A stretch of 64,000 nucleotides of DNA from Nocardioides sp. cx-173 (GTDB lineage Bacteria > Actinomycetota > Actinomycetes > Propionibacteriales > Nocardioidaceae), in the NCBI RefSeq assembly GCF_021117365.1, contig NZ_CP088262.1, forward strand, positions 1,364,001 to 1,428,000, given 5' to 3'. This document shows positions 1-64,000 of the stretch, piece by piece. The notes beneath the pieces are model-generated. The model saw only the letters and a list, made by a program, of their open reading frames with translations. It searched no databases and had not been told where the DNA came from. Position numbers and translations under genes: made by a program. Positions within the stretch are counted from its first letter, which is position 1. Every line of letters starts with the position of its first letter.

Positions 1-132
1 CCCACCGCCGAGCAGCCACTGAACGCTCCCGGGCCGCGCAAGAAGTTTCCGGCGGCGCTGGCCGTGCTCGCGCTGATCGCCGTGGTGGCGGCGATCTTCG
101 CGCTGATCACCTACCTGCAGCAGCGGACCTGA
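1..132 (+). CDS. C-terminal end of a membrane-anchored protein (5' truncated)
   Basis: The frame is open from base 1 and ends at TGA 130-132, so only the last 43 residues are present. They form a short basic linker (PGPRKKF) followed by one strongly hydrophobic helix and a short polar end (QQRT). This is the layout of a C-terminal membrane anchor, or of the last helix of a small membrane protein. The family cannot be named from this fragment. The next gene lies on the other strand, so this is the 3' end of its transcription unit. Confidence 0.6.
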   Translation, partial: PTAEQPLNAPGPRKKFPAALAVLALIAVVAAIFALITYLQQRT

Positions 133-147
133 GCCGCACGGGACACC

Positions 148-684
148 TCAACCCCGGAGATAGCGCAGGAACACGGCACCGGTGGCGCTGGCCGCGACGG
201 TGTCCAGCCTCAGCCGGCCCGGCTCCGCCCGGTCGCCGAACAGCCGTCTCCCGCTGCCCGCGAGGGTGGGGACGACGACGAGCTCGAGGACGTCGACGAG
301 GTCGGCGTCCAGCAGGGTGGTCGCGAGGGTGAGGCTGCCGTGGATGCCGATGTCGCCGCCCTCGCCCTCCTTCAGTCGAGCCACGTAGTCGGCGGCCGGC
401 TCGTGGACCAGGACGGTGTTGGTCCAGGAGGTGGCCGGGGCGGTCGAGGTGACGACGTGCTTCGGGGTGGTGTTGATGAAGTCCGCGAAGGGCTGGACGT
501 CGGAAGTCGGCCAGTAGCCGGACCAGTAGTCGTAGGTGCCGCGGCCGAGCAGCACGTCGTCCTGGGCGGCGATGACGCGCCTCATGTTGGCGAACACGTC
601 GTCGTCGACCTCGAACATCCAGTCGCTCGGCTCCTCAGCGACGCCGTCGAGGGACATCAGCTCGTACATCACGACCTTGCGCAT
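148..684 (-). CDS. RibD C-terminal/dihydrofolate-reductase-fold protein
   Basis: This 178-aa protein starts MRKVVMYELMSLDGVAEEP, the first strand and loop typical of the RibD_C/YyaP group of DHFR-fold reductases. Later blocks fit too: LLGRGTYDYW near residues 46-55, then DIGIHGSLTLATTLL and VVVPTLAGSGRRLF in the C-terminal half. Family members are presumed NADPH-dependent reductases, but most small stand-alone copies have no known substrate. It is transcribed away from serA, and the 168-nt gap holds both promoters. There is no riboflavin gene nearby, so a role in riboflavin synthesis is not implied. Confidence 0.85.
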   Translation of the reverse strand: MRKVVMYELMSLDGVAEEPSDWMFEVDDDVFANMRRVIAAQDDVLLGRGTYDYWSGYWPTSDVQPFADFINTTPKHVVTSTAPATSWTNTVLVHEPAADYVARLKEGEGGDIGIHGSLTLATTLLDADLVDVLELVVVPTLAGSGRRLFGDRAEPGRLRLDTVAASATGAVFLRYLRG

Positions 685-791
685 GCCATCCCAGACCGGC
701 GCCGGACCCGGAACTCATCGCCTCGGGCACCGGGCCTGAGGGGGCCCTCTCACCACGTGCACGCGATTCATTCACCCGTGTGACGGTCAGG

Positions 792-797
792 TAACGT
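792..797 (+). promoter_or_regulatory. Candidate -10 box (TAACGT) of serA
   Basis: TAACGT fits the actinobacterial TANNNT -10 pattern. It lies about 55 nt before the GTG start of serA, leaving a leader that carries the GAGG ribosome binding site. No convincing -35 hexamer was seen. The call rests on one short motif. Confidence 0.35.
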
Positions 798-852
798 GGA
801 CCCGGCACAGCGTCGTGCGACTCCCTTCTGGAACAACCTTGAGGACATCGCT

Positions 853-2439
853 GTGAGCAAGCCCGTCGTACTCATCGCCGAAGAGCTGAGCCCCGCCACC
901 GTCGAGGCGCTCGGCCCGGACTTCGAGATCCGCAGCTGCAACGGCGCCGACCGCGCCGAGCTGCTGCCCGCGATCGCCGACGTCGACGCGATCCTGGTCC
1001 GCTCGGCGACCAAGGTCGACGCCGAGGCGCTCGCCGCCGCCACCCGGCTGAAGGTCGTGGCTCGCGCGGGCGTGGGTCTCGACAACGTCGACGTGAAGGC
1101 CGCGACCCAGTCCGGTGTCATGGTCGTCAACGCGCCGACCTCCAACATCGTCTCGGCCGCCGAGCTCGCGGTCGCGCTGATGCTCGCCGCCGCGCGCCAC
1201 GTCTCGCCGGCGCACGCCGCGCTGCGGGGCGGGGAGTGGAAGCGCTCCAAGTACACCGGCATCGAGCTCTACGAGAAGACCGTCGGCATCGTCGGCCTGG
1301 GTCGCATCGGCGTCCTGGTCGCGCAGCGCCTGAGCGCGTTCGGGATGAACGTCATCGCCTACGACCCCTACGTGCAGGCCGGCCGGGCCGCCCAGATGGG
1401 CGTGCGCCTCGTCGACCTCGACACCCTGCTCGCCGAGGCCGACTTCATGTCGGTCCACCTGCCCAAGACCCCCGAGACGGTGGGCCTGATCGGCGCCGAG
1501 CAGCTGGCCAAGGCCAAGACCTCGCTGGTGCTCGTCAACGCCGCCCGCGGCGGCATCGTCGACGAGGCGGCGCTCTACGACGCGCTGAAGACCGGCAGCA
1601 TCGCCGCCGCCGGCCTCGACGTGTTCGCCAAGGAGCCGTGCACCGACAGCCCGCTCTTCGAGCTCGAGAATGTCGTCGCCACGCCCCACCTCGGCGCGTC
1701 CACCGACGAGGCGCAGGAGAAGGCCGGCATCGCGGTCGCCAAGTCGGTGCGGCTCGCGCTGTCCGGCGAGCTCGTGCCGGACGCGGTCAACGTCCAGGGC
1801 GGCGTGATCGCCGAGGACGTGCGCCCGGGCATCCCGCTCACCGAGAAGCTCGGCCGCGTGTTCACCGCGCTGGCCGGCGAGGTCGCCCAGCAGATCGACG
1901 TCGAGGTCCGCGGTGAGATCACCGAGTTCGACGTGAAGGTGCTCGAGCTGGCTGCCCTCAAGGGCGTCTTCAGCGACGTCGTCGAGGACCAGGTCTCCTA
2001 CGTCAACGCGCCGCTGCTGGCCGCCGAGCGCGGGACCGCCGTACGCCTCGTGACCGACGGCGAGAGCGCCGACCACCGCAACCTGATCACGATCCGCGGC
2101 ACCCTCGCCGACGGCTCGCAGGTCTCGGTCAGCGGCACGCTGGTGGGCATCAACCAGAAGGAGCGCCTGGTCGAGGTCAACGGCTTCGAGATCGACATCG
2201 AGCCGACCAACCACCTGGCGTTCTTCACCTACGACGACCGCCCGGGCATGGTCGGCACCGTCGGGCAGATCCTGGGCAGCTCGCAGGTCAACATCGCCGG
2301 CATGCAGGTCGCCCGCGCGGCCAAGGGCGGCCTCGCCCTCGTCGCGCTCTCCGTCGACAGCGCCATCCCCGCCGACGCCCTCGCCGACATCGAGAGCGCC
2401 ATCGACGCCGCCTCCGTGCGCGCCGTCGACCTCGGCTGA
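853..2439 (+). CDS. serA: D-3-phosphoglycerate dehydrogenase
   Basis: SerA oxidises 3-phosphoglycerate with NAD+, the first step of serine synthesis. The GTG at 853 is chosen because GAGG lies 8 nt upstream and the 528-aa product matches the usual long-form actinobacterial SerA; a longer frame reaches back to 796 but would start inside the promoter. The N-terminal catalytic part contains VGIVGLGRIG (Rossmann GLGRIG at residues 148-153), NAARGGIVDE and TPHLGAST, the NAD-binding and Arg/His active-site blocks of D-2-hydroxyacid dehydrogenases. An intervening (ASB) domain follows. The C-terminal ACT domain (FFTYDDRPGMVGTVGQIL) is the usual serine-feedback module. Apparently monocistronic. Confidence 0.97.
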   Translation: MSKPVVLIAEELSPATVEALGPDFEIRSCNGADRAELLPAIADVDAILVRSATKVDAEALAAATRLKVVARAGVGLDNVDVKAATQSGVMVVNAPTSNIVSAAELAVALMLAAARHVSPAHAALRGGEWKRSKYTGIELYEKTVGIVGLGRIGVLVAQRLSAFGMNVIAYDPYVQAGRAAQMGVRLVDLDTLLAEADFMSVHLPKTPETVGLIGAEQLAKAKTSLVLVNAARGGIVDEAALYDALKTGSIAAAGLDVFAKEPCTDSPLFELENVVATPHLGASTDEAQEKAGIAVAKSVRLALSGELVPDAVNVQGGVIAEDVRPGIPLTEKLGRVFTALAGEVAQQIDVEVRGEITEFDVKVLELAALKGVFSDVVEDQVSYVNAPLLAAERGTAVRLVTDGESADHRNLITIRGTLADGSQVSVSGTLVGINQKERLVEVNGFEIDIEPTNHLAFFTYDDRPGMVGTVGQILGSSQVNIAGMQVARAAKGGLALVALSVDSAIPADALADIESAIDAASVRAVDLG

Positions 2440-2447
2440 TTCGTCCC

Positions 2448-3890
2448 TCAGGCCACCATCACCCGCGCGGAGCCGCGGGGGGTGGTGCCCTGGCGGTCGC
2501 GTACGGCGGACCAGGCCTCGGCGAGCCGGGCGACGGCCTCCTCCATGACGTGGGGCGGTCGGGTCCAGGGCACCCGGACGAACTGGTCGAGCCCGCCCTC
2601 GGCCGCGAAGACCGGGCCCGGGGCGATGATCACGCCCCGGCGCTCGGCCTCGTCGGTGAGGGCGGTGCCGAGCGGGCCGGGCAGCTGCAGCCAGAGCGCC
2701 AGACCGCCGCCGGGCAGGTGGAAGCGCCAGTCGGGCAGCTGTTCGCGCACCCCGGCGGCCAGCCGGTCGCGCTGCTCGCGGAGCCGCTCGCGGTGCGCGT
2801 CGACGACCTCCTCGCCGCGGGCCAGCAGCCGGGCGAGCACGAGCTGCTCCATCACCGGTGCGCCCAGGTCGAGGCCCACGCGGGCCGTGGTCAGCTGGTC
2901 CATCCGGCCCTCCGGGGCTCGGATCCAGCCCAGGCGCAGGCCGCCCCAGTAGGTCTTGCTCGCGCTCCCGAGCGTGATCGTCTCCGGCGCGAAGGCAGCG
3001 AACGGCCGCGGCATCTCCTGTCCGTCCAGCGCCAGTGCCTGGTGCGCCTCGTCGACCACCGCGACCGTGCCGGCGCGTCGCAGGAGGGCGGCGTACTCCT
3101 CGCGCTGGGCCTCGGTCATGAGGTGACCCGTGGGGTTCTGGAAGTCCGGGATCAGGTAGGCCAGGCGGGGTGAGGTCTGGCGAAGCGCGGCGGCGACCGA
3201 GCCGAGGTCCCAGCCGTCCGGGTCGACCGGCACCCCGGTGAGGCGGGCGCCGCTGTGGCGGATCGCGAGCGTCGCGTTGGGATAGACCGGTGACTCGACC
3301 AGGACCCGGTCGCCCGGACCGGTGTAGGCCTGCGCCACGATCGCGGCCGCCGACAGCGCGCCGGGGGTCACCATCACCTGCTCCGGCGTGGTCGGCAGGC
3401 CGCGCGCCTCGTACGTCGCGGCGATGGCGGCCTGCAGCTCGGGCAGGCCGGCGGGGAAGTAGCCGTGTCCGCCGAAGTACGCCGGCAGGTCGCTCGCCGC
3501 CTCGGCATAGGCCGCCGCCACACCGGGCGGGGCCGAGGCGGCCGCGCAGTTGAGGTCGATGGCCTCGTGGTCGCCGGCGCGGGGGAGCAGGGCACGGTCG
3601 TGGGCGCGCGCCCGGCCGCCCGGCACCCGGGTGAACGTCCCGGAGCCCTGGCGCGCCTCGGCGTACCCGGTGTCGCGCAGCGTCGCGTAGGCGCGGGTGA
3701 CCGTCGTGCGCGAGACCCCGAGCGCCTCGGTCAGCTCGCGCTCGCTGGGCAGCCGGGTGCCGAAGCCGATCCGGCCGTCGCCGATCAGCAGCCGCAGCGC
3801 GTCGGCGAGGCCGGCGTAGGCCGGGGTGCGGTCGAAGTCGCCGACCAGGGCGGCGGTGCGCGCGGCGGAGATCGCGGTGGACGTGCTCAT
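2448..3890 (-). CDS. MocR-family regulator (GntR HTH plus aminotransferase domain), YczR-like
   Basis: MocR proteins join an N-terminal GntR winged helix to a fold-type-I aminotransferase-like domain that binds PLP and acts as a sensor. In this 480-aa protein the winged helix is clear (RLPSERELTEALGVSRTTVTRAYATLRDTGYAE), and the large domain keeps the PLP-lysine block TLGSASKTYWGGLRLGW. The ATG at 3890 (MSTSTAIS) is preferred to an upstream in-frame start at 3962, which would run through the operator. It diverges from a YczE-type membrane protein gene; this pairing defines the YczR subgroup of MocR regulators. It probably controls its own gene and yczE from the shared 61-nt gap. The effector is unknown. 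Confidence 0.9.
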   Translation of the reverse strand: MSTSTAISAARTAALVGDFDRTPAYAGLADALRLLIGDGRIGFGTRLPSERELTEALGVSRTTVTRAYATLRDTGYAEARQGSGTFTRVPGGRARAHDRALLPRAGDHEAIDLNCAAASAPPGVAAAYAEAASDLPAYFGGHGYFPAGLPELQAAIAATYEARGLPTTPEQVMVTPGALSAAAIVAQAYTGPGDRVLVESPVYPNATLAIRHSGARLTGVPVDPDGWDLGSVAAALRQTSPRLAYLIPDFQNPTGHLMTEAQREEYAALLRRAGTVAVVDEAHQALALDGQEMPRPFAAFAPETITLGSASKTYWGGLRLGWIRAPEGRMDQLTTARVGLDLGAPVMEQLVLARLLARGEEVVDAHRERLREQRDRLAAGVREQLPDWRFHLPGGGLALWLQLPGPLGTALTDEAERRGVIIAPGPVFAAEGGLDQFVRVPWTRPPHVMEEAVARLAEAWSAVRDRQGTTPRGSARVMVA

Positions 3891-3908
3891 GCAGTCCACC
3901 GTCCCACG

Positions 3909-3947
3909 ATTGGCTATTTGTTGGAAGGCCAATCTGCGAGAGATTGG
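3909..3947. promoter_or_regulatory. Palindromic operator between yczR-like and yczE-like genes
   Basis: Three ATTGG-type half-sites form two overlapping inverted repeats in the divergent gap. One is ATTGGC (3909-3914) with GCCAAT (3928-3933). The other is a perfect CCAATCT-N5-AGATTGG (3929-3947). The arrangement suits a dimeric MocR regulator that contacts several half-sites. Seen directly; that the neighbouring regulator binds it is inference. Confidence 0.65.
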
Positions 3948-3951
3948 GTGC

Positions 3952-4614
3952 ATGCGCAGCACCGCCGGGCCCCGGGCGCCCCACCCCGCCCCCGCCGATC
4001 TCGGCCCCGTCGCCCAGCTGCGGGCCGGGCGCCTCGGGCGCCGGCTGGTGCAGCTCTACGTCGGCCTCGTGGCCTACGGCGTCTCGCTCGGGATGATGGT
4101 GCGCGGCGACCTCGGCCTCGCGCCCTGGGACGTGCTGCACTCCGGACTGATCCGGCACGTGCCGCTGAGCCTGGGTCAGGCCGTCGTCGTCATGAGCTTC
4201 GTGGTGCTGCTGCTGTGGATCCCGCTGCGGGAGATGCCGGGGCTCGGCACCGTCTCCAACGCGCTCGTCGTCGGCGTCGCGGCCGACGGGACGCTGTGGC
4301 TGCTGGACCGGCCCGATGTGCTGGTGCTGCGGACCGCGCTGATGGTCGGCGGCATCGTCCTGTGCGGCTTCGCGACGGCGCTCTACATCGGCGCGCAGCT
4401 CGGACGCGGGCCGCGCGACGGCCTGATGACCGGCCTGGTGCGGCGCTCCGGCGGCTCTTTGCGGCTGGTGCGCACCGGCCTGGAGGTAGCCGTGGTGGTG
4501 ATCGGGCTGCTGCTCGGGGGCGCCGTCGGCCTCGGCACCCTGCTGTACGCCGTCGCGATCGGCCCGCTCGCCCAGCTGTGGCTCCCGTTATGCACCGTCC
4601 GCCTGCCAAAGTAA
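3952..4614 (+). CDS. YczE/YitT-like integral membrane protein
   Basis: This 220-aa product has a basic N-terminal tail and then about five hydrophobic segments from residue 27 to the end. The block GLAPWDVLHSGLI, and a similar GLMTGL element later, are characteristic of the YczE/YyaS/YitT family. The function of the family is not established. The ATG at 3952 follows the operator directly; the longer open frame from 3826 would overlap the regulator gene and is rejected. Divergence from a MocR regulator suggests that regulator controls it. Confidence 0.85.
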   Translation: MRSTAGPRAPHPAPADLGPVAQLRAGRLGRRLVQLYVGLVAYGVSLGMMVRGDLGLAPWDVLHSGLIRHVPLSLGQAVVVMSFVVLLLWIPLREMPGLGTVSNALVVGVAADGTLWLLDRPDVLVLRTALMVGGIVLCGFATALYIGAQLGRGPRDGLMTGLVRRSGGSLRLVRTGLEVAVVVIGLLLGGAVGLGTLLYAVAIGPLAQLWLPLCTVRLPK

Positions 4615-4621
4615 AACTGTA

Positions 4622-4627
4622 TATGAT
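4622..4627 (+). promoter_or_regulatory. -10 box TATGAT of a leaderless gene
   Basis: TATGAT is one base from the consensus TATAAT and is followed after 6 nt by the ATG at 4634. Transcription would start at or next to the start codon, and no ribosome binding site is present. Confidence 0.6.
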
Positions 4628-4633
4628 CTCAGC

Positions 4634-5731
4634 ATGGCCTTCAGCACGATCACCGACCTCGACGTCGTCGCGACCCAGCAGCACAGCCGCGAGCTGAGGA
4701 GCCGCCTGCTCGCGACCGGCTCCTCGACCTACGTCACCGGCCCGTCGGGCGCCGGCAACGGGGAGCGGGTGCTCGTCCTGGGCGGCACCGGCTACATCGG
4801 CCGGGCGCTCGTCCCCGAGCTCGCGCGCCGCGGCTACCGCCCGGTCGTGCTCGCGCGCAGCGTCCAGGCCAAGAACGAGGCGGAGTACGCCGACGCCGAG
4901 GTGATCGTCGGTGACCCGACCCTGGCCGCCGACGTGCTGGCGGCCGTGGCCGCGGCACCCACCGACGTGGTGATCTCACTGCTCTCCGGCCGTCGCCCCA
5001 ACGACGCCGAGGAGTGCCGCCTGGTCGACCACGAGGCGGTGGGGAACGGCATCAGGGCCGCGGTCGCCCACGACGTGCGTCAGTTCATCCAGGTCAGCGA
5101 CTTCGGCGCCTACCGCCCCGAGCTGATCCCACAGGTCTACAAGCTCCAGGTCGAGGGCGAGCTGATGGGCCAGCACCACGGCGCGCTGCCGTGGACGATC
5201 GTGCGCCCGACGGCGTACTTCCCCTATCTGTCGGCCACCTTCGGCGACGTGAAGAACGGCCTGCCCTACCGGATCTTCGACCACGGCGAGCACAGCGTGG
5301 TCAACCCGATCGCCCGCGAGGACCTCGCCGAGTTCATCGTCAACCAGGTCCTGAACGACGATGCCCTCGGTCGGGTGCTCCCGGTCGGCGGCCCGTGGAC
5401 GGAGGACAACATGGTCACCCTCAAGGGCGCGGGCCAGATGATGTTCGACGTCACCGGCCGCGAGCCGCAGTGGGACGTCGTCACGCTCAAGGCCTGGGAC
5501 AAGAAGACCGCGCGCCTCGCCCGGCTCGGCAGGTTCAGCACGCAGCTCAAGCCCGTGGCCTTCTACCTCGAGGCGGCGAAGTACTGGTCGGTGGTCGACC
5601 ACGTCGCGCCGTCCTACGGCGAGCGCACGCTGCGCGGGTTCATGGAGCGGCTCAAGGACCGGGAGTTTCCGACGGGCAGCTTCCGGGAACGAATGAAGAG
5701 CGGCACGAACGCCATGCCGACCGACATCTGA
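4634..5731 (+). CDS. NAD(P)-binding reductase resembling divinyl chlorophyllide 8-vinyl-reductase (BciA/DVR)
   Basis: After a 45-residue lead the 365-aa protein has a classical nucleotide-binding start, VLVLGGTGYIGRALVPELARRGY, so it is an extended SDR/NAD(P)-binding protein. Blocks such as DVVISLLSGR, IVRPTAYFPYLSATFGDVKNG and GGPWTEDNMVTLKGAGQMMFDVTGREP follow the layout of BciA/DVR, where the later residues shape the substrate pocket. No other gene in the window makes bacteriochlorophyll, so the real substrate is probably different. It stands alone, 19 nt after yczE, with its own -10 box. Confidence 0.75.
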   Translation: MAFSTITDLDVVATQQHSRELRSRLLATGSSTYVTGPSGAGNGERVLVLGGTGYIGRALVPELARRGYRPVVLARSVQAKNEAEYADAEVIVGDPTLAADVLAAVAAAPTDVVISLLSGRRPNDAEECRLVDHEAVGNGIRAAVAHDVRQFIQVSDFGAYRPELIPQVYKLQVEGELMGQHHGALPWTIVRPTAYFPYLSATFGDVKNGLPYRIFDHGEHSVVNPIAREDLAEFIVNQVLNDDALGRVLPVGGPWTEDNMVTLKGAGQMMFDVTGREPQWDVVTLKAWDKKTARLARLGRFSTQLKPVAFYLEAAKYWSVVDHVAPSYGERTLRGFMERLKDREFPTGSFRERMKSGTNAMPTDI

Positions 5732-5809
5732 ACATCGCCCTCGGCGGGCATGTCAGACTCTGGCCCATGCGGCTCGCAGGAGCCCCCCGACGTCGCCCTG
5801 GAGATGCTC

Positions 5810-7051
5810 ATGACCAACCCCACCGGAGAACCCCAGGCCGCGGCCGCCGTCGCTCCGCTGGCCCCGCCCGACCAGGCGCTGACCCTCACCGCCCCCGAGG
5901 CCCCGGCGCTGGTGATCGAGACCCAGGCGCCCAAGATGGCGCCGCAGGTCTCGCCCGAGGCGATCCCCGAGCTCGACGGCAAGGTCGACTCCTTCATGAC
6001 CGCGCTCACCAGCACGACCGCGCGCAGCCCGGAGTTCGCCGCGCAGGCCGAGAGCGTGCGCACCATGGGCGACGCCGACATCCGCAAGGCCGCCGAGACC
6101 TCCAACCGGATGCTCAACCAGCCGGTCCGTGCCCTCAAGGAGGGCGGGCTCTCCCAGGGCTCGCAGGTCGGCCAGACCCTGCTCGAGCTGCGCCGCACGA
6201 TCGAGGACCTCGACCCGAGCGAGGCCAAGGGCGCCCGCAAGCTCATGGACTGGCTGCCGTTCGGCGACAAGGTGGAGGACTACTTCCGCAAGTACCAGTC
6301 CAGCCAGAGCCAGCTCAACGGCATCCTGCACAGCCTGCGCAACGGCCAGGACGAGCTGACCAAGGACAACGTCGCGCTCAACCTGGAGAAGACCAACCTG
6401 TGGTCGGTCATGGGCCGGCTCAACCAGTACGTCTACGTCGCCGAGCGCCTCGACGCCAAGCTGTCGGCCAAGATCGCCGAGCTCGAGCTCTCCGACCCCG
6501 AGGCGGCGAAGGCGCTCTCGCAGGACGTGCTGTTCTACGTGCGCCAGAAGCACCAGGACCTGCTGACCCAGCTCGCGGTGTCGATCCAGAGCTACCTCGC
6601 GATCGACATCATCATCAAGAACAACGTCGAGCTCATCAAGGGCGTCGACCGGGCCTCCACGACCACCGTCTCCGCGCTGCGTACGGCGGTCATCGTGGCG
6701 CAGGCGCTGGGCAACCAGAAGCTGGTGCTCGACCAGATCACGGCGCTCAACACCACGACGTCCGGGATGATCCAGCGCACCTCCGAGATGCTGCGCGAGA
6801 ACAGCGCGGCGATCCAGGAGCAGGCCGCCTCCTCGACGATCGGCATGGAGCAGCTGCAGGCGGCGTTCGCCAACATCTACGCGACCATGGACTCGATCGA
6901 CGACTTCAAGCTCAAGGCGCTCGACTCCATGTCGGCCACCATCGGCGTGCTCGAGGGCGAGGTCGTGAAGTCGCGTGAGTACCTCGAGCGGGTGCAGTCC
7001 CACGACGCGCGCAACTCGGCCGGCACGCTGGACCTGACCGACGTACGTTGA
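5810..7051 (+). CDS. telA: TelA-family protein (toxic anion resistance)
   Basis: The 413-aa, largely helical protein belongs to the TelA family, first linked to tellurite resistance and later found in general stress and phospho-signalling loci. The first 70 residues are Pro/Ala-rich and probably disordered. The rest has long amphipathic helices, with the family blocks LMDWLPFGDKVEDYFRKY and SYLAIDIIIKNNVELIKGVDRASTTTVSALRTAV. GGAG six nt before ATG 5810 sets the start; an upstream in-frame ATG at 5750 lacks such a site. It is the first gene of a ten-gene run, and its stop overlaps the TTG start of the next gene. Confidence 0.85.
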   Translation: MTNPTGEPQAAAAVAPLAPPDQALTLTAPEAPALVIETQAPKMAPQVSPEAIPELDGKVDSFMTALTSTTARSPEFAAQAESVRTMGDADIRKAAETSNRMLNQPVRALKEGGLSQGSQVGQTLLELRRTIEDLDPSEAKGARKLMDWLPFGDKVEDYFRKYQSSQSQLNGILHSLRNGQDELTKDNVALNLEKTNLWSVMGRLNQYVYVAERLDAKLSAKIAELELSDPEAAKALSQDVLFYVRQKHQDLLTQLAVSIQSYLAIDIIIKNNVELIKGVDRASTTTVSALRTAVIVAQALGNQKLVLDQITALNTTTSGMIQRTSEMLRENSAAIQEQAASSTIGMEQLQAAFANIYATMDSIDDFKLKALDSMSATIGVLEGEVVKSREYLERVQSHDARNSAGTLDLTDVR

Positions 7052-7578
7052 GCCTCAGGTCGTGGCTGAAGAGACGGCGCGCACCGGACGACGCGGCTCC
7101 GCCGGCGGTGCCGGCCGCGCCGACGGAGCAGGACATCCTGGCGTCGCTGAACCGGGTCAACGCGATGCTCACCGAGGGCAACGCGCCGCCGGTGGTGACC
7201 TCGCGGGTCATCCGGATCGCGCGGACGATCAACGACACCCTGCCCCGGCTGCGCCATCTCGGGCTGGGCAGCATGGAGAGCTACTCGGTCGTGGCGACCG
7301 CGACCGACTACCTGCCCGAGGCCGTCGGCGGCTACCTGCGCCTGCCGCGCGAGTGGGCCGACACCCGGCCGATCGACGGCTACAAGACCTCGCTGATGGT
7401 GCTCATCGACCAGCTCGAGCTGCTCGGCTCGACGATGGACAAGATCTTCGACGCGGCCAACCGCGCGGATGCCCAGGCGCTGCTGGCGCACGGCATGTTC
7501 CTCGAGAGCAGGTTCGGCCACTCCGGTGGCACCGACATGACTCTCGGCTCACCGGATGGGGGGTCCCCCGATGACTGA
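7048..7578 (+). CDS. Conserved protein of unknown function in the telA-pknG operon
   Basis: A 176-aa protein starting at TTG 7048, which overlaps the telA stop (TTGA). The first 24 residues are basic then Pro/Ala-rich (LRSWLKRRRAP), followed by a helical domain with LGLGSMESYSVVATATDYLPEAVGGYLRLP and a Gly/Asp-rich tail. No enzyme motif is visible. It occupies the place that XpaC-like partners have beside telA in other bacteria, but similarity to XpaC cannot be claimed from reading alone. The tight coupling to telA suggests the two act together. Confidence 0.75.
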   Translation: MSLRSWLKRRRAPDDAAPPAVPAAPTEQDILASLNRVNAMLTEGNAPPVVTSRVIRIARTINDTLPRLRHLGLGSMESYSVVATATDYLPEAVGGYLRLPREWADTRPIDGYKTSLMVLIDQLELLGSTMDKIFDAANRADAQALLAHGMFLESRFGHSGGTDMTLGSPDGGSPDD

Positions 7579-9097
7579 CGCGCTGCCCCTGACCGCCGCC
7601 CTCGACGCGCTGAGCGCCGCCGCCGCCGCGGCCGGCGTCGACACCGCGACCGCCCGCCGCGAGGGGGAGTGCCTGGCCGCGACGATCGCCGAGCCCGCGC
7701 GCGGCGCCTTCGTGGACTGGTCCGCGGCGACCGGGCGCGAGCGCTCCTCGGAGGACTTCATGGACGCCGCCTCGCGCGGGCGGCGCTACCGCTCGGCCCC
7801 CACGCCGACCATGAGCCAGCTCTCGCTGTCCGGCTCGGCCCACGCGCCGGCGTACGCCAAGGCGCTCTCGGACGTGGCGCTGGCCGCCGCGACCCTCGGC
7901 GAGGAGAACCCCCGCACCGTCGGCAACGCCGCGACCGCGGCCGCCGCCCAGCTGGGCGAGGCCCGCGCGGCGCCCACCCTGGACCTGCCGCCGGCGCGCG
8001 AGCCGGTCCCCGGCGTCGGCGACCACTTCCTCGCGCAGATGAGGGACCAGCTCACGACGGTCCAGCGCAACCTCGCGGGCCTCGACCTGCAGCAGGCCGG
8101 CGCGCGGCCCGAGCCCTCGCCGCCGGTGGCGGCGGCGCCACCGCCGGCCCCCGCCGAGCCCCAGCCCGAGGACCAGCCCGAGCCCGAGCCCGAGCCCAAG
8201 ACCGTCGAGGAGCTGCTGGCCGAGCTCGACGAGCTGGTCGGGCTGACCGAGGTGAAGGCCGAGATCCACCGGCAGGCGGCGATCCTGCGGGTGGAGGGGC
8301 TGCGCAAGGAGGCGGGGCTGTCCTCGCCGACGATCACCCGGCACATGATCTTCAACGGCAACCCCGGCACCGGCAAGACCACGGTGGCCCGGCTCGTGGC
8401 CGGCATCTACCGCGCCCTCGGGCTGCTGTCGAAGGGGCAGCTGGTCGAGGTCGACCGCTCCGAGCTGGTCGCGGGCTACCTCGGCCAGACCGCCATGAAG
8501 ACAGCCGAGGTCGTGGCGTCGGCGGAGGGCGGGGTGCTGTTCATCGACGAGGCCTACTCGCTCGCCGGCGACCAGTACGGCCAGGAGGCCATCGACACCC
8601 TGGTCAAGGAGATGGAGGACAAGCGCGACGACCTGGTCGTGATCGTGGCCGGCTACCCGGTCCCGATGGCGGTCTTCATCTCCCAGAACCCCGGCCTCGA
8701 GAGCCGCTTCCGCACCCAGATCGACTTCGCCGACTACACCGACGACGAGCTGGCGAGGATCTTCGGCGTGATGGCGGGTGCGGCGGAGTACGACGTGGAC
8801 GACGCGGTCCTCGATCGGCTGCGCGAGCTGCTGGCCGCGGTCGAGCGCGGGTCCAGCTTCGGCAACGCGCGCTACGTCCGCAACGTGCTCGAGGCCGCGA
8901 TCGGGCGCCACGCCTGGCGCCTGCGCGAGATCGAGACGCCGACGCTCGAGGAGCTGCGCACGCTGCACGCCGACGACCTGGACCAGGCCGTGCCCGTCGA
9001 GACGCCTGGTCCCTCGGCTCCTGAGGAACCACCCGACGGGCCGGCAGAGGCCGTCGCCTGGCCCGACGCCGCCCCGACCGAGGAGGAGCCCGCATGA
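7571..9097 (+). CDS. AAA+ ATPase of the CbbX/SpoVK/EccA type
   Basis: The N-terminal half (about residues 1-215) is Ala-rich and ends in a Pro/Glu-Pro linker. The C-terminal half is one AAA+ module: HMIFNGNPGTGKTTVARLVA (Walker A near residue 263), GVLFIDEAYSL (Walker B near 325), and the arginine-finger block NPGLESRFRTQIDF. The YLGQTAMKT and GNARYVRNVLE blocks are typical of the CbbX/CfxQ/SpoVK/EccA group, which remodel protein complexes. The ATG at 7571 gives 508 aa and an 8-nt overlap with the gene before. The target is unknown; within this operon it could remodel the TelA or kinase complex (inference). Confidence 0.88.
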   Translation: MTDALPLTAALDALSAAAAAAGVDTATARREGECLAATIAEPARGAFVDWSAATGRERSSEDFMDAASRGRRYRSAPTPTMSQLSLSGSAHAPAYAKALSDVALAAATLGEENPRTVGNAATAAAAQLGEARAAPTLDLPPAREPVPGVGDHFLAQMRDQLTTVQRNLAGLDLQQAGARPEPSPPVAAAPPPAPAEPQPEDQPEPEPEPKTVEELLAELDELVGLTEVKAEIHRQAAILRVEGLRKEAGLSSPTITRHMIFNGNPGTGKTTVARLVAGIYRALGLLSKGQLVEVDRSELVAGYLGQTAMKTAEVVASAEGGVLFIDEAYSLAGDQYGQEAIDTLVKEMEDKRDDLVVIVAGYPVPMAVFISQNPGLESRFRTQIDFADYTDDELARIFGVMAGAAEYDVDDAVLDRLRELLAAVERGSSFGNARYVRNVLEAAIGRHAWRLREIETPTLEELRTLHADDLDQAVPVETPGPSAPEEPPDGPAEAVAWPDAAPTEEEPA

Positions 9098-10398
9098 CCC
9101 AGGCCACACAAGGCCAGTCGGCGCCCGCGCCGGCGAGCGCCCCGGCCCACGTCCGGGGCAGCGTCCCGGCGAGCGCCGCGGCGCACGCCCCGGGACCGGC
9201 CGCCGGGGCGTCGACGGTCGAGGACACCCCGCGGCTGCTCAACCGGCTGCAGGCGCTGGCCGTCGCGGCCTGTGTCCTGTTCGGGCTGGTGGCCGCGCTG
9301 CTGCAGCTGCTCGCCTGGCAGGCCACCGGCCGCGCCGCCGACAACACCGAGCAGGTCGTGCGGGTCCAGCAGATCCAGTCCTCGCTGTTCCGCGCCGACG
9401 CCCTGGCCACCAACGCCTTCCTCGTCGGGGGCCTGGAGGACGCCGAGCAGCGCGCCGAGTACGACGACGCCATCGAGCAGGCGCTGCGCGGCATCGCGGG
9501 CGCCGCGGAGGCCCAGCCGGCCGACCGCAAGGTGCTGGCCGACCTCAACACCGAGGTGGCGGCGTACGCGTCGGGCATCACGCAGGCCCGGGACAACAAC
9601 CGGCAGGGCTTCCCGATCGGGGCGCAGTACCTCCGGGAGGCCGGGGCCGGCCTGCGCGCCGACGCCGTGCCGATCCTGCAGGCGCTCGTGGACGCCAACG
9701 CCGAGCGCGCCGACGAGGAGATGAACGGGCAGAACACCTTGCCGCTCCTGCTCGCGGGCGTCGCCGCGGTCGCCGTGCTGTGGTGGGTCAACCGTGAGCT
9801 CGCACGGCGCTTCCGGCGCCGTGTCAACGTCGGCCTGGCCGTGGCGGCACTCGCCATCACGCTGCTCACCCTGGTCGGGGCCGTGGTCAGCGCCGGCAAG
9901 TCCGGGGACAACGACGACCTCCGCGCCGGCAGCTTCGAGCGCGCGCTGCAGGAGTCGCGCGCCCGCACCGCCGCCAACGACGCGAAGGCGGAGGAGAGCC
10001 TGCGGCTGATCGCGCGGGGATCGGGCGCCGCGGCCGAGCCCCGGTGGGACGAGCGGGCGGAGATCGTCGAGGAGTCCGCCTCGGCCGACACGCTGGGGCG
10101 GTGGAGCGCCTACGCCGACAAGCACGCCGTGATCATCGAGACCGACGACGAGGGCGACTGGAGCGCCGCCGTCGACCTCGCCACCACCACGGAGCCCGGT
10201 AGCGCCAGCGCTGCCCTCACCGAGTTCGACCAGGCGTCGCAGGAGGTCGTGGCCCAGGCGGCCGACGAGACCTCCGACAGCCTGCGGTCGGGAGGCATCA
10301 CCGCGTGGATGCTCATCGTCGTCAGCCTGCTGGTGGGCCTCGGGTCGGCGGGAGCCGTCGCCTGGGGAGTCAACCAGCGGCGAAGGGAGTACGCATGA
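9094..10398 (+). CDS. glnX: GlnX-like four-helix membrane sensor
   Basis: This 434-aa protein has four hydrophobic helices, near residues 52-75, 217-233, 246-266 and 403-424. They enclose two long helical extracytoplasmic loops (about 76-215 and 267-400), the pattern of a sensory four-helix-bundle protein. It sits directly before the GlnH lipoprotein and two genes before pknG. In mycobacteria GlnX is the membrane protein that relays GlnH ligand binding to PknG, so GlnX is inferred from topology plus gene order, not sequence identity. ATGA overlaps link it to both neighbours. Confidence 0.75.
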   Translation: MTQATQGQSAPAPASAPAHVRGSVPASAAAHAPGPAAGASTVEDTPRLLNRLQALAVAACVLFGLVAALLQLLAWQATGRAADNTEQVVRVQQIQSSLFRADALATNAFLVGGLEDAEQRAEYDDAIEQALRGIAGAAEAQPADRKVLADLNTEVAAYASGITQARDNNRQGFPIGAQYLREAGAGLRADAVPILQALVDANAERADEEMNGQNTLPLLLAGVAAVAVLWWVNRELARRFRRRVNVGLAVAALAITLLTLVGAVVSAGKSGDNDDLRAGSFERALQESRARTAANDAKAEESLRLIARGSGAAAEPRWDERAEIVEESASADTLGRWSAYADKHAVIIETDDEGDWSAAVDLATTTEPGSASAALTEFDQASQEVVAQAADETSDSLRSGGITAWMLIVVSLLVGLGSAGAVAWGVNQRRREYA

Positions 10399-11378
10399 AC
10401 AGGCGCGCGCGCCCCCTGGCCGCCCTCGCGGTGCTCGCCCTCCTGCTCTCCGGCTGCGGCGGTTATGACGAGACGAAGGTCCAGGCCGAGCCGGACGGCA
10501 CGACGGCCCCACCACCGGCGGCGGTCACGCCGCCGGGGTGCCTCACCGACGAGAGCCCGACCCGCTCCTACGAGCCCACGGGCGCGCTGCCGGCACCGGG
10601 CGACCTCCCCTCGGGGAGCACCATGGCCGAGATCCGCCAGCGTGGCCGGCTGGTCGCGGGCGTCTCCGCCGACACCTACCTGCTGGCCTCCAACAACCCG
10701 TTCACCGGCCAGATCGAGGGCTTCGACATCGACATGGTCGAGCAGGTCGCCAAGGCGATCTTCGGCGACCGGTCGGCCTACGAGCTCAAGGTCATCAGTG
10801 CCGCCGACCGGCTGACGTCGCTGCAGGAGCGCGAGGTCGACATCGTCGTGCGCAACATGACGATCAACTGCGTCCGCTGGCAGGACATCGCGTTCTCCGC
10901 GGAGTACTACCGCTCCGGGCAGAAGATCCTGGTCCGCCAGGACCTGGCCGACCAGGGGGTCGACTCGGTGCCGGAGCTGGCCGGGGTCACCGTCTGCGCG
11001 CCGACCGGCACCTCGAGCCTGGAGAACGTCCGGGAGCTCGCGCCCGGCGCCTTCATCGAGGAGGCCGCCAACCACACCGGCTGCCTGGCGCTCTTCCAGC
11101 AGGGCGCGGTCGACGCGATCACCGGCGACGACACCGTGCTCGCCGGCCTGGCCGCCCAGGACCCGTACGCCGTCGTGCCCGAGCAGAAGGCGTTCACCGA
11201 GGAGCCGTACGGCATCGGCGTCCACGAGGACGACGTCGACCTGGTGCGCTTCGTCAACGGGGTGCTGGAGCGGATGCGCGCCGACGGCAGCTGGCAGGCC
11301 AGCTACGACCGCTGGCTCGCGCCGACGCTCGGCAAGGGCGGCGTCCAGCCGGCGCCGGTCTACGGCAGGACCACGTGA
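10395..11378 (+). CDS. glnH: GlnH-type amino-acid-binding lipoprotein
   Basis: The 327-aa product starts with a lipoprotein signal peptide whose lipobox LSGC places the lipidated Cys at 21. After a Thr/Pro-rich linker comes a periplasmic binding domain of the polar amino-acid class: IRQRGRLVAGVSADTYLL, GFDIDMVEQVAKAIFG and VDIVVRNMTINCVRWQDIAFS. No permease or ATPase gene is nearby, so this looks like a receptor rather than a transporter subunit. Mycobacterial GlnH beside pknG binds Asp/Glu and signals through GlnX, which fits the context here. Start by ATGA overlap; the stop overlaps the next GTG. Confidence 0.9.
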   Translation: MNRRARPLAALAVLALLLSGCGGYDETKVQAEPDGTTAPPPAAVTPPGCLTDESPTRSYEPTGALPAPGDLPSGSTMAEIRQRGRLVAGVSADTYLLASNNPFTGQIEGFDIDMVEQVAKAIFGDRSAYELKVISAADRLTSLQEREVDIVVRNMTINCVRWQDIAFSAEYYRSGQKILVRQDLADQGVDSVPELAGVTVCAPTGTSSLENVRELAPGAFIEEAANHTGCLALFQQGAVDAITGDDTVLAGLAAQDPYAVVPEQKAFTEEPYGIGVHEDDVDLVRFVNGVLERMRADGSWQASYDRWLAPTLGKGGVQPAPVYGRTT

Positions 11379-12505
11379 CGCTGACCGCGCCGCCCGCGCC
11401 GGGGGGGATCGGGCAGGCGCCGGAGCCGGCCGCGCTGCAGGCCTACCTCTCCGACCTGGAGGCCTGGGTCCGCGGCCGGCGCACGGAGCTCGACGAGCTG
11501 GACCAGGCGGCGCTCGCGGCCAACCGCGGCGCCGACGTCGCCTCCGACATGGCGCTCTCGCTGGCGCTGTGGAAGGCCGTCTCCGACCGCTACCAGCTGG
11601 TCTTCGCGACCTGGGACGGCGGCCGGGTCCTGCAGGCCGAGCGTGAGCGGATCTCCACCCTCGTCTGGGGACGGCTGGACGGCGCCAGCTCGCTGCCCGG
11701 CGGCCTGGTGGTCTCGCTGCCCGAGGCCTGCCGCCTCTCCGACGCGCTGGCCGGGCAGCTGCGCACCCGGCTCGCGCTGGTGCCCGGTGCCGACGCTGCC
11801 GCGGCGCGGATCAAGGACCTGCGCGCGCAGTGCGAGCGGCTGCGCGACCAGGTGGCGCTGGAGCCGGCCACGGGCCGTGACGCCGCCGTGCGCGAGCTCG
11901 CGGGACTGATGAGCCGCCTGGAGGTCGTCGCCGACAAGGCGCAGCGGGGCGCCGACGTCGGTGGGCTGCTCGGCCCGCTCGAGATCGACGCCACCCGCTT
12001 CGAGCGCGACCTGATCGTCGGCAACGCGCGCCGCCGCGAGGCTCGCGGCCAGGTGCAGCAGGCCCGCGAGCTGCGTGCCGACCTGGAGGCCCGCGAGGCC
12101 GCGCTCGCCCAGCTGGCCGAGACGTGCGTGCGCACCGTCGACCCGGCGCCCCGCTACGCCGTGCCCGACGTCGACGCCCTCGGCCCGATCCCCAACACCC
12201 CCGAGCAGATCGGGCCGTACCTGGCCCGCCTGGACCGGGTCGGTCAGGCGATGAGCCTGGCCCAGGAGCGGTACGCCGCCGCGCTGGCCGAGCGCGACGA
12301 CCTGGTCGCCCTGCTCGACGCCTACGCCGCGAAGGCCCGGGCGCTGGGCGTCGCCGAGCACGACGACCTGCGCGACAGCGAGCGCCTGGCCCGCCAGGTC
12401 CTGGCCCGCGAGCCCGCACCCATGGCGGTCTGCCGCCAGCTCGTCTCGACCTACCAGGCCTGGCTCACCCAGGCCCAGTCCGCCCACCAGCAGGAGACCG
12501 CATGA
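11375..12505 (+). CDS. Coiled-coil protein in the pknG operon
   Basis: GTG 11375 overlaps the glnH stop (GTGA) and gives 376 aa. The sequence is almost wholly helical with heptad-like Leu/Ala/Arg/Glu runs (RIKDLRAQCERLRDQVALE, RREARGQVQQARELRADLEAREAALAQL), so long coiled coils are likely. There is no signal peptide, membrane helix or catalytic motif. Lying exactly between the sensor and the kinase, it is a candidate adaptor or scaffold (inference). Its function is not recognised. Confidence 0.75.
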   Translation: MTLTAPPAPGGIGQAPEPAALQAYLSDLEAWVRGRRTELDELDQAALAANRGADVASDMALSLALWKAVSDRYQLVFATWDGGRVLQAERERISTLVWGRLDGASSLPGGLVVSLPEACRLSDALAGQLRTRLALVPGADAAAARIKDLRAQCERLRDQVALEPATGRDAAVRELAGLMSRLEVVADKAQRGADVGGLLGPLEIDATRFERDLIVGNARRREARGQVQQARELRADLEAREAALAQLAETCVRTVDPAPRYAVPDVDALGPIPNTPEQIGPYLARLDRVGQAMSLAQERYAAALAERDDLVALLDAYAAKARALGVAEHDDLRDSERLARQVLAREPAPMAVCRQLVSTYQAWLTQAQSAHQQETA

Positions 12506-14868
12506 GCACCTGCACCCAGCCCGGTTGCACGGGCACCATCGCCGACGGCTACTGCGACGTGTGCGGCATGGCCGCGGCGCCGGGAGCCTCCGCGGCGGCC
12601 GCCGTCTCGACCGGGACCCCGGCTACCGCCGCGCCGGCGGCCCCGAGCACACCCGTCGCCGACGGCTCGCCCTGCGGCCAGCCGGGCTGCCAGGGGACCA
12701 TCACCGACGGCTACTGCGACACCTGCGGCATGGCCGGCACGAGCGCCTCGAGCGCCGCACCGGCCGCCTTCGACGCCGACGCCGCGGTCTCCGCGCGCAC
12801 CTCCTCCACGCAGATCGAGTCGGCCGCCATCGGCTCGCGCCGCGCCGCCGGCACCGCCTCCACCCACCGCACCCGCGCCGGCTCGCAGCGGATGCGCGCC
12901 GCCCGGCTCGGCGCCGGCCTGACCGTCGTACCCCCGGCGCCGCCGGTCGACGCCAGCAAGGCGATCAACCCCGACCCGTCGGTGCCCGAAGACAAGCGGG
13001 TCTGCTCCAAGTGCGGCACCGAGATCGGCCGCTCCCGAGACGGTCGGCCCGGGCGCAGCGAGGGGTTCTGCCCGCAGTGCGGCCAGGAGTTCTCGTTCTC
13101 GCCCAAGCTGCAGTCCGGCGACCTGGTGGGCGGGCAGTACGAGGTCGCCGGGGCGATCGCCCACGGCGGCCTGGGCTGGATCTACCTCGCCAAGGACCGC
13201 AACGTCTCCAACCGCTGGGTCGTGCTCAAGGGCCTGCTCAACTCCGGCGACCCCGACGCCCTGGCCGCGGCCATCGCCGAGCAGCAGTTCCTCGCCCAGG
13301 TCGAGCACCCCCTGATCGTCGAGATCTACAACTTCGTCACCCACGAGGGTGCCGGCTACATCGTCATGGAGTACGTCGGCGGCAAGTCGCTCAAGCAGAT
13401 CCTCAAGCAGCGGATGAAGGACAACCACGGCGCCTACGACCCGCTCCCGGTCGACCAGGCGCTGGCCTACCTGCTCGAGGTGCTGCCGGCGTTCCAGTAC
13501 CTGCACGACCTCGGACTCGTCTACTGCGACTTCAAGCCCGACAACCTGATCCAGGTGGGCGACGCGGTCAAGCTCATCGACCTCGGCGGCGTGCGTCGGA
13601 TCGACGACCAGGAGTCGGCCATCTACGGCACCGTCGGCTACCAGGCCCCGGAGGTCGCCGAGGTCGGGCCGAGCGTCGCCTCCGACATCTACACGATCGG
13701 GCGCACCCTGGTCGTGCTGTGCATGGAGTTCCGCGGCTACCAGGGCACCTACCTGCACACGCTGCCACCGCCGGAGTCGACTCCGCTGTTCGCCGAGCAC
13801 GACTCGCTCTACTGGCTGATCGCCAAGTGCTGCGCCACCGACCCGGCCGACCGGTTCGCGTCGGCCGACGAGCTGCGCATCCAGCTGCTCGGGGTGCTCC
13901 GCGAGGTGGTCGCGGCGCGCACCAAGGGCACTGCCCTGACCTCGGCGGCGTCGGTGCTCTTCGAGTCGCCGTCGACGTCGGGGTCCGCGCTCGAGTGGTC
14001 GCACCTGCCGGAGCTGCGCGTGGACACCACCGATGCCCAGTACTCCTGGCTCTCCGGCATCGGCGCGGAGGACCCGCGGCAGCGGCTCGAGGACCTGGAG
14101 GCGGCACCGGAGCACACCGCCGAGGTGTGGCTGGCCCGCGCGCAGACGGCCCTCGAGCTCGACCAGCCGGCACAGGCCCGCGGCTACGCCGCCGACCTCC
14201 TCGCCCAGGACCCCTGGGAGTGGCGCGCGCTGTGGATGGACGGGCTGGCCGCCCTGCAGCTGCAGGAGTGGGACAGCGCCGCGGCGTCGTTCAACGCGGT
14301 CTACCAGCAGGTGCCCGGTGAGCTCGCCCCCAAGCTGGCGCTCGCGCTGGCCTGTGAGCGGGGCGGTCAGGGGGAGGTCGCGGAGCGGCTCTACGCCACC
14401 TGCGCCGCCACCGACGCGACGTACGTCGCGCCCTCGTCGTTCGGGATGGCGCGCGTCCGCGCCCAGCGCCAGGACCTGCAGGGCGCCGTGGCGGCGCTCG
14501 ACATGGTGCCCAAGACCAGCCGCGGTTACCCCGAGAGCCGCCAGCTGCGCGCCGACGTGCTGCTGTCGGGCGGGGCCGCCGACCTCGCCCTGCTCGACCA
14601 GGCCATGCGCTCGATCGAGTCGGTGCCGATGGACCCGCGCACCCGGGAGACCTACGCGGTGCGGATCCTCGAGCAGGCGCTCGAGGTGGTGCTGCGGGGC
14701 GCGCCGAGCCCGGATGCGAGGGTAGGCGCTCACCCGGCCACCGAGCCGGGGCTGCGGGACGCGCTCGAGCGCTCGTACCGCGCCCTGGCCCGCGACGCCA
14801 GCGAGCTGCGACACCGCGTCGAGCTCGTCAACCAGGCCAACGCCGTACGGATGTGGACGCTGACATGA
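12502..14868 (+). CDS. pknG: Serine/threonine protein kinase PknG with three N-terminal zinc modules and TPRs
   Basis: PknG is a soluble kinase that in mycobacteria and corynebacteria tunes 2-oxoglutarate/glutamate metabolism. In this 788-aa protein there are two short Cys4 ribbons (C4, C9, C18, C21 and C58, C63, C72, C75) and a rubredoxin-like site (C168, C171, C190, C193). Next is a kinase domain with glycine loop AHGGLGWIYLA, Lys243, catalytic YCDFKPDN (Asp343) and metal-binding DLG (Asp360). The HRD arginine is replaced, as in other PknG. A TPR-like C-terminal half follows. The two extra ribbons go beyond the mycobacterial layout. ATGA overlaps join it to its neighbours. Confidence 0.95.
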   Translation: MSTCTQPGCTGTIADGYCDVCGMAAAPGASAAAAVSTGTPATAAPAAPSTPVADGSPCGQPGCQGTITDGYCDTCGMAGTSASSAAPAAFDADAAVSARTSSTQIESAAIGSRRAAGTASTHRTRAGSQRMRAARLGAGLTVVPPAPPVDASKAINPDPSVPEDKRVCSKCGTEIGRSRDGRPGRSEGFCPQCGQEFSFSPKLQSGDLVGGQYEVAGAIAHGGLGWIYLAKDRNVSNRWVVLKGLLNSGDPDALAAAIAEQQFLAQVEHPLIVEIYNFVTHEGAGYIVMEYVGGKSLKQILKQRMKDNHGAYDPLPVDQALAYLLEVLPAFQYLHDLGLVYCDFKPDNLIQVGDAVKLIDLGGVRRIDDQESAIYGTVGYQAPEVAEVGPSVASDIYTIGRTLVVLCMEFRGYQGTYLHTLPPPESTPLFAEHDSLYWLIAKCCATDPADRFASADELRIQLLGVLREVVAARTKGTALTSAASVLFESPSTSGSALEWSHLPELRVDTTDAQYSWLSGIGAEDPRQRLEDLEAAPEHTAEVWLARAQTALELDQPAQARGYAADLLAQDPWEWRALWMDGLAALQLQEWDSAAASFNAVYQQVPGELAPKLALALACERGGQGEVAERLYATCAATDATYVAPSSFGMARVRAQRQDLQGAVAALDMVPKTSRGYPESRQLRADVLLSGGAADLALLDQAMRSIESVPMDPRTRETYAVRILEQALEVVLRGAPSPDARVGAHPATEPGLRDALERSYRALARDASELRHRVELVNQANAVRMWTLT

Positions 14869-16025
14869 CCGATGCCCCCTGCCCCTCCTGCGGCTCCGCG
14901 ATGCCCGCGGGCACCCTGTTCTGCGAGCACTGCGGCGCCTCGCTGGGCGCCGCGCCCGTTGCCGAGGGCGCGCGCCCGGTGTCGCTGCAGGGCGCCGTGG
15001 CGCCCGGCGCGAGCACCCCGATCGACGACGTGGCGCCGATCAGCGCCGCCACCCACGCCACCGGCGGGGCGGCCGTGGCGACCGCGCCGGGGCGGGTCCC
15101 GTGCCGCAGCTGCGGCGGCGTGGTCGGTCCCGACGGCTACTGCGAGCAGTGCGGCACCAAGGCTCCGAGCGAGCGCGACCACTTCCGCGAGGCGCCGGCC
15201 GACTGGGTCGCGGGCGTCTGCGACCGCGGCATCCGCCACAGCCGCAACGAGGACGCGATGGCGCTGCTGGCCTCGCCGACCCCGGGGGAGCGGGCGGTGC
15301 TGCTGGTGCTGGACGGTGTCTCCAACACCGACGACTCCCACCTCGCCTCGCTGGCCGGCGCCCGCGCCGCGCGCGAGGTGCTGCGCACCCCGCTCCCGCA
15401 GGGGATGGGCACGCCCGAGAGCCGGCTCGCCGCCGTGACCAAGGTCTTCAGCGAGGCGGTCCTGGCCGCCAACGAGGCCGTCGTCGCGACGACTCCCGCC
15501 GGCTCGCCCAACCCACCGTCGGCGACGTTCGTGTGCGTGGTCGTCGAGGGCTCGATGCTGTCGTTCGCCAACCTCGGCGACTCGCGCGCCTACTGGCTGC
15601 CCGACGGGGCCTCCGGTGTCCAGCTCTCCGTCGACGACTCCGTGGCCCAGCAGCTGATCGCGGCGGGCACGCCGCGCCAGCAGGCCGAGACCTCGGCGCA
15701 GGCGCACGCGATCACCAAGTGGCTGGGCCGCGACGCGCGCGACCTCACGCCGCGAGTGGGCCAGCTCGAGGTCACCGGGCCCGGCTGGGTGCTGGTCTGC
15801 TCCGACGGGCTGTGGAACTACGCCTCGGAGCCCGACGCGCTGGTCGCCCAGGTCGCGGCCAGCGGGGCCACCGCTCCGGACGCCCTCGCGCTCGCGCTGA
15901 CCGACTGGGCCAACGCCCAGGGCGGCATCGACAACATCACCGTCACGCTGGCACGACTGGACGGGCCCCCCGCGGGGCACAATGCTGCCCAGTCCGCCGT
16001 ACCCCAGGAGGAGACCCATGGCTGA
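14865..16025 (+). CDS. PP2C-type protein phosphatase with two zinc ribbons
   Basis: The 386-aa protein carries two Cys4 ribbons (C6, C9, C20, C23 and C80, C83, C93, C96; the second reads GYCEQCG) and then a PP2C domain. PP2C metal and fold motifs are in order: CDRGIRHSRNEDA (Asp120), VLDGVS (Asp150), NLGDSRAYW, CSDGLW and GGIDNITVTLA. It should remove phosphate from Ser/Thr in a Mn/Mg-dependent way and would oppose PknG, whose stop codon overlaps its ATG. Sharing the ribbon type with PknG and the FHA protein suggests a common docking partner (inference). No membrane anchor is present. Confidence 0.92.
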   Translation: MTDAPCPSCGSAMPAGTLFCEHCGASLGAAPVAEGARPVSLQGAVAPGASTPIDDVAPISAATHATGGAAVATAPGRVPCRSCGGVVGPDGYCEQCGTKAPSERDHFREAPADWVAGVCDRGIRHSRNEDAMALLASPTPGERAVLLVLDGVSNTDDSHLASLAGARAAREVLRTPLPQGMGTPESRLAAVTKVFSEAVLAANEAVVATTPAGSPNPPSATFVCVVVEGSMLSFANLGDSRAYWLPDGASGVQLSVDDSVAQQLIAAGTPRQQAETSAQAHAITKWLGRDARDLTPRVGQLEVTGPGWVLVCSDGLWNYASEPDALVAQVAASGATAPDALALALTDWANAQGGIDNITVTLARLDGPPAGHNAAQSAVPQEETHG

Positions 16026-17295
16026 GTTCACCGCCGCCGTCTACCAGAACGAGTTCCTGCCCGACGGCGGGACGGACGTCAACGCGATCGTCACGGTCAC
16101 GTGCGCCGGAGCCGGGACGGCCGGGCAGTCCGGTGGTGGCTCGGCCGGCGAGATCATCCTCGTGGACACCTCCGGGTCCATGGGGCCGCAGACGATGGCC
16201 GCCGCCAAGGAGGCCGCCCAGGCCGCCATCGCCGAGATCGTCGACGGCACCTGGTTCGCCGTCGTCGCCGGCTCCGACCGCGCGATGCTGGCCTACCCAC
16301 AGGTGTCCTCCGGGCCGGGCATGGTCCAGGCCGACGCGCGCACCCGCCAGGAGGCGGCCGCCGCGGTGGGCCGCTTCGTCGGCAGCGGCGGCACCGCGAT
16401 CAGCACCTGGCTCGACCTGGCCGGCTCCCTCTTCGCCTCGGTGCCCGAGGTGACCCAGCGGCACGCCATCCTGCTCACCGACGGCGAGAACCGCGAGCAG
16501 CCCGGCGCGCTCGACGCCGCGATCCGCCGGGCCACCGGCGTCTTCCAGTGCGACTGCCGTGGCGCGGGCACCGACTGGCAGGTCGAGGAGATCCGACGCA
16601 TCGCCCAGGCGCTGCTCGGCACCGTCGACATCATCCCGGAGCCCTCGCAGATGCAGGCGCAGTTCCAGGAGATGATGCGCACCTCCATGTCGCGCGGCGT
16701 CGCCGACGCGCAGCTGCGGCTGTGGACGCCGCAGGGCGCGCAGGTCCTGTTCGTCCGGCAGGTGTCGCCGACCGTCGAGGACCTCACCGACCGTCGCGTC
16801 GAGGTCAACCCGCTCACGGGCGCCTACCCCACCGGGGCCTGGGCCGACGAGTCGCGCGACTACCACGTCGCCGTCCGCGTGGCCGCCAAGGCGATCGGGC
16901 AGGAGCAGCTGGCCGCCCGCGTCCAGCTCGCGCTGGGCGACAACGTCGTGGCCCAGGCGCTGGTCAAGGCCACCTGGTCCAACAACTCCGAGCTCACCAC
17001 GCGCATCGACCAGCAGGTCGCCCACTACACCGGGCAGACCGAACTGGCCTCGATGATCCAGGAGGGGCTGGCGGCCAAGGCCGCGGGCGACGAGGCCACG
17101 GCCACGACCAAGCTCGGCCGCGCCGTCCAGCTGGCCGCGGAGACCGGCAACGACGAGGCCACCTCCAAGCTCCGCAAGGTCGTCGACATCACCGACGAGC
17201 ATGAGGGCACCGTGCGGCTCAAGGCCGCGATCGCGAAGGCCGACGAGATGGCGCTCGACACCGCGTCGACCAAGACGACCCGGATCAAGAAGTGA
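16018..17295 (+). CDS. VWA-domain protein (TerY-like)
   Basis: A 425-aa cytosolic protein with a von Willebrand A domain in its first half. The metal-ion-dependent adhesion site is complete: DTSGSMG (Asp50, Ser52, Ser54), a Thr in SGGTAIST and the Asp in LLTDGEN. The C-terminal part is beta-rich and then helical, with Ala/Glu/Lys repeats that could form a helical hairpin. VWA proteins next to PP2C and kinase genes define TerY-P-type phospho-signalling triads. AGGAGGA 6 nt before ATG 16018 sets the start; it overlaps the phosphatase gene by 8 nt, and its stop overlaps the GTG of the FHA gene. Confidence 0.9.
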   Translation: MAEFTAAVYQNEFLPDGGTDVNAIVTVTCAGAGTAGQSGGGSAGEIILVDTSGSMGPQTMAAAKEAAQAAIAEIVDGTWFAVVAGSDRAMLAYPQVSSGPGMVQADARTRQEAAAAVGRFVGSGGTAISTWLDLAGSLFASVPEVTQRHAILLTDGENREQPGALDAAIRRATGVFQCDCRGAGTDWQVEEIRRIAQALLGTVDIIPEPSQMQAQFQEMMRTSMSRGVADAQLRLWTPQGAQVLFVRQVSPTVEDLTDRRVEVNPLTGAYPTGAWADESRDYHVAVRVAAKAIGQEQLAARVQLALGDNVVAQALVKATWSNNSELTTRIDQQVAHYTGQTELASMIQEGLAAKAAGDEATATTKLGRAVQLAAETGNDEATSKLRKVVDITDEHEGTVRLKAAIAKADEMALDTASTKTTRIKK

Positions 17296-18011
17296 GCGTC
17301 TGCCCGGCGGGCCACGACACCGCCGCCACCGACTACTGCGACGTGTGCGGGATCGTGATGCCCGCGGACGGGGCCGACGCGACCGGCACGCTCCCGGTGG
17401 TCGAGCCGGCCGCGCCGGACACGGCGGCGTGCCCGCACTGCTCGGCGGCCAACCCGCCCAACGCCCTGTTCTGCGAGGCCTGCGGCTACGACTTCACGAC
17501 CGGGACGCTCCCGCGCCCGCTCAACCCGCTCGACGTGTCGTCCCCGTCCGCCCCGGCCCCTGCGGCCGCCGCGCCCGCCGCGGACGCCAACCCCGCGCCG
17601 GCGCCGGCGGACTCCTGGGTCGCGGAGGTCTGGATCGACCCCGACTGGTACGCCGACCAGAAGAGCACCGACCCGCTGCCCTCGCCCGGCCTGCCGAGCG
17701 TCGTACCGCTGAAGCACACGTCGGTCCTCATCGGCCGCGCCTCGCGCAGCCGCAACATCACCCCGGACATCGACCTGTCCTCCGACAACGGCATCAGCCG
17801 CCGCCACGCCCAGCTCACCACCGACGGCACCCGCTGGTTCGTCGAGGACCTCGGGTCCTCCAACGGCACCTACGTCGGCGGCTCCGTCGGCCCGCTCCCG
17901 AGCACGCCGGTCCCGCCCGGGCAGAAGCAGGAGATCGCCTCGGACGACCGGGTCTACGTCGGCGCCTGGACCCGCATCGTCGTCCGGAGGGCGACCGACG
18001 GCGAGGTCTGA
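17292..18011 (+). CDS. FHA-domain protein with two zinc ribbons
   Basis: The 239-aa product has an N-terminal ribbon reading DYCDVCG (C16, C19, with C4 and perhaps H8), a second Cys4 ribbon (C47, C50, C61, C64), a Pro/Ala linker and a C-terminal FHA domain. FHA landmarks are LIGRASRSRNITPDIDL, GISRRHAQL and EDLGSSNGTYV, the phosphothreonine-binding loops. It is the last gene of the operon and is expected to bind phosphorylated partners made by PknG. It lacks the N-terminal ETTS phosphorylation motif of GarA/OdhI, so it is not simply that PknG substrate. GTG 17292 overlaps the VWA stop. Confidence 0.9.
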   Translation: MSVCPAGHDTAATDYCDVCGIVMPADGADATGTLPVVEPAAPDTAACPHCSAANPPNALFCEACGYDFTTGTLPRPLNPLDVSSPSAPAPAAAAPAADANPAPAPADSWVAEVWIDPDWYADQKSTDPLPSPGLPSVVPLKHTSVLIGRASRSRNITPDIDLSSDNGISRRHAQLTTDGTRWFVEDLGSSNGTYVGGSVGPLPSTPVPPGQKQEIASDDRVYVGAWTRIVVRRATDGEV

Positions 18012-18015
18012 CCGG

Positions 18016-18582
18016 TCAGCGCTTGGTGGCCACGATCGTGCTGGCGTCGGGGGCGACCATCACCTCGACGGCGGTGAAGCGCTCGTCGGTGAGCCAGCGC
18101 TCGCGCAGGGTGTCGACCCGGCCGCCGCTGACGGGGGGCCACATCTCGCAGGGGACGAAGTCGTCGAGGACCACGATGCCGCCGTCCTCGACCAGGTCGG
18201 CGACGGCGTCGACGCCCACCTCGTTGGGCTGGCCGGCGTCGAGGAACAGCAGCGAGAAGGGGCCCTTGTCCAGCAGCGTGGACCAGTCGGCGGCCAGCAC
18301 CTCGACCTGCGGGTCGTCGGAGAAGATCGCGGCCGCGGCCGTGGCCAGCTTGGCGTCGAGCTCGGCGGTCACGATCCGGGCGTCGCCGCGGACTCCGGAG
18401 CGCAGCCAGGCGGTGCCGACGCCGCAGCCGGTGCCGAACTCCGCCATCGTGCCGGACCGGGTCGCGGCCAGCATGGCGAGCAGCCGGCCGGTCTCGTTGC
18501 GGCAGAACGAGACGTAGCCGGCTTTGCGGGAGACGGCGAAGGCGCGGCTCACCACGTCGGGAAGCTCAGGTGGGGCGCTCAT
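18016..18582 (-). CDS. SAM-dependent O-methyltransferase-like protein
   Basis: A 188-aa class I methyltransferase: the SAM-binding motif I is MAEFGTGCGVGTAWL, the acidic ribose-binding motif is IVTAELDAK, and the motif IV/V region is SLLFLDAGQPNEVG followed by GGIVVLDDFVP. The arrangement follows the O-methyltransferase/YrrM group, but the substrate cannot be read. It converges on the FHA gene with a 4-nt gap and is transcribed away from the leuB leader. No ribosome binding site is obvious before ATG 18582. Confidence 0.85.
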   Translation of the reverse strand: MSAPPELPDVVSRAFAVSRKAGYVSFCRNETGRLLAMLAATRSGTMAEFGTGCGVGTAWLRSGVRGDARIVTAELDAKLATAAAAIFSDDPQVEVLAADWSTLLDKGPFSLLFLDAGQPNEVGVDAVADLVEDGGIVVLDDFVPCEMWPPVSGGRVDTLRERWLTDERFTAVEVMVAPDASTIVATKR

Positions 18583-18666
18583 GTGGGGAGTCTTTCATCT
18601 TGGGACGAGCGTCTCGACATGTGACCAGTTCCGGCCAACCGGTGGCCGCGCCGTCACGTCGTCCCT

Positions 18667-18915
18667 TAGTCTCGCCTCACCATGCGGAGCGTTTTCGTAC
18701 TTATCGTGCGCCGCGGCGAGGCCAAGCAGTAATCCACTGCACATAGAGGCCACCTCGCCGCGGTGAGCGGCGTTGTGCGGTCTCTTCCCTCGTCTCTCGC
18801 TCCGCCGCAGGATCCCGATCAGCGTTCGCGCGATCCGCATCCTGCTCGGTCACGCATCTCCCACGCGATCCGTGGGTCCCGCCTCTCCTGCGGCGGAGCG
18901 CAGACGGTCCGTCTG
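18667..18915 (+). promoter_or_regulatory. Structured leader RNA candidate before the 41-aa gene and leuB
   Basis: A -10 box TAGTCT (18667-18672) precedes a micropeptide frame. An 11-bp perfect inverted repeat CCGCGGCGAGG (18711-18721)/CCTCGCCGCGG (18753-18763) surrounds its stop codon. Next, a 14-bp perfect repeat GCTCCGCCGCAGGA (18799-18812)/TCCTGCGGCGGAGC (18886-18899) would close a domain of about 70 nt that itself contains CCCAC-N7-GTGGG (18860-18876). A last hairpin, CAGACG-GTC-CGTCTG, lies at 18901-18915. No T-run follows, so if it regulates, it does so without a classic terminator. The repeats are seen; a regulatory RNA is inference. Confidence 0.55.
18682..18732 (+). CDS. Candidate leader micropeptide rich in branched-chain residues
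   Basis: ATG 18682 opens a 16-codon frame, MRSVFVLIVRRGEAKQ, ending at TAA 18730-18732. It begins 9 nt after the TAGTCT -10 box, so it would be at the very 5' end of the transcript. The run V-F-V-L-I-V has five branched-chain codons out of six, and the stop lies within an 11-bp hairpin. Both are features of translated attenuators. The frame is short enough to arise by chance. Confidence 0.4.
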   Translation: MRSVFVLIVRRGEAKQ

Positions 18916-18954
18916 ACCTTCCGTCCCGACCGATCCAGAACCAGGAGCAGCGAC

Positions 18955-19080
18955 ATGTACGACATGTACCCCGAGTGGGGCCCGGCCCAGCACCACCCTG
19001 AGAACCCGCGCAGCCACGAGGCGGTCCAAGCCTCGCTTGACCTGCGAGACAATGGCGGTCAGCGCCCCGACGACAACTAG
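18955..19080 (+). CDS. Small protein of 41 residues, unknown function
   Basis: ATG 18955 follows an excellent AGGAG site with 7-nt spacing, and the frame ends at TAG 19078-19080. The product starts [18 protein letters not shown] and has a helical, charged second half ([15 protein letters not shown]). It has no membrane helix or signal peptide. It lies between the structured leader and leuB and ends 10 nt before the leuB start codon. The strong ribosome binding site makes it likely to be a real gene. The family is not recognised. Confidence 0.6.
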
Positions 19081-19083
19081 CCT
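19078..19083 (+). promoter_or_regulatory. -10 box TAGCCT for a leaderless leuB transcript
   Basis: TAGCCT lies 7 nt before the leuB ATG and overlaps the stop of the 41-aa gene. No ribosome binding site is present, so leuB may have its own leaderless transcript in addition to read-through. Confidence 0.4.
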
Positions 19084-19090
19084 CTGCGCC

Positions 19091-20167
19091 ATGACGACCA
19101 CTGACTCGACCTCTTCCGGCACCCTCAAGCTCGCCGTGATCCCCGGCGACGGGATCGGCCAGGAGGTCACCGCCGAGGCGCTCAAGGTCCTCGAGGTGGC
19201 CGCGCCCGCGGGTGTGAAGTTCGAGCCCACCCGCTACGACCTCGGGGCGGAGCGCTACCTCGCGACCGGCGAGGTGCTGCCCGACTCCGTGCTCGGCGAG
19301 ATCCGCGAGCACGACGCCATCCTCCTCGGCGCGGTCGGCGGCAAGCCCAACGACCCGAACCTCCCGCCGGGCATCCTCGAGCGCGGGCTGCTGCTGCGAC
19401 TGCGCTTCGAGCTCGACCACTACGTCAACCTGCGCCCCTCGCGCATCTTCCCGGGCGTGGCCTCGCCCCTCGCCAACCCCGGCGACGTCGACTTCGTCGT
19501 GGTCCGCGAGGGCACCGAAGGCCCCTACACGGGCAACGGCGGGGCCCTGCGGGTCGGTACGCCGCACGAGATCGCCACCGAGGTCTCGGTCAACACCGCG
19601 TTCGGCGTGGAGCGGGTCGTGCGCGACGCGTTCGCGCGCGCCCAGCGGCGTCCTCGCCAGAAGCTCACCCTGCTCCACAAGACCAACGTGCTCGTCAACG
19701 CCGGCTCCGTGTGGTGGCGCCTGACCCAGGAGGTCGCCCGCGAGTTCCCCGAGGTGAGCGTCGACTACATGCACATCGACGCGGCCATGATCTTCATGAC
19801 CACCGACCCGTCCCGCTTCGACGTGATCGTCACCGACAACCTCTTCGGCGACATCATCACCGACCTCGCCGCCGCCATCACCGGCGGCATCGGCCTGGCC
19901 GCGTCCGGCAACATCAACCCCGACCGGACCGCGCCGTCGATGTTCGAGCCGGTCCACGGCTCCGCGCCGGACATCGCGGGCCAGCAGAAGGCCGACCCCA
20001 CCGCCGCGATCCTCTCGGTGTCGCTGCTGCTGGACCACCTCGGGCACACCGACGCCGCCGCGGTCGTCGAGGCCGCGGTCATCGCCGACCTGGCCGACCG
20101 CACGCCCGGCACCGTGCGCCGTACCTCCGAGGTCGGGGACGCCATCGCGTCGCGAGTAGGCGGCTGA
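19091..20167 (+). CDS. leuB: 3-isopropylmalate dehydrogenase
   Basis: LeuB oxidatively decarboxylates 3-isopropylmalate to 2-oxoisocaproate with NAD+, the third step of leucine synthesis. The 358-aa protein has [14 protein letters not shown] at the start, RPSRIFPGV and [11 protein letters not shown] (substrate loop), [43 protein letters not shown] (catalytic Asp and metal ligands) and [13 protein letters not shown] (NAD-binding loop). ATG 19091 is used because homologues begin just before KLAVIPGDG; an upstream frame from 19037 would overlap the small gene. The next gene, ilvE, acts on the product. LeuC and LeuD are encoded 40 kb away in this window. Confidence 0.95.
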
Positions 20168-20205
20168 CGCCGCCCGCACCCGTCCACCAGACCCGAAGGG
20201 TCGGA

Positions 20206-20211
20206 TACCGT
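20206..20211 (+). promoter_or_regulatory. -10 box TACCGT for a leaderless ilvE
   Basis: TACCGT matches TANNNT and is followed by GAGATCC (7 nt) and ATG 20219. This supports the ATG over the in-frame GTG at 20210, which lies inside the box. Confidence 0.45.
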
Positions 20212-20218
20212 GAGATCC

Positions 20219-21292
20219 ATGCAGATCAGCACCACCACCAGCACCACCCCCGTCGACGAGGCCCGGCTCGCGGAGATCCTGGCCAACCCCGGCTTCGGCA
20301 CCCACTTCACCGACCACATGTTCCTGGTGGAGTGGACGCCGGACGCCGGCTGGCACCGCGCGCGGATCGAGCCCTACGGCCCGCTCTCGCTGGACCCCGC
20401 GACCGCGGTCCTGCACTACGCGCAGGAGACCTTCGAGGGGATGAAGGCCTACCGCCACGACGACGGCTCCGTGTGGTCCTTCCGGCCCGAGGAGAACGCC
20501 GCCCGCATGGTGCGCTCGAGCCAGCGGCTGGCGCTGCCCGAGCTGCCGGTCGCCGACTTCATGCAGGCCGTGGACGCGCTCGTGGAGGTCGACCAGCGCT
20601 GGGTCCCGGACCCGGCGGGGGAGAAGAGCCTCTACCTGCGCCCGTTCATGATCGCCACCGAGGTGTTCCTCGGCGTGCGCCCCGCGCAGCACGTCACGTT
20701 CCTGGTGATCGCCAGCCCGGCGGGCTCCTACTTCAAGGGCGGCGTCAAGCCGGTGACGCTCTGGCTGACCGAGGACTACACGCGCGCCGGTCGCGGCGGC
20801 ATGGGTGCAGCCAAGACCGGCGGCAACTACGCGAGCTCGCTGGTCGCGCAGCAGGAGGCGACGGACCAGGGCTGTGACCAGGTGGTCTTCCTGGACGCCC
20901 AGGAGGGCAGGTACGTCGAGGAGCTCGGCGGGATGAACCTCTACTTCGTCCACGACGACGGCCGGATCGTCACGCCCGAGACCGGCACCATCCTCGAGGG
21001 CATCACCCGCGACAGCATCATCGAGCTCGCCGGCAAGCTGGGCCACCAGGTCGAGGAGCGCCGCTTCTCGATCGACGAGTGGCGCGAGGGCGTCACCAGC
21101 GGCCGGATCACCGAGATCTTCGCCTGCGGCACCGCCGCGGTCGTCACCCCGGTGGGCTCGCTGAAGTGGGACGGGGGAGAGGTGCCGGCTCCGGCCAGCA
21201 CCGACCTGACCATGCGGGTGCGTCAGGCGCTGGTGGACGTGCAGTACGGCCGCGCCGAGGACACCTTCGGCTGGATGCACCGCATCGTCTGA
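20219..21292 (+). CDS. ilvE: Branched-chain amino-acid aminotransferase
   Basis: IlvE moves an amino group from glutamate to the 2-oxo acids of Leu, Ile and Val, the last step of all three pathways. The 357-aa fold-type-IV PLP enzyme contains LHYAQETFEGMKAYR, the PLP lysine in GMGAAKTGGNYASS (Lys199), VEELGGMNLYFV and EIFACGTAAVVTPVG (phosphate-binding loop). Length and blocks match actinobacterial IlvE. It lies 51 nt after leuB, so both may be read together, but it has its own candidate -10 box. Confidence 0.95.
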   Translation: MQISTTTSTTPVDEARLAEILANPGFGTHFTDHMFLVEWTPDAGWHRARIEPYGPLSLDPATAVLHYAQETFEGMKAYRHDDGSVWSFRPEENAARMVRSSQRLALPELPVADFMQAVDALVEVDQRWVPDPAGEKSLYLRPFMIATEVFLGVRPAQHVTFLVIASPAGSYFKGGVKPVTLWLTEDYTRAGRGGMGAAKTGGNYASSLVAQQEATDQGCDQVVFLDAQEGRYVEELGGMNLYFVHDDGRIVTPETGTILEGITRDSIIELAGKLGHQVEERRFSIDEWREGVTSGRITEIFACGTAAVVTPVGSLKWDGGEVPAPASTDLTMRVRQALVDVQYGRAEDTFGWMHRIV

Positions 21293-21315
21293 GGCGGACT
21301 GACCCGTCCGGGTGA

Positions 21316-21331
21316 GGTGACCCAGGTCACA
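21316..21331. promoter_or_regulatory. Crp/GlxR-like palindrome before the secreted-protein gene
   Basis: GGTGACCCAGGTCACA fits TGTGA-N6-TCACA with one mismatch. It lies just upstream of a TACTGT box (21338-21343), so its centre is near -26 of the predicted start. That position would suit repression more than activation. The site is seen; the regulator is inferred. Confidence 0.45.
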
Positions 21332-21413
21332 CGGGCCTACTGTCGAGCCGTACGGCGTCGCCGTGCGGTTGGGTTACTCCAGGGCCTGGCCTTCACTCGG
21401 GAGGGAAACCCAC

Positions 21414-22049
21414 ATGAAGGTGCAGCACAGTAGAACCGGCATTCCGACCGCGGGGGTGGCGATCCTCGTCGCCCTCACCATGAGCCTCAGCCTGGCTCTC
21501 GCCTCGGGGGCGTCCGCCTCCGCGGCTCCCTCCGGTGCCGCCGCCTCCGACAGGTCGGTCGTCGCCTCCACGCCCCAGGGCAAGCTCCGCTCGCGCGTCG
21601 TCGGCACCACCGGCAACGGTCGCCGGGTCACGGGCGACTTCGTGCCGATGCGCTTCGTCAAGCGCGACGGCAAGGTGTTCGTGCGCGGCCTGATCCAAGG
21701 CGTCGTCCACAACGCCGACGGGTCCACCCGGACGTTCTCGGCCATGCGCACCATGCGGGTCAAGTCCATCGGCGGGGCGCCCGTCAAGGCGGGCAGGAGC
21801 GTCAACGCCCGGGCGACCTGCGACATCCTGGACCTGGTCCTCGGCCCGCTCGACCTGGACCTGCTCGGTCTGCGCGTCCACCTGGACCGGGTCGTCCTCA
21901 CCATCATCGCGGCGACGGGGGCCGGCAACCTGCTCGGCAACCTGCTCTGCGCGGTGACGGGACTGCTCGACGGGGGCCTCGACGGTCTGTTGGGGAGGCT
22001 GGTCCTGCTGCTCAACCGGATCCTGTCCCAGCTCGGCCTCGGCCTGTAG
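21414..22049 (+). CDS. Secreted protein of unknown function
   Basis: A 211-aa product with a Sec signal peptide: a short basic start (MKVQHSRT), a hydrophobic core (VAILVALTMSLSLALASG) and an Ala/Ser-rich cleavage region near ASASAAPSG. The mature part has a beta-rich segment (GDFVPMRFVKRDGKVFVRG) and then a Leu-rich block with two Cys, LDLVLGPLDLDLLGLRVHLDRVVL and GNLLGNLLCAV. The same Leu-rich block occurs in a family of uncharacterised actinobacterial exported proteins. GGGAGGGAAA before ATG 21414 gives the start. A Crp-like palindrome lies over its promoter. Confidence 0.8.
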   Translation: MKVQHSRTGIPTAGVAILVALTMSLSLALASGASASAAPSGAAASDRSVVASTPQGKLRSRVVGTTGNGRRVTGDFVPMRFVKRDGKVFVRGLIQGVVHNADGSTRTFSAMRTMRVKSIGGAPVKAGRSVNARATCDILDLVLGPLDLDLLGLRVHLDRVVLTIIAATGAGNLLGNLLCAVTGLLDGGLDGLLGRLVLLLNRILSQLGLGL

Positions 22050-22055
22050 CAACGA

Positions 22056-22092
22056 CCGCTGACCCGTCAGAGACTTTCTGACGGGTCAGCGG
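22056..22092. terminator. Bidirectional terminator hairpin
   Basis: A perfect 16-bp stem, CCGCTGACCCGTCAGA (22056-22071) with its complement (22077-22092), closes a 5-nt loop. It lies between two converging genes and overlaps the last codons of the ArsR gene. The T-run is short (TTT inside the loop side), so it may act as a barrier to transcription from both sides. Confidence 0.75.
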
Positions 22093-22412
22093 TGCGCACG
22101 GTGCCCGCGGCGGAGCTCGGTGTCCAGGGCATCGAGGCGCTGCTCCCAGAAGGCGCGGAACGGCGCGAGCCAGGCGTCGACCTCGGCCAGGGGGCCGGCG
22201 GCGACGGCGTAGATGCGGCGACGCCCCTCGGCGCGCACGTCGGTGAAGCCGTGCTCGCGCAGGACCTTGAGCTGCATCGACACCGCCGGCTGCCCGATCC
22301 CGAACTCCGCCGAGATCACCTCGACCACCGCCCCCGCCGACCGCTCGCCGTCCGCGAGCAGCTCGAGGATGCGGCGGCGGACGGGGTCTCCGAGGACGTC
22401 GAGGGCGTGCAC
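22086..22412 (-). CDS. ArsR-family transcriptional regulator
   Basis: A 108-aa winged-helix protein: HALDVLGDPVRRRILELLADGERSAGAVVE then QPAVSMQLKVLREHGFTDVRAEGRRRIYAV, the recognition helix and wing. The Cys metal-binding box of ArsR/SmtB is absent, so it probably does not sense metals. It starts at GTG 22412, 1 nt after the stop of the upstream AHSA1 gene. ArsR-AHSA1 pairs are common and usually the regulator represses the pair. A TATCA-N8-TGATA palindrome at the promoter of the first gene is its likely site. Confidence 0.9.
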   Translation of the reverse strand: MHALDVLGDPVRRRILELLADGERSAGAVVEVISAEFGIGQPAVSMQLKVLREHGFTDVRAEGRRRIYAVAAGPLAEVDAWLAPFRAFWEQRLDALDTELRRGHRAHR

Positions 22413-22413
22413 C

Positions 22414-23040
22414 TCAGTCCTCGGGCGCGGCCGTGTACGCCTCGGCGGTACGGCGGGCGGCCGCGCGGGCGGTCTCCGGGTCGGCGCCGGCGCTGATGTC
22501 GACCTCGCCCCACGCGGCGCTGGAGGCCCACAGGTACTCGCCCAGGTCGGGCACCGTCTCGCGCGGCGGGCGCTCCGCGTCCGGCGCGGCCAGGTGCTCG
22601 GCCAGGCCCATGAGCCCCATCTCCCAGCCGATGCCGACCGCTCCGGGGCCGAACTGCTCCCACATCTCCGGCGGCACGGGGGCCGAGTGGTCCAGCTGCA
22701 GCAGCGTGCCGCTCTCGGTCGGGCGCAGGCTCAGGTCGACCCAGCTCACCTGGCCGTCGTACTCCCAGGTGAGCGCGAGCCGCTCGGGCGGGACGCACTC
22801 GAGCACCTCGCCGCCGGCGTTGCCCTCGAGCTGGTAGCGGCCGCCGACCTCGAGGTCGCCGGACACGGGCATCATCCAGCGCGTGATCCGCTCGCGCGTG
22901 GTGAGCGCGTCCCAGACGTCGTCCAGGCTCGCGTCGTAGGTGCGGGTGACCGTGAGCAGCCGCAGCTCCCGGCCGTCGCGGGTGATCGTCGTGAGCGCAC
23001 GCTCGACCGCGCCCAGGTGGTCGGCGGGGGTGAGGTTCAT
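22414..23040 (-). CDS. SRPBCC (AHSA1/START-like) domain protein
   Basis: The 208-aa protein has the AHSA1 pattern: RLLTVTRTYDASLDDVWDALTTRERITRWMMPVSGDLEVGGRYQLEG, then a strand-rich middle and the long C-terminal helix containing WEMGLMGLAEHLA. These proteins have a hydrophobic ligand pocket; a ligand cannot be read. ATG 23040 (MNLTPADHL) is chosen over an upstream in-frame ATG at 23061 because a TAGGTT -10 box lies 7 nt before it. Co-transcribed with the ArsR gene. Confidence 0.88.
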   Translation of the reverse strand: MNLTPADHLGAVERALTTITRDGRELRLLTVTRTYDASLDDVWDALTTRERITRWMMPVSGDLEVGGRYQLEGNAGGEVLECVPPERLALTWEYDGQVSWVDLSLRPTESGTLLQLDHSAPVPPEMWEQFGPGAVGIGWEMGLMGLAEHLAAPDAERPPRETVPDLGEYLWASSAAWGEVDISAGADPETARAAARRTAEAYTAAPED

Positions 23041-23047
23041 GTCACCC

Positions 23048-23069
23048 AACCTATCAGGCATCGTTGATA
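23048..23069 (-). promoter_or_regulatory. -10 box TAGGTT overlapped by an ArsR-type operator
   Basis: On the minus strand TAGGTT (23053-23048) lies 7 nt before the AHSA1 start codon. The inverted repeat TATCA (23052-23056)-N8-TGATA (23065-23069) touches this box, so a bound dimer would block the polymerase. Assignment to the adjacent ArsR protein is inference. Confidence 0.5.
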
Positions 23070-23098
23070 TGACAACCGCGAGAGGTCGCCGGCGCTGC

Positions 23099-23117
23099 GG
23101 TGGTTACCCTTGCCTAA
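23099..23117. promoter_or_regulatory. Iron box (DtxR/IdeR type) before the siderophore permease genes
   Basis: Read on the minus strand, TTAGGCAAGGGTAACC agrees with the first 16 bases of the iron-box consensus TTAGGTTAGGCTAACCTAA at 13 positions. It lies 28-46 nt before the permease start, in the promoter region. Iron-dependent repression by an IdeR/DtxR-type protein is inferred. Confidence 0.55.
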
Positions 23118-23144
23118 CTAGAGGGGCGAGACGAGGAGGCGACC

Positions 23145-24191
23145 GTGTCCGTGCTCGTCCCCGCGCGCCCGCCCGCCGCGTCCGGGCGCCCGCGCACCGC
23201 CGTTCGCGGCCTGCTCGCGGTCGCCGTCCTGCTCCTGCTGCTGGCCGTCGTGGCCCTGGCCAGCCTGATGTGGGGGGTGCGCGACATCCCCGCCGGCCAG
23301 GTCTGGGACGCGCTCGTCTCGCCGGTGGCGGGGGACAACGACCACGGGGTGGTGCGCACCGAGCGCGTGCCCCGCACGCTGATCGGGCTCATGGGCGGCG
23401 CCGCCCTCGGCGCGGCGGGCGCGCTCATGCAAGGCGTGACGCGTAACCCCATCGCCGACCCCGGCCTCCTCGGGCTCAACTCGGGGGCGTCGCTGGCGGT
23501 CATCGTCGCCATCGCCGGCTTCCACGTGACCTCCGTGGACGGCTACGTGTGGTTCGCGTTCCTGGGCGCCGCCGTCGCGGCGGTGATCGTGTACGGCGCG
23601 GCGTCGGTCGGCTGGGAGGGCGTCACCCCGGTCAAGCTGGCCCTGGTCGGCGCCGCCGTCACCGCCACGGCGACCTCGCTCATCACCCTGGTGCTGCTGA
23701 CCGATCGTCACACGCTCCAGGAGTACCGCTTCTGGCAGGTCGGCTCGCTCGCGAACCGGTCGCTGGACGCCCTCGCCTCGGTGCTGCCGTTCGTCGGCGT
23801 GGGCCTGCTGCTGGCGCTGGCCGCCGGCCGGGTCCTCAACGCGCTGGCCCTGGGCGACGACGTGGCGCGCGGCCTCGGCCAGGACGTCGTGCGCGGCCGG
23901 CTGCTCGTCGTGCTCGCCGTGGTCCTGCTGTGCGGCTCGGCCGTGTCGCTGGTCGGGCCGATCGCCTTCGTCGGGCTGGTCGTGCCCCACGTCGCCCGGG
24001 TCGTCGTCGGGCCCGACTACCGCTGGCTGGTCGTGCTGTCGATCCTGATCGGGCCGCTCCTGCTGCTGGTCGCCGACATCGTCGGGCGCCTGCTGGTGCC
24101 CGGCGAGCTGGAGGCGGGACTGGTCGTCGCCCTGGTCGGGACCCCGGTCCTGCTGGTGCTCGTACGCCGCTCGCGGAGCGTGGCCGCGTGA
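23145..24191 (+). CDS. Iron-siderophore ABC transporter permease (FecCD family)
   Basis: A 348-aa multi-spanning protein of the FecCD/BtuC family, with about nine to ten membrane segments. Family blocks are TLIGLMGGAALGAAGALMQGVTRNPIADPGLLGLNSGA and FVGLVVPHVARVVVGPDYRW, the latter containing the loop that contacts the ATPase. The start is GTG 23145, preceded by GAGGAGG. Its stop overlaps the GTG of the second permease (GTGA), and an iron box lies in front. Together with the next three genes it forms a complete importer for an Fe(III)-siderophore. Confidence 0.93.
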   Translation: MSVLVPARPPAASGRPRTAVRGLLAVAVLLLLLAVVALASLMWGVRDIPAGQVWDALVSPVAGDNDHGVVRTERVPRTLIGLMGGAALGAAGALMQGVTRNPIADPGLLGLNSGASLAVIVAIAGFHVTSVDGYVWFAFLGAAVAAVIVYGAASVGWEGVTPVKLALVGAAVTATATSLITLVLLTDRHTLQEYRFWQVGSLANRSLDALASVLPFVGVGLLLALAAGRVLNALALGDDVARGLGQDVVRGRLLVVLAVVLLCGSAVSLVGPIAFVGLVVPHVARVVVGPDYRWLVVLSILIGPLLLLVADIVGRLLVPGELEAGLVVALVGTPVLLVLVRRSRSVAA

Positions 24192-25252
24192 GCAGCCTCG
24201 CGGCACCCGAGGCGGTGGCACGCGAGGGCCTGCGCGCCTCCCGGCTGCGGCGCCGGGCCCGCACGACCGCCGTCACGCTGGCCCTGCTGCTCGTGGCCGC
24301 CACCCTCGCCGTGGTGGCGCTGATGCTAGGGGACTTCCGGCTCTCGGCCGCCCAGGTCGTGGGCGCGCTGGCCGGCAGCGACGAGGAGCCGGCCCGGTTC
24401 GTGGTCTTCGACCTGCGCCTGCCCCGGCTCACGCTCGGCATCCTCGTCGGCGTGGCGTTCGGCCTGGCCGGCGCGCTCTTCCAGTCCGTGCTGCGCAACC
24501 CGCTGGCCAGCCCCGACGTCATCGGCGTCTCCCAGGGGGCCAGCGCCGGGGCGGTCGCCGCGCTCCTGCTCGGCGGGGTCACCGGCCTGTGGGTCTCGGT
24601 CGCGGCCTTCGCCGGGGGCGCCGCCGTCGGCCTGCTCCTGTACGCCGTGGCGTGGCGCGGTGGGCTGACCGGCCACCGGTTCGTGCTGTCGGGGATCGGT
24701 GTGGCCTACGTGTGCACCAGCGTCGTCGGCTACCTGCTGACCCGCAGCGAGGTCCGCGAGGCGCAGGCGGCGCTGCTGTGGATGACCGGCAGCCTGGCGC
24801 AGGCCGACTGGGACCTGGTCGCGACGCTCGCCCTCGCCGTGGCGGTGCTGGCGCCGCTCGTGGCGCTGGCCGCGCGCGGCCTCGACCTGCTGCTCCTCGG
24901 CGACGAGCAGGCCGCCGCACTCGGGCTGCGGCCCGAGCTCGCCCGGGGCGCGGTCATCGCCCTCGGGGTCGCGCTGGCGTGCGCGGCGACGGCGGCCGCA
25001 GGCCCGGTCGCGTTCGTCGCGCTGGTCGCCGCCCCCGTGGCCCGGCGGCTGCTCGGCGACGGCTCGCTGGCCCTGGTGCAGTCGGCCCTGGTCGGGGTGG
25101 TGCTCGTGGTCGGCGCCGACGTCGCGGCCCAGCACCTGCTGCCCGCCGTCCTGCCCATCGACCTGTCCGTGCCCGTCGGCGTCGTCACCGGCGCCGTGGG
25201 CGGCCCCTACCTGATCTGGCTGATGGTGGCCGGACGCACCCGCAGCTCGTGA
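24188..25252 (+). CDS. Iron-siderophore ABC transporter permease, second subunit
   Basis: The 354-aa protein is a second FecCD-type permease, with LPRLTLGILVGVAFGLAGALFQSVLRNPLASPDVIGVSQGASAGA and GPVAFVALVAAPVARRLLGDGSL. The two different permeases are expected to form a heterodimer, as FepD and FepG do. The frame is open far upstream, but GTG 24188, overlapping the stop of the previous gene, gives the expected length. Confidence 0.93.
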   Translation: MSSLAAPEAVAREGLRASRLRRRARTTAVTLALLLVAATLAVVALMLGDFRLSAAQVVGALAGSDEEPARFVVFDLRLPRLTLGILVGVAFGLAGALFQSVLRNPLASPDVIGVSQGASAGAVAALLLGGVTGLWVSVAAFAGGAAVGLLLYAVAWRGGLTGHRFVLSGIGVAYVCTSVVGYLLTRSEVREAQAALLWMTGSLAQADWDLVATLALAVAVLAPLVALAARGLDLLLLGDEQAAALGLRPELARGAVIALGVALACAATAAAGPVAFVALVAAPVARRLLGDGSLALVQSALVGVVLVVGADVAAQHLLPAVLPIDLSVPVGVVTGAVGGPYLIWLMVAGRTRSS

Positions 25253-25263
25253 AGGAGCAGCCC

Positions 25264-26073
25264 ATGAGCCTGGTCGCCCACGACGTGCACCTCGCCTACG
25301 ACCGGCGCACCGTCGTGCACGGGGTGGACTTCACCGTCCCGGCGGGTGAGATCACGGCGATCGTCGGCGCCAACGGGTGCGGCAAGTCCACGCTGCTGCG
25401 CGGTCTGGGCCGGATCATGCGCCCCACCCGGGGTCGCGTCGAGCTGGACGGGACGGACCTGCGCCGGATCCGCCCGCGCGACGTCGCCACCCGTCTGGGC
25501 CTGCTGCCGCAGCAGCCCTCGGCGCCCGACGGCATCACCGTCGCCGACCTCGTGGGGCGCGGGCGCCACCCGCACCAAGGTGCCTTCCGTCGCTGGAGCG
25601 CCGACGACGCCGAGGCGGTCTCGCACGCGCTCGCGCTCACCGACACCCACGAGCTCGCCGAGCGGCGCGTCGACGAGCTCTCCGGCGGTCAGCGGCAGCG
25701 GGTCTGGATCGCGATGATGCTGGCCCAGGATCCCGGGATCATGCTGCTCGACGAGCCGACGACGTACCTGGACATCGCCCACCAGGTCGAGGTCCTCGAC
25801 CTGCTCGCCGAGCTCAACGCCGAGCGCGGCACGACGGTCGTCATGGTGCTGCACGACCTCAACCTCGCCGCCCGCTACGCCTCCCAGCTCGTGGTGATGA
25901 AGGAGGGCCGGATCCTGCGGTGCGGTGCGCCCGCGGAGGTGCTCGACGCCGAGTGCGTGCGCGAGGCGTTCGGGCTCGAGTCGCGGGTGCTGGCCGACCC
26001 CGTGACCGGCTCGCCGATGGTCGTCCCGATCGGACGCTGGGAAGGGTTCGGGAGACGGGCGAGCATCAAGTAA
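25264..26073 (+). CDS. Iron-siderophore ABC transporter ATPase (FepC type)
   Basis: A 269-aa ATP-binding subunit: Walker A GANGCGKST, Q-loop LLPQQPSAP, signature LSGGQRQRVWIAMMLAQD, Walker B GIMLLDEPTTYLD and the switch His in VLHDLNLAARYA. The YLDIAHQVEVLDLL wording is typical of FepC/FhuC proteins. AAGGAG lies just before ATG 25264; the much longer open frame upstream is in the permease coding region and is ignored. It is the last of three coupled genes; the binding-protein gene follows after an iron box. Confidence 0.95.
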   Translation: MSLVAHDVHLAYDRRTVVHGVDFTVPAGEITAIVGANGCGKSTLLRGLGRIMRPTRGRVELDGTDLRRIRPRDVATRLGLLPQQPSAPDGITVADLVGRGRHPHQGAFRRWSADDAEAVSHALALTDTHELAERRVDELSGGQRQRVWIAMMLAQDPGIMLLDEPTTYLDIAHQVEVLDLLAELNAERGTTVVMVLHDLNLAARYASQLVVMKEGRILRCGAPAEVLDAECVREAFGLESRVLADPVTGSPMVVPIGRWEGFGRRASIK

Positions 26074-26089
26074 GGTATGCCTGACCTAA
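26071..26089. promoter_or_regulatory. Iron box (DtxR/IdeR type) before the siderophore-binding lipoprotein
   Basis: TAAGGTATGCCTGACCTAA is a near-palindrome that fits the 19-bp iron-box pattern TWAGGTWAGSCTWACCTWA closely. It begins within the stop codon region of the ATPase gene and ends 24 nt before the lipoprotein start. It gives this gene its own iron-regulated promoter. Confidence 0.75.
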
Positions 26090-26113
26090 CCATGACTCTC
26101 ATCGAGGAGTGAC

Positions 26114-27160
26114 GTGAGCCGTCTCCCGCACCGCCCCCGCCGTACCGTCTCGCGCATCGTCGCACCGCTCGCCGCCGCGCTCCTCGCGCTGCCCCTGGCC
26201 GCCTGCGGCTCGGAGTCCGAGGACTCCCAGGACGACGGGACCTCCGAGAGCGGCGGCGCCTTCGAGCCGGTCACCATCGAGCACGCCTTCGGGGAGACCG
26301 AGATCGACGAGCGCCCCGAGCGCGTCGTGACCTGGGGCTGGGGCACCGCCGACGCCGCGCTCGCCCTCGGCGTGACGCCGGTGGCCATGGAGAAGCTGGC
26401 CTACGGCGCCAACGAGGAGGGCTTCATGCCCTGGCAGGAGGAGGCGTTCGCCGAGTCCGGCGACGACAAGCCCACGACCCTGACGCCGGGCGAGTCCCCG
26501 CCGTTCGAGGAGATCCTCGCCGCCAAGCCCGACCTGATCCTGGCCAACTACTCCGGCATCACCGAGGCCGACTACGAGAAGCTGTCCAAGATCGCCGACA
26601 CGGTGGCCTACCCCGACCAGCCCTGGGCGACCCCGTGGCGCGAGGTCATCACCACCGTCGGTGAGGCTCTGGGCGAGCCCGAGAAGGCCGAGGAGGTCCT
26701 CGCCGACATCGACGCCGAGGTGGCGGCCGCGGCCGAGGAGCACCCGGAGTTCGAGGGCAAGACCATCGCCGCCGTGGCCATCGACCCGAGCGCCTTCTAC
26801 GTCTACCGCGGCGCCGACCCGCGCGTGGAGTTCCTGGAGGACCTCGGCTTCGAGCTGGCGCCCAGCGTCGACGAGCTCGACACCGAGGAGTCCACGTTCT
26901 ACTACACGATCAGCACCGAGGTGGTCGACCGGCTGACCTCCGACGTGCTCCTGTCGTACGCCGCCAACGAGGACGTCGCGGCCACGATCGAGAAGGACCC
27001 GACGTACCAGGCGATGTCGCAGTTCCAGGAGGACCGCGTGGCCACCGTCGTCGGCGAGGACGTCGTCTCGTCGGTCTCGCCGCCGACCGCGCTCTCGCTC
27101 ACCTGGGGCCTCGACGCGTTCGTCGACGCGCTGGTGCCGGCCGTGCAGGCCGCCGACTAG
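26114..27160 (+). CDS. Iron-siderophore-binding lipoprotein
   Basis: The 348-aa protein has a lipoprotein signal peptide with lipobox LAAC (Cys31), an acidic Ser/Asp linker and a TroA/FepB-type binding domain: ERVVTWGWGTADAALALGVTPVAMEKL, FEEILAAKPDLILANYSGITEADYEKLSKIA and VVDRLTSDVLLSYA. It would bring the Fe(III)-siderophore to the permease pair encoded just upstream. GTG 26114 is preceded by GAGGAG. No siderophore biosynthesis genes are in the window, so it may use a siderophore made elsewhere on the genome or by other organisms. Confidence 0.93.
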   Translation: MSRLPHRPRRTVSRIVAPLAAALLALPLAACGSESEDSQDDGTSESGGAFEPVTIEHAFGETEIDERPERVVTWGWGTADAALALGVTPVAMEKLAYGANEEGFMPWQEEAFAESGDDKPTTLTPGESPPFEEILAAKPDLILANYSGITEADYEKLSKIADTVAYPDQPWATPWREVITTVGEALGEPEKAEEVLADIDAEVAAAAEEHPEFEGKTIAAVAIDPSAFYVYRGADPRVEFLEDLGFELAPSVDELDTEESTFYYTISTEVVDRLTSDVLLSYAANEDVAATIEKDPTYQAMSQFQEDRVATVVGEDVVSSVSPPTALSLTWGLDAFVDALVPAVQAAD

Positions 27161-27199
27161 CGCGGCCTGTCGCGGCGGCGGGGTTCCGGGGGACACGGG

Positions 27200-27205
27200 T
27201 AGATT
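27200..27205 (+). promoter_or_regulatory. -10 box TAGATT of a leaderless kinase gene
   Basis: TAGATT is followed by 7 nt and then the GTG start at 27213; no ribosome binding site is present. Confidence 0.55.
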
Positions 27206-27212
27206 CGTCCCT

Positions 27213-28835
27213 GTGTCCGAGCTTCCGGTGACCCCGCTGCCGCGCGCCGGCGCGCCCAGCCGCGACCGGGTCGGGCCCTACACGCTGCTCTCCAAGATCG
27301 GCGAGGGCGGCATGGGAGTCGTCCACCTGGCCCGCCAGGACGGCGGCCCCCGGGTCGCGCTCAAGATGCTGCGCCCCCACATCGTCGGCGACGACGAGGC
27401 GCGGGCCCGCTTCGCCCGCGAGGTCAACTCGCTGCAGCGCATCCGCAGCCGCTGGGTGGCCGAGATCGTCGACGCCGACCCGTGGGCGCCGGTGCCGTAC
27501 GTCGCCACCCGCTACGTGCCGGGCCTCTCGCTGCACGACCACGTCGTGGAGGAGGGCCCGATCGAGGGGCCCAACCTGATCTGGTTCGCCGGCTGCCTGG
27601 CCGAGGGCCTGGCCTCCGTGCACGCGGTCGGCGTCCTGCACCGTGACATCAAGCCCTCCAACGTGCTGATGGAGGGGCGCACGCCGATCCTGATCGACTT
27701 CGGGCTGGCCCGTGTCGCCGACGACCCGAAGCTCACCCACACCGGCTGGCTCCTGGGCACCCCGGGCTACCTCGCCCCCGAGATCCTGTACGGCGACGAC
27801 GCCACCGCCGCCTCGGACATCCACTCCTGGGCGGCGACCGTCGCCTACGCCGGCACCGGCAACCCGCCGTTCGGGCGCGGGCCGAGCATGGCGATCATGG
27901 ACCGGGTCCGCCGCGGCCAGCACGACCTGACCGGCCTGCCCTACGCGCTGCGCCAGCTGGTCGAGGCCGCCCTGGACCCCGAGCCCGAGCGGCGCCCGGA
28001 CCTGGACGCGATCCTGGGATGGCTGCGCCCCCAGACGACCGGGCCACGGACCGCCGTACCGCCGGTGCCGACCGGTCCCGAGGACATCTTCACGATCCCG
28101 CTGGCGCTCGCCGGGGCGCAGGCCGCCGAGGCGCCGACCGCGGTCGAGCGGGAGGAGCCGCGACCGACCCGGGTGCTGCCGCAGGAGCCCCGGGTCGACC
28201 CGCAGCCCTGGGCCCAGGAGTGGGCCCAGGAGTGGCAGGAGCCCGCGCCGCCCCCGCAGGTGGGGTTCGGCGAGCGCGTGCGGCGCGCGACGCTGCTGGG
28301 TGGGGCCGCGGTGGCCCTGGGCGCCGGGCTGAGCCTGGCCCCGTGGGTCGTGGCCGCGCTGGTCTGCCTGGTCGTCTGGCTGCTGCGCAGTGGCTCGCTC
28401 GCGGCGAGCGCGGCGGGCGACCGACGGCTGCGCCGCGGCCGGAGGTGGTACGACGGACCGCAGGTGCTGCTCGGTGCACCGTGGCACCTCGTGCAGTCGG
28501 TCGGCGGCACCTTGATGTTGCTGACGTGGAGCGCCGGCCTCGCCGTCTCGGCGGCGCTGGTCGGCTACGCGCTGGCGGCGAGCGTACAGCCGATGCTGTT
28601 CGTGATGGGGCTGGTGCTCGCGGTCTCGCTGTGGTGGGGTCCGGGCGGGAGTCGGGTGCGCCGGCCGGTCTCGCGGGTGGTCCACCCGCTCGCCCGCACC
28701 CAGGGCGCCTGGTCGGTCGCGATGGTCGCGCTCCTGGTCCTGGCGGCCGGGCTCGGCCTGCGCGCGGCCGGTGCGGGGACCACCTGGTCGCCGGCGCAGG
28801 ACCAGCCGTTCGCGTCGTACACGTCGTCTCGCTGA
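27213..28835 (+). CDS. Membrane serine/threonine protein kinase
   Basis: The 540-aa protein has a full eukaryotic-type kinase domain in residues 20-275: glycine loop IGEGGMGVVHLA, VALKML, catalytic HRDIKPSN, DFGLAR and the activation-segment end GTPGYLAPE. A Pro/Glu linker with a WAQEWAQEW repeat follows. The C-terminal part has about four to five hydrophobic helices and no PASTA or other extracellular sensor domain, unlike PknB. It is unusual in having a multi-spanning tail. Monocistronic, with its own leaderless promoter; the signal and targets are unknown. Confidence 0.93.
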   Translation: MSELPVTPLPRAGAPSRDRVGPYTLLSKIGEGGMGVVHLARQDGGPRVALKMLRPHIVGDDEARARFAREVNSLQRIRSRWVAEIVDADPWAPVPYVATRYVPGLSLHDHVVEEGPIEGPNLIWFAGCLAEGLASVHAVGVLHRDIKPSNVLMEGRTPILIDFGLARVADDPKLTHTGWLLGTPGYLAPEILYGDDATAASDIHSWAATVAYAGTGNPPFGRGPSMAIMDRVRRGQHDLTGLPYALRQLVEAALDPEPERRPDLDAILGWLRPQTTGPRTAVPPVPTGPEDIFTIPLALAGAQAAEAPTAVEREEPRPTRVLPQEPRVDPQPWAQEWAQEWQEPAPPPQVGFGERVRRATLLGGAAVALGAGLSLAPWVVAALVCLVVWLLRSGSLAASAAGDRRLRRGRRWYDGPQVLLGAPWHLVQSVGGTLMLLTWSAGLAVSAALVGYALAASVQPMLFVMGLVLAVSLWWGPGGSRVRRPVSRVVHPLARTQGAWSVAMVALLVLAAGLGLRAAGAGTTWSPAQDQPFASYTSSR

Positions 28836-28878
28836 GGCCCGGATCGCGAGACCGCTGTCCCCGGTGCGGCCGGCATGG

Positions 28879-28975
28879 CACGATGGGCTCCATGCAGCAG
28901 CACCGCATCATCATTTCCTAGCGCATCGAGCCCCTCGCCCGATGCGCCGCCTCTCGTACTCCGAGAGGTTTTTTT
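28879..28975 (+). promoter_or_regulatory. Translated isoleucine attenuator before cimA
   Basis: A -10-like CACGAT (28879-28884) is followed after 7 nt by a 9-codon peptide containing three consecutive Ile codons. The stem GCGCATCG (28921-28928)/CGATGCGC (28940-28947) starts exactly at the peptide stop. An intrinsic terminator follows: CCTCTCG (28950-28956), loop TACTC, CGAGAGG (28962-28968) and seven T (28969-28975). GCATC inside the Ile codons can pair with GATGC of the first stem, giving a possible competing structure. This is the classic attenuator layout, and the downstream gene makes an isoleucine precursor. Confidence 0.8.
28892..28921 (+). CDS. cimA leader peptide (three Ile codons)
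   Basis: ATG 28892 encodes MQQHRIIIS and stops at TAG 28919-28921. The Ile codons are ATC ATC ATT. An in-frame ATG at 28883 would add three residues, but it lies in the -10 region. Ribosome stalling at the Ile codons when charged tRNA-Ile is scarce would favour read-through into cimA (inference from the attenuation principle). Confidence 0.65.
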   Translation: MQQHRIIIS

Positions 28976-29017
28976 GTGCCCAAATCGTCTCCCCGTACCC
29001 GACCCGAGAGTGATCCG

Positions 29018-30613
29018 ATGGACCTGCACGGCGCCTTCCACGTCTACGACACCACCCTGCGCGACGGCGCACAGCAGGAGGGCCTCAACCTCTCCGTCGC
29101 CGACAAGCTCACCATCGCGCGGCAGCTGGACGGCCTGGGCGTCGGCTACATCGAGGGCGGCTGGCCGGGGGCGAACCCCAAGGACACCGAGTTCTTCCGC
29201 CGCGCGAGCCAGGAGCTGGACCTGCGGCACGCGAAGCTGGCGGCGTTCGGGGCCACGCGCAAGGCCGGGGTGCGCGCCGCCGACGACCCCCAGGTCGCCG
29301 CCCTGCGCGACAGCGGCGCCGGGGTCGTCACGCTCGTCGCGAAGTCGCACGACCGCCACGTCGAGCTGGCGCTGCGCACCACCCTCGAGGAGAACCTCGA
29401 GATGATCCGCGACACCGTGAGCCACCTCAGGGCCGAGGGGCAGCAGGTGTTCCTGGACGCCGAGCACTTCTTCGACGGCTACCGCGCCAACCGCGACTAC
29501 GCGCTCGAGGTGCTGCGCACGGCCTACGGCGCCGGCGCCGAGGTGATCGCGCTGTGCGACACCAACGGCGGGATGCTGCCGCCGTGGGTCTCCGACGTCG
29601 TGCACGACGTCATCGAGTCGACCGGCGTGCGGGTCGGCATCCACTGCCACAACGACACCGGCTGCGCGGTCGCCAACACCCTGGCCGCGGTCGACGCCGG
29701 CGCCAGCCACGTGCAGGGCTGCATCAACGGCTACGGCGAGCGCACCGGCAACGCCGACCTGGTCACGGTCGTGGCCAACCTCGAGCTCAAGCTGGAGCGC
29801 GAGGTCCTTCCGCAGGGGCTGCTGCGCGAGTCCACCCGGATCGCCCACGCGGTCGCCGAGGTGACCAACTTCCCGCCCGCCTCCCGGCAGCCTTACGTCG
29901 GGACGTCGGCGTTCGCGCACAAGGCCGGCCTGCACGCGAGCGCGATCAAGGTCGACCCGAACCTCTACCAGCACATGGACCCGGTCGGCGTCGGCAACGA
30001 CATGCGGCTGCTGATCTCCGACATGGCCGGTCGGGCCTCGATCGAGCTCAAGGGCAAGGAGCTCGGCTTCGACCTGTCCGGGGACCGCGAGCTCGTGGGC
30101 CGCGTGACCGCGCGGGTCAAGGAGCTCGAGCAGCGGGGCTACACCTTCGAGGCGGCCGACGCGTCGTTCGAGCTGCTGCTGGTCGAGGAGGTCGAGGGCG
30201 CGCGCCCGTCGTACTTCGAGGTCGAGTCGTGGCGGGTGATCACCGAGACGCTCACCCACGCGCAGGTGGGGGAGGAAGCGGTCTCGGAGGCCACCGTGAA
30301 GCTCCAGGCCGCGGGCGTGCGCTACGTCGTCACCGGCGAGGGCAACGGGCCGGTCAACGCCCTCGACTCGGCGCTGCGCTCGGCGATCGTGCAGGCGTTC
30401 CCCGAGGTCGCGAAGTTCGAGCTGATCGACTACAAGGTGCGGATCCTCGACCAGGGCCACGGCACCGACGCGATCACCCGGGTGCTCATCGAGACCACCG
30501 ACGGCGCGTCGTCATGGGTGACCGTCGGGGTCGGTCACAACGTGATCGAGGCCTCCTGGGGTGCGCTTGTCGACGGGCTCACCTACGGGCTGCGGCGCCT
30601 CCACACCGCCTGA
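29018..30613 (+). CDS. cimA: Citramalate synthase
   Basis: CimA condenses pyruvate and acetyl-CoA to (R)-citramalate, opening the threonine-independent route to isoleucine. The 531-aa protein has the DRE-TIM motif VYDTTLRDGAQQEGLNLSVADKL, the metal-binding HCHNDTGCAVAN, GYGERTGNADL, FAHKAGLHASAI and a C-terminal allosteric LeuA dimer domain (VNALDSALRSAI, GTDAITRVLIET). The GGWPGANPKD block is typical of CimA rather than leucine-specific LeuA. ATG 29018 follows GAGAG; a GTG at 28976 abuts the terminator T-run and is less likely. The isoleucine leader supports the assignment. The last 102 bp overlap the TetR gene on the other strand. Confidence 0.92.
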   Translation: MDLHGAFHVYDTTLRDGAQQEGLNLSVADKLTIARQLDGLGVGYIEGGWPGANPKDTEFFRRASQELDLRHAKLAAFGATRKAGVRAADDPQVAALRDSGAGVVTLVAKSHDRHVELALRTTLEENLEMIRDTVSHLRAEGQQVFLDAEHFFDGYRANRDYALEVLRTAYGAGAEVIALCDTNGGMLPPWVSDVVHDVIESTGVRVGIHCHNDTGCAVANTLAAVDAGASHVQGCINGYGERTGNADLVTVVANLELKLEREVLPQGLLRESTRIAHAVAEVTNFPPASRQPYVGTSAFAHKAGLHASAIKVDPNLYQHMDPVGVGNDMRLLISDMAGRASIELKGKELGFDLSGDRELVGRVTARVKELEQRGYTFEAADASFELLLVEEVEGARPSYFEVESWRVITETLTHAQVGEEAVSEATVKLQAAGVRYVVTGEGNGPVNALDSALRSAIVQAFPEVAKFELIDYKVRILDQGHGTDAITRVLIETTDGASSWVTVGVGHNVIEASWGALVDGLTYGLRRLHTA

Positions 30614-31204
30614 GACCACGCGCCGTACGAGGTCGTCCCAGCCGTGCTGGATCCGCTCGAGCGGGATCTGCTCGAGGTGGAGCTGCTGCTCCAGGATCAC
30701 GATCTCGAGCGGCGCGAGGAGCGCGGTGGCCAGCATCGGCACGTCTCCGCCGACCCCGATCTCGGTGAGCAGGTACCGCACGTGCATGGCGGTGAACGAC
30801 ACGGCGGCGTAGGCGCGGGAGCCGGCCTGACCGGCGGCCTGGATCAGCTCGCCGTGCAGCAGGTTGGTCTCCATGCGCGAGTGCCCGAAGGCGAGCAGCC
30901 GCTCCAACGGCGGTGCGCCGGGACCGAGCGGTGGGGGGCCGGACAGCACCGAGGCCTGCCAGGCCGTCTCGGAGCGGTTGAGCAGGGCCGCCATCAGCCC
31001 CTCGCGGCTCTCGAAGCGCCGGTAGACGGTGCCCTTGCCGACCCCGGCGCGGGCGGCGACGGCGTCCATGGTCACCGCCTGCACGCCGGCGGACTCGTGG
31101 ACGAGCTCGCTCGCGGCGGCGAGCAGCGCCTCGCGGTTGCGGGCCGCGTCGCTGCGCTCGACGGGACCGTCGTCGAGGAGCGGCAGCGATCGGAGCCCGT
31201 CCAT
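30512..31204 (-). CDS. TetR-family transcriptional regulator
   Basis: The 230-aa protein has an N-terminal TetR helix-turn-helix, NREALLAAASELVHESAGVQAVTMDAVAARAGVGKGTVYRRFESREGLMAALL, and a helical ligand domain. ATG 31204 is preferred to GTG 31213 because a TACAGT -10 box lies 7 nt before it. The C-terminal tail of about 34 residues is encoded antisense to the end of cimA. It diverges from an NADPH:FMN reductase gene, and a palindrome in the gap is its likely operator, so it probably represses that gene in response to a small molecule. Confidence 0.88.
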   Translation of the reverse strand: MDGLRSLPLLDDGPVERSDAARNREALLAAASELVHESAGVQAVTMDAVAARAGVGKGTVYRRFESREGLMAALLNRSETAWQASVLSGPPPLGPGAPPLERLLAFGHSRMETNLLHGELIQAAGQAGSRAYAAVSFTAMHVRYLLTEIGVGGDVPMLATALLAPLEIVILEQQLHLEQIPLERIQHGWDDLVRRVVSGGVEAPQPVGEPVDKRTPGGLDHVVTDPDGHP

Positions 31205-31211
31205 GACTCGC

Positions 31212-31217
31212 ACTGTA
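31212..31217 (-). promoter_or_regulatory. -10 box TACAGT of a leaderless TetR gene
   Basis: On the minus strand TACAGT is followed by GCGAGTC (7 nt) and ATG 31204, with no ribosome binding site. Confidence 0.5.
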
Positions 31218-31252
31218 GGGCGCGAGGGAAGGGGAGGCCCCGGGAATAGAAC

Positions 31253-31266
31253 CGGACCGTAGTCCG
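31253..31266. promoter_or_regulatory. Palindromic operator CGGAC-CGTA-GTCCG
   Basis: A perfect 5-bp inverted repeat with a 4-nt centre lies 11 nt before the reductase start, in the promoter region of the TetR/reductase divergon. A TetR dimer bound here would block reductase transcription. The palindrome is seen; the regulator is inferred. Confidence 0.6.
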
Positions 31267-31277
31267 TTTAGCGTGGC

Positions 31278-31826
31278 ATGACTCAGACCCCCACCCGCAT
31301 CGTTGCCCTCGTCGGCAGCCTCCGCGCCGACTCCCTCAACCGCCGCATCGCCGAGGCGCTGCGCGACCAGGCGCCCGAGGGCGTCACCGTGGACATCGCC
31401 GAGGGCCTGGCCGACCTGCCGTTCTACAACGAGGACCTGGACGCCAGCGAGACGCCGGCTACCGCGGTCGCGCTGCGCGAGCTCGTCGCGGGCGCCGACG
31501 CGGTCCTGGCCGTCACCCCCGAGTACAACGGCACCATGCCGGCCGTGCTCAACAACGCCATCGACTGGCTCTCGCGCCCTTACGGTGCCGCCGCGCTGAG
31601 CGGCAAGCCGTTCGGCGTCGTCGGCGCCACCCCCACGCCGTACGGCGGCAAGTGGGCGCACGAGGACGCCGTCCGGTCCTTCGGCGTCGCCGGAGCGGTC
31701 GTCGTCGACGGTGCCGTCCACTCGCAGTCCGCGATCGACGTCGACGTCCTCGAGGACGCCGACATCCTGGCCCGCCTGAAGGCCGTCGTCGACTCGCTCG
31801 CCGCGTTCCGCACCGCCGCTGCCTGA
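31278..31826 (+). CDS. NADPH-dependent FMN reductase-family protein
   Basis: A 182-aa flavodoxin-fold protein with VALVGSLRADSLNRRIAEAL (phosphate-binding loop for FMN), VLAVTPEYNGTMPAVLNNAIDWLSRP and GKPFGVVGATPTPYGG. These blocks are diagnostic of the NADPH:FMN/quinone reductase group that includes ChrR- and azoreductase-like enzymes. Such enzymes reduce quinones, chromate or azo compounds; the physiological substrate here is unknown. It diverges from a TetR gene with an operator in between, pointing to induction by a substrate-like compound. Confidence 0.92.
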   Translation: MTQTPTRIVALVGSLRADSLNRRIAEALRDQAPEGVTVDIAEGLADLPFYNEDLDASETPATAVALRELVAGADAVLAVTPEYNGTMPAVLNNAIDWLSRPYGAAALSGKPFGVVGATPTPYGGKWAHEDAVRSFGVAGAVVVDGAVHSQSAIDVDVLEDADILARLKAVVDSLAAFRTAAA

Positions 31827-31845
31827 CGCCGAGCCCCCGGGTCGC

Positions 31846-31851
31846 TAGGTT
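31846..31851 (+). promoter_or_regulatory. -10 box TAGGTT of a leaderless amidase gene
   Basis: TAGGTT is followed by CGACCC (6 nt) and the GTG start at 31858, with no ribosome binding site. Confidence 0.55.
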
Positions 31852-31857
31852 CGACCC

Positions 31858-33258
31858 GTGACCGAGCTGCACGACCTGACCGCCCTCGAGCAGGGGGCGC
31901 TGGTCCGCTCGGGCGCGGTGACGCCCTCCGAGCTGACCGAGCACTACCTCGAACGCGCCGACCGTCTCGACGACGTCGGCGCGTTCGTCACGCTCACCCC
32001 CGACCTCGCGCGCGAGCGGGCGCGCTCGCTCCCGGCACCAGGCGAGGCGGCTGGCCCGCTGTACGGCGTCCCGACCGCCATCAAGGACCTGAACCTGACC
32101 GCGGGGGTGCGCACGACGTTCGGGTCGGCGGCCTTCTCCGACTTCGTGCCGGACATATCCGACGGCGTCACGCTGGGCATGGAGGCCGCGGGACTGGTGA
32201 GCCTGGGCAAGACCACCACGCCGGAGTTCGGGTCGCCCTGCTACACCGAGCCCGAGGGCCGGCCCCCGGCCGTCACGCCGTGGGACCGCACCCGCATGGC
32301 CGGCGGCAGCTCCGGCGGTGCCGCGGCGGCCGTGGCCGCCGGGCTGGTGCCGCTCGCGCAGGGCTCCGACGGAGGTGGCTCCCTCCGGATCCCGGCCTCC
32401 TGCTGCGGCCTGGTCGGCCTCAAGCCTTCCCGTGGGCGGATCTCGGGCTCGCCGAGGTACGGCGACCCCACCGGCCTGACCACCGCCGGCTCGATCGCCC
32501 GCACCGTGCGCGACGCGGCCGCGCTGCTCGACGTGCTCGCCGGCCGTCGTCCGGGTGACCCCTCCTGGGCCCCTGCGCCCTCCACGACCTTCTTGAGCGC
32601 CTGCGACCGCGAGCCGGGGCGCCTGCGGGTCGCGCGCTTCATCACCCCCGTCATCGCCGACATCCCCGTCGACCCCGAGTGCGTCAACGCCTACGAGGAC
32701 GCCTCGAGGCTGCTGGAGTCGCTGGGCCACGACGTCGTCGACATCGCCGTCCCGCTGCCGCACGAAGCCGTGCCGGTCTTCGAGACCTGCTGGGCCGTGC
32801 TGACCGCGCTCTCGGTGGTCCCGCCGGAGCAGGAGCCGGTGCTCCGGCCGCTCACCCGCTGGCTCACCGAGCGCGGGCGGGCTGTGAGCGGGCCGGAGTT
32901 CGGGCTGGCGATCGGAGCGCTGCGCCGCCTCGCCGCGGACGCGCTGGTCGCCCTGGCGCCGTACGACGCGGTGCTGACGCCGACGCTGGCCGCGCCGCCG
33001 CTCCCGGTCGGGGCGCTGCGCGACGACGCGGACCCGGCCGCCGACTTCGAGGCGCAGAAGGCGTTCACGCCCTGGACGTCGGCGTGGAACGTCACCGGCA
33101 TGCCGGCCGTCTCGCTGCCGCTGCACTGGACGGCGGACGGCCTGCCCGTCGGGATCATGCTCGCCGCGCGCCCGGCCGAGGAGGAGCTGCTGCTCTCGCT
33201 GTCCGCGCAGGTCGAGGCCGCCGCGCCCTGGTCGGAGCGGAGGCCTCCGCAGTGGTGA
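31858..33258 (+). CDS. Amidase-signature-family hydrolase
   Basis: The 466-aa protein has the Ser-cisSer-Lys triad of amidase-signature enzymes: Lys76 in PTAIKDLN, Ser151 in MAGGSSGG and nucleophile Ser175 in GSDGGGSLRIPAS. These enzymes hydrolyse amide bonds of widely different substrates (small amides, peptide amides, nylon oligomers, or Glu-tRNA-Gln in GatA). It lacks GatB/GatC neighbours, so GatA is unlikely. The C-terminal SAWNVTGMPAVSLPLHWTADGLPVGIMLAA block is standard. The acetyltransferase gene starts 4 nt after its stop, suggesting co-transcription. Confidence 0.92.
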   Translation: MTELHDLTALEQGALVRSGAVTPSELTEHYLERADRLDDVGAFVTLTPDLARERARSLPAPGEAAGPLYGVPTAIKDLNLTAGVRTTFGSAAFSDFVPDISDGVTLGMEAAGLVSLGKTTTPEFGSPCYTEPEGRPPAVTPWDRTRMAGGSSGGAAAAVAAGLVPLAQGSDGGGSLRIPASCCGLVGLKPSRGRISGSPRYGDPTGLTTAGSIARTVRDAAALLDVLAGRRPGDPSWAPAPSTTFLSACDREPGRLRVARFITPVIADIPVDPECVNAYEDASRLLESLGHDVVDIAVPLPHEAVPVFETCWAVLTALSVVPPEQEPVLRPLTRWLTERGRAVSGPEFGLAIGALRRLAADALVALAPYDAVLTPTLAAPPLPVGALRDDADPAADFEAQKAFTPWTSAWNVTGMPAVSLPLHWTADGLPVGIMLAARPAEEELLLSLSAQVEAAAPWSERRPPQW

Positions 33259-33262
33259 CCCG

Positions 33263-33790
33263 ATGGTGACGCGGCTGGTCATGTGCCACACCGCCGAGAT
33301 GACCCCCGAGGAGCTGCACGCAGTCCGGGCGCTGCTGGACGGGGCGTTCCGGGAGTTCACCGACCAGGACTGGGGCCACACCCTCGGTGGACAGCACGCG
33401 CTCGTCGTCGAGGACGGCGTGGTCGTCGCCCACGGCGCGCTGGTCATGCGCCGCCTGCTCCACGCCGGCCGCTCGCTGCGCACCGGCTACCTCGAGAGCG
33501 TCGCCACCCGCCCGGACCGCACCCGCCGCGGGCACGCGGACCGGGTCATGACCGCGCTGGAGTCGCTCGCTCCGGCGTACGACGTGCTGGCGCTGTCGGC
33601 GTCGGAGGCGGGGGTCCCGCTCTACGAGTCGCGCGGCTGGCAGCTCTGGCGTGGGCCCTCGTCGGTGCTCGCGCCGGACGGCATCACCCGGACGCCAGCG
33701 GACGACAGCTCGATCTACGTGCTCGGCGGGTCCGACCTCGACCTCGACGGCGAGCTCACCTGCGACTGGCGCGACGGGGACCTCTGGTAG
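33263..33790 (+). CDS. Aminoglycoside 2'-N-acetyltransferase-like protein, AAC(2')-I family
   Basis: The 175-aa GNAT protein matches the mycobacterial AAC(2')-Ic pattern along its length: DWGHTLGGQHALVVEDG near residue 33, GYLESVATRPDRTRRG, LSASEAGVPLYESRGWQLWRGPSSVLAP, and the end ELTCDWRDGDLW. AAC(2') enzymes acetylate the 2'-amino group of gentamicin, tobramycin and related aminoglycosides; in mycobacteria they are chromosomal, and a cell-wall or metabolic role has been suggested. Here it is also a chromosomal gene, with no mobile element next to it. It lies 4 nt after the amidase gene. Drug activity is not shown by sequence. Confidence 0.85.
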   Translation: MVTRLVMCHTAEMTPEELHAVRALLDGAFREFTDQDWGHTLGGQHALVVEDGVVVAHGALVMRRLLHAGRSLRTGYLESVATRPDRTRRGHADRVMTALESLAPAYDVLALSASEAGVPLYESRGWQLWRGPSSVLAPDGITRTPADDSSIYVLGGSDLDLDGELTCDWRDGDLW

Positions 33791-33794
33791 CCGG

Positions 33795-34370
33795 TCAGGC
33801 CAGCCGCCGCATCACGACGCGGGGGAACCCGCCCGAGACCGCGTCGGTGTCGGCGACCTTGGTGTAGCCCGCGTCCTCGAACAGCTTGCGGGTGCCGACG
33901 TAGGCCATGGTCAGGTCGACCTTGGCACCCGCGTTGTCCGCGGGGTAGCCCTCCACCACCGGGGCCCCCTGGTCGAAGGCGTACGTCGTGGCGCCCTCGA
34001 TGAGCGAGTGCGCGATGCCCTGACCACGATGGCCGGGACGCACCCGGACGCAGAACAGCGACCAGGCCTCGAGCTCGTCGACGTGCGGGTACTTCCGCGA
34101 CCGGGCGAACGGCAGCTCCGCGCGGGGCGCCACGGCCGCCCATCCGACGACCTCGTCGCCGTCGTAGGCCAGCACGCCCGGCGCCACCTGCCGCCCGCAC
34201 AGCTCCCTGACGTACGCGCCGCGCGCCGGCCCGACCAGCTCGCGGTTGGTCTTGGAGTCGATGCGGTGGCTCAGGCACCAGCACACCGACGAGGTGGGCT
34301 TCTTGGGGCCGAGCATCGTGGCGACGTCGTCGAAGCGGGCGAGGGTGGCGGGCACGATCTCGAAGCTCAC
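33795..34370 (-). CDS. GNAT-family N-acetyltransferase
   Basis: A 191-aa GNAT protein with the acetyl-CoA-binding motif A, CVRVRPGHRGQGIAHSLIEGATTYA, and a C-terminal segment (AYVGTRKLFEDAGYTKVAD) usual for this fold. The N-terminal CWCLSHR block recalls a group of uncharacterised actinobacterial GNATs. The GTG at 34370 is chosen since a TAGCGT -10 box (34378-34383, minus strand) lies exactly 7 nt before it; an in-frame GTG at 34379 is within that box. It converges with the AAC(2')-like gene. The substrate is unknown. Confidence 0.85.
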   Translation of the reverse strand: MSFEIVPATLARFDDVATMLGPKKPTSSVCWCLSHRIDSKTNRELVGPARGAYVRELCGRQVAPGVLAYDGDEVVGWAAVAPRAELPFARSRKYPHVDELEAWSLFCVRVRPGHRGQGIAHSLIEGATTYAFDQGAPVVEGYPADNAGAKVDLTMAYVGTRKLFEDAGYTKVADTDAVSGGFPRVVMRRLA

Positions 34371-34377
34371 GTGCCCC

Positions 34378-34383
34378 ACGCTA
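34378..34383 (-). promoter_or_regulatory. -10 box TAGCGT of a leaderless GNAT gene
   Basis: On the minus strand TAGCGT is followed by GGGGCAC (7 nt) and GTG 34370. Confidence 0.5.
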
Positions 34384-34415
34384 GTACGGCGATCGCGTCC
34401 CGCCGACGGTCGCTG

Positions 34416-35066
34416 CTACCCGCCGTCGATGATCTCGCCGTTGCGGGGCAGGCGCCCGCCGAAGGTGAGGGGGCCAGCGGCGGCGTGGGACACGTCCGAG
34501 CGGTCCATGGCCTGAAGGTGGACATGGGGTTCGGTGCTATTGCCTGAGTTGCCGCACCGCCCGAGGCTCTCGCCCACCCGAACGCTTTGACCACGTTGCA
34601 CCTGGACACTGCCGCGTTGCAGGTGGCAGACCGCGACCACCGGGCCTTCGCGCGTTTCGATCATCACGTGGTTGCCGGCCAGCTCCACCCAACCCGCTGC
34701 CAACCTGCGGCGCTGAGTGATCGCATAGCCGACGGACGGCAGCCCCCTGAACGCCTCGTGATCGGGCGCCGTGTCATGCACGCGGACGACCACGCCCTGG
34801 ACGGGGGCGAGGATGGGGCGCCCGAAGCCCGGAAACCGCTCTGCTGGCTCCGGGCGCAGAAGCGACTCCCACGTGATCGGTGCCGATCGCCCGGCCTCGT
34901 CGACCGGGACGAAGTCGATCGAGTACGCCGTAGCGAGCAGGGTGGTGCCATGACTGGGCACTCGATTCGCGGGGCTGTTCTGGATCAGCCAGCGGCCCTC
35001 GAACGGGTATGCCAGGTCGACTGTCAGCAACTCTCGGCCCCCCAACTCTCCTCCATGACGACCCAT
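34416..35066 (-). CDS. M23-family metallopeptidase-like protein without signal peptide
   Basis: The 216-aa protein carries the LytM/M23 zinc site: SHGTTLLATAYSIDFV supplies the first His (about 39) and Asp (about 50), and GNSGNSTEPHVHLQ supplies the HxH pair near the end. The block APVQGVVVRVHD is the usual beta-strand region. M23 enzymes cut peptide bridges of cell walls, but this protein has no signal peptide or membrane helix, so a cytoplasmic or released role must be considered. AGGAG lies 4 nt before ATG 35066. The insertion between the first His and Asp marks a divergent subgroup. Confidence 0.8.
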   Translation of the reverse strand: MGRHGGELGGRELLTVDLAYPFEGRWLIQNSPANRVPSHGTTLLATAYSIDFVPVDEAGRSAPITWESLLRPEPAERFPGFGRPILAPVQGVVVRVHDTAPDHEAFRGLPSVGYAITQRRRLAAGWVELAGNHVMIETREGPVVAVCHLQRGSVQVQRGQSVRVGESLGRCGNSGNSTEPHVHLQAMDRSDVSHAAAGPLTFGGRLPRNGEIIDGG

Positions 35067-35150
35067 TCTGCTCCTGCCGGGTACGACGCAGGTGGTCTGG
35101 AGTATTAGCCGACTCGCGTTGGAAGGAGGCAGGACGCGCGTCGACTTCCC

Positions 35151-35408
35151 TCAGGGTCGCGACGAGTGCCGAGGCACGGCCCGGTACTCGGTGGCCGGAC
35201 CGCCGGTGATGGGGTTCGTCCATTTTGCGCTGTCGCGGGTTTCGTACCGCCCGCGCTCGCGTCCCTCTCTGAACGCGACGCTTAGGGTCGACCGGTCGTA
35301 GCCCAGCCGCTTGGCGGCGGCGCCGGGCGTGACGAACTCGTCCAGCTTGCGCATGTGGCGGTAGATGAGCTCCACGTTGTCCTCGGCGACCATGGCACGA
35401 GGATGCAT
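35151..35408 (-). CDS. Small putative DNA-binding protein
   Basis: This 85-aa product has one likely helix-turn-helix: FVTPGAAAKRLGYDRSTLSVAFREGRERGRYE, which resembles helix-turn-helix segments in which a serine/threonine-rich turn precedes the recognition helix. The C-terminal 30 residues are basic. The start is uncertain (ATG at 35408 or 35393); no ribosome binding site supports either, and the open frame runs to 35486. It could be a regulator of the M23 gene downstream on the same strand, or a remnant of a larger protein. Confidence 0.5.
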   Translation of the reverse strand: MHPRAMVAEDNVELIYRHMRKLDEFVTPGAAAKRLGYDRSTLSVAFREGRERGRYETRDSAKWTNPITGGPATEYRAVPRHSSRP

Positions 35409-35602
35409 CAGGCCGCCGACACGTGCCCAGGACCCCCTCCGGCGATGCCTCCGACTGCACGCCGCTCGAAGGTCCTCGGCCCGCAAGCGACGATATGACT
35501 GTGGGGATCGCGAACGCAGCCTGGAGGTGCTGGGCTGTGGTTGGTGACCGCGAGGTGGAACGCGCGACGGTATGTGGCTGTTGAGCTGCGAGCCCGGTCC
35601 CG

Positions 35603-35646
35603 TTTCGGTGGTTGAGGTGCGAGCGAAGCGAGCCTCGAAACCACCT
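35603..35646. repeat. Interspersed palindromic repeat (single copy)
   Basis: TTTCGGTGGTTGAGGTGCGA followed by GCGAAGCGAGCCTCGAAACC is an imperfect hairpin of about 40 nt. The first arm matches the first arm of the tandem repeat units at 47.7-48.5 kb. Both places lie just upstream of a DUF222-HNH gene. Confidence 0.65.
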
Positions 35647-35757
35647 CGCCGTCACGCTCCTGCCGTCCGGGAGGCCAGGTTCTGTCCACAGCAACCCTTT
35701 GCATCGCCGTCCTCCCCCGCCCGGGTCGAGCTCGGCGAGGATGTCGGCGGGCAGACG

Positions 35758-35763
35758 TAATAT
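35758..35763 (+). promoter_or_regulatory. -10 box TAATAT of a leaderless DUF222-HNH gene
   Basis: TAATAT is followed by CGATCAC (7 nt) and ATG 35771, with no ribosome binding site. Confidence 0.6.
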
Positions 35764-35770
35764 CGATCAC

Positions 35771-37072
35771 ATGTTCGAGCCGTTGATCACCCAGCTCCGG
35801 GAGGCGCAGACCGCCCTCGCGGAGATTCCGGGCGACCTCTCAGACGCCGAGCTGATCGAGGTGCTCCGCGCGGCGGAGGGGCTGAAGTCCGCCGCGTCCG
35901 CGGCGCAGGCCGCGGCCGCGGTGCGCCTCGAAGTGTCCCAGCGTGCGGCCCAGGTCGCAGCCGGCGTCCCCCCTCGGCGGGTGGGGGAGGGCATCGCGGA
36001 GCAGATCGGGCTGGCGCGGCGCGAGTCGGCCAACAAGGGTGCCCGGTTGCTCGGTCTGGCTAAGGCCCTCGAGGAGATGCCGCACACCCGTGCGCTGATG
36101 CGTGCGGGTTGGCTCAACGAGTGGCGCGCCACGATCCTGGTCCGCGAGACCGCCTGCCTGTCCCTGGCCGATCGTCGTGTGGTCGATGAGCGCCTGTGCG
36201 CCGGGGCCCAGGCGGCGGCGACGATGAGCGACCTCGGCCTGGAGCGCGCGACCAAGGCGCTCGCGGCCGAGTTGGACCCTGCTGCGGTCGTTCAGCGTGC
36301 CCGGCGCGCCGAGTCCGAGCGCCACGTCTCGATCCGGCCCGCACCGGACACGATGGCCTGGGTCACCGCGCTGCTTCCGGTCAAGGAGGCGGTGCGCGTC
36401 TACGCCACGATCCTGACCGCGGCCCACGCTGCCCGGGCTCGGGGGGATGGGCGGAGCCGGGGTCAGGTCATGGCCGACACCCTGGTCGAGCGGGTCACCG
36501 GCGCCCCCGCCACGCAGACCCCCACGGTCGAGGTCAAGGTCGTGATGAGCGACCGGTCCCTGTTCGGGACATCGGCCGAGGCGGCACACCTGGCCGGCTA
36601 CGGCCCGGTGCCCGCCGCCTGGGCGCGGGACCTGGTCGCCGACGCCGCCCGCGAAGCGCGGGCCTTCATCCGTCGCCTCTACCTCGCCCCCACCGGTGGG
36701 GAGCTGGTCGCGATGGACTCCCGCGCCCGCTTCGCTCCCGCCGGCCTGGCCGAGTTCGTGGTCACCCGGGACCAGGGCCTGTGCCGTACCCCGTGGTGTG
36801 GTGCCCCGATCCGCGAGATCGACCACGTCATCGCGTGGGACGACGGTGGTCCGACGACCGCGGCCAACACCCAGGGGCTGTGCCAGCGTTGCAACCTCGC
36901 CAAGCAGGCCCCCGGCTGGAGCGCCACCCCCACCGCCGCCCCGGACGGGCGGCACACCGTGGAGACCACCACCCCCACCGGTCACCGACACCGCTCCCGC
37001 GCCCCCGACCCACCCGGCGCCGCCTCGGTCACCACCTCACCCGGGCGACCCGGGTACGAACTCACCGCTTGA
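35771..37072 (+). CDS. DUF222 and HNH-nuclease-domain protein (13E12 type), copy 1
   Basis: The 433-aa protein has an N-terminal helical DUF222 region (residues 1-300) and a C-terminal HNH site, CRTPWCGAPIREIDHVIAWDDGGPTTAANTQGLCQRCN, with the DH pair, the Asn and two CxxC zinc pairs. A disordered Thr/Pro tail follows. Such proteins occur in many copies in actinobacterial genomes and are related to the REP13E12 repeats of mycobacteria. Their role is unknown; nuclease activity tied to mobility or defence is suspected. The start is set by the TAATAT box. A diverged second copy lies at 48551-49777. Confidence 0.88.
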   Translation: MFEPLITQLREAQTALAEIPGDLSDAELIEVLRAAEGLKSAASAAQAAAAVRLEVSQRAAQVAAGVPPRRVGEGIAEQIGLARRESANKGARLLGLAKALEEMPHTRALMRAGWLNEWRATILVRETACLSLADRRVVDERLCAGAQAAATMSDLGLERATKALAAELDPAAVVQRARRAESERHVSIRPAPDTMAWVTALLPVKEAVRVYATILTAAHAARARGDGRSRGQVMADTLVERVTGAPATQTPTVEVKVVMSDRSLFGTSAEAAHLAGYGPVPAAWARDLVADAAREARAFIRRLYLAPTGGELVAMDSRARFAPAGLAEFVVTRDQGLCRTPWCGAPIREIDHVIAWDDGGPTTAANTQGLCQRCNLAKQAPGWSATPTAAPDGRHTVETTTPTGHRHRSRAPDPPGAASVTTSPGRPGYELTA

Positions 37073-37326
37073 TGCCACGGTCCTTGGAGACCGGTCTTGT
37101 CGACCCGCAACCGCGTCGTGCCATCAGCGGCGGAAGACGCATCCGCCGATCGTGTCGAACCCCCGATGATCCTCGCGAGCGACGGCCAGGCCCGATGGCT
37201 GGCGCGCGACATCAAGTCAGCGCGATGGGCCGCCCCGGTACCCCGGGACCGTGACACCGGGCGCGCTTGGTCGTCATGCCTCGAGAAGCAGTGGGCCCGC
37301 GTCAGAGGCGAAGCACGATCACCCCC

Positions 37327-37803
37327 TTAGCCCTCAGGGGCCCGCGCGGTTCCGAACCACATGTCCGCTGCCGCTTGTAAGCCGTCATCGGGCGGATCAA
37401 GCAGCACACGGAAGAACTTCCAGGAGTACCCGTACGGGTCCTCGACCTCCACGTAACGCTCGCCCCAGGGAGCAGATTCAGGTCCCGCCGTGATCACGCA
37501 TCCTGCGACCTCGCAGCGTCGGGCCATCTCATCGACGTCATCCACCTCGACGCCGATGACCACGCCGAGACCCCGAGGGCCGGCCTTCGTGAGCCGCTCG
37601 CGCTCAGTTTCGGGGAACGGGATCCCCTCTAACGCGTCGACGAGCAGCTGCAACGGTCCCCGTCGCAGGATCGCCATCAGCACGAGACCGCTTGGATCCG
37701 GGACTGTCCCTGTCTGAACGAAGCCAAGCTCTTCGTACAGGGCTGCAGCGCCGGACACATCATGGACCCTTAGCGCCACGCGCACCGGAGGTTCGTCGCT
37801 CAC
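37327..37803 (-). CDS. VOC-superfamily (glyoxalase/bleomycin-resistance-like) protein
   Basis: A 158-aa protein with two beta-alpha-beta-beta-beta units typical of the vicinal oxygen chelate fold: VALRVHDVSGAAALYEELGFVQTG and VVIGVEVDDVDEMARRCEVAGCVI, ending in WGERYVEVEDPYGYSWKFF, which carries the usual metal-binding Glu. Enzyme activity cannot be told from binding activity. The GTG start follows a TACGGT box by 6 nt (37810-37815, minus strand). Neighbouring genes are unrelated. Confidence 0.85.
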   Translation of the reverse strand: MSDEPPVRVALRVHDVSGAAALYEELGFVQTGTVPDPSGLVLMAILRRGPLQLLVDALEGIPFPETERERLTKAGPRGLGVVIGVEVDDVDEMARRCEVAGCVITAGPESAPWGERYVEVEDPYGYSWKFFRVLLDPPDDGLQAAADMWFGTARAPEG

Positions 37804-38157
37804 CCACCGACCGTAGCGTGGTGGTCGTGACGCACGGTTGGTCTTCGACCGCTTGCGCTGGTGCGGCCAGTGTCCTCGTTGAACGGCGGCCGGCTCGTAC
37901 GACGTCCTGACGTTGGAAAGCGACTCTCAGTAGGTCTGTGCGTCCGTCTCGCGGTGGTAGGACGCATCTCGGAGCGCGCACGATCAACGGCTGCCAGATA
38001 CGGGTGTGCGTAGCCGCCCCTCAACGCGGCAACGCGGGCGCACGGCGCGTCGCACGGAGGCCGCACAACAGCCGGGTCTGCTGCACGCACTGGTGAGACG
38101 TCAACCTGTCGCCAGTTCGTGCAGCAGACCCGACCGCCATCGGTCGCCGAGGGCCGA
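37804..38157. other. Intergenic region with a large hairpin
   Basis: Between the VOC gene and the PIN-like gene no coding frame has a ribosome binding site or family pattern. The first 12 bases are the VOC promoter. The only strong structure is the long inverted repeat at 38073-38132. From here to about 40.4 kb the sequence looks more AT-rich than its surroundings by eye. Confidence 0.5.
38073..38132. repeat. Long imperfect hairpin (21-nt arms)
   Basis: CGGGTCTGCTGCACG (38073-38087) pairs perfectly with 38118-38132, and after one mismatch ACTGG (38089-38093) pairs with CCAGT (38112-38116), closing an 18-nt loop. It lies 25 nt beyond the stop of the PIN-like gene. It could be a terminator without a T-run or the folded recombination site of a mobile cassette. 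Confidence 0.65.
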
Positions 38158-39406
38158 CTAGCTCGTCTCGCCCCTGCTGCTTCGCTCGGTGTCAGTCGTC
38201 AGCCCGTCAGCATGGAGCGCCTCGACGAGGGTCTGGAGGTTCGAAAAGACGTTGATCTTCATCCCGAGCCTCCGCTGGATCTGTTGGAGATGGGTCGCAG
38301 TCTTGGTCTCAGCGACGACGTAGTCGCAGTAAGCCGCAGCGCACGAGAGATAGAGCATGTCGACCAAGTCGTTGGACTGCCACTTCGTCGACTGATCTAC
38401 GAACCGTGTTGCGAACAGCTCGCTGAGGAGAGCCGTCATTCGGCCCTCTCGCAGGAGTTTCTTCAGCTCCTTGTCGGAGAACGTCGGGAAGTCGATGGTC
38501 CCGAAGACCTTGGACAGCGCTTGTCGATACGTCCCAATGTTCTCGTTCCAGAACCGTCGACGCGCCAGAGCCCGCCGCTGGTCCTTCTGCAGTTTCAGCG
38601 TCTTAAACTGGTCGGTGATCCGCTCATGGATGCTTACCCAGACCGCAATAGATTCTCGTTGTTCCGCTTCAGGGTCGATTAACTCCTGGACCATCACGCC
38701 TGCTGCGCTGAGCATCGAGATGAACAGCGCCGTGTTCGCTTCGGGTCGCGGACCCAAGCCCATCGTGTCGGTGTCCTGCATCCACGCGTTGGGTTCGGTC
38801 GTGACCACGGGCCGACCAGTGTCGATGTACTTGTCAGGCAGCCGCCTGGCGAGAGCCTCAATCGCTTCCTGCTCGAACACCTTCCACGGATGCCGCATCT
38901 GCCACCCGGCGGAGAAGCTCGCGATCGTGACGCCCACCTCGTAGCGACGGTCCCCACTCAACCCTGAAGTCTCTAGCAAATGGGCCGCGGACAAGGGCAA
39001 GATCACGCCATCGTCGGAGGCGAAACGCACGATCTCCTGTGCCGCGTACATCTCTTCGCTGGTCCGAACTCGCTCAGGAACGAGCACAGCCCTAGCGAGC
39101 TCGCTCCATTTGTTCTGGTCCAAGTAGACGGTCGGACGATGCGGCCTCACCTCTTTCTGGCTAGCCGCGTTGTAGCCCATCGTTTGAATCGTGTGGTGAC
39201 GGCGGGTGACGGTGGTGATCCAGAACTTCTCCCAGTCAAAGATCGAGTGGGCGATGTCTGGAAGAGCGACGAACGCGTCGTCACCGAGTGGCCCGGTGAG
39301 GTTCTCGCCCTCTTGAGGGACAATGGTGACCTGCCGTTTCTCATGATCAATGGGCCCAGAACTTGTACTTTTCGGCTGAGATAATGAAGACGTCGCTATC
39401 GGCCAT
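38158..39406 (-). CDS. PIN-like domain protein with probable 5' frame disruption
   Basis: The main open frame shows a PIN-like pattern: PTVYLDQNKWSELARA (first Asp), ILPLSAAHLLETSG (Glu) and, near the end, NDLVDMLYLSCAAAYCDYVV (two or three Asp). It shares all three blocks with the gene at 39508-40424, in the same order. The best start is ATG 39406, because a TACTGT -10 box (39413-39418) lies 6 nt before it. That frame reads MADSDVFIISAEKYKFWAH and then meets TGA at 39347. Removing one base from GGGCCC at 39352-39357 would join it to the main frame as a 415-aa protein. If no error exists, the start is elsewhere (in-frame ATG at 39435 or 39516). Confidence 0.6.
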
Positions 39407-39507
39407 GCCGCAACAGTACGAGCCGGCGCCGACATCCGCGTCCGCTCAGTACCGTGGCAGCGAAAACCGGGTAGGTCGACGTCGGTGGTGCGAGAGAGGA
39501 TCGAGGG

Positions 39508-40424
39508 ATGTCTCATGACCGGGTGGCCCGCATTCCCCTGGTGTGGCCCACCACCCTGGTGCGGCCTACGCGAGCGAAGGTCGTGTACTTAGATCTCAAC
39601 CATTTCATCAACCTCGCGAAGTACGCGCACGGTCACCACGCGTTCCGCCACTACGCCGGACTCATGTCTGCGGTGCTGCGCGCCCAAGCGGATGGACGGA
39701 CAGTGTTCCCCCTCTCGACGGTCCACTACGTCGAGATGGCTGGCATTCCAGATCTGGGTCGACGCGGCGACGGCGCCGAGGTGATGGAGACGGTCACAGA
39801 CGCGGCCCGCAACGCGGCTCTTGATCCCGTCGAGTTCGACCGACGTTTCGCCAGGCCGAGCGCGATCTCGACCGCGCAGCTCTCAGCGGCGTTTTGGCTG
39901 CCGAATACGGCTCCCAGCCTCTAGCGCTCTCGAATGCCACAGCCGACCTTGCATCAGCGACGCGAAGCAGACTGGACTTCGAGACGGACTTCATCGAAAT
40001 CCTTCAAAACCCTCAGCACCGCCAGTTCCGGACAGAACGTCTGCGTGATGCAGTCAGTGCCCGCGAACTGACGCACGAGTGGCTCGACGCATTCAATGCT
40101 GAACTCCACAGCGTCGGCGCATCAATGGAGGACGTCATGGGTGGTGGCCGCGAGAGCGCTCTCGCGTTCGCCGAATCGATGCCGTCAACACGCGTGACGA
40201 TCTCGATGAAGTGCTCGTACCACCGCAACCCGCAACGCTCGTGGTCAATGAACGACGTCCACGACATCGACGCAGCGAGCGCCGCGGTCGCGTACTGCGA
40301 CGCCGTTCTTACCGATAAACACGTCTGGAACGCCGTTACGACCGCGCGGGAACTCCAACCAATGCAGACGTTCATGCCACGCAAACCCGAACAGCTCGGG
40401 GAGTGGTTGGATCAGATCCCTTAG
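39508..40424 (+). pseudogene. PIN-like domain gene, frameshifted homologue of the divergent neighbour
   Basis: ATG 39508 follows GAGGA with 7-nt spacing. The first frame gives KVVYLDLNHFINLAKYA and VFPLSTVHYVEMAG, then stops at 39924. The second half is in another frame that begins before 39870: DLDRAALSGVLAAEYG and, at the end, NDVHDIDAASAAVAYCDAVLTD. Adding one base in GCCAGGCC near 39850-39857 restores one protein of 305 aa. The three acidic blocks match those of the divergent gene, so both belong to one PIN-like family. It is either a recently broken gene or affected by a sequence error. Confidence 0.65.
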
Positions 40425-40625
40425 CGGAGCCGTGCTTGATCGGATAGGAGAATCAGAACTGGCGGGTCCCCTCTGGGTGAGCCCGATGACGCTGGCCCAC
40501 GTCCATCTGGCGCTGCGCACCTGCGTCTTTGTGGGGCGGGATGCCCTAGCGCTTAGGCCGACCGGCTCTCGGCACGAGCGGTCGGTCGGTGCACGAGCGG
40601 CCCGGCCCGGGCGTCCTGCGGGCGC

Positions 40626-41057
40626 TCAGCTGCGCGGTGTCCTGTGGACCCAGCCCGTCATCAGGAAGCCGACCGAGATGAGGGTCCAAGGCAGGACACT
40701 GATCAGGCTCCACGGGGGCTCGTCCCTCGGGAAGAAGGTGATGTAGACGTAGAGCGAGGAGACGCCGACCGCGCAGGCCCAGTAGCCGATCAGCAGCCTG
40801 CTCCGCCGCGGACTCGGGTCGGCATTCGGCGGTCTCGGGGTCGGACTGGGCCCGTGCGTACGACGGGGTCCGGCGCGGGCGGCGGGCCACGAGACCAGAA
40901 GGGCCACCAGCGCGAGGACCAGAAGGCGAGCCGTCGTCGACTCGGTCGGTGAGGCGACGAACTCGACGGTCAGCGACGTGGCCATCACGATCGCGACGTA
41001 CACCAGCACGGTGGTGAGGACCAGCTCCAAGGGCTTTATCGCGCTCGATGTGCTCAC
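40626..41057 (-). CDS. Small integral membrane protein
   Basis: The 143-aa product starts at GTG 41057 and has four hydrophobic segments: two in residues 12-55, then a Pro/Arg-rich cytoplasmic loop (TPRPPNADPSPRRSR), and two more in residues 88-137. No family motif is recognised. It lies 18 nt beyond the stop of the histidine kinase gene on the same strand and could be read with it, which is the only hint of function. The 200 nt before the PIN-like gene hold nothing notable. Confidence 0.65.
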   Translation of the reverse strand: MSTSSAIKPLELVLTTVLVYVAIVMATSLTVEFVASPTESTTARLLVLALVALLVSWPAARAGPRRTHGPSPTPRPPNADPSPRRSRLLIGYWACAVGVSSLYVYITFFPRDEPPWSLISVLPWTLISVGFLMTGWVHRTPRS

Positions 41058-41075
41058 CCCAAAGGCTCAGGAGTC

Positions 41076-43601
41076 CTAGAAACAGCGGGCGTCCGGGGGC
41101 AGCGGGTCGCTCAGGTACGGGGCTGCCCGGTGCCGGCCGAGGTTCCAGGAGAGCCAGTCGTCGTCGGCGGGCTCGCGCCCAGCGAGCGCGCAGGCGGCCT
41201 CGTCGGCGGGGAGCTCGGCGAGCACCGGGACGGCGTCGTCGGAGAGGCCGCGCAGGTAGGTCCAGTCGACCTTGCCGGTCTCGGCGTACCGGTCCAGGTT
41301 GTGGCGGGCGATCCAGGCGTCCGGGTTGATCGCGGCCAGGGCGAGCAGCAGGCCGGCGCCGCTGAGCAGCGCGGCGCGGGGCAACCACGCCGCGCGCAGC
41401 GTTACGCCCGCGGCGAGCACGGCGAGCACCAGCAGGCCGAGCCAGCCCTCGAAGACGTCAACGAGCAGCCGCAGCCGGGTGAAACCGTAGGCCTCCTGGT
41501 AGACGTGCATCCGGTACAGCGCGGAGCCGACCACGACCAGCGTGAGGACGCAGAGCAGGCCGAGCGCGCCGCGCAGCCAGGCGCGGTCGGCGGGGGTCGC
41601 GCGCGGCGCCTTGCGGGCGGCGGCCCAGACGACCAGCAGGGTCAGGGCGGTGGCGACCGTGAGCTGCCCGAAGCCCTGGTGGACGTACTCGGCGTAGGTG
41701 AGCCCGGTGGTGCGCTCGAGATAGTCGTGGCCGCCGAAGACGACGGTGGCCTGAGCCAGCAGGAACACCACGAAGACGGCGTCGACGAGCAGCACCGGCG
41801 CCAGCCACTCGTAGCGGTGGGCGACGGGACGGGGCGGCCCGCCTCGGGACTCGAGGTGCGGCGGGTTGAGGGCGAGGTACGCCGCCGCCAGGACCAGGCC
41901 GCCCACCGCGACGGTCAGGAACGAGCGCAGCACGAACGACTCGAGCTCCAGCTCGGGGACGAGCGCGCCCACCCACTCGGCGAAGACCGCGTCGGCCGAC
42001 GCGAAGAGCAGTCCGAATACGAGCAGCGCGAGCACCGACCACACGAGGGTGCGCAAGGCCGCGGCGCTCGCGCTGAGACCGGCGACCCCGCGCAGGGAGC
42101 GGCCGAGCCAGGGCAGCCCGCGCAGCCCGGCCAGGGGCCACGCGAGGCCGGCCAGCACGAACGCCGGCAGGGTGCGACCGTGGACGACCCCGGCCACGCA
42201 GACCGCACCGCCGGCGAACAGGCAGAGCAACACGATCCAGTCCGCGTCGCGCACGGCCACGGTCGAGGCAGGCAGCGCGCAGAACGCCGCGCAGCCCAGC
42301 GTGAACGGGGAGCGGCGGTGCACGCTGAAGGCGAGGACCACACCGCCGGCCGCGAGCAGCAGCGCGGTGGCGCCGAGCCCCGGGTCGCGGTAGGGCAGGA
42401 CGACGGCGGCGAGCAGGCCCACCGCGAGGCTGGCCAGCACCGCCCCCAGGCTGCCGGGGACGGCGTCGGGCCAGAACCGCCCGAACAGGGCGTCCAGCGC
42501 GGGCTGGGGGGCCTCGGTCGCCGGCCACGGCGCCGTCGCCGGGGGAGCGGACGATGGGGTAGGCGGGTGGGCCGGCGCGGTCGCGGCGGTGCTCGTTCGC
42601 GGCTCGAGCGGGAGGTCGACGCGCACCAGGGCGCCCGTGCGGGGCGGCTGCGGATCCACGACGTGGATCGAGCCACCGTGCAGGTCGGTGACCCACCGGG
42701 CGATCGCGAGCCCGAGGCCGGTGCCGCCGCCGCCCTCGACCTCCGCCAGCGTCCCGAAGCGCTCGAAGACCCGGTCCCGGTCGGTCGCGGGGATGCCGGG
42801 GCCGTCGTCGGCCACCTCCAGCCGCCAGCCGATGCCCGTTTCCGCCGCGGTGACGGTGACGACTCCCTCGCGCGGGCTGTGCCGCGAGGCGTTGTCGAGC
42901 AGGTTGGCGACCAACTGGTGCAGCCGGTCCGGGTCGGCCTCGACGCTGAGCGAGGGCGGCGAGACCCGGACGTCGTAGGTCACCTCGCGCGCCGTCGCCC
43001 GCGCCTCCGCGACGGCCCGCTCCAGCAGGTCGCGCACCGGCACCGCCGCGGTGGCGAGCGGCGCCTGGCCCGCGTCGACACGGGCGAGGTCGAGGAGGTC
43101 GGAGGCCAGCGCGGACAGCCGCTCGGCCTGGTCGAGAGCGGTGCGCAGGGCGACCGGGTCGGGCTCGGCGACGCCGTCCGCGAGGTTCTCGAGTACGGCG
43201 CACAGTGCGGCGAGCGGCGTACGCAGCTCGTGGCTCACGTTGGCGACGAGCTCGCGGCGCTGGCGGTCGACCGCGGCCAGGTCCTCCGCCATCCGGTTGA
43301 AGGCGCGGGCCAGCTCGCCGACCTCGTCGCTGGAGGTGGCCGTGACCCGGCCGGAGTAGTCGCCGCGAGCCATCCGCCGAGCCGCCGCGGTCATCTCGCG
43401 CAGCGGCGAGGTCATGCCCACCGCGAGCAGCTGCGTCACGCCGAGGGCGAGCGCGACCGTGACCGGGAGGTAGAGCCAGACCGGGACGTCGCTGGCGGCG
43501 CCGGCCGTCGCGACCACGGCGGCCACCGTGACGCTCACGGCCACGAGCACCCCGAGCTTCACCTTGACCGAGGTCACCTGGTCCAGCAGCGGGCCGCTCA
43601 C
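41076..43601 (-). CDS. Sensor histidine kinase fused to a DUF4173-type membrane domain
   Basis: The 841-aa protein starts with two membrane helices (about 14-35 and 41-60), a HAMP region, the phospho-acceptor block NVSHELRTPL (His124) and an ATPase domain with LLDNASRHS, DDGPGIP and GTGLGLAIA. A Thr/Pro-rich linker near residue 345 leads to a 470-residue part with about ten hydrophobic helices, containing AYLALNPPHLESRGG and GFTRLRL, typical of DUF4173 proteins. The input signal probably enters through the membrane domain (inference). GTG 43601 overlaps the regulator stop, so the two are translationally coupled. Confidence 0.88.
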   Translation of the reverse strand: MSGPLLDQVTSVKVKLGVLVAVSVTVAAVVATAGAASDVPVWLYLPVTVALALGVTQLLAVGMTSPLREMTAAARRMARGDYSGRVTATSSDEVGELARAFNRMAEDLAAVDRQRRELVANVSHELRTPLAALCAVLENLADGVAEPDPVALRTALDQAERLSALASDLLDLARVDAGQAPLATAAVPVRDLLERAVAEARATAREVTYDVRVSPPSLSVEADPDRLHQLVANLLDNASRHSPREGVVTVTAAETGIGWRLEVADDGPGIPATDRDRVFERFGTLAEVEGGGGTGLGLAIARWVTDLHGGSIHVVDPQPPRTGALVRVDLPLEPRTSTAATAPAHPPTPSSAPPATAPWPATEAPQPALDALFGRFWPDAVPGSLGAVLASLAVGLLAAVVLPYRDPGLGATALLLAAGGVVLAFSVHRRSPFTLGCAAFCALPASTVAVRDADWIVLLCLFAGGAVCVAGVVHGRTLPAFVLAGLAWPLAGLRGLPWLGRSLRGVAGLSASAAALRTLVWSVLALLVFGLLFASADAVFAEWVGALVPELELESFVLRSFLTVAVGGLVLAAAYLALNPPHLESRGGPPRPVAHRYEWLAPVLLVDAVFVVFLLAQATVVFGGHDYLERTTGLTYAEYVHQGFGQLTVATALTLLVVWAAARKAPRATPADRAWLRGALGLLCVLTLVVVGSALYRMHVYQEAYGFTRLRLLVDVFEGWLGLLVLAVLAAGVTLRAAWLPRAALLSGAGLLLALAAINPDAWIARHNLDRYAETGKVDWTYLRGLSDDAVPVLAELPADEAACALAGREPADDDWLSWNLGRHRAAPYLSDPLPPDARCF

Positions 43602-44299
43602 GCCGGGTCCCCGGGCTCCAGCGCGTAGCCGACACCGTGCACCGTCCGCACGCGGTGGGCGCCGATCTTGGCGCGCAGCGCCTTGACGTGGCTGTCCACC
43701 GTGCGGGTCCCCGACGCGCCCGACCAGCCCCAGACCTCGGCGTACAGGTGCTCGCGGGTCAGCACGGTGCGGGCACTGCCGGCAAGGCAGAGCAGCAGGT
43801 CGAACTCGGTCGGCGTCAGGTGCACCTCCTCACCGCCCACGTGGACCCGGCGCGCGCCCTCGTCGATGCGCAGGTCGCCGAGGTCGTCGAGCTCGGTGGG
43901 GGAGCGCTCGGCGAGCTCGGCGGCCCGCTCGACGCGTCGGAGCAGCGCTCCCACCCGCGCGACCAGCTCGCGCATCCGGAACGGCTTGGTGAGGTAGTCG
44001 TCGGCCCCCACGCCCAGCCCCACCAGGATGTCGGCCTCGTCGTCGCGCGCGGTGAGCATCAGCACCGGGACCGGTCTCGCGGCCTGGATCCGTCGGCACA
44101 CCTCGAGGCCGTCGTAGCCCGGGAGCATCACGTCCAGCACCACCAGGTCGGGTGCGGCCTGCGCGCACAGCGCCACCGCGGCCGGCCCGTCCCAGGCCTG
44201 CACGACGTCGTAGCCGGCCCCGCGCAGCCGGTCGGCCACCGCCTCGTTGATCACCGGCTCGTCCTCGACGACGAGGATCAACGGTGCGGTGACGGCCAT
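43598..44299 (-). CDS. OmpR/PhoB-family response regulator
   Basis: The 233-aa protein has a receiver domain (VVEDEPVINEA acidic pair, phospho-acceptor Asp56 in DLVVLDVMLPGYDG, LTARDDEAD, Lys in DYLTKPFRMREL) and a C-terminal winged helix (LTPTEFDLLLCLAGSARTVLTREHL ending RTVHGVGYAL). The kinase gene overlaps its stop. The start follows a TAGGCT box (44306-44311, minus strand) by 6 nt, so the two-component operon probably begins as a leaderless message. The target genes are not known. Confidence 0.95.
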   Translation of the reverse strand: MAVTAPLILVVEDEPVINEAVADRLRGAGYDVVQAWDGPAAVALCAQAAPDLVVLDVMLPGYDGLEVCRRIQAARPVPVLMLTARDDEADILVGLGVGADDYLTKPFRMRELVARVGALLRRVERAAELAERSPTELDDLGDLRIDEGARRVHVGGEEVHLTPTEFDLLLCLAGSARTVLTREHLYAEVWGWSGASGTRTVDSHVKALRAKIGAHRVRTVHGVGYALEPGDPA

Positions 44300-44413
44300 G
44301 AGCCGAGCCTAGGAGTGCGATCGCCCCCAGGCGGCGGACGACTCGTGAAGGTTGTGTGCAGGTGTGCAGGCCTGGGGGTGGCGGTGCGCGCGCCGCAGGA
44401 GGACGCTGGTGCG

Positions 44414-44821
44414 ATGAGCCAGCTGACGCCGTACCTCTGCGTGTCCGACTGCGAGATCGCCGTCGACTGGTACGTCGAGACGCTGGGCGCCAAGGTCGTC
44501 TACCCGCCGATCGTGATGCCGGACGGTCGCACCGGCCACGTGGAGCTCGCGCTGGACGGCGCGCGCTGGATGATGTCCGACGAGTTCGTCGAGCTGGGCG
44601 TCATGGCCCCGGACCCGTCCCGCGGCGCCGCGGTGACTCTGCACCTCACGCTCACCGACGTCGACGCGCTCTGCCGCCGGGTGGTCGCGGGCGGGGTCGT
44701 GCTGGACCGCGGGCCCGAGGACAGCCCGCCCGCCGGCCGGGTCGCGGTCTTCCGGGACCCGTTCGGGCACCGATGGTTCCTGAACCAGCCCCCGCCGGAG
44801 GATGTCGGCGCCGGGGCCTAG
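44414..44821 (+). CDS. VOC-superfamily protein (PhnB-like)
   Basis: A 135-aa protein of the glyoxalase/PhnB-like group: LTPYLCVSDCEIAVDWYVETLGAKVVYPPI, VELALDGARWMMSDE and VFRDPFGHRWFLNQP, the last ending in the PFGHRW block usual for PhnB-like proteins. The catalytic role is unknown. AGGAGG lies 10 nt before ATG 44414. The frame is open upstream into the regulator promoter, but without a better start. Its stop TAG is part of the TAGGCT -10 box of the next gene. Confidence 0.85.
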   Translation: MSQLTPYLCVSDCEIAVDWYVETLGAKVVYPPIVMPDGRTGHVELALDGARWMMSDEFVELGVMAPDPSRGAAVTLHLTLTDVDALCRRVVAGGVVLDRGPEDSPPAGRVAVFRDPFGHRWFLNQPPPEDVGAGA

Positions 44822-44842
44822 GCTCATGCCCGTGAGTGGACG

Positions 44843-45106
44843 ATGAGCAAGATGGACGGCCTGCGCGCGATGCGCGAGGCAAAGTACGCCGCAGCCCAGA
44901 AGGCGGCCAAGGCGACCAAGCCGGCAGCCCGGCCCAAGGTGGCACCCGAGGCGAAGCCGTCCAAGGCGGCCGCGGCGGCGAAGGCCCTGGCCGCCGATCC
45001 CGGGCCGGTGACCGCGAGCGAGGAGCTGTGCGGCCACCGCAACATGAGCGGGCGCACGTGCACCCGCGAGGCCGGCCACGCGGCCAAGAGCCACCGCTAC
45101 TCGTAG
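44843..45106 (+). CDS. Small Lys/Ala-rich protein with a C-terminal Cys/His motif
   Basis: The 87-aa product has an Ala/Lys-rich helical N-terminal half (KYAAAQKAAKATKPAARPK) and a C-terminal motif ELCGHRNMSGRTCTREAGHAAKSH, in which two Cys and three His could bind a metal. A TAGGCT box at 44819-44824 and a GTGGA element precede ATG 44843. Its stop overlaps the end of the converging EcfT gene by 10 nt. The function is not recognised; nucleic-acid binding is possible given the basic helix. Confidence 0.65.
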   Translation: MSKMDGLRAMREAKYAAAQKAAKATKPAARPKVAPEAKPSKAAAAAKALAADPGPVTASEELCGHRNMSGRTCTREAGHAAKSHRYS

Positions 45107-45714
45107 TCGCCGATGCCGCGGGCGTGCAGCGCGTCGCCGGTCTCGTGCGCGCGGGCGACGACCCGGACCACGAACGGCGTGAGGTAGGCGCGGGGGTGGC
45201 GGCCCAGGCCGCGGGCGCGGGCCGCGTCGCGGGTCTCGAGCGCCAGTGCGACCGTGCCGGGCAGTGACTGGATCGCGAGGGCGAAGGTCAACGCGACCCG
45301 GTCGGGGTCGACGCCGACCCGACGCAGCGGCCGGATCCAGCGCACCAGCGCGTCCAGCATCGCGTTGACCGGGGTCGTCGCGCTGACGAGCACGGCCGCG
45401 AGCGCGAGCGCCAGCAGGTCGACGAGGGTCTCGACGGCCTTGTCGCGGCCGTACCACCACCACTGCAGCCCCGCGACGAAGACCGCGAAGAGCAGCACGA
45501 CCCGGGCAGCGCGGACCAGCACCGCGAGCCGTACCCGCGCCAGCAGGGCGAGGAGGATGGCGACCGCGAGGAAGACCCAGGACGCGCCGACGTCGCGGAC
45601 CAGGACGACGGTCAGGCTGAAGGCCCCCAGGCCGATCACCTTCACGCCGACCGGCAGCCGGTGCAGGAGGGTCTCGCCCGGCTGGTAGACGCCGACCAGG
45701 ATCGAGCCGCTCAC
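45097..45714 (-). CDS. bioN: Biotin ECF transporter, transmembrane subunit (BioN/EcfT)
   Basis: The 205-aa protein has about five membrane helices and the EcfT signature region ETRDAARARGLGRHPRAYLTPF with a second Ala-Arg-Gly pair in ALHARGIGDYE; these cytoplasmic helices contact the ATPase. As the third gene after bioY and the ATPase gene on the same strand, it completes an energy-coupling module that is dedicated to biotin rather than shared. The ATG overlaps the stop of the ATPase gene by 4 nt. Confidence 0.92.
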   Translation of the reverse strand: MSGSILVGVYQPGETLLHRLPVGVKVIGLGAFSLTVVLVRDVGASWVFLAVAILLALLARVRLAVLVRAARVVLLFAVFVAGLQWWWYGRDKAVETLVDLLALALAAVLVSATTPVNAMLDALVRWIRPLRRVGVDPDRVALTFALAIQSLPGTVALALETRDAARARGLGRHPRAYLTPFVVRVVARAHETGDALHARGIGDYE

Positions 45715-46406
45715 GCCGTGGCCGACGCGACGTAGTGGTCGACGGCGGCGTCGGCGCCGCCGTCGAAGACGACCCGGGCGTCGTCGACGACGAGCACCCG
45801 GTCGCAGCGGCGGGCGAGCTCGAGGTCGTGGGTGACCAGGACCAGCTGCTGCTCCAGCCCGAACAGCAGCTCGGCCACGCGCCGGGTGTTGGCCAGATCC
45901 AGCAGCGTGGTCGGCTCATCGGCGACCAGCACCGACGGCTCAGTGGCCAGCACCCCGGCCAGCGCGAGCAGCTGCTTCTGACCGCCCGAGAGGGCGTGCA
46001 CGCTGACGTGGGCGTGGCCGGCCAGGCCGAACCGCTCGAGCACCGCCAGCGCCAGCTCGCGTCGGCGACCAGCGTGGCGCTCCTTCCTGCGCAGCGACAG
46101 CTCGACGTCCTCGACGCAGGTCGGCATCACCAGCTGCGCGGCCGGGTCGGTGAACGCGAACGCCACCAGCCGGCGTACGGCGGAGCCCTGGCGCGCGACG
46201 TCCAGCCCGTCCACGAGGACCCGGCCCGCGGTGGGGGACACCAGGCCGTTGAGCAGTCGCGCCAGGGTCGACTTGCCGGAGCCGTTGGCGCCGATGACGC
46301 CGACGCGCCGCTCGGTCAGTGTCAGCGTGGTGGGGCCCAGGATGGTGCGCTCGCCGTCGGGGACGTCGACGGTGACGGCCGCGCCGTCCAGCTCGATCCT
46401 CGCCAT
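45711..46406 (-). CDS. bioM: Biotin ECF transporter, ATP-binding subunit (BioM/EcfA)
   Basis: A 231-aa ABC ATPase: Walker A GVIGANGSGKST, Q-loop AFTDPAAQLVMPT, signature VHALSGGQKQLLALAGVLATE, Walker B VLVADEPTTLLD and switch His in VTHDLELARR. Only one ATPase gene is present, so the enzyme is probably a homodimer, as in BioMNY systems. It lies between bioY and the EcfT gene. No ribosome binding site was examined in detail; ATG 46406 fits the family start (MARIELDGA). Confidence 0.93.
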   Translation of the reverse strand: MARIELDGAAVTVDVPDGERTILGPTTLTLTERRVGVIGANGSGKSTLARLLNGLVSPTAGRVLVDGLDVARQGSAVRRLVAFAFTDPAAQLVMPTCVEDVELSLRRKERHAGRRRELALAVLERFGLAGHAHVSVHALSGGQKQLLALAGVLATEPSVLVADEPTTLLDLANTRRVAELLFGLEQQLVLVTHDLELARRCDRVLVVDDARVVFDGGADAAVDHYVASATA

Positions 46407-46416
46407 GGCGCGGAGA

Positions 46417-47025
46417 CTAGCGGCGGGGATGGAGCAGCTGCGGGAAGGCCCGGTGCACCTCGGCGGCGATCAGCGCGACGAGCGTCGTCTTGACCAGGTC
46501 GCCGAGCCAGAACGGGGCGTCGTAGCCGACCGCGTCCGACCACGGCACGTCGAAGAAGAGCTTCATCCCGACGATGCCCATCGGGTGGACGACGAGGACG
46601 CTGCCGGCGAGCGAGCACAGGAAGACGAACACGGCGCGGGTCTTGCGCGCGCGCCCGGCGACGTACCTGACCAGGAAGCCGGCGAGGGCGGCGGCGAACG
46701 GGAAGGACCACAGGTAGCCCGCGCTGGCACCGGTGAAGACGCCGAGGCCCGAGGAGTGCTCGGCGAAGACCGGCAGCCCGATGGCGCCCAGGCCGAGGTA
46801 CAGCGCGGCCGCGAGGAAGCCGCGCACCGGTCCGAGCAGGCAGCCGGCGAGCATGAGCGCGAAGCTCTGCAGGGTGATCGGCACCCCCGCGCCGCCGACC
46901 GGGATGGCGCCGACGTAGGCGCAGGCCGAGATGAGCGCGGCGAACGCCGCGATCAAAGCCAGGTCCGTCGTCGACAGGCGCGGGCGCCGCTCGCTGCGAG
47001 TGCCGGGGGTCTCGGTCACGCTCAT
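46417..47025 (-). CDS. bioY: Biotin ECF transporter, substrate-binding subunit BioY
   Basis: A 202-aa protein with six predicted membrane helices and the BioY blocks GAGVPITLQSFALMLAGCLLGPVRG, AALYLGLGAIGLPVFAEHSSG and GASAGYLWSFPFAAALAGFLV. BioY binds biotin with high affinity and imports it when coupled to BioM and BioN. GGAGGACCAGGC precedes ATG 47025. The promoter region holds tandem palindromes next to a divergent TetR gene of the BioQ type, so biotin supply probably represses this operon. Confidence 0.95.
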   Translation of the reverse strand: MSVTETPGTRSERRPRLSTTDLALIAAFAALISACAYVGAIPVGGAGVPITLQSFALMLAGCLLGPVRGFLAAALYLGLGAIGLPVFAEHSSGLGVFTGASAGYLWSFPFAAALAGFLVRYVAGRARKTRAVFVFLCSLAGSVLVVHPMGIVGMKLFFDVPWSDAVGYDAPFWLGDLVKTTLVALIAAEVHRAFPQLLHPRR

Positions 47026-47048
47026 GCCTGGTCCTCCGGATCGGCACC

Positions 47049-47076
47049 TGAACGGTGGTCAGGTGAACGGTGTTCA
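47049..47076. promoter_or_regulatory. Tandem BioQ-type operators
   Basis: TGAACGGTGGTCA (47049-47061) and TGAACGGTGTTCA (47064-47076) are two copies of one 13-bp palindromic site with centres 15 bp apart. The second is a perfect TGAAC-N3-GTTCA, close to the known BioQ motif. They lie between bioY and the TetR gene, beside a TAGGGT -10 box (47080-47085). Confidence 0.75.
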
Positions 47077-47123
47077 GGCTAGGGTGAGTCCGCCGCTGCC
47101 GTCAACGAGGTGGGAGGAGCGAC

Positions 47124-47696
47124 ATGCGCTATCACCGCCAGGACGTCGTCGAGCGGGCGATCGAGGTGCTCGACCGCTACGGGCTCTCGGACCTGACGAT
47201 GCGCCGCCTGGGCAGCGAGCTGGGCGTGCAGCCCAGCGCGCTCTACCACCACTTCGCCAACAAGCAGAGCTTGCTGGCCGCTGTCGCCGACGAGGTCCTC
47301 GCGCGCGGGGCGCGGCCCATGCCCGAGCGGCGGTGGGACGCGCGCGTGGTCGCGGTGTGCACCCAGCTGCGCGACGCGATGCTGGCCTACCGCGACGGCG
47401 CCGACCTCGTGGCCACGGTGCACGCGTTCGGCCTCGGCGCCTCGGCGCCGTACGACGCGCTGCTGGACGCGCTCGCCCGCGGCGGCTTCCCGGACGACCT
47501 GTCGCGAACCGCCGCCCGCACCCTGCTGCACTTCGTCTTCGGCCACGCCATCGACGAGCAGGCCCACCTGCAGGCCGGCAGCGCCGGCGCGATCGACGAC
47601 GAGCCGCGTGACGCCTCCGACTTCGACCTCGGCCTGGCCCTGGTCGTCGACGGCATCCGCCTGCGCCAGCCCACCGACCTCCACCAACAGCTCTAG
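47124..47696 (+). CDS. bioQ: TetR-family regulator, BioQ-like
   Basis: The 190-aa protein has a TetR helix-turn-helix, VVERAIEVLDRYGLSDLTMRRLGSELGVQPSALYHHFANKQSLLAAVADEVL, and a helical C-terminal domain of TetR_C type. GGGAGGAG precedes ATG 47124. Divergence from bioY, and the pair of TGAAC-N3-GTTCA sites in between, match the actinobacterial BioQ arrangement, in which BioQ represses biotin synthesis and uptake genes. The name rests on context plus operator, not on measured similarity. Confidence 0.85.
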   Translation: MRYHRQDVVERAIEVLDRYGLSDLTMRRLGSELGVQPSALYHHFANKQSLLAAVADEVLARGARPMPERRWDARVVAVCTQLRDAMLAYRDGADLVATVHAFGLGASAPYDALLDALARGGFPDDLSRTAARTLLHFVFGHAIDEQAHLQAGSAGAIDDEPRDASDFDLGLALVVDGIRLRQPTDLHQQL

Positions 47697-47710
47697 CACC
47701 GCCACCGACG

Positions 47711-48480
47711 AGCCGGTTTCGGTGGTCGAGGTGCGAGGAGCGTCAGCGACGAGCCTCGAGACCCCGTGAGCCGACAAGCAGCCCCGGGGTACGGCGGTCG
47801 GGTGGCGGGGGTCTCGAGGCTCAGGCGCCAGGGCGCCTTCGCACCTCGACCACCGAAGGCCCGGGCCGTCTCGGTGGTCAAGGTGCGAGGAGCGTCAGCA
47901 ACGAGTCGGTTTCGGTGGTCGAGGTGCGAGGAGCGCCAGCGACGAGCCTCGAGACCCCGTGAGTCGACAAGCGGCCTCGGGTACGGCGGCCGGGCTGCGG
48001 GGGTCTCGAGGCTCAGGCGCCAGGGCGCCTTCGCACCTCGACCACCGAAGGGGCCCGCCCCTTTCGGTGGTCGAGGCGCGAGGAGCGTCAGCAACGAGTC
48101 GGTTTCGGTGGTCGAGGTGCGAGGAGCGCCAGCGACGAGCCTCGAGACCCCGTGAGTCGACAAGCGGCCTCGGGTACGGCGGTCAGGTCGCTAGTCACGT
48201 CACCGGGTCTCGAGGCTCAGGCGCCAGGGCGCCTTCGCACCTCGACCACCGAAGGCCCGCGCCGCCTCGGTGGTCGAGGTGCGAGGAGCGCCAGCAACGA
48301 GTCGGTTTCGGTGGTCGAGGTGCGAGGAGCGCCAGCGACGAGCCTCGAGACCCGGTGAGCCGAGAAGCATCCCGGGGTACGGCGGTCATGTCACCGGGTC
48401 TCGAGGCTCAGGCGTTGCACGCCTTCGCACCTCGACCACCGAGGGGGCCAGTGCGCCTTCGCGCCTCGACCACCGAGGAG
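47711..48480. repeat. Tandem array of about 193-bp palindromic repeat units (four copies)
   Basis: Forward arms starting TTTCGGTGGTCGAGGTGCGA occur at 47717, 47910, 48103 and 48306, giving periods of 193, 193 and 203 bp. Each unit also holds the inverse arm GGTCTCGAGGCTCAGGCG ... CACCTCGACCACCGA and a shorter forward arm ending CAACGAGTCGG. A shortened extra inverse arm ends near 48478. The unit is thus a nested palindrome. It fills the gap between bioQ and the second DUF222-HNH gene and contains no credible gene. Confidence 0.85.
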
Positions 48481-48550
48481 CGAGAATGCCCTGTGGATAA
48501 AGGGGATTCTCGACCCTGCCACTGTCGGTGGGGCCTGGTTGAGTAGTCCT

Positions 48551-49777
48551 ATGAGCAGCCCCGCCACCCCCACCGCGAGCCACCCCGTGGCCGCCGGAGT
48601 GGCACGCTTGCGCACCCAGGTCGCCGACCTCAACCACACCCCCGTGTGGTCGATGACCCCCGCCGAGACCGCCCAGGCGTTGGCCGATGCGACCCGGCTG
48701 CGCGCCCAGGCCGACGAGCTCACGCTGCGCCTGGCCGCACACGCCGACACCACCCAGATCGGGACCGAGACCGGGGCGACCTCGACCGCGGTCTACTGGG
48801 CCCACACCACCCACCAGACCCAACGCGCCACCGCCGCAGCGATGAAGCTCGCCCACGCCCTCGAGCGCCACGACACCATCGCCGCCGCGCTCGCAAAAGG
48901 CGTGATCCTCACCGACCAGGCCCAGGTCATCGTCGAAGCCGTCGATGCCCTGCCCGAGGACCTGCCACCCGAGGTCCGCGCGGAGGCGCGTGCGCACCTG
49001 CTGGGCCAGGCCGCGCACCACGACGCGAGAGCGTTGCGGGTCCTGGGCAGACGGATCCTCGACGTCGTCGCGCCCGAGGTCGGCGAAGCCCAGGAGGCCA
49101 AGGCCCTCGAAGCAGAAGAACGGCGTGCCGAGCAGAAGGCCCGGCTCACGATGCACGACGACGGCCACGGCACCACCTACGGCCGCTTCCAGATCCCCAC
49201 CCACGTCGCGGACCGGTTCCGCAAGCACCTCGGCACGCTCGCGAACCCGAAAGCCGGCGGCGAAGGGTCCAGCCCGCACGGGATGGGGCTCGCCCTGATC
49301 GAGTACGTGCAGCGCTACCCGGTCGACCGGCTCCCGGACTCCGGCGGAATGGACGCCACCGTGGTGGTGACCATGAGCCTGGAGACGCTGATGGGCGGGT
49401 TGAAGGCGGCCCAGCTCGACACCGGGACCCGGATCAGCCCCGCCCTGGCCCGCACGCTGGCCTGCCAGGCCGGCGTGATCCCCGCCGTCCTGGGCACCCG
49501 GTCGCAGGTCCTCGACCTGGGACGCAAGGCCCGGTTCCACACCAAGGCCCAACGCATCGCGCTGGCCGTTCAGCACGGCGGCTGCTACGCCGCGGGCTGC
49601 GAACGCCCCTCCGCGTGGTGTCAGGCACATCACCTCACGCCCTGGTCTAAAGGCGGTGCCACCACCGTCGAGGACGGCGTCCTGCTCTGCCGACGCCACC
49701 ACACCCTGGCCCACCACCTCGACTACTCGATGACCCACCTTCCCGGCGGGAAGGTCGCCTTCACCAAGCGCGAGTGA
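48551..49777 (+). CDS. DUF222 and HNH-nuclease-domain protein (13E12 type), copy 2
   Basis: The 408-aa protein has an N-terminal helical DUF222 region (about 10-290) and a C-terminal HNH site, GCERPSAWCQAHHLTPWSKGGATTVEDGVLLCRRHH, with both Cys-containing zinc pairs and the HH catalytic pair complete. It is of the same family as the protein at 35771-37072 but clearly diverged, so not a recent duplicate. ATG 48551 is used; an in-frame TTG at 48539 adds four residues. It starts 70 bp after the tandem repeat array. Confidence 0.88.
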   Translation: MSSPATPTASHPVAAGVARLRTQVADLNHTPVWSMTPAETAQALADATRLRAQADELTLRLAAHADTTQIGTETGATSTAVYWAHTTHQTQRATAAAMKLAHALERHDTIAAALAKGVILTDQAQVIVEAVDALPEDLPPEVRAEARAHLLGQAAHHDARALRVLGRRILDVVAPEVGEAQEAKALEAEERRAEQKARLTMHDDGHGTTYGRFQIPTHVADRFRKHLGTLANPKAGGEGSSPHGMGLALIEYVQRYPVDRLPDSGGMDATVVVTMSLETLMGGLKAAQLDTGTRISPALARTLACQAGVIPAVLGTRSQVLDLGRKARFHTKAQRIALAVQHGGCYAAGCERPSAWCQAHHLTPWSKGGATTVEDGVLLCRRHHTLAHHLDYSMTHLPGGKVAFTKRE

Positions 49778-49886
49778 GCCACCTGACCGCGACGCATGAC
49801 CATGAGGGCCGTCTCATGTTCGCCTCATGAGCCGCTCATCCGCCCGCCGGAGCGTGGAGTCATCAACCGATGCCAAGGAGAGCCTC

Positions 49887-50279
49887 ATGCCGAAGTCCCG
49901 CAAGGTCACCGCCGCCCTCGCTGCCGCCGCCCTCGTCGCCGCGCCGGTGACGATGATCGCCGGTCCGGCCCACGCCGACGGACCCGAGCAGAAGCGCGAG
50001 TTCCGTCTCGCGGGCGCCGACGTCGACTTCAAGGTGGAGAAGGACGACGGACGCTTCGACGTCGAGGTGAGCATCGACCGCGCCCGGCCCGGGAGCAGGT
50101 GGCGCGTCGTCCTGCGTCATGACGGACGGGTCTTCGTCAACACGGTGCGCCGGGCCGACCGCGACGGCGAGATCGACATCGACCGCTTCCACCGCGACAC
50201 CGCCGGCGCGGACGTCTTCAAGGTCCGGGTGAAGAAGGTCGGCGGCGGGGCCAAGGAGCGCACCATCCGGATGCGCTGA
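49887..50279 (+). CDS. Small secreted protein
   Basis: A 130-aa protein with a clear Sec signal peptide (MPKSRKVTAALAAAALVAAPVTMIAGPAHA, cleavage expected after AHA). The mature part is charged and beta-rich: EFRLAGADVDFKVEKDDGRFDVEVSIDRARPGSRWRVVLRHDG. There are no Cys or known motifs. AAGGAG lies 7 nt before ATG 49887. It stands alone; the 108 nt before it show no clear promoter. Function unknown. Confidence 0.75.
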   Translation: MPKSRKVTAALAAAALVAAPVTMIAGPAHADGPEQKREFRLAGADVDFKVEKDDGRFDVEVSIDRARPGSRWRVVLRHDGRVFVNTVRRADRDGEIDIDRFHRDTAGADVFKVRVKKVGGGAKERTIRMR

Positions 50280-50289
50280 CCCCGCCGGC

Positions 50290-50628
50290 TCAGCTCGCCG
50301 GGTCGGACAGGAGCAGGGGGTCGAGGTCGGTGTCCACGACGTCGTAGTGGTCGACGTGGAGGTCCTTCTCGACGAGGAGGTCGTCGTCGCCGGCGTAGAA
50401 GACGGCGACCTCGGGCTCCTCGCCGGCGAAGCGCCGGACGTCGTCCATGGACTCCCACAGGGAGAGGGTGACGACCTCGACGAGGTCGCCGACGGCTCGT
50501 CGCAGCACCACGACGCCGCGGTTGCCGGGGGTGGCGCGGTAGTCCCGCACCCCGGTGCTGCTCTGATGGGCCAGGTAGGCCTCGGCGTCCTCGGGCCGGA
50601 CGGCTCCTCGCCAGCGACGCAGGATCAT
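50290..50628 (-). CDS. Antibiotic-biosynthesis-monooxygenase (ABM)-like protein
   Basis: A 112-aa ferredoxin-like protein: MILRRWRGAVRPEDAEAYLAHQ, ATPGNRGVVVLRRAVGDLVEVVTLSLWESMDDVRRFAG and AVFYAGDDDLLV, the order of strands and helices found in ABM-domain proteins. Small members include haem-degrading and quinone-oxidising enzymes as well as proteins of unknown role. GAGAAGGAG precedes ATG 50628, which overlaps the stop of the upstream gene (ATGA), so both are co-expressed. Confidence 0.8.
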   Translation of the reverse strand: MILRRWRGAVRPEDAEAYLAHQSSTGVRDYRATPGNRGVVVLRRAVGDLVEVVTLSLWESMDDVRRFAGEEPEVAVFYAGDDDLLVEKDLHVDHYDVVDTDLDPLLLSDPAS

Positions 50629-51542
50629 GGTGCTGCTCCTTCTCCCAGTAGACGTGCGCACTCCGTCACGAGCCGCTCCCGTAGCGGCGCGCCCCGCTCG
50701 GCGAAGGACCGCTGCGCCTCGACGTAGGCCGCCTTCCCCTCGGGCGTCTCGATGCGCACCGGCTCGAAGCCGAGGTCGGCGAGGTCGTACGGCGCCGCCC
50801 GCATGTCGAGCTCCCGGATGTCGCGGGCCAGCTCGAAGCAGTCGGCCACGAGGTCCGAGGAGATCATCGGGGTGAGCCGGAAGGCGTGCTTGTAGAGGTC
50901 CATCCCGGCGTGCAGGCAGGCCGGCTGCTCGTACGCCGGACGGTCGTCGCGGCCGGGGGAGAGGGTGTTGAGCGGGCGTGCCGGTGGGGTGAAGAAGCGG
51001 TAGGCGTCGAAGTGCGAGCAGGCGACCTTGTGTGACTCGACCACGGCGTCGGTGCCGGCGCCACCGAGGCGCAGCGGCCAGTCGGCGTGCCGGGTCTCGT
51101 CCTCGGCGAGGCGGTAGACCATCGCCCACTCGTGCAGGCCGAAGCAGCCGAAGTGGGGCGGCCGCGCGGCGGTCGCGGAGAGCAGCGCGTGGATCGACTC
51201 GACGAGCGGGCGCTGGGAGGCGACGAAGTCGGCGGAGACCGTGCCGCCGACGTAGCCCTTCAGCCCGTCGTACTCGGGCGCGTCCTCGAGGGTGACGCCG
51301 AAGCCGGGGTGCCAGCGGCGCAGCTGGGCGGGTCGCTGGGAGTAGTAGGTGAAGAGGAAGTCGTGCACCGGGTGCTTCACGCGGGCGCCGCGGCGCTCGA
51401 GGTGAGGCCGCACGAACGCATCGACCCGGGCCGCGTGGGCGCTCGCCCGCGGCTCCCACGACGAGCGTCCCAGCAGCTGCACCGAGCCAGCGTAGAACGG
51501 CGGCTCTGCGCGCTCCTGATCCGGATGGGGAGAACCAGGCAC
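50625..51542 (-). CDS. Conserved protein of unknown function
   Basis: The 305-aa cytosolic protein has distinctive conserved-looking blocks: HPVHDFLFTYYSQRPAQLRRWHPGFG, HFGCFGLHEWAMVY, SHFDAYRFFTPPARPLNTL and EQPACLHAGMDLYKHAFRL. The many His, Asp and Glu residues suggest a metal site. Members of this family are sometimes labelled 3-methyladenine DNA glycosylase, but no helix-hairpin-helix or glycosylase motif is visible. The GTG start at 51542 faces the FAH gene, 19 nt away. Translationally coupled with the ABM-like gene. Confidence 0.75.
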   Translation of the reverse strand: MPGSPHPDQERAEPPFYAGSVQLLGRSSWEPRASAHAARVDAFVRPHLERRGARVKHPVHDFLFTYYSQRPAQLRRWHPGFGVTLEDAPEYDGLKGYVGGTVSADFVASQRPLVESIHALLSATAARPPHFGCFGLHEWAMVYRLAEDETRHADWPLRLGGAGTDAVVESHKVACSHFDAYRFFTPPARPLNTLSPGRDDRPAYEQPACLHAGMDLYKHAFRLTPMISSDLVADCFELARDIRELDMRAAPYDLADLGFEPVRIETPEGKAAYVEAQRSFAERGAPLRERLVTECARLLGEGAAP

Positions 51543-51549
51543 CGGTCGC

Positions 51550-51555
51550 TAGGCT
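51550..51555 (+). promoter_or_regulatory. -10 box TAGGCT of a leaderless FAH-family gene
   Basis: TAGGCT is followed by CGAGAG (6 nt) and GTG 51562, with no separate ribosome binding site. Confidence 0.55.
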
Positions 51556-51561
51556 CGAGAG

Positions 51562-52371
51562 GTGCGCATCGTGAGGTTCACCACCGAATCCGGGCCGTCC
51601 TACGGTGTGGTCACGGGTGAGGTCGACGAGTTCGGCCAGCCGGCCGACGACAGCGTCATCGTCGCGATCGCCGGCGACCCGCTCTACGTCGGGATCAAGC
51701 TGCTCGACCAGGAGCACCGGCTCTCCGACGTCCGGCTGCTGGCGCCAGTGCTGCCGCGCAGCAAGGTGGTCGGGATCGGGCGCAACTACGCCGCGCACGC
51801 CGCCGAGCTGGGCAACGACCTGCCCGCAGAGCCGTTGATGTTCCTCAAGCCCAACACGAGCGTGATCGGTCCCGACGACCCGATCTACTACCCGCGCCAG
51901 ACGCAGGACCTCCACTACGAGGGCGAGCTCGCCGTCGTCATCGGTCGGATCTGCCGCGACGTGCCCCCCGAGCAGGCCACCGACGTCATCCACGGCTACA
52001 CGATCGCCAACGACGTGACCGCGCGCGACCTGCAGCGCAGCGACGGTCACTTCACCCGCGCGAAGGGCTTCGACTCCTTCTGCCCGCTGGGCCCCTGGAT
52101 CGAGACCGACCTGGATCCGCAGCACTTCAGCGACGGGGTGCGGCTGCAGACCCACCTCAACGGCGAGCTCGTGCAGGACGGCTCGACGGCCGACATGATC
52201 TTCGACATCCCGGCGCTGATCGCGCACGTGTCCAGCGTGATGACGCTGCTACCCGGCGACGTCATCCTCACCGGCACCCCCGAGGGTGTCGGCCCCATGG
52301 AGGTCGGTGACGAGGTCGAGATCTCGATCGCCGGCCTCGGCACCCTCACCAACAAGGTGGCAACACGATGA
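51562..52371 (+). CDS. Fumarylacetoacetate-hydrolase-family protein
   Basis: The 269-aa protein has VVGIGRNYAAHAAEL, then LHYEGELAVVIGRICRDV with the metal-binding Glu residues, GYTIANDVTARDLQ, and DVILTGTPEGVGPM at the end. This is the FAH fold that hydrolyses or decarboxylates beta-dicarbonyl compounds (acylpyruvases, HpcE-type enzymes, oxaloacetate decarboxylases). The substrate cannot be chosen. Its stop overlaps the ATG of gltX (ATGA); this FAH-gltX pair is common in actinobacteria, with no known functional link. Confidence 0.92.
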   Translation: MRIVRFTTESGPSYGVVTGEVDEFGQPADDSVIVAIAGDPLYVGIKLLDQEHRLSDVRLLAPVLPRSKVVGIGRNYAAHAAELGNDLPAEPLMFLKPNTSVIGPDDPIYYPRQTQDLHYEGELAVVIGRICRDVPPEQATDVIHGYTIANDVTARDLQRSDGHFTRAKGFDSFCPLGPWIETDLDPQHFSDGVRLQTHLNGELVQDGSTADMIFDIPALIAHVSSVMTLLPGDVILTGTPEGVGPMEVGDEVEISIAGLGTLTNKVATR

Positions 52372-53861
52372 CCGACCCCGTCCTGGGCGACCTCGCACCC
52401 GAGCAGGTGCGCGTCCGCTTCCCCCCCAGCCCGACCGGCTTCATCCACGTCGGCAACGTGCGCAGCGCGCTGTTCAACTGGGCCTTCGCCCGCCACTACG
52501 GCGGCACGCTTGTCCTGCGCATCGAGGACACCGACCTGGCGCGCAACACCGACGAGGGCTACGCCTCCATCCTGGACTCCCTGCGCTGGCTGGGGATCGG
52601 CTGGGACGAGGGCCCCGAGGTTGGCGGCCCCTACGCGCCGTACCGCCAGAGCGAGCGCTTCGGCATCTACGCCGACGTCGCCGCCCGGCTGCGCGAGGGC
52701 GGCAAGGCCTACGACTGCTACTGCACGACCGAGGAGGTCGACGCGCGCCGCAAGGCCGCCGGCTCGAAGATCCAGGGGTACGACGGCCACTGTCGCGAGC
52801 TGTCGGACGCGCAGCGTGACGCGTTCCTGGCCGAGGGGCGCCGCCCGACGCTGCGGCTGCGGATGCCCGACGCCCCGATCACCTTCGACGACCTGGTGCG
52901 CGGCGAGATCACCTTCCTGCCCGAGCACGTCCCGGACTTCGCGCTGCTGCGCGCCAACGGCGACCCGCTCTACACCCTGGTCAACCCCGTCGACGACGCG
53001 CTCATGGGCATCACCCACGTCCTGCGCGGCGAGGACCTGCTCTCGAGCACGCCGCGCCAGATCGCGCTCTACGAGGCGCTGCACGACCTCGGGGTCGGCA
53101 CCGGCGCCCCGCGCTTCGGCCACCTGCCGATCGTCATGGGCGAGGGCAACAAGCGGCTCTCCAAGCGCGACAAGGGCTCCGGGCTCTCCGAGTACATCGA
53201 GCGCGGTTTCCTGCCCGAGGGTCTGCTCAACTACCTGGCCCTGCTCGGCTGGGGGATCGCCGCCGACCGCGACGTCTTCACGATGGCCGAGATGGTCGAG
53301 GCGTTCGACATCCGACGGGTCAACCCCAACCCCGCCCGCTTCGACCTGAAGAAGCTCGAGGCGATCAACACCGCCCACATGCGCCGGCTCTCGGTCGAGG
53401 ACATCACGCACCGGGCGATCCCGTTCCTCAAGGCGGCGGGGGTGGTGTCCGACCCGGTGTCCGACGCCGACGCGCAGCTGCTGGAGCTGGCGATGCCGCT
53501 GGTCGCCGAGCGCATCAACACGCTCTCCGAGGCGCCCGCGATGCTGGGCTTCCTGTTCGTGGACGAGGCCGCCTTCACTCGCGACCCCGCCGACGTCGAG
53601 AAGCTCCTGAACGACGACGGCCGCGCGGTCGTCGCCCGCGGTCTCGCCCGGCTGGAGTACCTCGAGGAGTGGTCGGCAGCCGCCATCCAGGAGACGCTGC
53701 AGTCCGAGCTCGTCGACGGGATGGGACTCAAGCCGCGCGTGGCCTTCGGCCCGCTGCGCGTCGCCGTCACCGGTCGTCGCGTCTCGCCGCCGCTCTTCGA
53801 GTCGATGGAGCTCCTCGGACGTGAGCGCAGCCTGAGCCGGCTGCGCAGCGTGCTGGTCTGA
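52368..53861 (+). CDS. gltX: Glutamyl-tRNA synthetase
   Basis: GltX charges tRNA-Glu and, where glutaminyl-tRNA synthetase is missing, also loads Glu on tRNA-Gln for later amidation. The 497-aa class I enzyme has the HIGH-like block FPPSPTGFIHVGNVRSALFNW, LRIEDTDLARN, the YDCYCTTEEVDARR region and the KMSKR-like NKRLSKRDKGS. The C-terminal helical domain binds the anticodon. It is followed within 1.2 kb by tRNA-Gln and tRNA-Glu genes. It starts by overlap with the FAH gene and its stop overlaps the next ATG by 1 nt. Confidence 0.96.
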   Translation: MTDPVLGDLAPEQVRVRFPPSPTGFIHVGNVRSALFNWAFARHYGGTLVLRIEDTDLARNTDEGYASILDSLRWLGIGWDEGPEVGGPYAPYRQSERFGIYADVAARLREGGKAYDCYCTTEEVDARRKAAGSKIQGYDGHCRELSDAQRDAFLAEGRRPTLRLRMPDAPITFDDLVRGEITFLPEHVPDFALLRANGDPLYTLVNPVDDALMGITHVLRGEDLLSSTPRQIALYEALHDLGVGTGAPRFGHLPIVMGEGNKRLSKRDKGSGLSEYIERGFLPEGLLNYLALLGWGIAADRDVFTMAEMVEAFDIRRVNPNPARFDLKKLEAINTAHMRRLSVEDITHRAIPFLKAAGVVSDPVSDADAQLLELAMPLVAERINTLSEAPAMLGFLFVDEAAFTRDPADVEKLLNDDGRAVVARGLARLEYLEEWSAAAIQETLQSELVDGMGLKPRVAFGPLRVAVTGRRVSPPLFESMELLGRERSLSRLRSVLV

Positions 53862-54799
53862 TGGAGCCGCTGGGCTACCACCGGCTGCAGCGTGCCGTCC
53901 GCTGGGCGTGGTGGCGGCCCCTGGTCGGGGTCGTCGCCGTCGTGGCGCTGGTCTTCGCCCTCCAGCTGGTCGTCACGCTGGCCGTGACCGTGCTCCTCGT
54001 CGTGCGGGGAACCTCGCCCGACGACGCGCTGGACCAGCTCTCCGGCATCGGCGAGGTCACGCCGGCGTACCTCGCCGTCATCAACCTGGGCTGGGCGGTG
54101 GCCATCCCGGCGGTCTGGCTGGTGGCGTGGGCGGTGCACCGCCTGCGGCCGGGCTGGCTGGCCTCGGTCGGCGGGCGGATCCGCTGGAGCTGGCTGGCGG
54201 CCTGCTTCGGCCTCGCCATGCTGGCCCTGATGGCGACCGTGGTCGTCGGGGCGTTCGTGCCGGCGCAGGACGTCGAGACGTCCGGCGACCTCAACGAGTT
54301 CACCCGTCAGACGCGCGACTTCCTGCTGGTGATCGTGCTGCTGACCCCGCTGCAGGCGGCGGGGGAGGAGTACGCCTTCCGCGGCTACCTGACCCAGGCC
54401 GTCGGCGGGGTGTTCCGCAGCCCGCGGCTCGCCATGGTCGCCGCGGTCGTGGTCCCGGCCCTGCTGTTCGCTCTCGCCCACGGCGCGCAGGACCCGCCGA
54501 TCTTCGTCGACCGGCTGGCGTTCGGCCTGGTGGCCGGGGCGCTGGTGATCCTCACCGGCGGCCTCGAGGCCGGGATCGCGATGCACGTCCTCAACAACTT
54601 CCTGGCCTTCGGAGCGGCGCTCGCGTTCGGCGACATGACCTCCGCGCTGAACCCCACCGGCGGCACCTGGTGGAGTCTCCCGGTGACGCTGACGCAGTCG
54701 CTGGTCTACCTCGGCCTGGCCGTCTGGGTGTCGCGTCTGATGGGCGTACGGCGCACCTGGGAGCAACCCGTTTTGGAGCCGATCCGACCTCGCGTGTAA
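53861..54799 (+). CDS. CPBP-family intramembrane metalloprotease
   Basis: The 312-aa protein has about eight membrane helices and the family motifs AAGEEYAFRGYL (EExxxR), LLFALAHGAQD (second metal-binding His) and GLEAGIAMHVLNNF (third His region). Bacterial CPBP (Abi) proteins are thought to be proteases of membrane substrates, some linked to bacteriocin immunity. It is coupled to gltX by TGATG overlap, an arrangement that probably reflects position only. No bacteriocin gene is nearby. Confidence 0.88.
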   Translation: MEPLGYHRLQRAVRWAWWRPLVGVVAVVALVFALQLVVTLAVTVLLVVRGTSPDDALDQLSGIGEVTPAYLAVINLGWAVAIPAVWLVAWAVHRLRPGWLASVGGRIRWSWLAACFGLAMLALMATVVVGAFVPAQDVETSGDLNEFTRQTRDFLLVIVLLTPLQAAGEEYAFRGYLTQAVGGVFRSPRLAMVAAVVVPALLFALAHGAQDPPIFVDRLAFGLVAGALVILTGGLEAGIAMHVLNNFLAFGAALAFGDMTSALNPTGGTWWSLPVTLTQSLVYLGLAVWVSRLMGVRRTWEQPVLEPIRPRV

Positions 54800-54854
54800 G
54801 GTTTCTCGTCGGCTGCTGAAGCACTGGCGGAGGCGCCGAACAGCAGTAAAACCA

Positions 54855-54926
54855 TGGGATATGGTGTAATTGGCAACACGACTGGTTCTGGTCCAGTTAT
54901 TCTAGGTTCGAGTCCTAGTATCCCAG
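54855..54926 (+). tRNA. tRNA-Gln (anticodon CTG)
   Basis: A 72-nt cloverleaf: acceptor stem TGGGATA (54855-54861) with TATCCCA (54919-54925), anticodon stem ACTGG/CCAGT around the loop TTCTGGT (anticodon CTG, reads CAG), and T-arm CTAGG-TTCGAGT-CCTAG. G73 is the discriminator; CCA is not encoded. Confidence 0.93.
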
Positions 54927-54930
54927 CGAG

Positions 54931-54953
54931 ATCCCGGTGGAGACCGGGATTTT
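54931..54953 (+). terminator. Hairpin terminator after tRNA-Gln
   Basis: Stem ATCCCGGT (54931-54938) with ACCGGGAT (54943-54950), a GGAG loop, and a short TTT tail. Confidence 0.6.
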
Positions 54954-55017
54954 GTGCGGCAGACTCCCTTCGATAGTCTGGCGCAGCACCACCAGCAACA
55001 ACAGCAGCACCACGTTG

Positions 55018-55090
55018 GCCCCCGTTGTGTAGCGGCCTAGCACGCCGCCCTCTCACGGCGGTAGCGCCGGTTCGAATCCGGTCGGGGGTA
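55018..55090 (+). tRNA. tRNA-Glu (anticodon CTC)
   Basis: A 73-nt cloverleaf: acceptor GCCCCCG (55018-55024) with CGGGGGT (55083-55089), anticodon stem CCGCC/GGCGG around CTCTCAC (anticodon CTC, reads GAG), T-arm GCCGG-TTCGAAT-CCGGT. A73 is the discriminator; CCA is not encoded. It closely resembles actinobacterial tRNA-Glu. Confidence 0.95.
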
Positions 55091-55095
55091 CAGCA

Positions 55096-55145
55096 GAAGG
55101 GCCTTGAGCGGCGGAGACGCTGCTCGAGGCCCTTCGTCGTCTTGT
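55096..55145. terminator. Strong hairpin terminator between tRNA-Glu and the LCP gene
   Basis: GAAGGGCCTTGAGC (55096-55109) pairs with GCTCGAGGCCCTTC (55132-55145), with one G-U pair. It separates converging units and can serve both directions. Confidence 0.75.
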
Positions 55146-55153
55146 CGTCACCG

Positions 55154-56341
55154 TCAGGTGCAGAGGCCGGCCTGGCGGCGGGCCTCGGCTCGCTCCTCGG
55201 CCGCCTCGGGGGTCGACCCACCGTCGGGCGACGCGGAGCCGCTGGGCGTGCCGACCGGCTCGTCGGCGCTGAGGCTGTCGCCACTGAACGCCCGGCCGAG
55301 CGGGCGGTCGTGGCGGATGCGCTTCCACAGGTCCTCCGCCTGCTCGGTCCACACGAGCCGGTTGGGGTCCGGCTCGTACTCCGCGAACGGCACGGTCACG
55401 AACTTGATGTCGTCGAGACCGGTGGAGCGCAGGTCCATGGCGAGGTCGACCAGGGCCGGGAGGTTGGCGAGCTCCTCGTCGAGCTGCAGCGACTCGGTCG
55501 CCGCGTCCAGGAACTTGAAGACCCGGTCCGGCCTGGAGAGCGTGCGCCCGGAGACCACCTTGTTGATCATCGAGGCGATGAAGGCCTGCTGGCGCTTCAT
55601 GCGACCGATGTCGCCGGTGAGCGACAGGACGTAGCGCTCGCGGACGTAGTTGAGGGCCTGGCGACCGGTCAGCGTCTGGGTGCCGGCGTCGAAGTGGATG
55701 TTGTGCTTGTCGTCGTCGACGTCCTTGGGGATGCAGACCTCGACGCCCTTGACGGCGTCGACCATGTCCTTGAACCCGTTGAAGTCGACGACGACCTGGT
55801 GGTCGATGCGGATGTCGGTGAGCCGCTCGACCATCTGCACGGTGCACAGCGGCCCGCCCAGCTTGTAGGCGTCGCTGAACATCGCCAGCTTCTCGCCGGG
55901 CACCTTCTCCCCGTCGGGGAGCAGACACTCGGGCCGGTCCACCAGGGCGTCGCGCGGCAGGCTCACGCCGTACGCGTCCTGACGGTCGGCGGAGATGTGG
56001 AGCAGGATCGTGGTGTCCGAGCCGCCGGCGCCCGCCTCCCGGTCGATCTTGTTGCCGGCGCCGACTCGGCTGTCGTCGCCCATCACCAGGATGTTGATCG
56101 GCTGCTTCGGTCCCTCGACCTCGACCTTGTCGGGACGCTCGACCTCGTCGGGGATCGCGGGCAGCGCCTCGATGTTGCCGTTGAGCTGGTGGTAGGCGAA
56201 GGAGACCCCGACGCCGGTGAGCAGCGCGAGCACCACCTGGGTCACCAGGATGACCCGCAGGACAGTGCGGCGATGCTGGGGATGCGGGGTCTGGGGCGCC
56301 GGGTCGTTCGTCGGCGCCGTCGGGTCGTCGGCCACGTTCAC
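55154..56341 (-). CDS. LytR-CpsA-Psr (LCP) family protein
   Basis: The 395-aa protein has a cytoplasmic N-terminal tail, one membrane helix (about 27-49) and an extracellular LCP domain: INILVMGDDSR, GSDTTILLHISADRQDAYGVSLPRD (conserved Arg/Asp for the polyprenyl pyrophosphate), FNGFKDMVDAVKGVEVCIPKDV and ALNYVRERYVLSLTGDIGRMKRQQAFI. LCP enzymes transfer glycopolymers from a lipid carrier to peptidoglycan (in actinobacteria, arabinogalactan or similar polymers). The last 45 residues are Ser/Gly/Glu-rich. Start at GTG 56341; it diverges from the alkylation-repair genes. Confidence 0.93.
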   Translation of the reverse strand: MNVADDPTAPTNDPAPQTPHPQHRRTVLRVILVTQVVLALLTGVGVSFAYHQLNGNIEALPAIPDEVERPDKVEVEGPKQPINILVMGDDSRVGAGNKIDREAGAGGSDTTILLHISADRQDAYGVSLPRDALVDRPECLLPDGEKVPGEKLAMFSDAYKLGGPLCTVQMVERLTDIRIDHQVVVDFNGFKDMVDAVKGVEVCIPKDVDDDKHNIHFDAGTQTLTGRQALNYVRERYVLSLTGDIGRMKRQQAFIASMINKVVSGRTLSRPDRVFKFLDAATESLQLDEELANLPALVDLAMDLRSTGLDDIKFVTVPFAEYEPDPNRLVWTEQAEDLWKRIRHDRPLGRAFSGDSLSADEPVGTPSGSASPDGGSTPEAAEERAEARRQAGLCT

Positions 56342-56461
56342 ATCATCACAAACCCCTGGTCACCGCTGGTGAAGACCAGGAGTCACGGAGGTTTCGCGCG
56401 AGCGGCTCCCCATGTCCGATTCCCGCCAGTGCCGAGCTGGGGGGTGGGGGATGATGGGGGC

Positions 56462-57961
56462 ATGCGGACGAGCCAGCGGTGGGACCCGGAGTCCTGCTAC
56501 CGCGCCGTGAAGTCCCGTGACCGCCGCTTCGACGGGGTGTTCTACACCGCGGTCCGCACCACCGGCATCTACTGCCGCCCGTCCTGCCCGGCGCGCACGC
56601 CGGCGTTCGCCAACGTCAGCTTCCACGCGAGCCCCGCCGCGGCCCAGGCCGCCGGGTTCCGCGCCTGCAAGCGCTGCCTGCCGGACGCGACTCCGGGCAG
56701 CCCCGACTGGGACGTCGCCGCGACGGCGGCCGGCCGGGCGATGCGGCTGATCGCCGACGGCGTCGTCGACCGCGAGGGCGTCGCCGGGGTGGCCCGCCGA
56801 GTCGGCTACACCCCGCGCCACCTCTCGCGCCTGCTCGTCGCCGAGCTCGGCGCCGGCCCGCTCGCGCTGGCCCGCGCCAAGCGGGCGCAGACCGCGCGGG
56901 TGCTGATCGAGACCACCGACCTGTCGTACGCCGACATCGCCTTCGCGGCCGGCTTCGCCAGCGTGCGCCAGTTCAACGACACCGTGCGCGAGGTCTACGC
57001 CGCCTCGCCCACCGACCTGCGTGGGCGCCGGGGCGGCCGGCGGACGACGGGCGCGGTGACGATGCGCCTCGCGGTGCGCACGCCGTTCGCCGGTCGCGCA
57101 CTGCTGGCCTTCCTGGCCCACCACCTGGTGCCGGGCGTGGAGACGGCCGGGCCCGGGTGGTACGCCCGCACGCTCGACCTGCCGCACGGTCCGGGGACGG
57201 TGCGGCTCGATGTGGACGACGCCGCCGAGCCGGGGGAGACCGCCTTCGCGACCGCGACGTTCGCGCTGCACGACCTGCGCGACACGGCGGCCGCCGTCGA
57301 GCGCGCACGCCGGCTGGTCGACGCCGACTGCGACCCGCTCGCGGTGGCTGACCACCTCGCCGGTGACCCGGTCGTGGGCCCGCTGGTCCGAGCGACGCCC
57401 GGGCTACGGGTCCCCGGGCAGGTGGACGGCGACGAGGTCGCGGTCCGCACGGTCATCGGCCAGCAGGTCAGCGTGGTCGGAGCGTGCACGGTCACGGGCC
57501 GGATCGTGGCGGCCCACGGCCGCCCGGTCGACTCGGACATCCCCGGACTGACGCACCTGTTCCCCGATGCCGCCACGCTGGCCGCGGTGGACCCGGAGTC
57601 GCTGCCGATGCCGCGCGCCCGCGGTCGCGCCGTCGTCGCTCTCTGCGCCGCGCTCGCCTCCGGTGCGGTGGCGCTGGACCGCGGCCCGGACCGTGACGCC
57701 GTACGCGGGTCGCTGCTGGCGCTGCCGGGGATCGGCCCGTGGACGGCCGACTACGTGGCGATGCGGGCGCTCGGCCACCCCGACGTCTTCCTCCCGACCG
57801 ACGTGGGGGTGCGCCAGGCGCTCACCCGCCTCGGGCAGAATCCGGCCGCCGTGGTCGCCGCCTCCGACGCGTGGCGCCCCTGGCGCTCCTACGCCCTGAT
57901 GCACCTGTGGAACACCCTGATGCCGGCCATGGCGCCCGCGTCGTCGAACGAGGAGGACTGA
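56462..57961 (+). CDS. alkA: Fused Ada-type regulator and AlkA DNA-3-methyladenine glycosylase II
   Basis: The 499-aa protein starts with an Ada metal-binding domain that accepts a methyl group from phosphotriesters: [20 protein letters not shown] (Cys38, Cys42) and [11 protein letters not shown] (Cys69, Cys72). An AraC-type DNA-binding domain follows ([49 protein letters not shown]), then AlkA with the helix-hairpin-helix [27 protein letters not shown] and catalytic Asp. It both senses and repairs alkylated DNA, like the mycobacterial AlkA. ATG 56462. The next gene, ogt, starts 1 nt after its stop. Confidence 0.95.
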
Positions 57962-57962
57962 C

Positions 57963-58442
57963 ATGTGGACGACCCTGGACTCACCCGTCGGCGAGCTGCG
58001 CGTCGTCGAGCACGGCGGCGCGATCACGGCGATCGAGTTCTCGCCTTACGCCGCCGCCGACGGCCGCGTGCGCGGTGCGCGCGACGACGCCCATCCGGTG
58101 CTCGTCGAGGCGGTCCGCCAGCTGAGCGCGTACTTCGCCCGAGACCTCAAGGAGTTCGACCTCCCGCTCGCTCCCATCGGCACCGCCTTCCAGCAGCAGG
58201 TGTGGGCGCAGCTGGTCGGCATCCCCTACGGCCAGACCGCGTCGTACGGCCAGATCGCCGCGCAGCTCGGCCGCACCAACGCCGCCTCCCGCGCCGTCGG
58301 TCTGGCCAACGGCAGCAACCCGATCCCGATCGTCATCCCCTGCCACCGGGTCATCGGCGCCAACGGCACCCTCACCGGCTACGCCGGCGGAGTCGCCCGC
58401 AAGCAGACCCTCCTCGAGCTCGAGCAGGATGCCCTCTTCTGA
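57963..58442 (+). CDS. ogt: Methylated-DNA-protein cysteine methyltransferase
   Basis: Ogt removes methyl groups from O6 of guanine onto its own Cys and is used once. In this 159-aa protein the active-site block is [10 protein letters not shown] (Cys127), with the DNA-binding helix-turn-helix [32 protein letters not shown]. It forms an operon with the Ada-AlkA gene, which probably activates it on alkylation damage. Its stop codon is inside a long terminator hairpin. Confidence 0.95.
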
Positions 58443-58468
58443 GGGAGCGCGCAGCGCTCCCTCAGAAG
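58436..58468. terminator. Terminator hairpin overlapping the ogt stop codon
   Basis: CTTCTGAGGGAGCGC (58436-58450), loop GCA, and its exact 15-bp complement (58454-58468). It separates ogt from the converging ndgR gene. No T-run follows. Confidence 0.7.
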
Positions 58469-58543
58469 ACGAGGGCAGGTCGAGCGCGACGGAGCTGTCG
58501 AGACCCGGTGAGACGAACGCCGCCCGCGGGACTCGACAGGGGC

Positions 58544-59266
58544 TCAGTCAGCAGCAGCCCGGCGCAGCGACTCCGAGAGCCGCTCGGCGGCGGCGAGGAC
58601 GGCGGGGGCGTGCATGCGGCCGGGCTGGCGGGACAGGCGCTCGAGCGGCCCGGAGACCGAGACGGCGGCGATGATCTTGCCGCCGGGGGAGCGGACGGGC
58701 GCGGAGACCGAGGCCACGCCCTGCTCGCGCTCGCCGACGGACTGGGCCCACCCCCGGCGGCGGATGCCGGAGAGGGCGGCGGCGGAGAACGCGGCGTTCT
58801 GCAGGCCGCGGTGCATGCGCTCGGGGTCCTCCCAGGCCAGCAGCACCTGGGCCGCGGAGCCGGCGCTCATGGTGAGCTGCGAGCCGACGGGGATCGTGTC
58901 GCGCAGGCCCGAGGGGCGCTCGGCGGCGGCCACACAGACGCGGTGCTCGCCCTGGCGGCGCCAGAGCTGGGCGGACTCGCCGGTGATGTCGCGCAGCCGG
59001 GCCAGCACCGGGCCGGCGGTCGCCAGCAGGCGGTCCTCGCCGGCGGCGGCGGAGAGCTCGGCGAGCCGCGGGCCCAGCACGAAGCGGCCCTGCATGTCGC
59101 GGGCGACCAGCCGGTGGTGCTCGAGCGCGACGGCGAGGCGGTGGGCCGTGGGCCGGGCGAGACCCGTCCCGGCCACGAGTCCGGCGAGCGTCGCGGGCCC
59201 GGACTCGAGCGCGGTCAGCACCAGCGCTGCCTTGTCGAGGACGCCGACACCACTGGAGTTGTCCAT
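58544..59266 (-). CDS. ndgR: IclR-family regulator NdgR (LtbR type)
   Basis: The 240-aa protein begins MDNSSGVGVLDKAALVLTAL, the characteristic start of Streptomyces NdgR. A winged helix (ATLAGLVAGTGLARPTAHRLAVALEHHRLVARD) and an IclR ligand domain (GVASVSAPVRSPGGKIIAAVSVSGP) follow. NdgR/LtbR regulators control leucine and other amino-acid genes in actinobacteria, and leuCD is directly divergent here. ATG 59266 is preferred over an upstream in-frame ATG at 59347, which would cross the promoter region. Two 16-bp direct repeats in the gap are candidate binding sites. Confidence 0.92.
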   Translation of the reverse strand: MDNSSGVGVLDKAALVLTALESGPATLAGLVAGTGLARPTAHRLAVALEHHRLVARDMQGRFVLGPRLAELSAAAGEDRLLATAGPVLARLRDITGESAQLWRRQGEHRVCVAAAERPSGLRDTIPVGSQLTMSAGSAAQVLLAWEDPERMHRGLQNAAFSAAALSGIRRRGWAQSVGEREQGVASVSAPVRSPGGKIIAAVSVSGPLERLSRQPGRMHAPAVLAAAERLSESLRRAAAD

Positions 59267-59280
59267 ATGGCAATACTGCC

Positions 59281-59377
59281 GTCTCAGATCATGGGATGCA
59301 AGTGAGGGGGACGATCCTGGACCCGCGTGTCGAGGCGCGTTGCCCACATCGTAAGATGCCAGTCTCAGATCATGGGA
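59281..59377. promoter_or_regulatory. Direct repeats in the ndgR-leuC gap (candidate NdgR sites)
   Basis: GTCTCAGATCATGGGA occurs exactly at 59281-59296 and again at 59362-59377, with starts 81 bp apart. One copy is near the ndgR start and the other covers the -35 region of the leuC promoter, whose -10 box TAGCGT is at 59386-59391. A regulator bound to both could control both genes. The repeats are seen; NdgR binding is inferred. Confidence 0.65.
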
Positions 59378-59431
59378 CGAAGGCGTAGCGTGGTTCGAGC
59401 ACGAGACCGCGCGTCACGAAGGAGTGGAATC

Positions 59432-60853
59432 ATGGGCAGGACATTGTCCGAGAAGGTGTGGGACGAGCACGTCGTTCGATCCCAGCCGGGAGAGCCGGAC
59501 CTGCTCTACATCGACCTCCACCTCATCCACGAGGTGACCAGCCCGCAGGCGTTCGACGGACTCCGCCTCGCCGGGCGCAAGGTCCGCCGCCCGGACCTCA
59601 CACTGGCGACGGAGGACCACAACGTCCCCACCGTCGACTGGGACAAGCCCATCGCCGACCCGGTCTCGCGCACGCAGGTGGAGACCCTGCGCAAGAACGC
59701 CGCGGAGTTCGGCGTACGGCTGCACCCGCTCGGCGACATCGAGCAGGGGATCGTGCACGTCGTCGGCCCGCAGCTGGGCCTCACCCAGCCCGGCATGACG
59801 ATCGTCTGCGGCGACAGCCACACCAGCACGCACGGCGCGTTCGGCGCCATCGCGTTCGGCATCGGCACCTCCGAGGTCGAGCACGTGCTGGCGACGCAGA
59901 CCCTCATGCAGGCCAAGCCCAAGACCATGGCCGTCACCATCAACGGCAGCCTGCCGCCCGGCGTCACCGCCAAGGACATGGTGCTCACGCTGATCGCCAA
60001 GACCGGTACCGGCGGGGGCCAGGGCTACATCGTGGAGTACCGCGGTCAGGCCATCGAGGAGCTCTCGATGGAGGGCCGCATGACGGTGTGCAACATGAGC
60101 ATCGAGTGGGGCGCCAAGGCCGGGATGATCGCTCCCGACCAGACCACCTTCGACTACATCGAGGGCAAGCCCGAGGCGCCGAAGGGCGCCGACTGGGACG
60201 CCGCCGTCGCTCACTGGAAGACCCTGGTGACCGACGAGGACGCCACCTTCGACGAGGAGATCGTCCTCGACGCCAGCGAGATGACCCCGTTCGTCACCTG
60301 GGGCACCAATCCGGGGCAGGGCGTCCCGCTCGGCTCCGCGGTGCCGGACCCCGCCAGCTTCGACGACCAGCAGGACCGCGTCGCCGCCGAGCGGGCGCTG
60401 GAGTACATGGCGCTCGAGGCCGGCACCCCGATGCGGGAGGTCAAGGTCGACACCGTCTTCGTGGGCTCCTGCACCAACGGGCGCATCGAGGACCTGCGGC
60501 TCGCGGCCGAGATCATCCAGGGCCACACCGTCGCCCCGGGCACCCGCTTCCTGGTCGTGCCGGGCTCGGCGCGCGTCCGCCTCCAGGCCGAGGCCGAGGG
60601 GCTGGACGCGGTCTTCAAGGAGGCCGGCGCCGAGTGGCGCGGGGCGGGCTGCTCGATGTGCCTGGGCATGAACCCCGACACGCTGGCTCCCGGCGAGCGC
60701 AGCGCGTCGACGTCCAACCGCAACTTCGAGGGACGCCAGGGCAAGGGCGGCCGCACCCACCTGGTGTCCGTGCCGGTCGCCGCGGCGACCGCCGTACGCG
60801 GCACGCTGTCCTCGCCCGCCGATCTCGAGCCCGTCACCGTAGGGGGCAACTGA
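59432..60853 (+). CDS. leuC: 3-isopropylmalate dehydratase large subunit
   Basis: LeuC with LeuD isomerises 2-isopropylmalate to 3-isopropylmalate. The 473-aa protein is of the aconitase family and has the three Cys ligands of the 4Fe-4S cluster in VGSCTNGR and [11 protein letters not shown], plus [30 protein letters not shown] and [27 protein letters not shown] precedes ATG 59432. leuD begins 1 nt after its stop. The divergent ndgR gene and the direct repeats at its promoter point to amino-acid-responsive control. Confidence 0.96.
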
Positions 60854-60854
60854 C

Positions 60855-61454
60855 ATGGAGAAGTTCTCGACGCACACCGGTGTCGGCGTCCCGCTGCGTC
60901 GCAGCAACGTCGACACCGACCAGATCATCCCGGCCGTCTACCTCAAGCGGGTGACCCGCGACGGCTTCGAGGACGGGCTGTTCAGCGCCTGGCGCAACGA
61001 CCCCGGCTTCGTCCTCAACAACGAGGCGTACGCCGACGGCTCGGTGCTCGTCGCCGGACCCGACTTCGGCACCGGCTCCTCGCGCGAGCATGCCGTGTGG
61101 GCGCTGCAGAACTACGGTTTCAAGGCGGTCATCTCGCCGCGCTTCGCCGACATCTTCCGCGGCAACTCCGGCAAGGCCGGGCTGCTCGCCGCCCAGGTCG
61201 ACGAGAAGGTCGTCCAGCGCCTCTGGGACTACCTCGAGGCGAACCCCGGCGCGGTCGTCACGGTGGACCTGGAGTCACGCACGGTCCGTGCCGGCGAGGG
61301 CCCTGAGGCCATCGAGGACTCCTTCGACATCGACGACTACACCCGGTGGCGCCTCCTCGAGGGGCTCGACGACATCGGAATCACCTTGGGCAACGCCGAC
61401 GACATCACGGCCTACGAGTCGTCGCGCCCGAGCTGGAAGCCGGCCACTCTCTAA
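60855..61454 (+). CDS. leuD: 3-isopropylmalate dehydratase small subunit
   Basis: The 199-aa protein is the swivelling small subunit of isopropylmalate isomerase: [55 protein letters not shown] and [21 protein letters not shown]. These blocks carry the residues that close the active site over the LeuC cluster. It is translationally coupled to leuC. A hairpin at 61523-61548 may end the operon. Confidence 0.96.
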
Positions 61455-61522
61455 CTGGCTTTTCCCAACCAGGGTTGCTGATTCTCGTAGGTCAGCGCCG
61501 GTGCTCGTGCTCTTTCGAGCCG

Positions 61523-61548
61523 GAATTCCGCGTGGCTGAGCGGAATTC
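61523..61548 (+). terminator. Hairpin after leuCD
   Basis: GAATTCCGC (61523-61531) and GCGGAATTC (61540-61548) form a perfect 9-bp stem with an 8-nt loop. It is followed by GCGAAAAGC and no T-run, so termination is possible but not certain. Confidence 0.45.
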
Positions 61549-61595
61549 GCGAAAAGCGCGCCGGAAAATAGGTCGTGCATTCGTCGGCGTGGTGA

Positions 61596-61624
61596 TTGTG
61601 GCGAACGCCACTCATGCCTAGCGT
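61596..61624 (+). promoter_or_regulatory. Promoter of the HU gene
   Basis: TTGTGG (61596-61601), a 17-nt spacer and TAGCGT (61619-61624) make a good primary-sigma promoter. The leader to GTG 61683 is about 50 nt and carries GGAAGGGAAG. Confidence 0.65.
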
Positions 61625-61682
61625 GCGTTGATGAAAGTCGAGCGAATGTCTCGGCACCACCAGTTCATTGGAAGGGAAGCTA

Positions 61683-62315
61683 GTGAACAAGTCACAGCTC
61701 ATCGACGCACTCGCAGCGCGCTACGAGGGCAACCGCAAGGCAGCGTCGCACGCCCTCGAGTCCGTGCTGGACACGATCACGCGTGAGGTCGCCAAGGGCG
61801 AGAAGGTCGCCATCACCGGCTTCGGGTCGTTCGAGAAGCGGATCCGCGAGGCCCGCTGGGTGCGCAACCCGCAGACCGGCGCGCGGATCAAGGCCAAGAA
61901 GACGGCGGTGCCGAAGTTCAGTGCCGGTGCCGATCTCAAGAACGTCGTCTCCGGCGCGAAGAAGCTGCCCAAGCTGACGGTCGGTGCCGCGACGCCTGCC
62001 GCCAAGAAGGCCGCCGCGACCGCCAAGAAGGCCGCCCCTGCGAAGAAGGCGGCCCCGGCCAAGAAGGCCGCTCCCGCCAAGAAGACCACCGCCAAGAAGG
62101 CGGCCCCGGCCAAGAAGGCGGCTCCCGCCAAGACCGCCGCCAAGAAGGCGGCTCCGGCCAAGACTGCCGCCAAGAAGGCCACTCCGGCCAAGAAGGCGGC
62201 GCCCGCCAAGAAGGCCACGCCGGCCAAGAAGACGGCAGCGAAGAAGACGGCTCCCGCCAAGAAGACCACCGCCAAGAAGGCTCCGGCGAAGAAGGCTGCC
62301 GCCAAGAAGTCCTGA
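61683..62315 (+). CDS. hup: Histone-like DNA-binding protein HU with a Lys/Ala-rich tail
   Basis: The first 90 residues are a normal HU fold (NKSQLIDALAARYEGNRKAASHALESVLDTI, GFGSFEKRIREARWVRNPQTGARI). The remaining 110 residues are a repetitive basic tail built of PAKKA, AAKKA and TAKKT units, as in mycobacterial HupB (Hlp). HU bends and compacts DNA; the tail increases binding and resembles histone H1. GTG 61683 is preceded by GGAAGGGAAG. The 210-aa length is in the range for this group. Confidence 0.95.
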   Translation: MNKSQLIDALAARYEGNRKAASHALESVLDTITREVAKGEKVAITGFGSFEKRIREARWVRNPQTGARIKAKKTAVPKFSAGADLKNVVSGAKKLPKLTVGAATPAAKKAAATAKKAAPAKKAAPAKKAAPAKKTTAKKAAPAKKAAPAKTAAKKAAPAKTAAKKATPAKKAAPAKKATPAKKTAAKKTAPAKKTTAKKAPAKKAAAKKS

Positions 62316-62329
62316 CCCGCCTCAGTCGA

Positions 62330-62361
62330 ACGGGCCGTCCTCCTTCGGGAGGGCGGCCCGT
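62330..62361. terminator. Bidirectional terminator between hup and cofC
   Basis: ACGGGCCGTCCTCC (62330-62343) pairs with GGAGGGCGGCCCGT (62348-62361), with one G-U pair, around a TTCG tetraloop. The genes on both sides converge on it. Confidence 0.8.
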
Positions 62362-62363
62362 CG

Positions 62364-62993
62364 TCAGGTCAGGTCGAGCTCGGCGGCGACCACCTGCGAC
62401 GCGGCGCCCACCCCGAGCGCGATTGCGGCGCGCAGGCCGTCCACGTCGTCGACATCGCGTCGCAGGGACGGCAGATCGAGGCCGAGCTCCAGGGCGCCAG
62501 AGACCCGGTGGGCGTGGCGCGAGTCCGGTCCGAACTGCGGGTCGAACTGGTCGTACGGCGCCGTGTACATCGTCGTGCCCACGCCGTCGGCGTCGGCCAC
62601 GAAGGACGGCCCCTGCGCATCGAAGGACGCGAGTGCCCGGTCGAGCTCACCCGCTCGCAGGGCGGGCAGGTCGGCGAGCAGGGCCGCGGGGGTGAGCTCG
62701 GGCCAGCGTCGCAGGGCCTCGGCGGCGGCCTGGCGCAGCGCGGAGTTGAGGTCGGTCGTGTCGCCGTCCGGGACCGTGGCGCAGCCCAGATCGCCCAGCT
62801 CGCGCGCGAACGACGCGTCGTCGGTGGCGACGAGGACCTGGGCGACGTGCTCGGCGGCGAGGCAGGCGGTGACCGTGTCGAGGGCGAACGCGCGGGCCAG
62901 CCCACGACGACGTGCGTCGTCGAGGCCGACGAGACGCGACTTGCCGAGGGCGGGAGGCTTCACCGGCACGATGACGACGTACGACGAGACCAC
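62364..62993 (-). CDS. cofC: 2-phospho-L-lactate (or phosphoenolpyruvate) guanylyltransferase
   Basis: CofC/FbiD activates the phospho-acid precursor of coenzyme F420 with GTP. The 209-aa protein has the nucleotidyltransferase start VIVPVKPPALGKSRL, ALLADLPALRAGELDRAL (metal-binding Asp region) and FVADADGVGTTMYTAP. In mycobacteria the substrate is phosphoenolpyruvate. GTG 62993 is used (AGGA 8 nt upstream); a GTG at 63044 would add 17 residues. The open frame continues far upstream, antisense to the acyltransferase gene, and is not coding. No other F420 genes are in the window. Confidence 0.88.
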   Translation of the reverse strand: MVSSYVVIVPVKPPALGKSRLVGLDDARRRGLARAFALDTVTACLAAEHVAQVLVATDDASFARELGDLGCATVPDGDTTDLNSALRQAAAEALRRWPELTPAALLADLPALRAGELDRALASFDAQGPSFVADADGVGTTMYTAPYDQFDPQFGPDSRHAHRVSGALELGLDLPSLRRDVDDVDGLRAAIALGVGAASQVVAAELDLT

Positions 62994-63053
62994 GACACGA
63001 TCCTGCCAGGCGCGTCGCGGGGGCGACGGGGTGGTGTCGGTCACCTCGGCGAG

Positions 63054-63059
63054 TAGCGT
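63054..63059 (+). promoter_or_regulatory. -10 box TAGCGT of a leaderless acyltransferase gene
   Basis: TAGCGT is followed by GCTCCC (6 nt) and GTG 63066. Confidence 0.5.
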
Positions 63060-63065
63060 GCTCCC

Positions 63066-63830
63066 GTGAAGGTTCGTGTGCGCAAGTTGCAGGAGCGACG
63101 TGGCTGGGCGTTCGGCTTCGCTGTCGCCATCGTCAAGCCCGCGCTCCTGGCGACGACGACCCATGAGTGGATCGACGGCCACAAGCTGCCGGAGACCGGC
63201 GGGTTCGTGCTGGTCCTCAACCACGTCTCGCACCTGGACCCCCTGACCGCGGCGCACCTGGTCTACGACCACGGCCGGATCCCGCACTACCTGGCGAAGT
63301 CCGGGCTCTTCAAGAACCGTGCGCTGGGCGCGTTCCTGCGCTCGGCCGGACAGATCCCGGTGGAGCGCATGAGCCGCGGCGCGGCGGGCGCGTTCGACGC
63401 GGCGGTCACCGCAGTGCGCGAGGGCAAGTGCGTGGTGGTCTACCCCGAGGGCACGCTGACCCGCGACCCCGACCTGTGGCCGATGGCCGGCAAGTCCGGC
63501 GCGGCGCGGATCGCGCTCGAGACCGGATGCCCCGTGATCCCGGTCGGCCAGTGGGGGGCGCACGAGATCCTCTACCCCTACTCCACGCGGCCCGACCTGT
63601 TCCCCCGCAAGCGGATCACCATGAAGGTGGGCGACCCCGTCGACCTCTCCGACCTGCTCGAGCAGCCGCTCAGCGCCGGAGCGATCCAGGAGGCGACGAA
63701 CCGGATCATGGCGGCGATCACCTCCCTCGTCGAGGATGTCCGCGGCGGGCACGCGCCCGCCGTCCGGTTCGACCCGCGCAAGGCCGGCATCAGGCCGACC
63801 GGCAACCCCCACAAGAAGGACAAGGCGTGA
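63066..63830 (+). CDS. 1-acyl-sn-glycerol-3-phosphate acyltransferase (PlsC family)
   Basis: PlsC-family enzymes add the second acyl chain to lysophosphatidate. The 254-aa protein has the catalytic HX4D motif in [39 protein letters not shown], and the glycerophosphate-binding YPEGTLTRD. The C-terminal tail is basic. Its stop overlaps the start of gpsA (GTGA), so glycerol-3-phosphate formation and acylation are encoded together, which supports a role in phospholipid synthesis. Confidence 0.92.
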
Positions 63831-64000
63831 GCAACAAGGTAGCGATCCTCGGTGCCGGTTCCTGGGGCACCGCCTTCTCCATCGTCCTCGCCGACGGCGG
63901 CAACGACGTCACGATCTGGGGCCGCCGTGAGGAGGTCTGCGCGAGCATCAACGAGCAGCACGAGAACGTCGACTACCTGCCGGGCATCCAGCTGCCGCCG
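63827..64000 (+). CDS. gpsA: Glycerol-3-phosphate dehydrogenase, N-terminal part
   Basis: GTG 63827 overlaps the acyltransferase stop. The 58 codons present read [20 protein letters not shown] and then [18 protein letters not shown], the NAD(P)-binding start of GpsA, which reduces dihydroxyacetone phosphate to glycerol-3-phosphate. The rest of the gene lies beyond the window. Confidence 0.93.

Follow-up and report, generated by a model that had tools for sequence, protein, structure and literature searches.

A conserved, probable actinobacterial operon linking a putative GlnX-GlnH-PknG sensor-kinase module to TelA and its partner gene

Ten genes of Nocardioides sp. cx-173, at positions 5810-18011 of the window (the whole 64,000-nt stretch of DNA that was analysed), probably represent a conserved actinobacterial signalling operon with a sensor input, a kinase core and an envelope output formed by TelA and the product of the adjoining gene 2 (g2). 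The ten open reading frames all lie in frame on the + strand, with ATG, GTG or TTG starts and TGA stops, and neighbouring genes overlap at each of the nine junctions, by 4 nt at seven of them and by 8 nt at the other two, which confirms the preliminary description of ten co-directional, overlapping genes. The genes are:

5810-7051, + strand: telA, TelA/YaaN family, 413 aa, proposed membrane-stress output protein; PF05816, E 1.4e-93
7048-7578, + strand: g2, TelA-partner protein, 176 aa, TTG start, distantly XpaC-like; profile match E 1e-9
7571-9097, + strand: AAA+ ATPase, 508 aa, SpoVK/EccA/CbbX-like with an extra N-terminal domain; PF00004 and AAA_lid_6
9094-10398, + strand: glnX, putative GlnX-family membrane transducer, 434 aa, four membrane helices by eye; NF058618
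10395-11378, + strand: glnH, solute-binding lipoprotein (SBP_bac_3), 327 aa, lipobox-like stretch by eye
11375-12505, + strand: CC6, coiled-coil-like protein, 376 aa, proposed PknG adaptor
12502-14868, + strand: pknG, 788 aa, N-terminal zinc ribbons, rubredoxin PF16919, Hanks kinase PF00069, TPR PF16918
14865-16025, + strand: PP2C phosphatase, 386 aa, N-terminal double zinc ribbon; PF13672 (PP2C_2), PF12773
16018-17295, + strand: VWA protein, 425 aa, with VWA_3_C; PF13519, PF18571
17292-18011, + strand: FHA protein, 239 aa, N-terminal zinc ribbon; PF00498, PF13240

The window's g2 and CC6 proteins matched no Pfam or NCBIfam family. An upstream NAD(P)-binding gene (4634-5731) was considered as an operon member and rejected, since it is present at only 2 of 87 other TelA loci, so that the unit begins at TelA. 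A sigma-70 scan of positions 5400-19000 returned no promoter-like sites against 0.2 expected, a result that is little informative for such a genome, and the promoter and terminator scan of the region was uninformative.

Family HMMs, derived from the proteins of the window and refined by iteration over the first 60 neighbourhoods, show that the arrangement is conserved far beyond this strain. In a sample of 196 genomes from the taxonomic order, a PknG TPR match is found in 85, TelA in 92 and both in 84, and in 82 of these 84 the two lie within 12 kb of each other (Fisher p = 9e-45, ignoring kinship). The earlier proposal of one unit joining GlnX-GlnH-PknG with TelA, AAA+, PP2C, VWA and FHA genes is upheld by this comparison around pknG, which did not bear out chance adjacency in a single strain. 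TelA is present in 84 of the 85 genomes with a PknG TPR match; the exception, G489 (locus L277), and a genome (G133) with TelA-AAA+ and neither g2 nor PknG indicate that the tie between TelA and the kinase is not absolute. Among the best 80 of at least 524 TelA relatives, 64 loci extend at least 8 kb past TelA; PknG is found in 61 of these, and the remaining three have 100-N scaffold gaps in the region. A TelA half and a PknG half that are split but co-retained were considered for Phycicoccus elongatus (L157/L214), Nostocoides jenkinsii (L176/L215) and Tetrasphaera australiensis (L178/L216). In all three, the TelA side has a 100-N gap within the AAA+ gene or immediately ahead of it, and the PknG sides also have gaps (one in the early part of the AAA+ gene in L214 and in L215, seven in L216). 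The split is thus very probably an artefact of assembly and was not counted as evidence.

In a PknG tree of 121 rows, the TelA-linked PknGs fall on one side of a single branch (68 of 68, SH-aLRT 100; the trees are quick and midpoint-rooted). The block GlnX-GlnH-CC-PknG-PP2C-VWA-FHA is also seen without TelA in other actinobacterial families, and TelA-g2-AAA+ was probably joined once to this older block. PP2C, VWA and FHA genes beside PknG, which might have seemed peculiar to the system, are common in such families that have no TelA there. In the family f4, which we take to be mycobacteria-like, GlnX-GlnH-PknG stands alone in 20 of 22 loci, and none of the 22 has PP2C, VWA, FHA, CC6 or TelA, in line with the earlier remark that such a system is not described for the mycobacterial locus. 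The join between f4 and f3 rows is flagged as long-branch, which makes gene loss in f4 a parsimony guess. FHA counts for f61 and f62 follow the best-family listing; counting any HMM hit gives one more in each and takes in other genes that the FHA model hits through its zinc ribbon.

The window PknG has the rubredoxin (PF16919, 81.8 bits), kinase (PF00069, 102.8 bits) and TPR (PF16918, 180.4 bits) domains, all above cut-off, and matches the M. tuberculosis PknG structure 2pzi with E 7.6e-138, the rubredoxin cysteines being aligned. It has two GYCxxCG motifs, and these ribbon motifs are N-terminal to the kinase domain, while the TPR is C-terminal. Among the matches listed, three relatives (L279, L295 and L296) have the N-terminal part of CC6 fused to the PknG kinase. 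The L279 operon is TelA-g2-(CC6::kinase)-VWA-FHA; L295 is ordered likewise, its kinase having zinc ribbons and a portion of the TPR; and L296 shows this order from g2 onward, its kinase having zinc ribbons and giving no TPR match, with TelA lying beyond the contig end. No AAA+, GlnX, GlnH or PP2C-domain match is found in the three operons, and in each of them the FHA gene matches its profile no earlier than position 91, so that the zinc ribbon is lacking. The TPR is absent from two of the three together with the sensor genes, but the part kept in L295 without GlnX or GlnH means that loss of the sensor and loss of the TPR are not strictly coupled. The genomes with these three fusions fall into a single genus-level group, g214, and are fragmented, with 70, 170 and 270 contigs and completeness values of 98, 96 and 71. 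This combination of CC6-kinase fusion and reduced operon is new here. From it the sensor looks like a detachable input and TelA-g2 looks tied to the kinase core, and the reduced operons suggest a single machine made up of the TelA pair and the kinase. In distant families CC6 is matched weakly, at about 1e-7 to 1e-23, and composition may account for matches between coiled coils. In L295 and L296 the kinase zinc ribbons are retained without PP2C.

We know of no account of the mechanism of the TelA stress protein. The window TelA scores 314 bits against PF05816 (cut-off 30) over model positions 3-332 of 332. In the TelA tree, made from 67 of the rows at hand, a branch with support 99 holds all operon TelAs given, together with L201, L241 and the three scaffold-gapped loci; some rows that carry the label PknG operon there (L139, L148, L149 and L177) come from short contigs that do not show PknG. 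In L149, TelA-g2 is followed without a gap by another ORF, presumably a xylulokinase gene. The second gene had been described as encoding an unknown protein, which holds for Pfam, although it can be assigned by profile and HMM matches to a TelA-partner family, defined in this analysis from small genes adjoining TelA. Profile comparison with no shared rows gives E 1e-9 and probability 96; this is the clean test, since a comparison giving E 6e-42 is partly circular, its alignment already including the partner rows L204, L205 and L206. An HMM of eight operon members matched 17 partner genes at 1.2e-8 or better (best 1.5e-32), the remainder weakly or not at all, and the g2 family adjoins TelA in 23 of 24 TelA loci away from PknG. 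Judged from sequence, gene 2 is TelA's partner, an assignment new here. Unlike its relatives, g2 has by eye no hydrophobic stretch at its N-terminus, and it starts with a short basic/aromatic motif. Direct identification of g2 as XpaC by Pfam was rejected: PF10112 (XpaC / Halogen_Hydrol) matched none of eight g2 members at E up to 10 (HMMER filters drop most hits above about 0.1), and hhalign to XpaC proper is weak (E 0.44 and 0.03). The partner family aligns with XpaC in register but weakly (E 7.6e-4, probability 25). PDB sequence searches with TelA, CC6 and g2 gave no credible match.

The pair resembles TelA-XpaC (YaaN/XpaC; Listeria lmo1966-1967, as described in the available part of PMC12791056) in a PF05816 TelA with an adjoining, weakly alignable partner gene, and differs in that g2 has no PF10112, telA precedes the partner, and both are joined to kinase genes. 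Disruption of the TelA relative lmo1967 increased sensitivity to nisin and tellurite (PMC12791056, citing Collins 2010). Operons of other actinobacteria with TelA, an SBP_bac_11/VWA lipoprotein and a partner gene (L204, L205, L240, L247-L254) likewise couple TelA and a g2-family partner to a solute-binding/VWA-type gene. Unlike the window, these hold SBP and VWA in one gene (SBP by Pfam in L204; VWA only in L205), and no kinase, phosphatase, FHA or AAA+ match is listed in the operon stretches.

The sensor genes and pknG are the same three, in the same order, as in the GlnX-GlnH-PknG system of mycobacteria and corynebacteria, as far as that is set out in the available parts of PMC6069109, PMC9769921 and PMC8546545. 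PknG shares rubredoxin, kinase and TPR with the mycobacterial module, and the best PDB match of the window GlnH is M. tuberculosis GlnH (6h2t, E 8e-64). Unlike that module, the operon has seven more genes, with CC6 between GlnH and PknG and N-terminal zinc ribbons on PknG, and GlnX falls under the cut-off of the subfamily NF058618 (243.2 bits against 250) and far under that of the equivalog NF041460 (90.9 against 780). In MtbGlnH the side chains reading the R group of Asp/Glu are R147, T162 and W232, according to the accessible text of PMC6069109; the window GlnH has R, N and H there, so that one of three contacts is kept. Across 58 TelA-linked GlnH proteins, R147 is kept in 58, T162 in two and W232 in none, whereas the residues that contact the amino and carboxyl groups of the ligand (S/T164, R169 and D250, S or T being counted at 164) are each kept in all 58. 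With other residues in place of T162 and W232 in almost every GlnH of the clade, the Asp/Glu sensing put forward earlier is not predicted. A figure legend in PMC9769921 gives the GlnH-GlnX and GlnX-PknG contacts as not yet demonstrated.

Against NCBIfam, the AAA+ ATPase scores 279.9 bits for SpoVK TIGR02881 (cut-off 422.95), 237.1 for EccA (466.65) and 236.4 for CbbX (459.25), and by these scores is a member of the SpoVK/EccA/CbbX superfamily but none of the three. The PP2C scores 94.7 bits against NF033484, under its cut-off. The VWA protein matches general VWA models and VWA_3_C, and no TerY-named model is listed for it in Pfam, NCBIfam or PHROGs.

Conserved order, the reduced operons and the fusion support a core of PknG, CC6, VWA and FHA tied to TelA-g2. 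The working that we infer for the operon, including its ligand, its role in the envelope and every biochemical step, would be as follows. By homology with the GlnH-GlnX-PknG model (available parts of PMC6069109 and PMC8546545), the GlnH lipoprotein would bind a small amino-acid-like ligand outside the cell, and GlnX would convey its state inward and meet the TPR domain of PknG. Active PknG would phosphorylate itself and its partners, which in their phosphorylated state would be the platform on which the FHA protein (and VWA) assemble to switch TelA-g2, a presumed membrane-associated pair that may strengthen or remodel the cell envelope; PP2C would remove the phosphates, and the AAA+ ATPase would dismantle the assembly. 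The wiring of the kinase to TelA is likewise something we infer, strengthened by the reduced operons with the CC6-kinase fusion.

Three other explanations bear on this proposal. The genes might instead serve a GlnX-GlnH-PknG pathway that controls 2-oxoglutarate metabolism via GarA/OdhI, with PP2C, VWA, FHA, TelA, g2 and AAA+ as accessory regulators or passengers. The retained PknG domains, the strong match to MtbPknG and the three-gene form in f4 favour it, as do GarA/OdhI homologues in all 16 genomes searched (the window genome's lies at C1:2169770, away from the operon), and their presence in the genus leaves room for a metabolic output. GarA is, however, equally found in the sample's eight same-genus genomes without PknG, and its Thr-containing N-terminal stretch looks the same by eye whether or not PknG is present (14 of the 16 genomes plus L236; the window genome's L233 left out). 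The sensor is missing from the reduced operons, which retain TelA-g2, VWA and FHA, and GlnH is without two of three Asp/Glu side-chain contacts; we consider this explanation unlikely. That two independent transcription units are adjacent by chance or through a shared chromosomal position is highly improbable: TelA pairs and PknG blocks are each found alone in other families, but they are linked in 82 of 84 genomes of the order sample, 59 of 62 loci have AAA+ and GlnX genes that overlap by 4 or 1 nt (with starts picked as those closest to the preceding stop), and both halves are kept in the reduced operons.

A stress or defence switch like TerY-P (kinase-PP2C-VWA), with GlnH-GlnX as one among many sensors that can replace each other and with defence rather than envelope care as its response, seems quite unlikely. 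The available part of PMC11090510 (citing Anantharaman 2012) describes the TerY-P triad as a TerY-like VWA, a PP2C and a Ser/Thr kinase with a C-terminal zinc ribbon, and it and PMC7159879, as far as available, describe such triads and actinobacterial kinase-PP2C-VWA sets for conflict systems; some CoCoNuT extensions also have SpoVK-type AAA+ together with VWA proteins (PMC11090510). The resemblance to Ter-type triads drawn at the outset stands in that kinase, PP2C and VWA genes with zinc ribbons are adjacent (12502-17295). A patchy distribution within the genus (6 of 14 genomes) also favours such a switch. The resemblance fails for the ribbons, which are N-terminal, on a PknG-type kinase with a C-terminal TPR and no C-terminal zinc ribbon; there is also a dedicated membrane sensor, and TelA-g2 stands where TerY-P has nucleases. 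PADLOC matches are shown for PknG over its kinase domain, AAA+ matched weakly, the other eight proteins gave none at E 0.001, and family scans found no nuclease or helicase among the ten genes.

Returning to the sensor-kinase-TelA reading, we tentatively extend it to the view that PknG of this clade may be a phospho-switch in which a ligand, via GlnH-GlnX and then CC6/VWA/FHA, sets TelA-g2 assembly on the envelope, the three-gene mycobacterial and corynebacterial pathway perhaps being the pared-down remains of a larger phospho-signalling machine that has a phosphatase and an adaptor of its own as well as VWA and FHA proteins. The reduced operons are natural deletions that hint at which parts depend on which. 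For PknG, which is much studied, the conserved block supplies CC6 as a candidate adaptor, together with a dedicated phosphatase and with VWA and FHA partners absent from the three-gene loci, and TelA would gain a testable upstream signalling route, with kinase, phosphatase and outside ligand in one operon.

The interval 5810-18011 (+) of the window holds ten in-frame ORFs, bearing out the ten-gene, single-strand set proposed in the preliminary description, and all nine junctions between them overlap (by 4 nt in seven cases and by 8 nt in two). The gene order is TelA, g2 (gene 2), AAA+, GlnX, GlnH, CC6 (a coiled-coil protein, gene 6), PknG, PP2C, VWA and FHA. Neither g2 nor CC6 has a family match in Pfam or NCBIfam.

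Operon genes with family matches (Pfam/NCBIfam), in gene order
TelA, operon gene, + strand
AAA+ ATPase, SpoVK/EccA/CbbX-like, operon gene, + strand
GlnX, operon gene, + strand
GlnH, family-3 solute-binding protein, operon gene, + strand
PknG with rubredoxin, kinase and TPR domains, operon gene, + strand
PP2C phosphatase with zinc ribbons, operon gene, + strand
VWA protein with VWA_3_C, operon gene, + strand
FHA protein with zinc ribbon, operon gene, + strand

On reading the translations by eye, the kinase, PP2C, AAA+, VWA and FHA proteins appear to keep their active-site motifs. The host genome is a single contig of 4.45 Mb, and the closest PknG (92%) and the closest TelA (95%) both come from N. 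lijunqiniae.

Several other features of the window were seen in passing. A convergent Methyltransf_24 ORF (18016-18582, - strand; E 4e-6) ends 4 bases past the FHA stop codon, and a second Ser/Thr kinase ORF (26937-28832, + strand; PF00069, E 1.3e-33), also matched by the PknG HMM (7e-71), lies about 9 kb downstream of the operon. Two divergent ORFs at 38158-40424, each with a YLDxN-type motif, occupy a low-GC stretch (GC 0.618 at 38001-40000, the minimum among 32 windows), which is perhaps a small acquired islet. At 54855-55091, tRNA-Gln(ctg) adjoins tRNA-Glu(ctc).

In the order, TelA and PknG tend to occur together and close to each other. Of 196 genomes sampled from it, 85 match the PknG TPR domain and 92 have TelA; 84 have both and 103 neither. 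Chance adjacency limited to this strain, which the preliminary description named as counter-evidence, is not what the comparison shows: TelA and PknG lie no more than 12 kb apart on one contig in 82 of the 84 order genomes that have both. Of the two genomes without this linkage, G463 has the genes on two of ~260 contigs, and G402 (family f85) has a locus that reads PknG-PP2C-VWA-FHA-GlnX with TelA not adjoining. PknG occurs without TelA in one genome and TelA without PknG in eight, and in six of these eight TelA is weak and divergent (69-94 bits). Genome G399 has a TelA operon of SBP-VWA type, and the G489 locus has GlnX, PknG, PP2C and FHA without TelA, with no match there for GlnH, CC6 or VWA. 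A further exception, G522, proved to have a kinase that lacks the TPR. In the class sample (246 genomes), TelA at E 0.001 or better occurs in 45 genomes, and near PknG in 8 of the 45.

The named TelA loci are the best 80 of at least 524 confirmed relatives, and include Nocardioides, Pimelobacter, Kribbella, Janibacter, Micropruina, Propionicimonas, Microlunatus and Kineosporia. Because they were fetched with a 10 kb flank, most end before FHA. In Pimelobacter simplex the operon can be followed as far as VWA in L122 and as far as PP2C in L130, at which points the fetched sequence stops. Among these best 80 of at least 524, PknG is present in 61 of the 64 loci with at least 8 kb past TelA, and the other three are interrupted by a 100-N scaffold gap that falls within the AAA+ gene or right ahead of it. 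Such gaps, in or beside the AAA+ gene, were seen in L157, L176, L178, L214 and L215, which belong to three draft genomes; poor assembly of the gene's linker region is the probable cause.

The trees place this linkage in one group. In the PknG tree (121 rows), a branch with SH-aLRT support of 100 separates the 68 TelA-linked rows from the rest, and in the TelA tree a branch with support 99 holds the operon TelAs given, L201, L241 and the three scaffold-gapped loci. The TelA-PknG linkage thus probably arose in one joining event. Locus L201 (genome G133) has TelA-AAA+ without g2 and PknG, so the TelA-AAA+ pair can persist without them. Both trees put locus L174 with Kribbella; its record title, Streptomyces sp. 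SID13031, is probably wrong.

The rest of the PknG neighborhood is spread more widely. From the class-sample genomes with a PknG TPR match (90 of 246), 60 PknG neighborhoods were chosen and annotated with HMMs made from the ten operon proteins of the window, taking the best family per ORF for the family-wise gene counts. The complete ten-gene set occurs in 7 of the 60 (five same-genus genomes, G326 of the same order and G156 of the same class), and the block minus TelA, g2 and AAA+ is still common. The main loci of f3, a family that is Streptomyces-like by inference, have GlnX, GlnH, CC6, PP2C, VWA and FHA in 10 of 10. Family f61 (10 loci) has GlnX in 10, GlnH in 9, PP2C in 8, VWA in 9 and FHA in 8, with GlnX-GlnH placed behind FHA in eight. 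The corresponding counts for f62 (probably Frankia-like; 19 loci, some ended by contig ends) are 19, 18, 10, 12 and 11. Extra or oppositely oriented GlnX-GlnH pairs adjoin PknG in the f62 loci L063, L065, L068, L071, L072, L075, L077 and L078. Second f3 copies (nine loci) have VWA in five, and PP2C, FHA and GlnH were not found in the nine. Family f4, probably mycobacteria-like, has only GlnX-GlnH-PknG in 20 of 22 loci and PknG alone in two, with PP2C, VWA, FHA, CC6 and TelA in none of the 22.

Gene 2 is predicted to be a TelA partner, distantly XpaC-like. Of 24 TelA loci lying apart from PknG, 23 have a small gene next to TelA, and these small genes belong to one family. An HMM from eight operon g2 proteins matches 17 of the 23 at 1.2e-8 or better; when the g2 profile is compared with a partner-family profile that shares no rows with it, the result is E 1e-9 (probability 96). 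XpaC-type genes (PF10112) adjoin TelA or lie within 1.5 kb of it in the L200, L202 and L203 genomes, that of L203 scoring below the PF10112 cut-off. Their alignment to the partner family is in register, though weak (E 7.6e-4, probability 25), and PF10112 does not match g2 itself. An SBP_bac_11/VWA-type gene is also part of the set in 11 of the 24 loci; Pfam detects the SBP domain in L204, and in L205 it detects VWA alone. TelA, the SBP_bac_11/VWA-type gene and the partner gene, which by eye has a hydrophobic N-terminal part, make up a distinct operon type in L204, L205, L240 and L247-L254.

The ligand of GlnH is likely an alpha-amino acid, to judge from its contact residues. According to PMC6069109, MtbGlnH contacts the ligand backbone through S164, R169 and D250, and the Asp/Glu side chain through R147, T162 and W232. 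All 58 TelA-linked GlnH compared (aligned sequences longer than 230 aa) conserve R147 and the backbone contacts, counting either S or T at position 164. At position 162, 54 have N and 2 have T; at position 232, H occurs in 35, D in 14, N in 7, and I and L in one each, with W in none. By the criterion of PMC6069109, the Asp/Glu specificity that the preliminary description cites for the mycobacterial module is not predicted here. GlnH of the ten main f3 loci conserves T162 and has Q at 232.

Beyond the ligand, we infer phosphorylation targets, an envelope role, and actions of the AAA+ and PP2C proteins. A GarA/OdhI homologue is present in all 16 genomes searched, PknG present or not (best scores 141-190 bits, cut-off 200), with the window genome's copy 0.8 Mb away. 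A metabolic output via GarA/OdhI is therefore possible, yet a homologue present regardless of PknG leaves the joint presence and absence of PknG and TelA unexplained.

TelA joined with PknG was not found in the covered portions of open-licence PMC papers (including PMC6069109, PMC8546545, PMC9769921, PMC7159879, PMC11090510, PMC1262709, PMC12791056 and PMC12321487). The STRING plot of gene order around pknG in PMC6069109 (figure 2B) falls outside this scope and may show PP2C, VWA or FHA neighbors. Each single part is already known; the joined unit, its clade and its reduced forms appear to be undescribed.

Among the best 80 of at least 524 TelA loci, twelve have GlnX without GlnH, and in ten of the twelve 6-12 bases separate the GlnX stop from the base at which the CC6 alignment begins. 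GlnH is therefore dispensable where GlnX is kept. The PknGs of these twelve loci and of L192 form one 13-row clade; in L192 the place of GlnX holds only a 314-aa ORF, by eye a half-length GlnX.

Other loci are reduced as well. L278 (G513, a 2.0 Mb genome) reads TelA-g2-GlnX-CC6-PknG-PP2C-VWA-FHA, without AAA+ and GlnH. In L279 (G522, 2.2 Mb) the order is TelA-g2-fusion-VWA-FHA, with overlaps of 1, 4 and 4 nt at the first three junctions, and the 454-aa fusion joins the CC6 N-terminal part (HMM 2-216) to the PknG kinase (HMM 201-464), with no zinc ribbons, rubredoxin or TPR. L295 (G659) has the same order, and its fusion has zinc ribbons as well as a portion of the TPR. L296 (G660) reads g2-fusion-VWA-FHA up to where the contig stops; its fusion has zinc ribbons and no TPR match. 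In all three fusions the pre-kinase part of the PknG profile expected to hold rubredoxin is unmatched (Pfam check on L279 only). None of the three loci has a match for AAA+, GlnX, GlnH or the PP2C domain; in L279, one ORF 4 kb upstream matches the PP2C and FHA models through their zinc ribbon alone. The fusion query has matches in 95 of 198 family genomes, and among the matches listed its halves match separate genes of relatives, CC6 (query 1 to ~212) and the PknG kinase (213 on). Gene fusion is a classic sign that two proteins work together. Because the fused operons keep TelA-g2, kinase, VWA and FHA but have lost the sensor, the phosphatase and the ATPase, they argue that TelA-g2 is tied to the kinase core and not only to the sensor.
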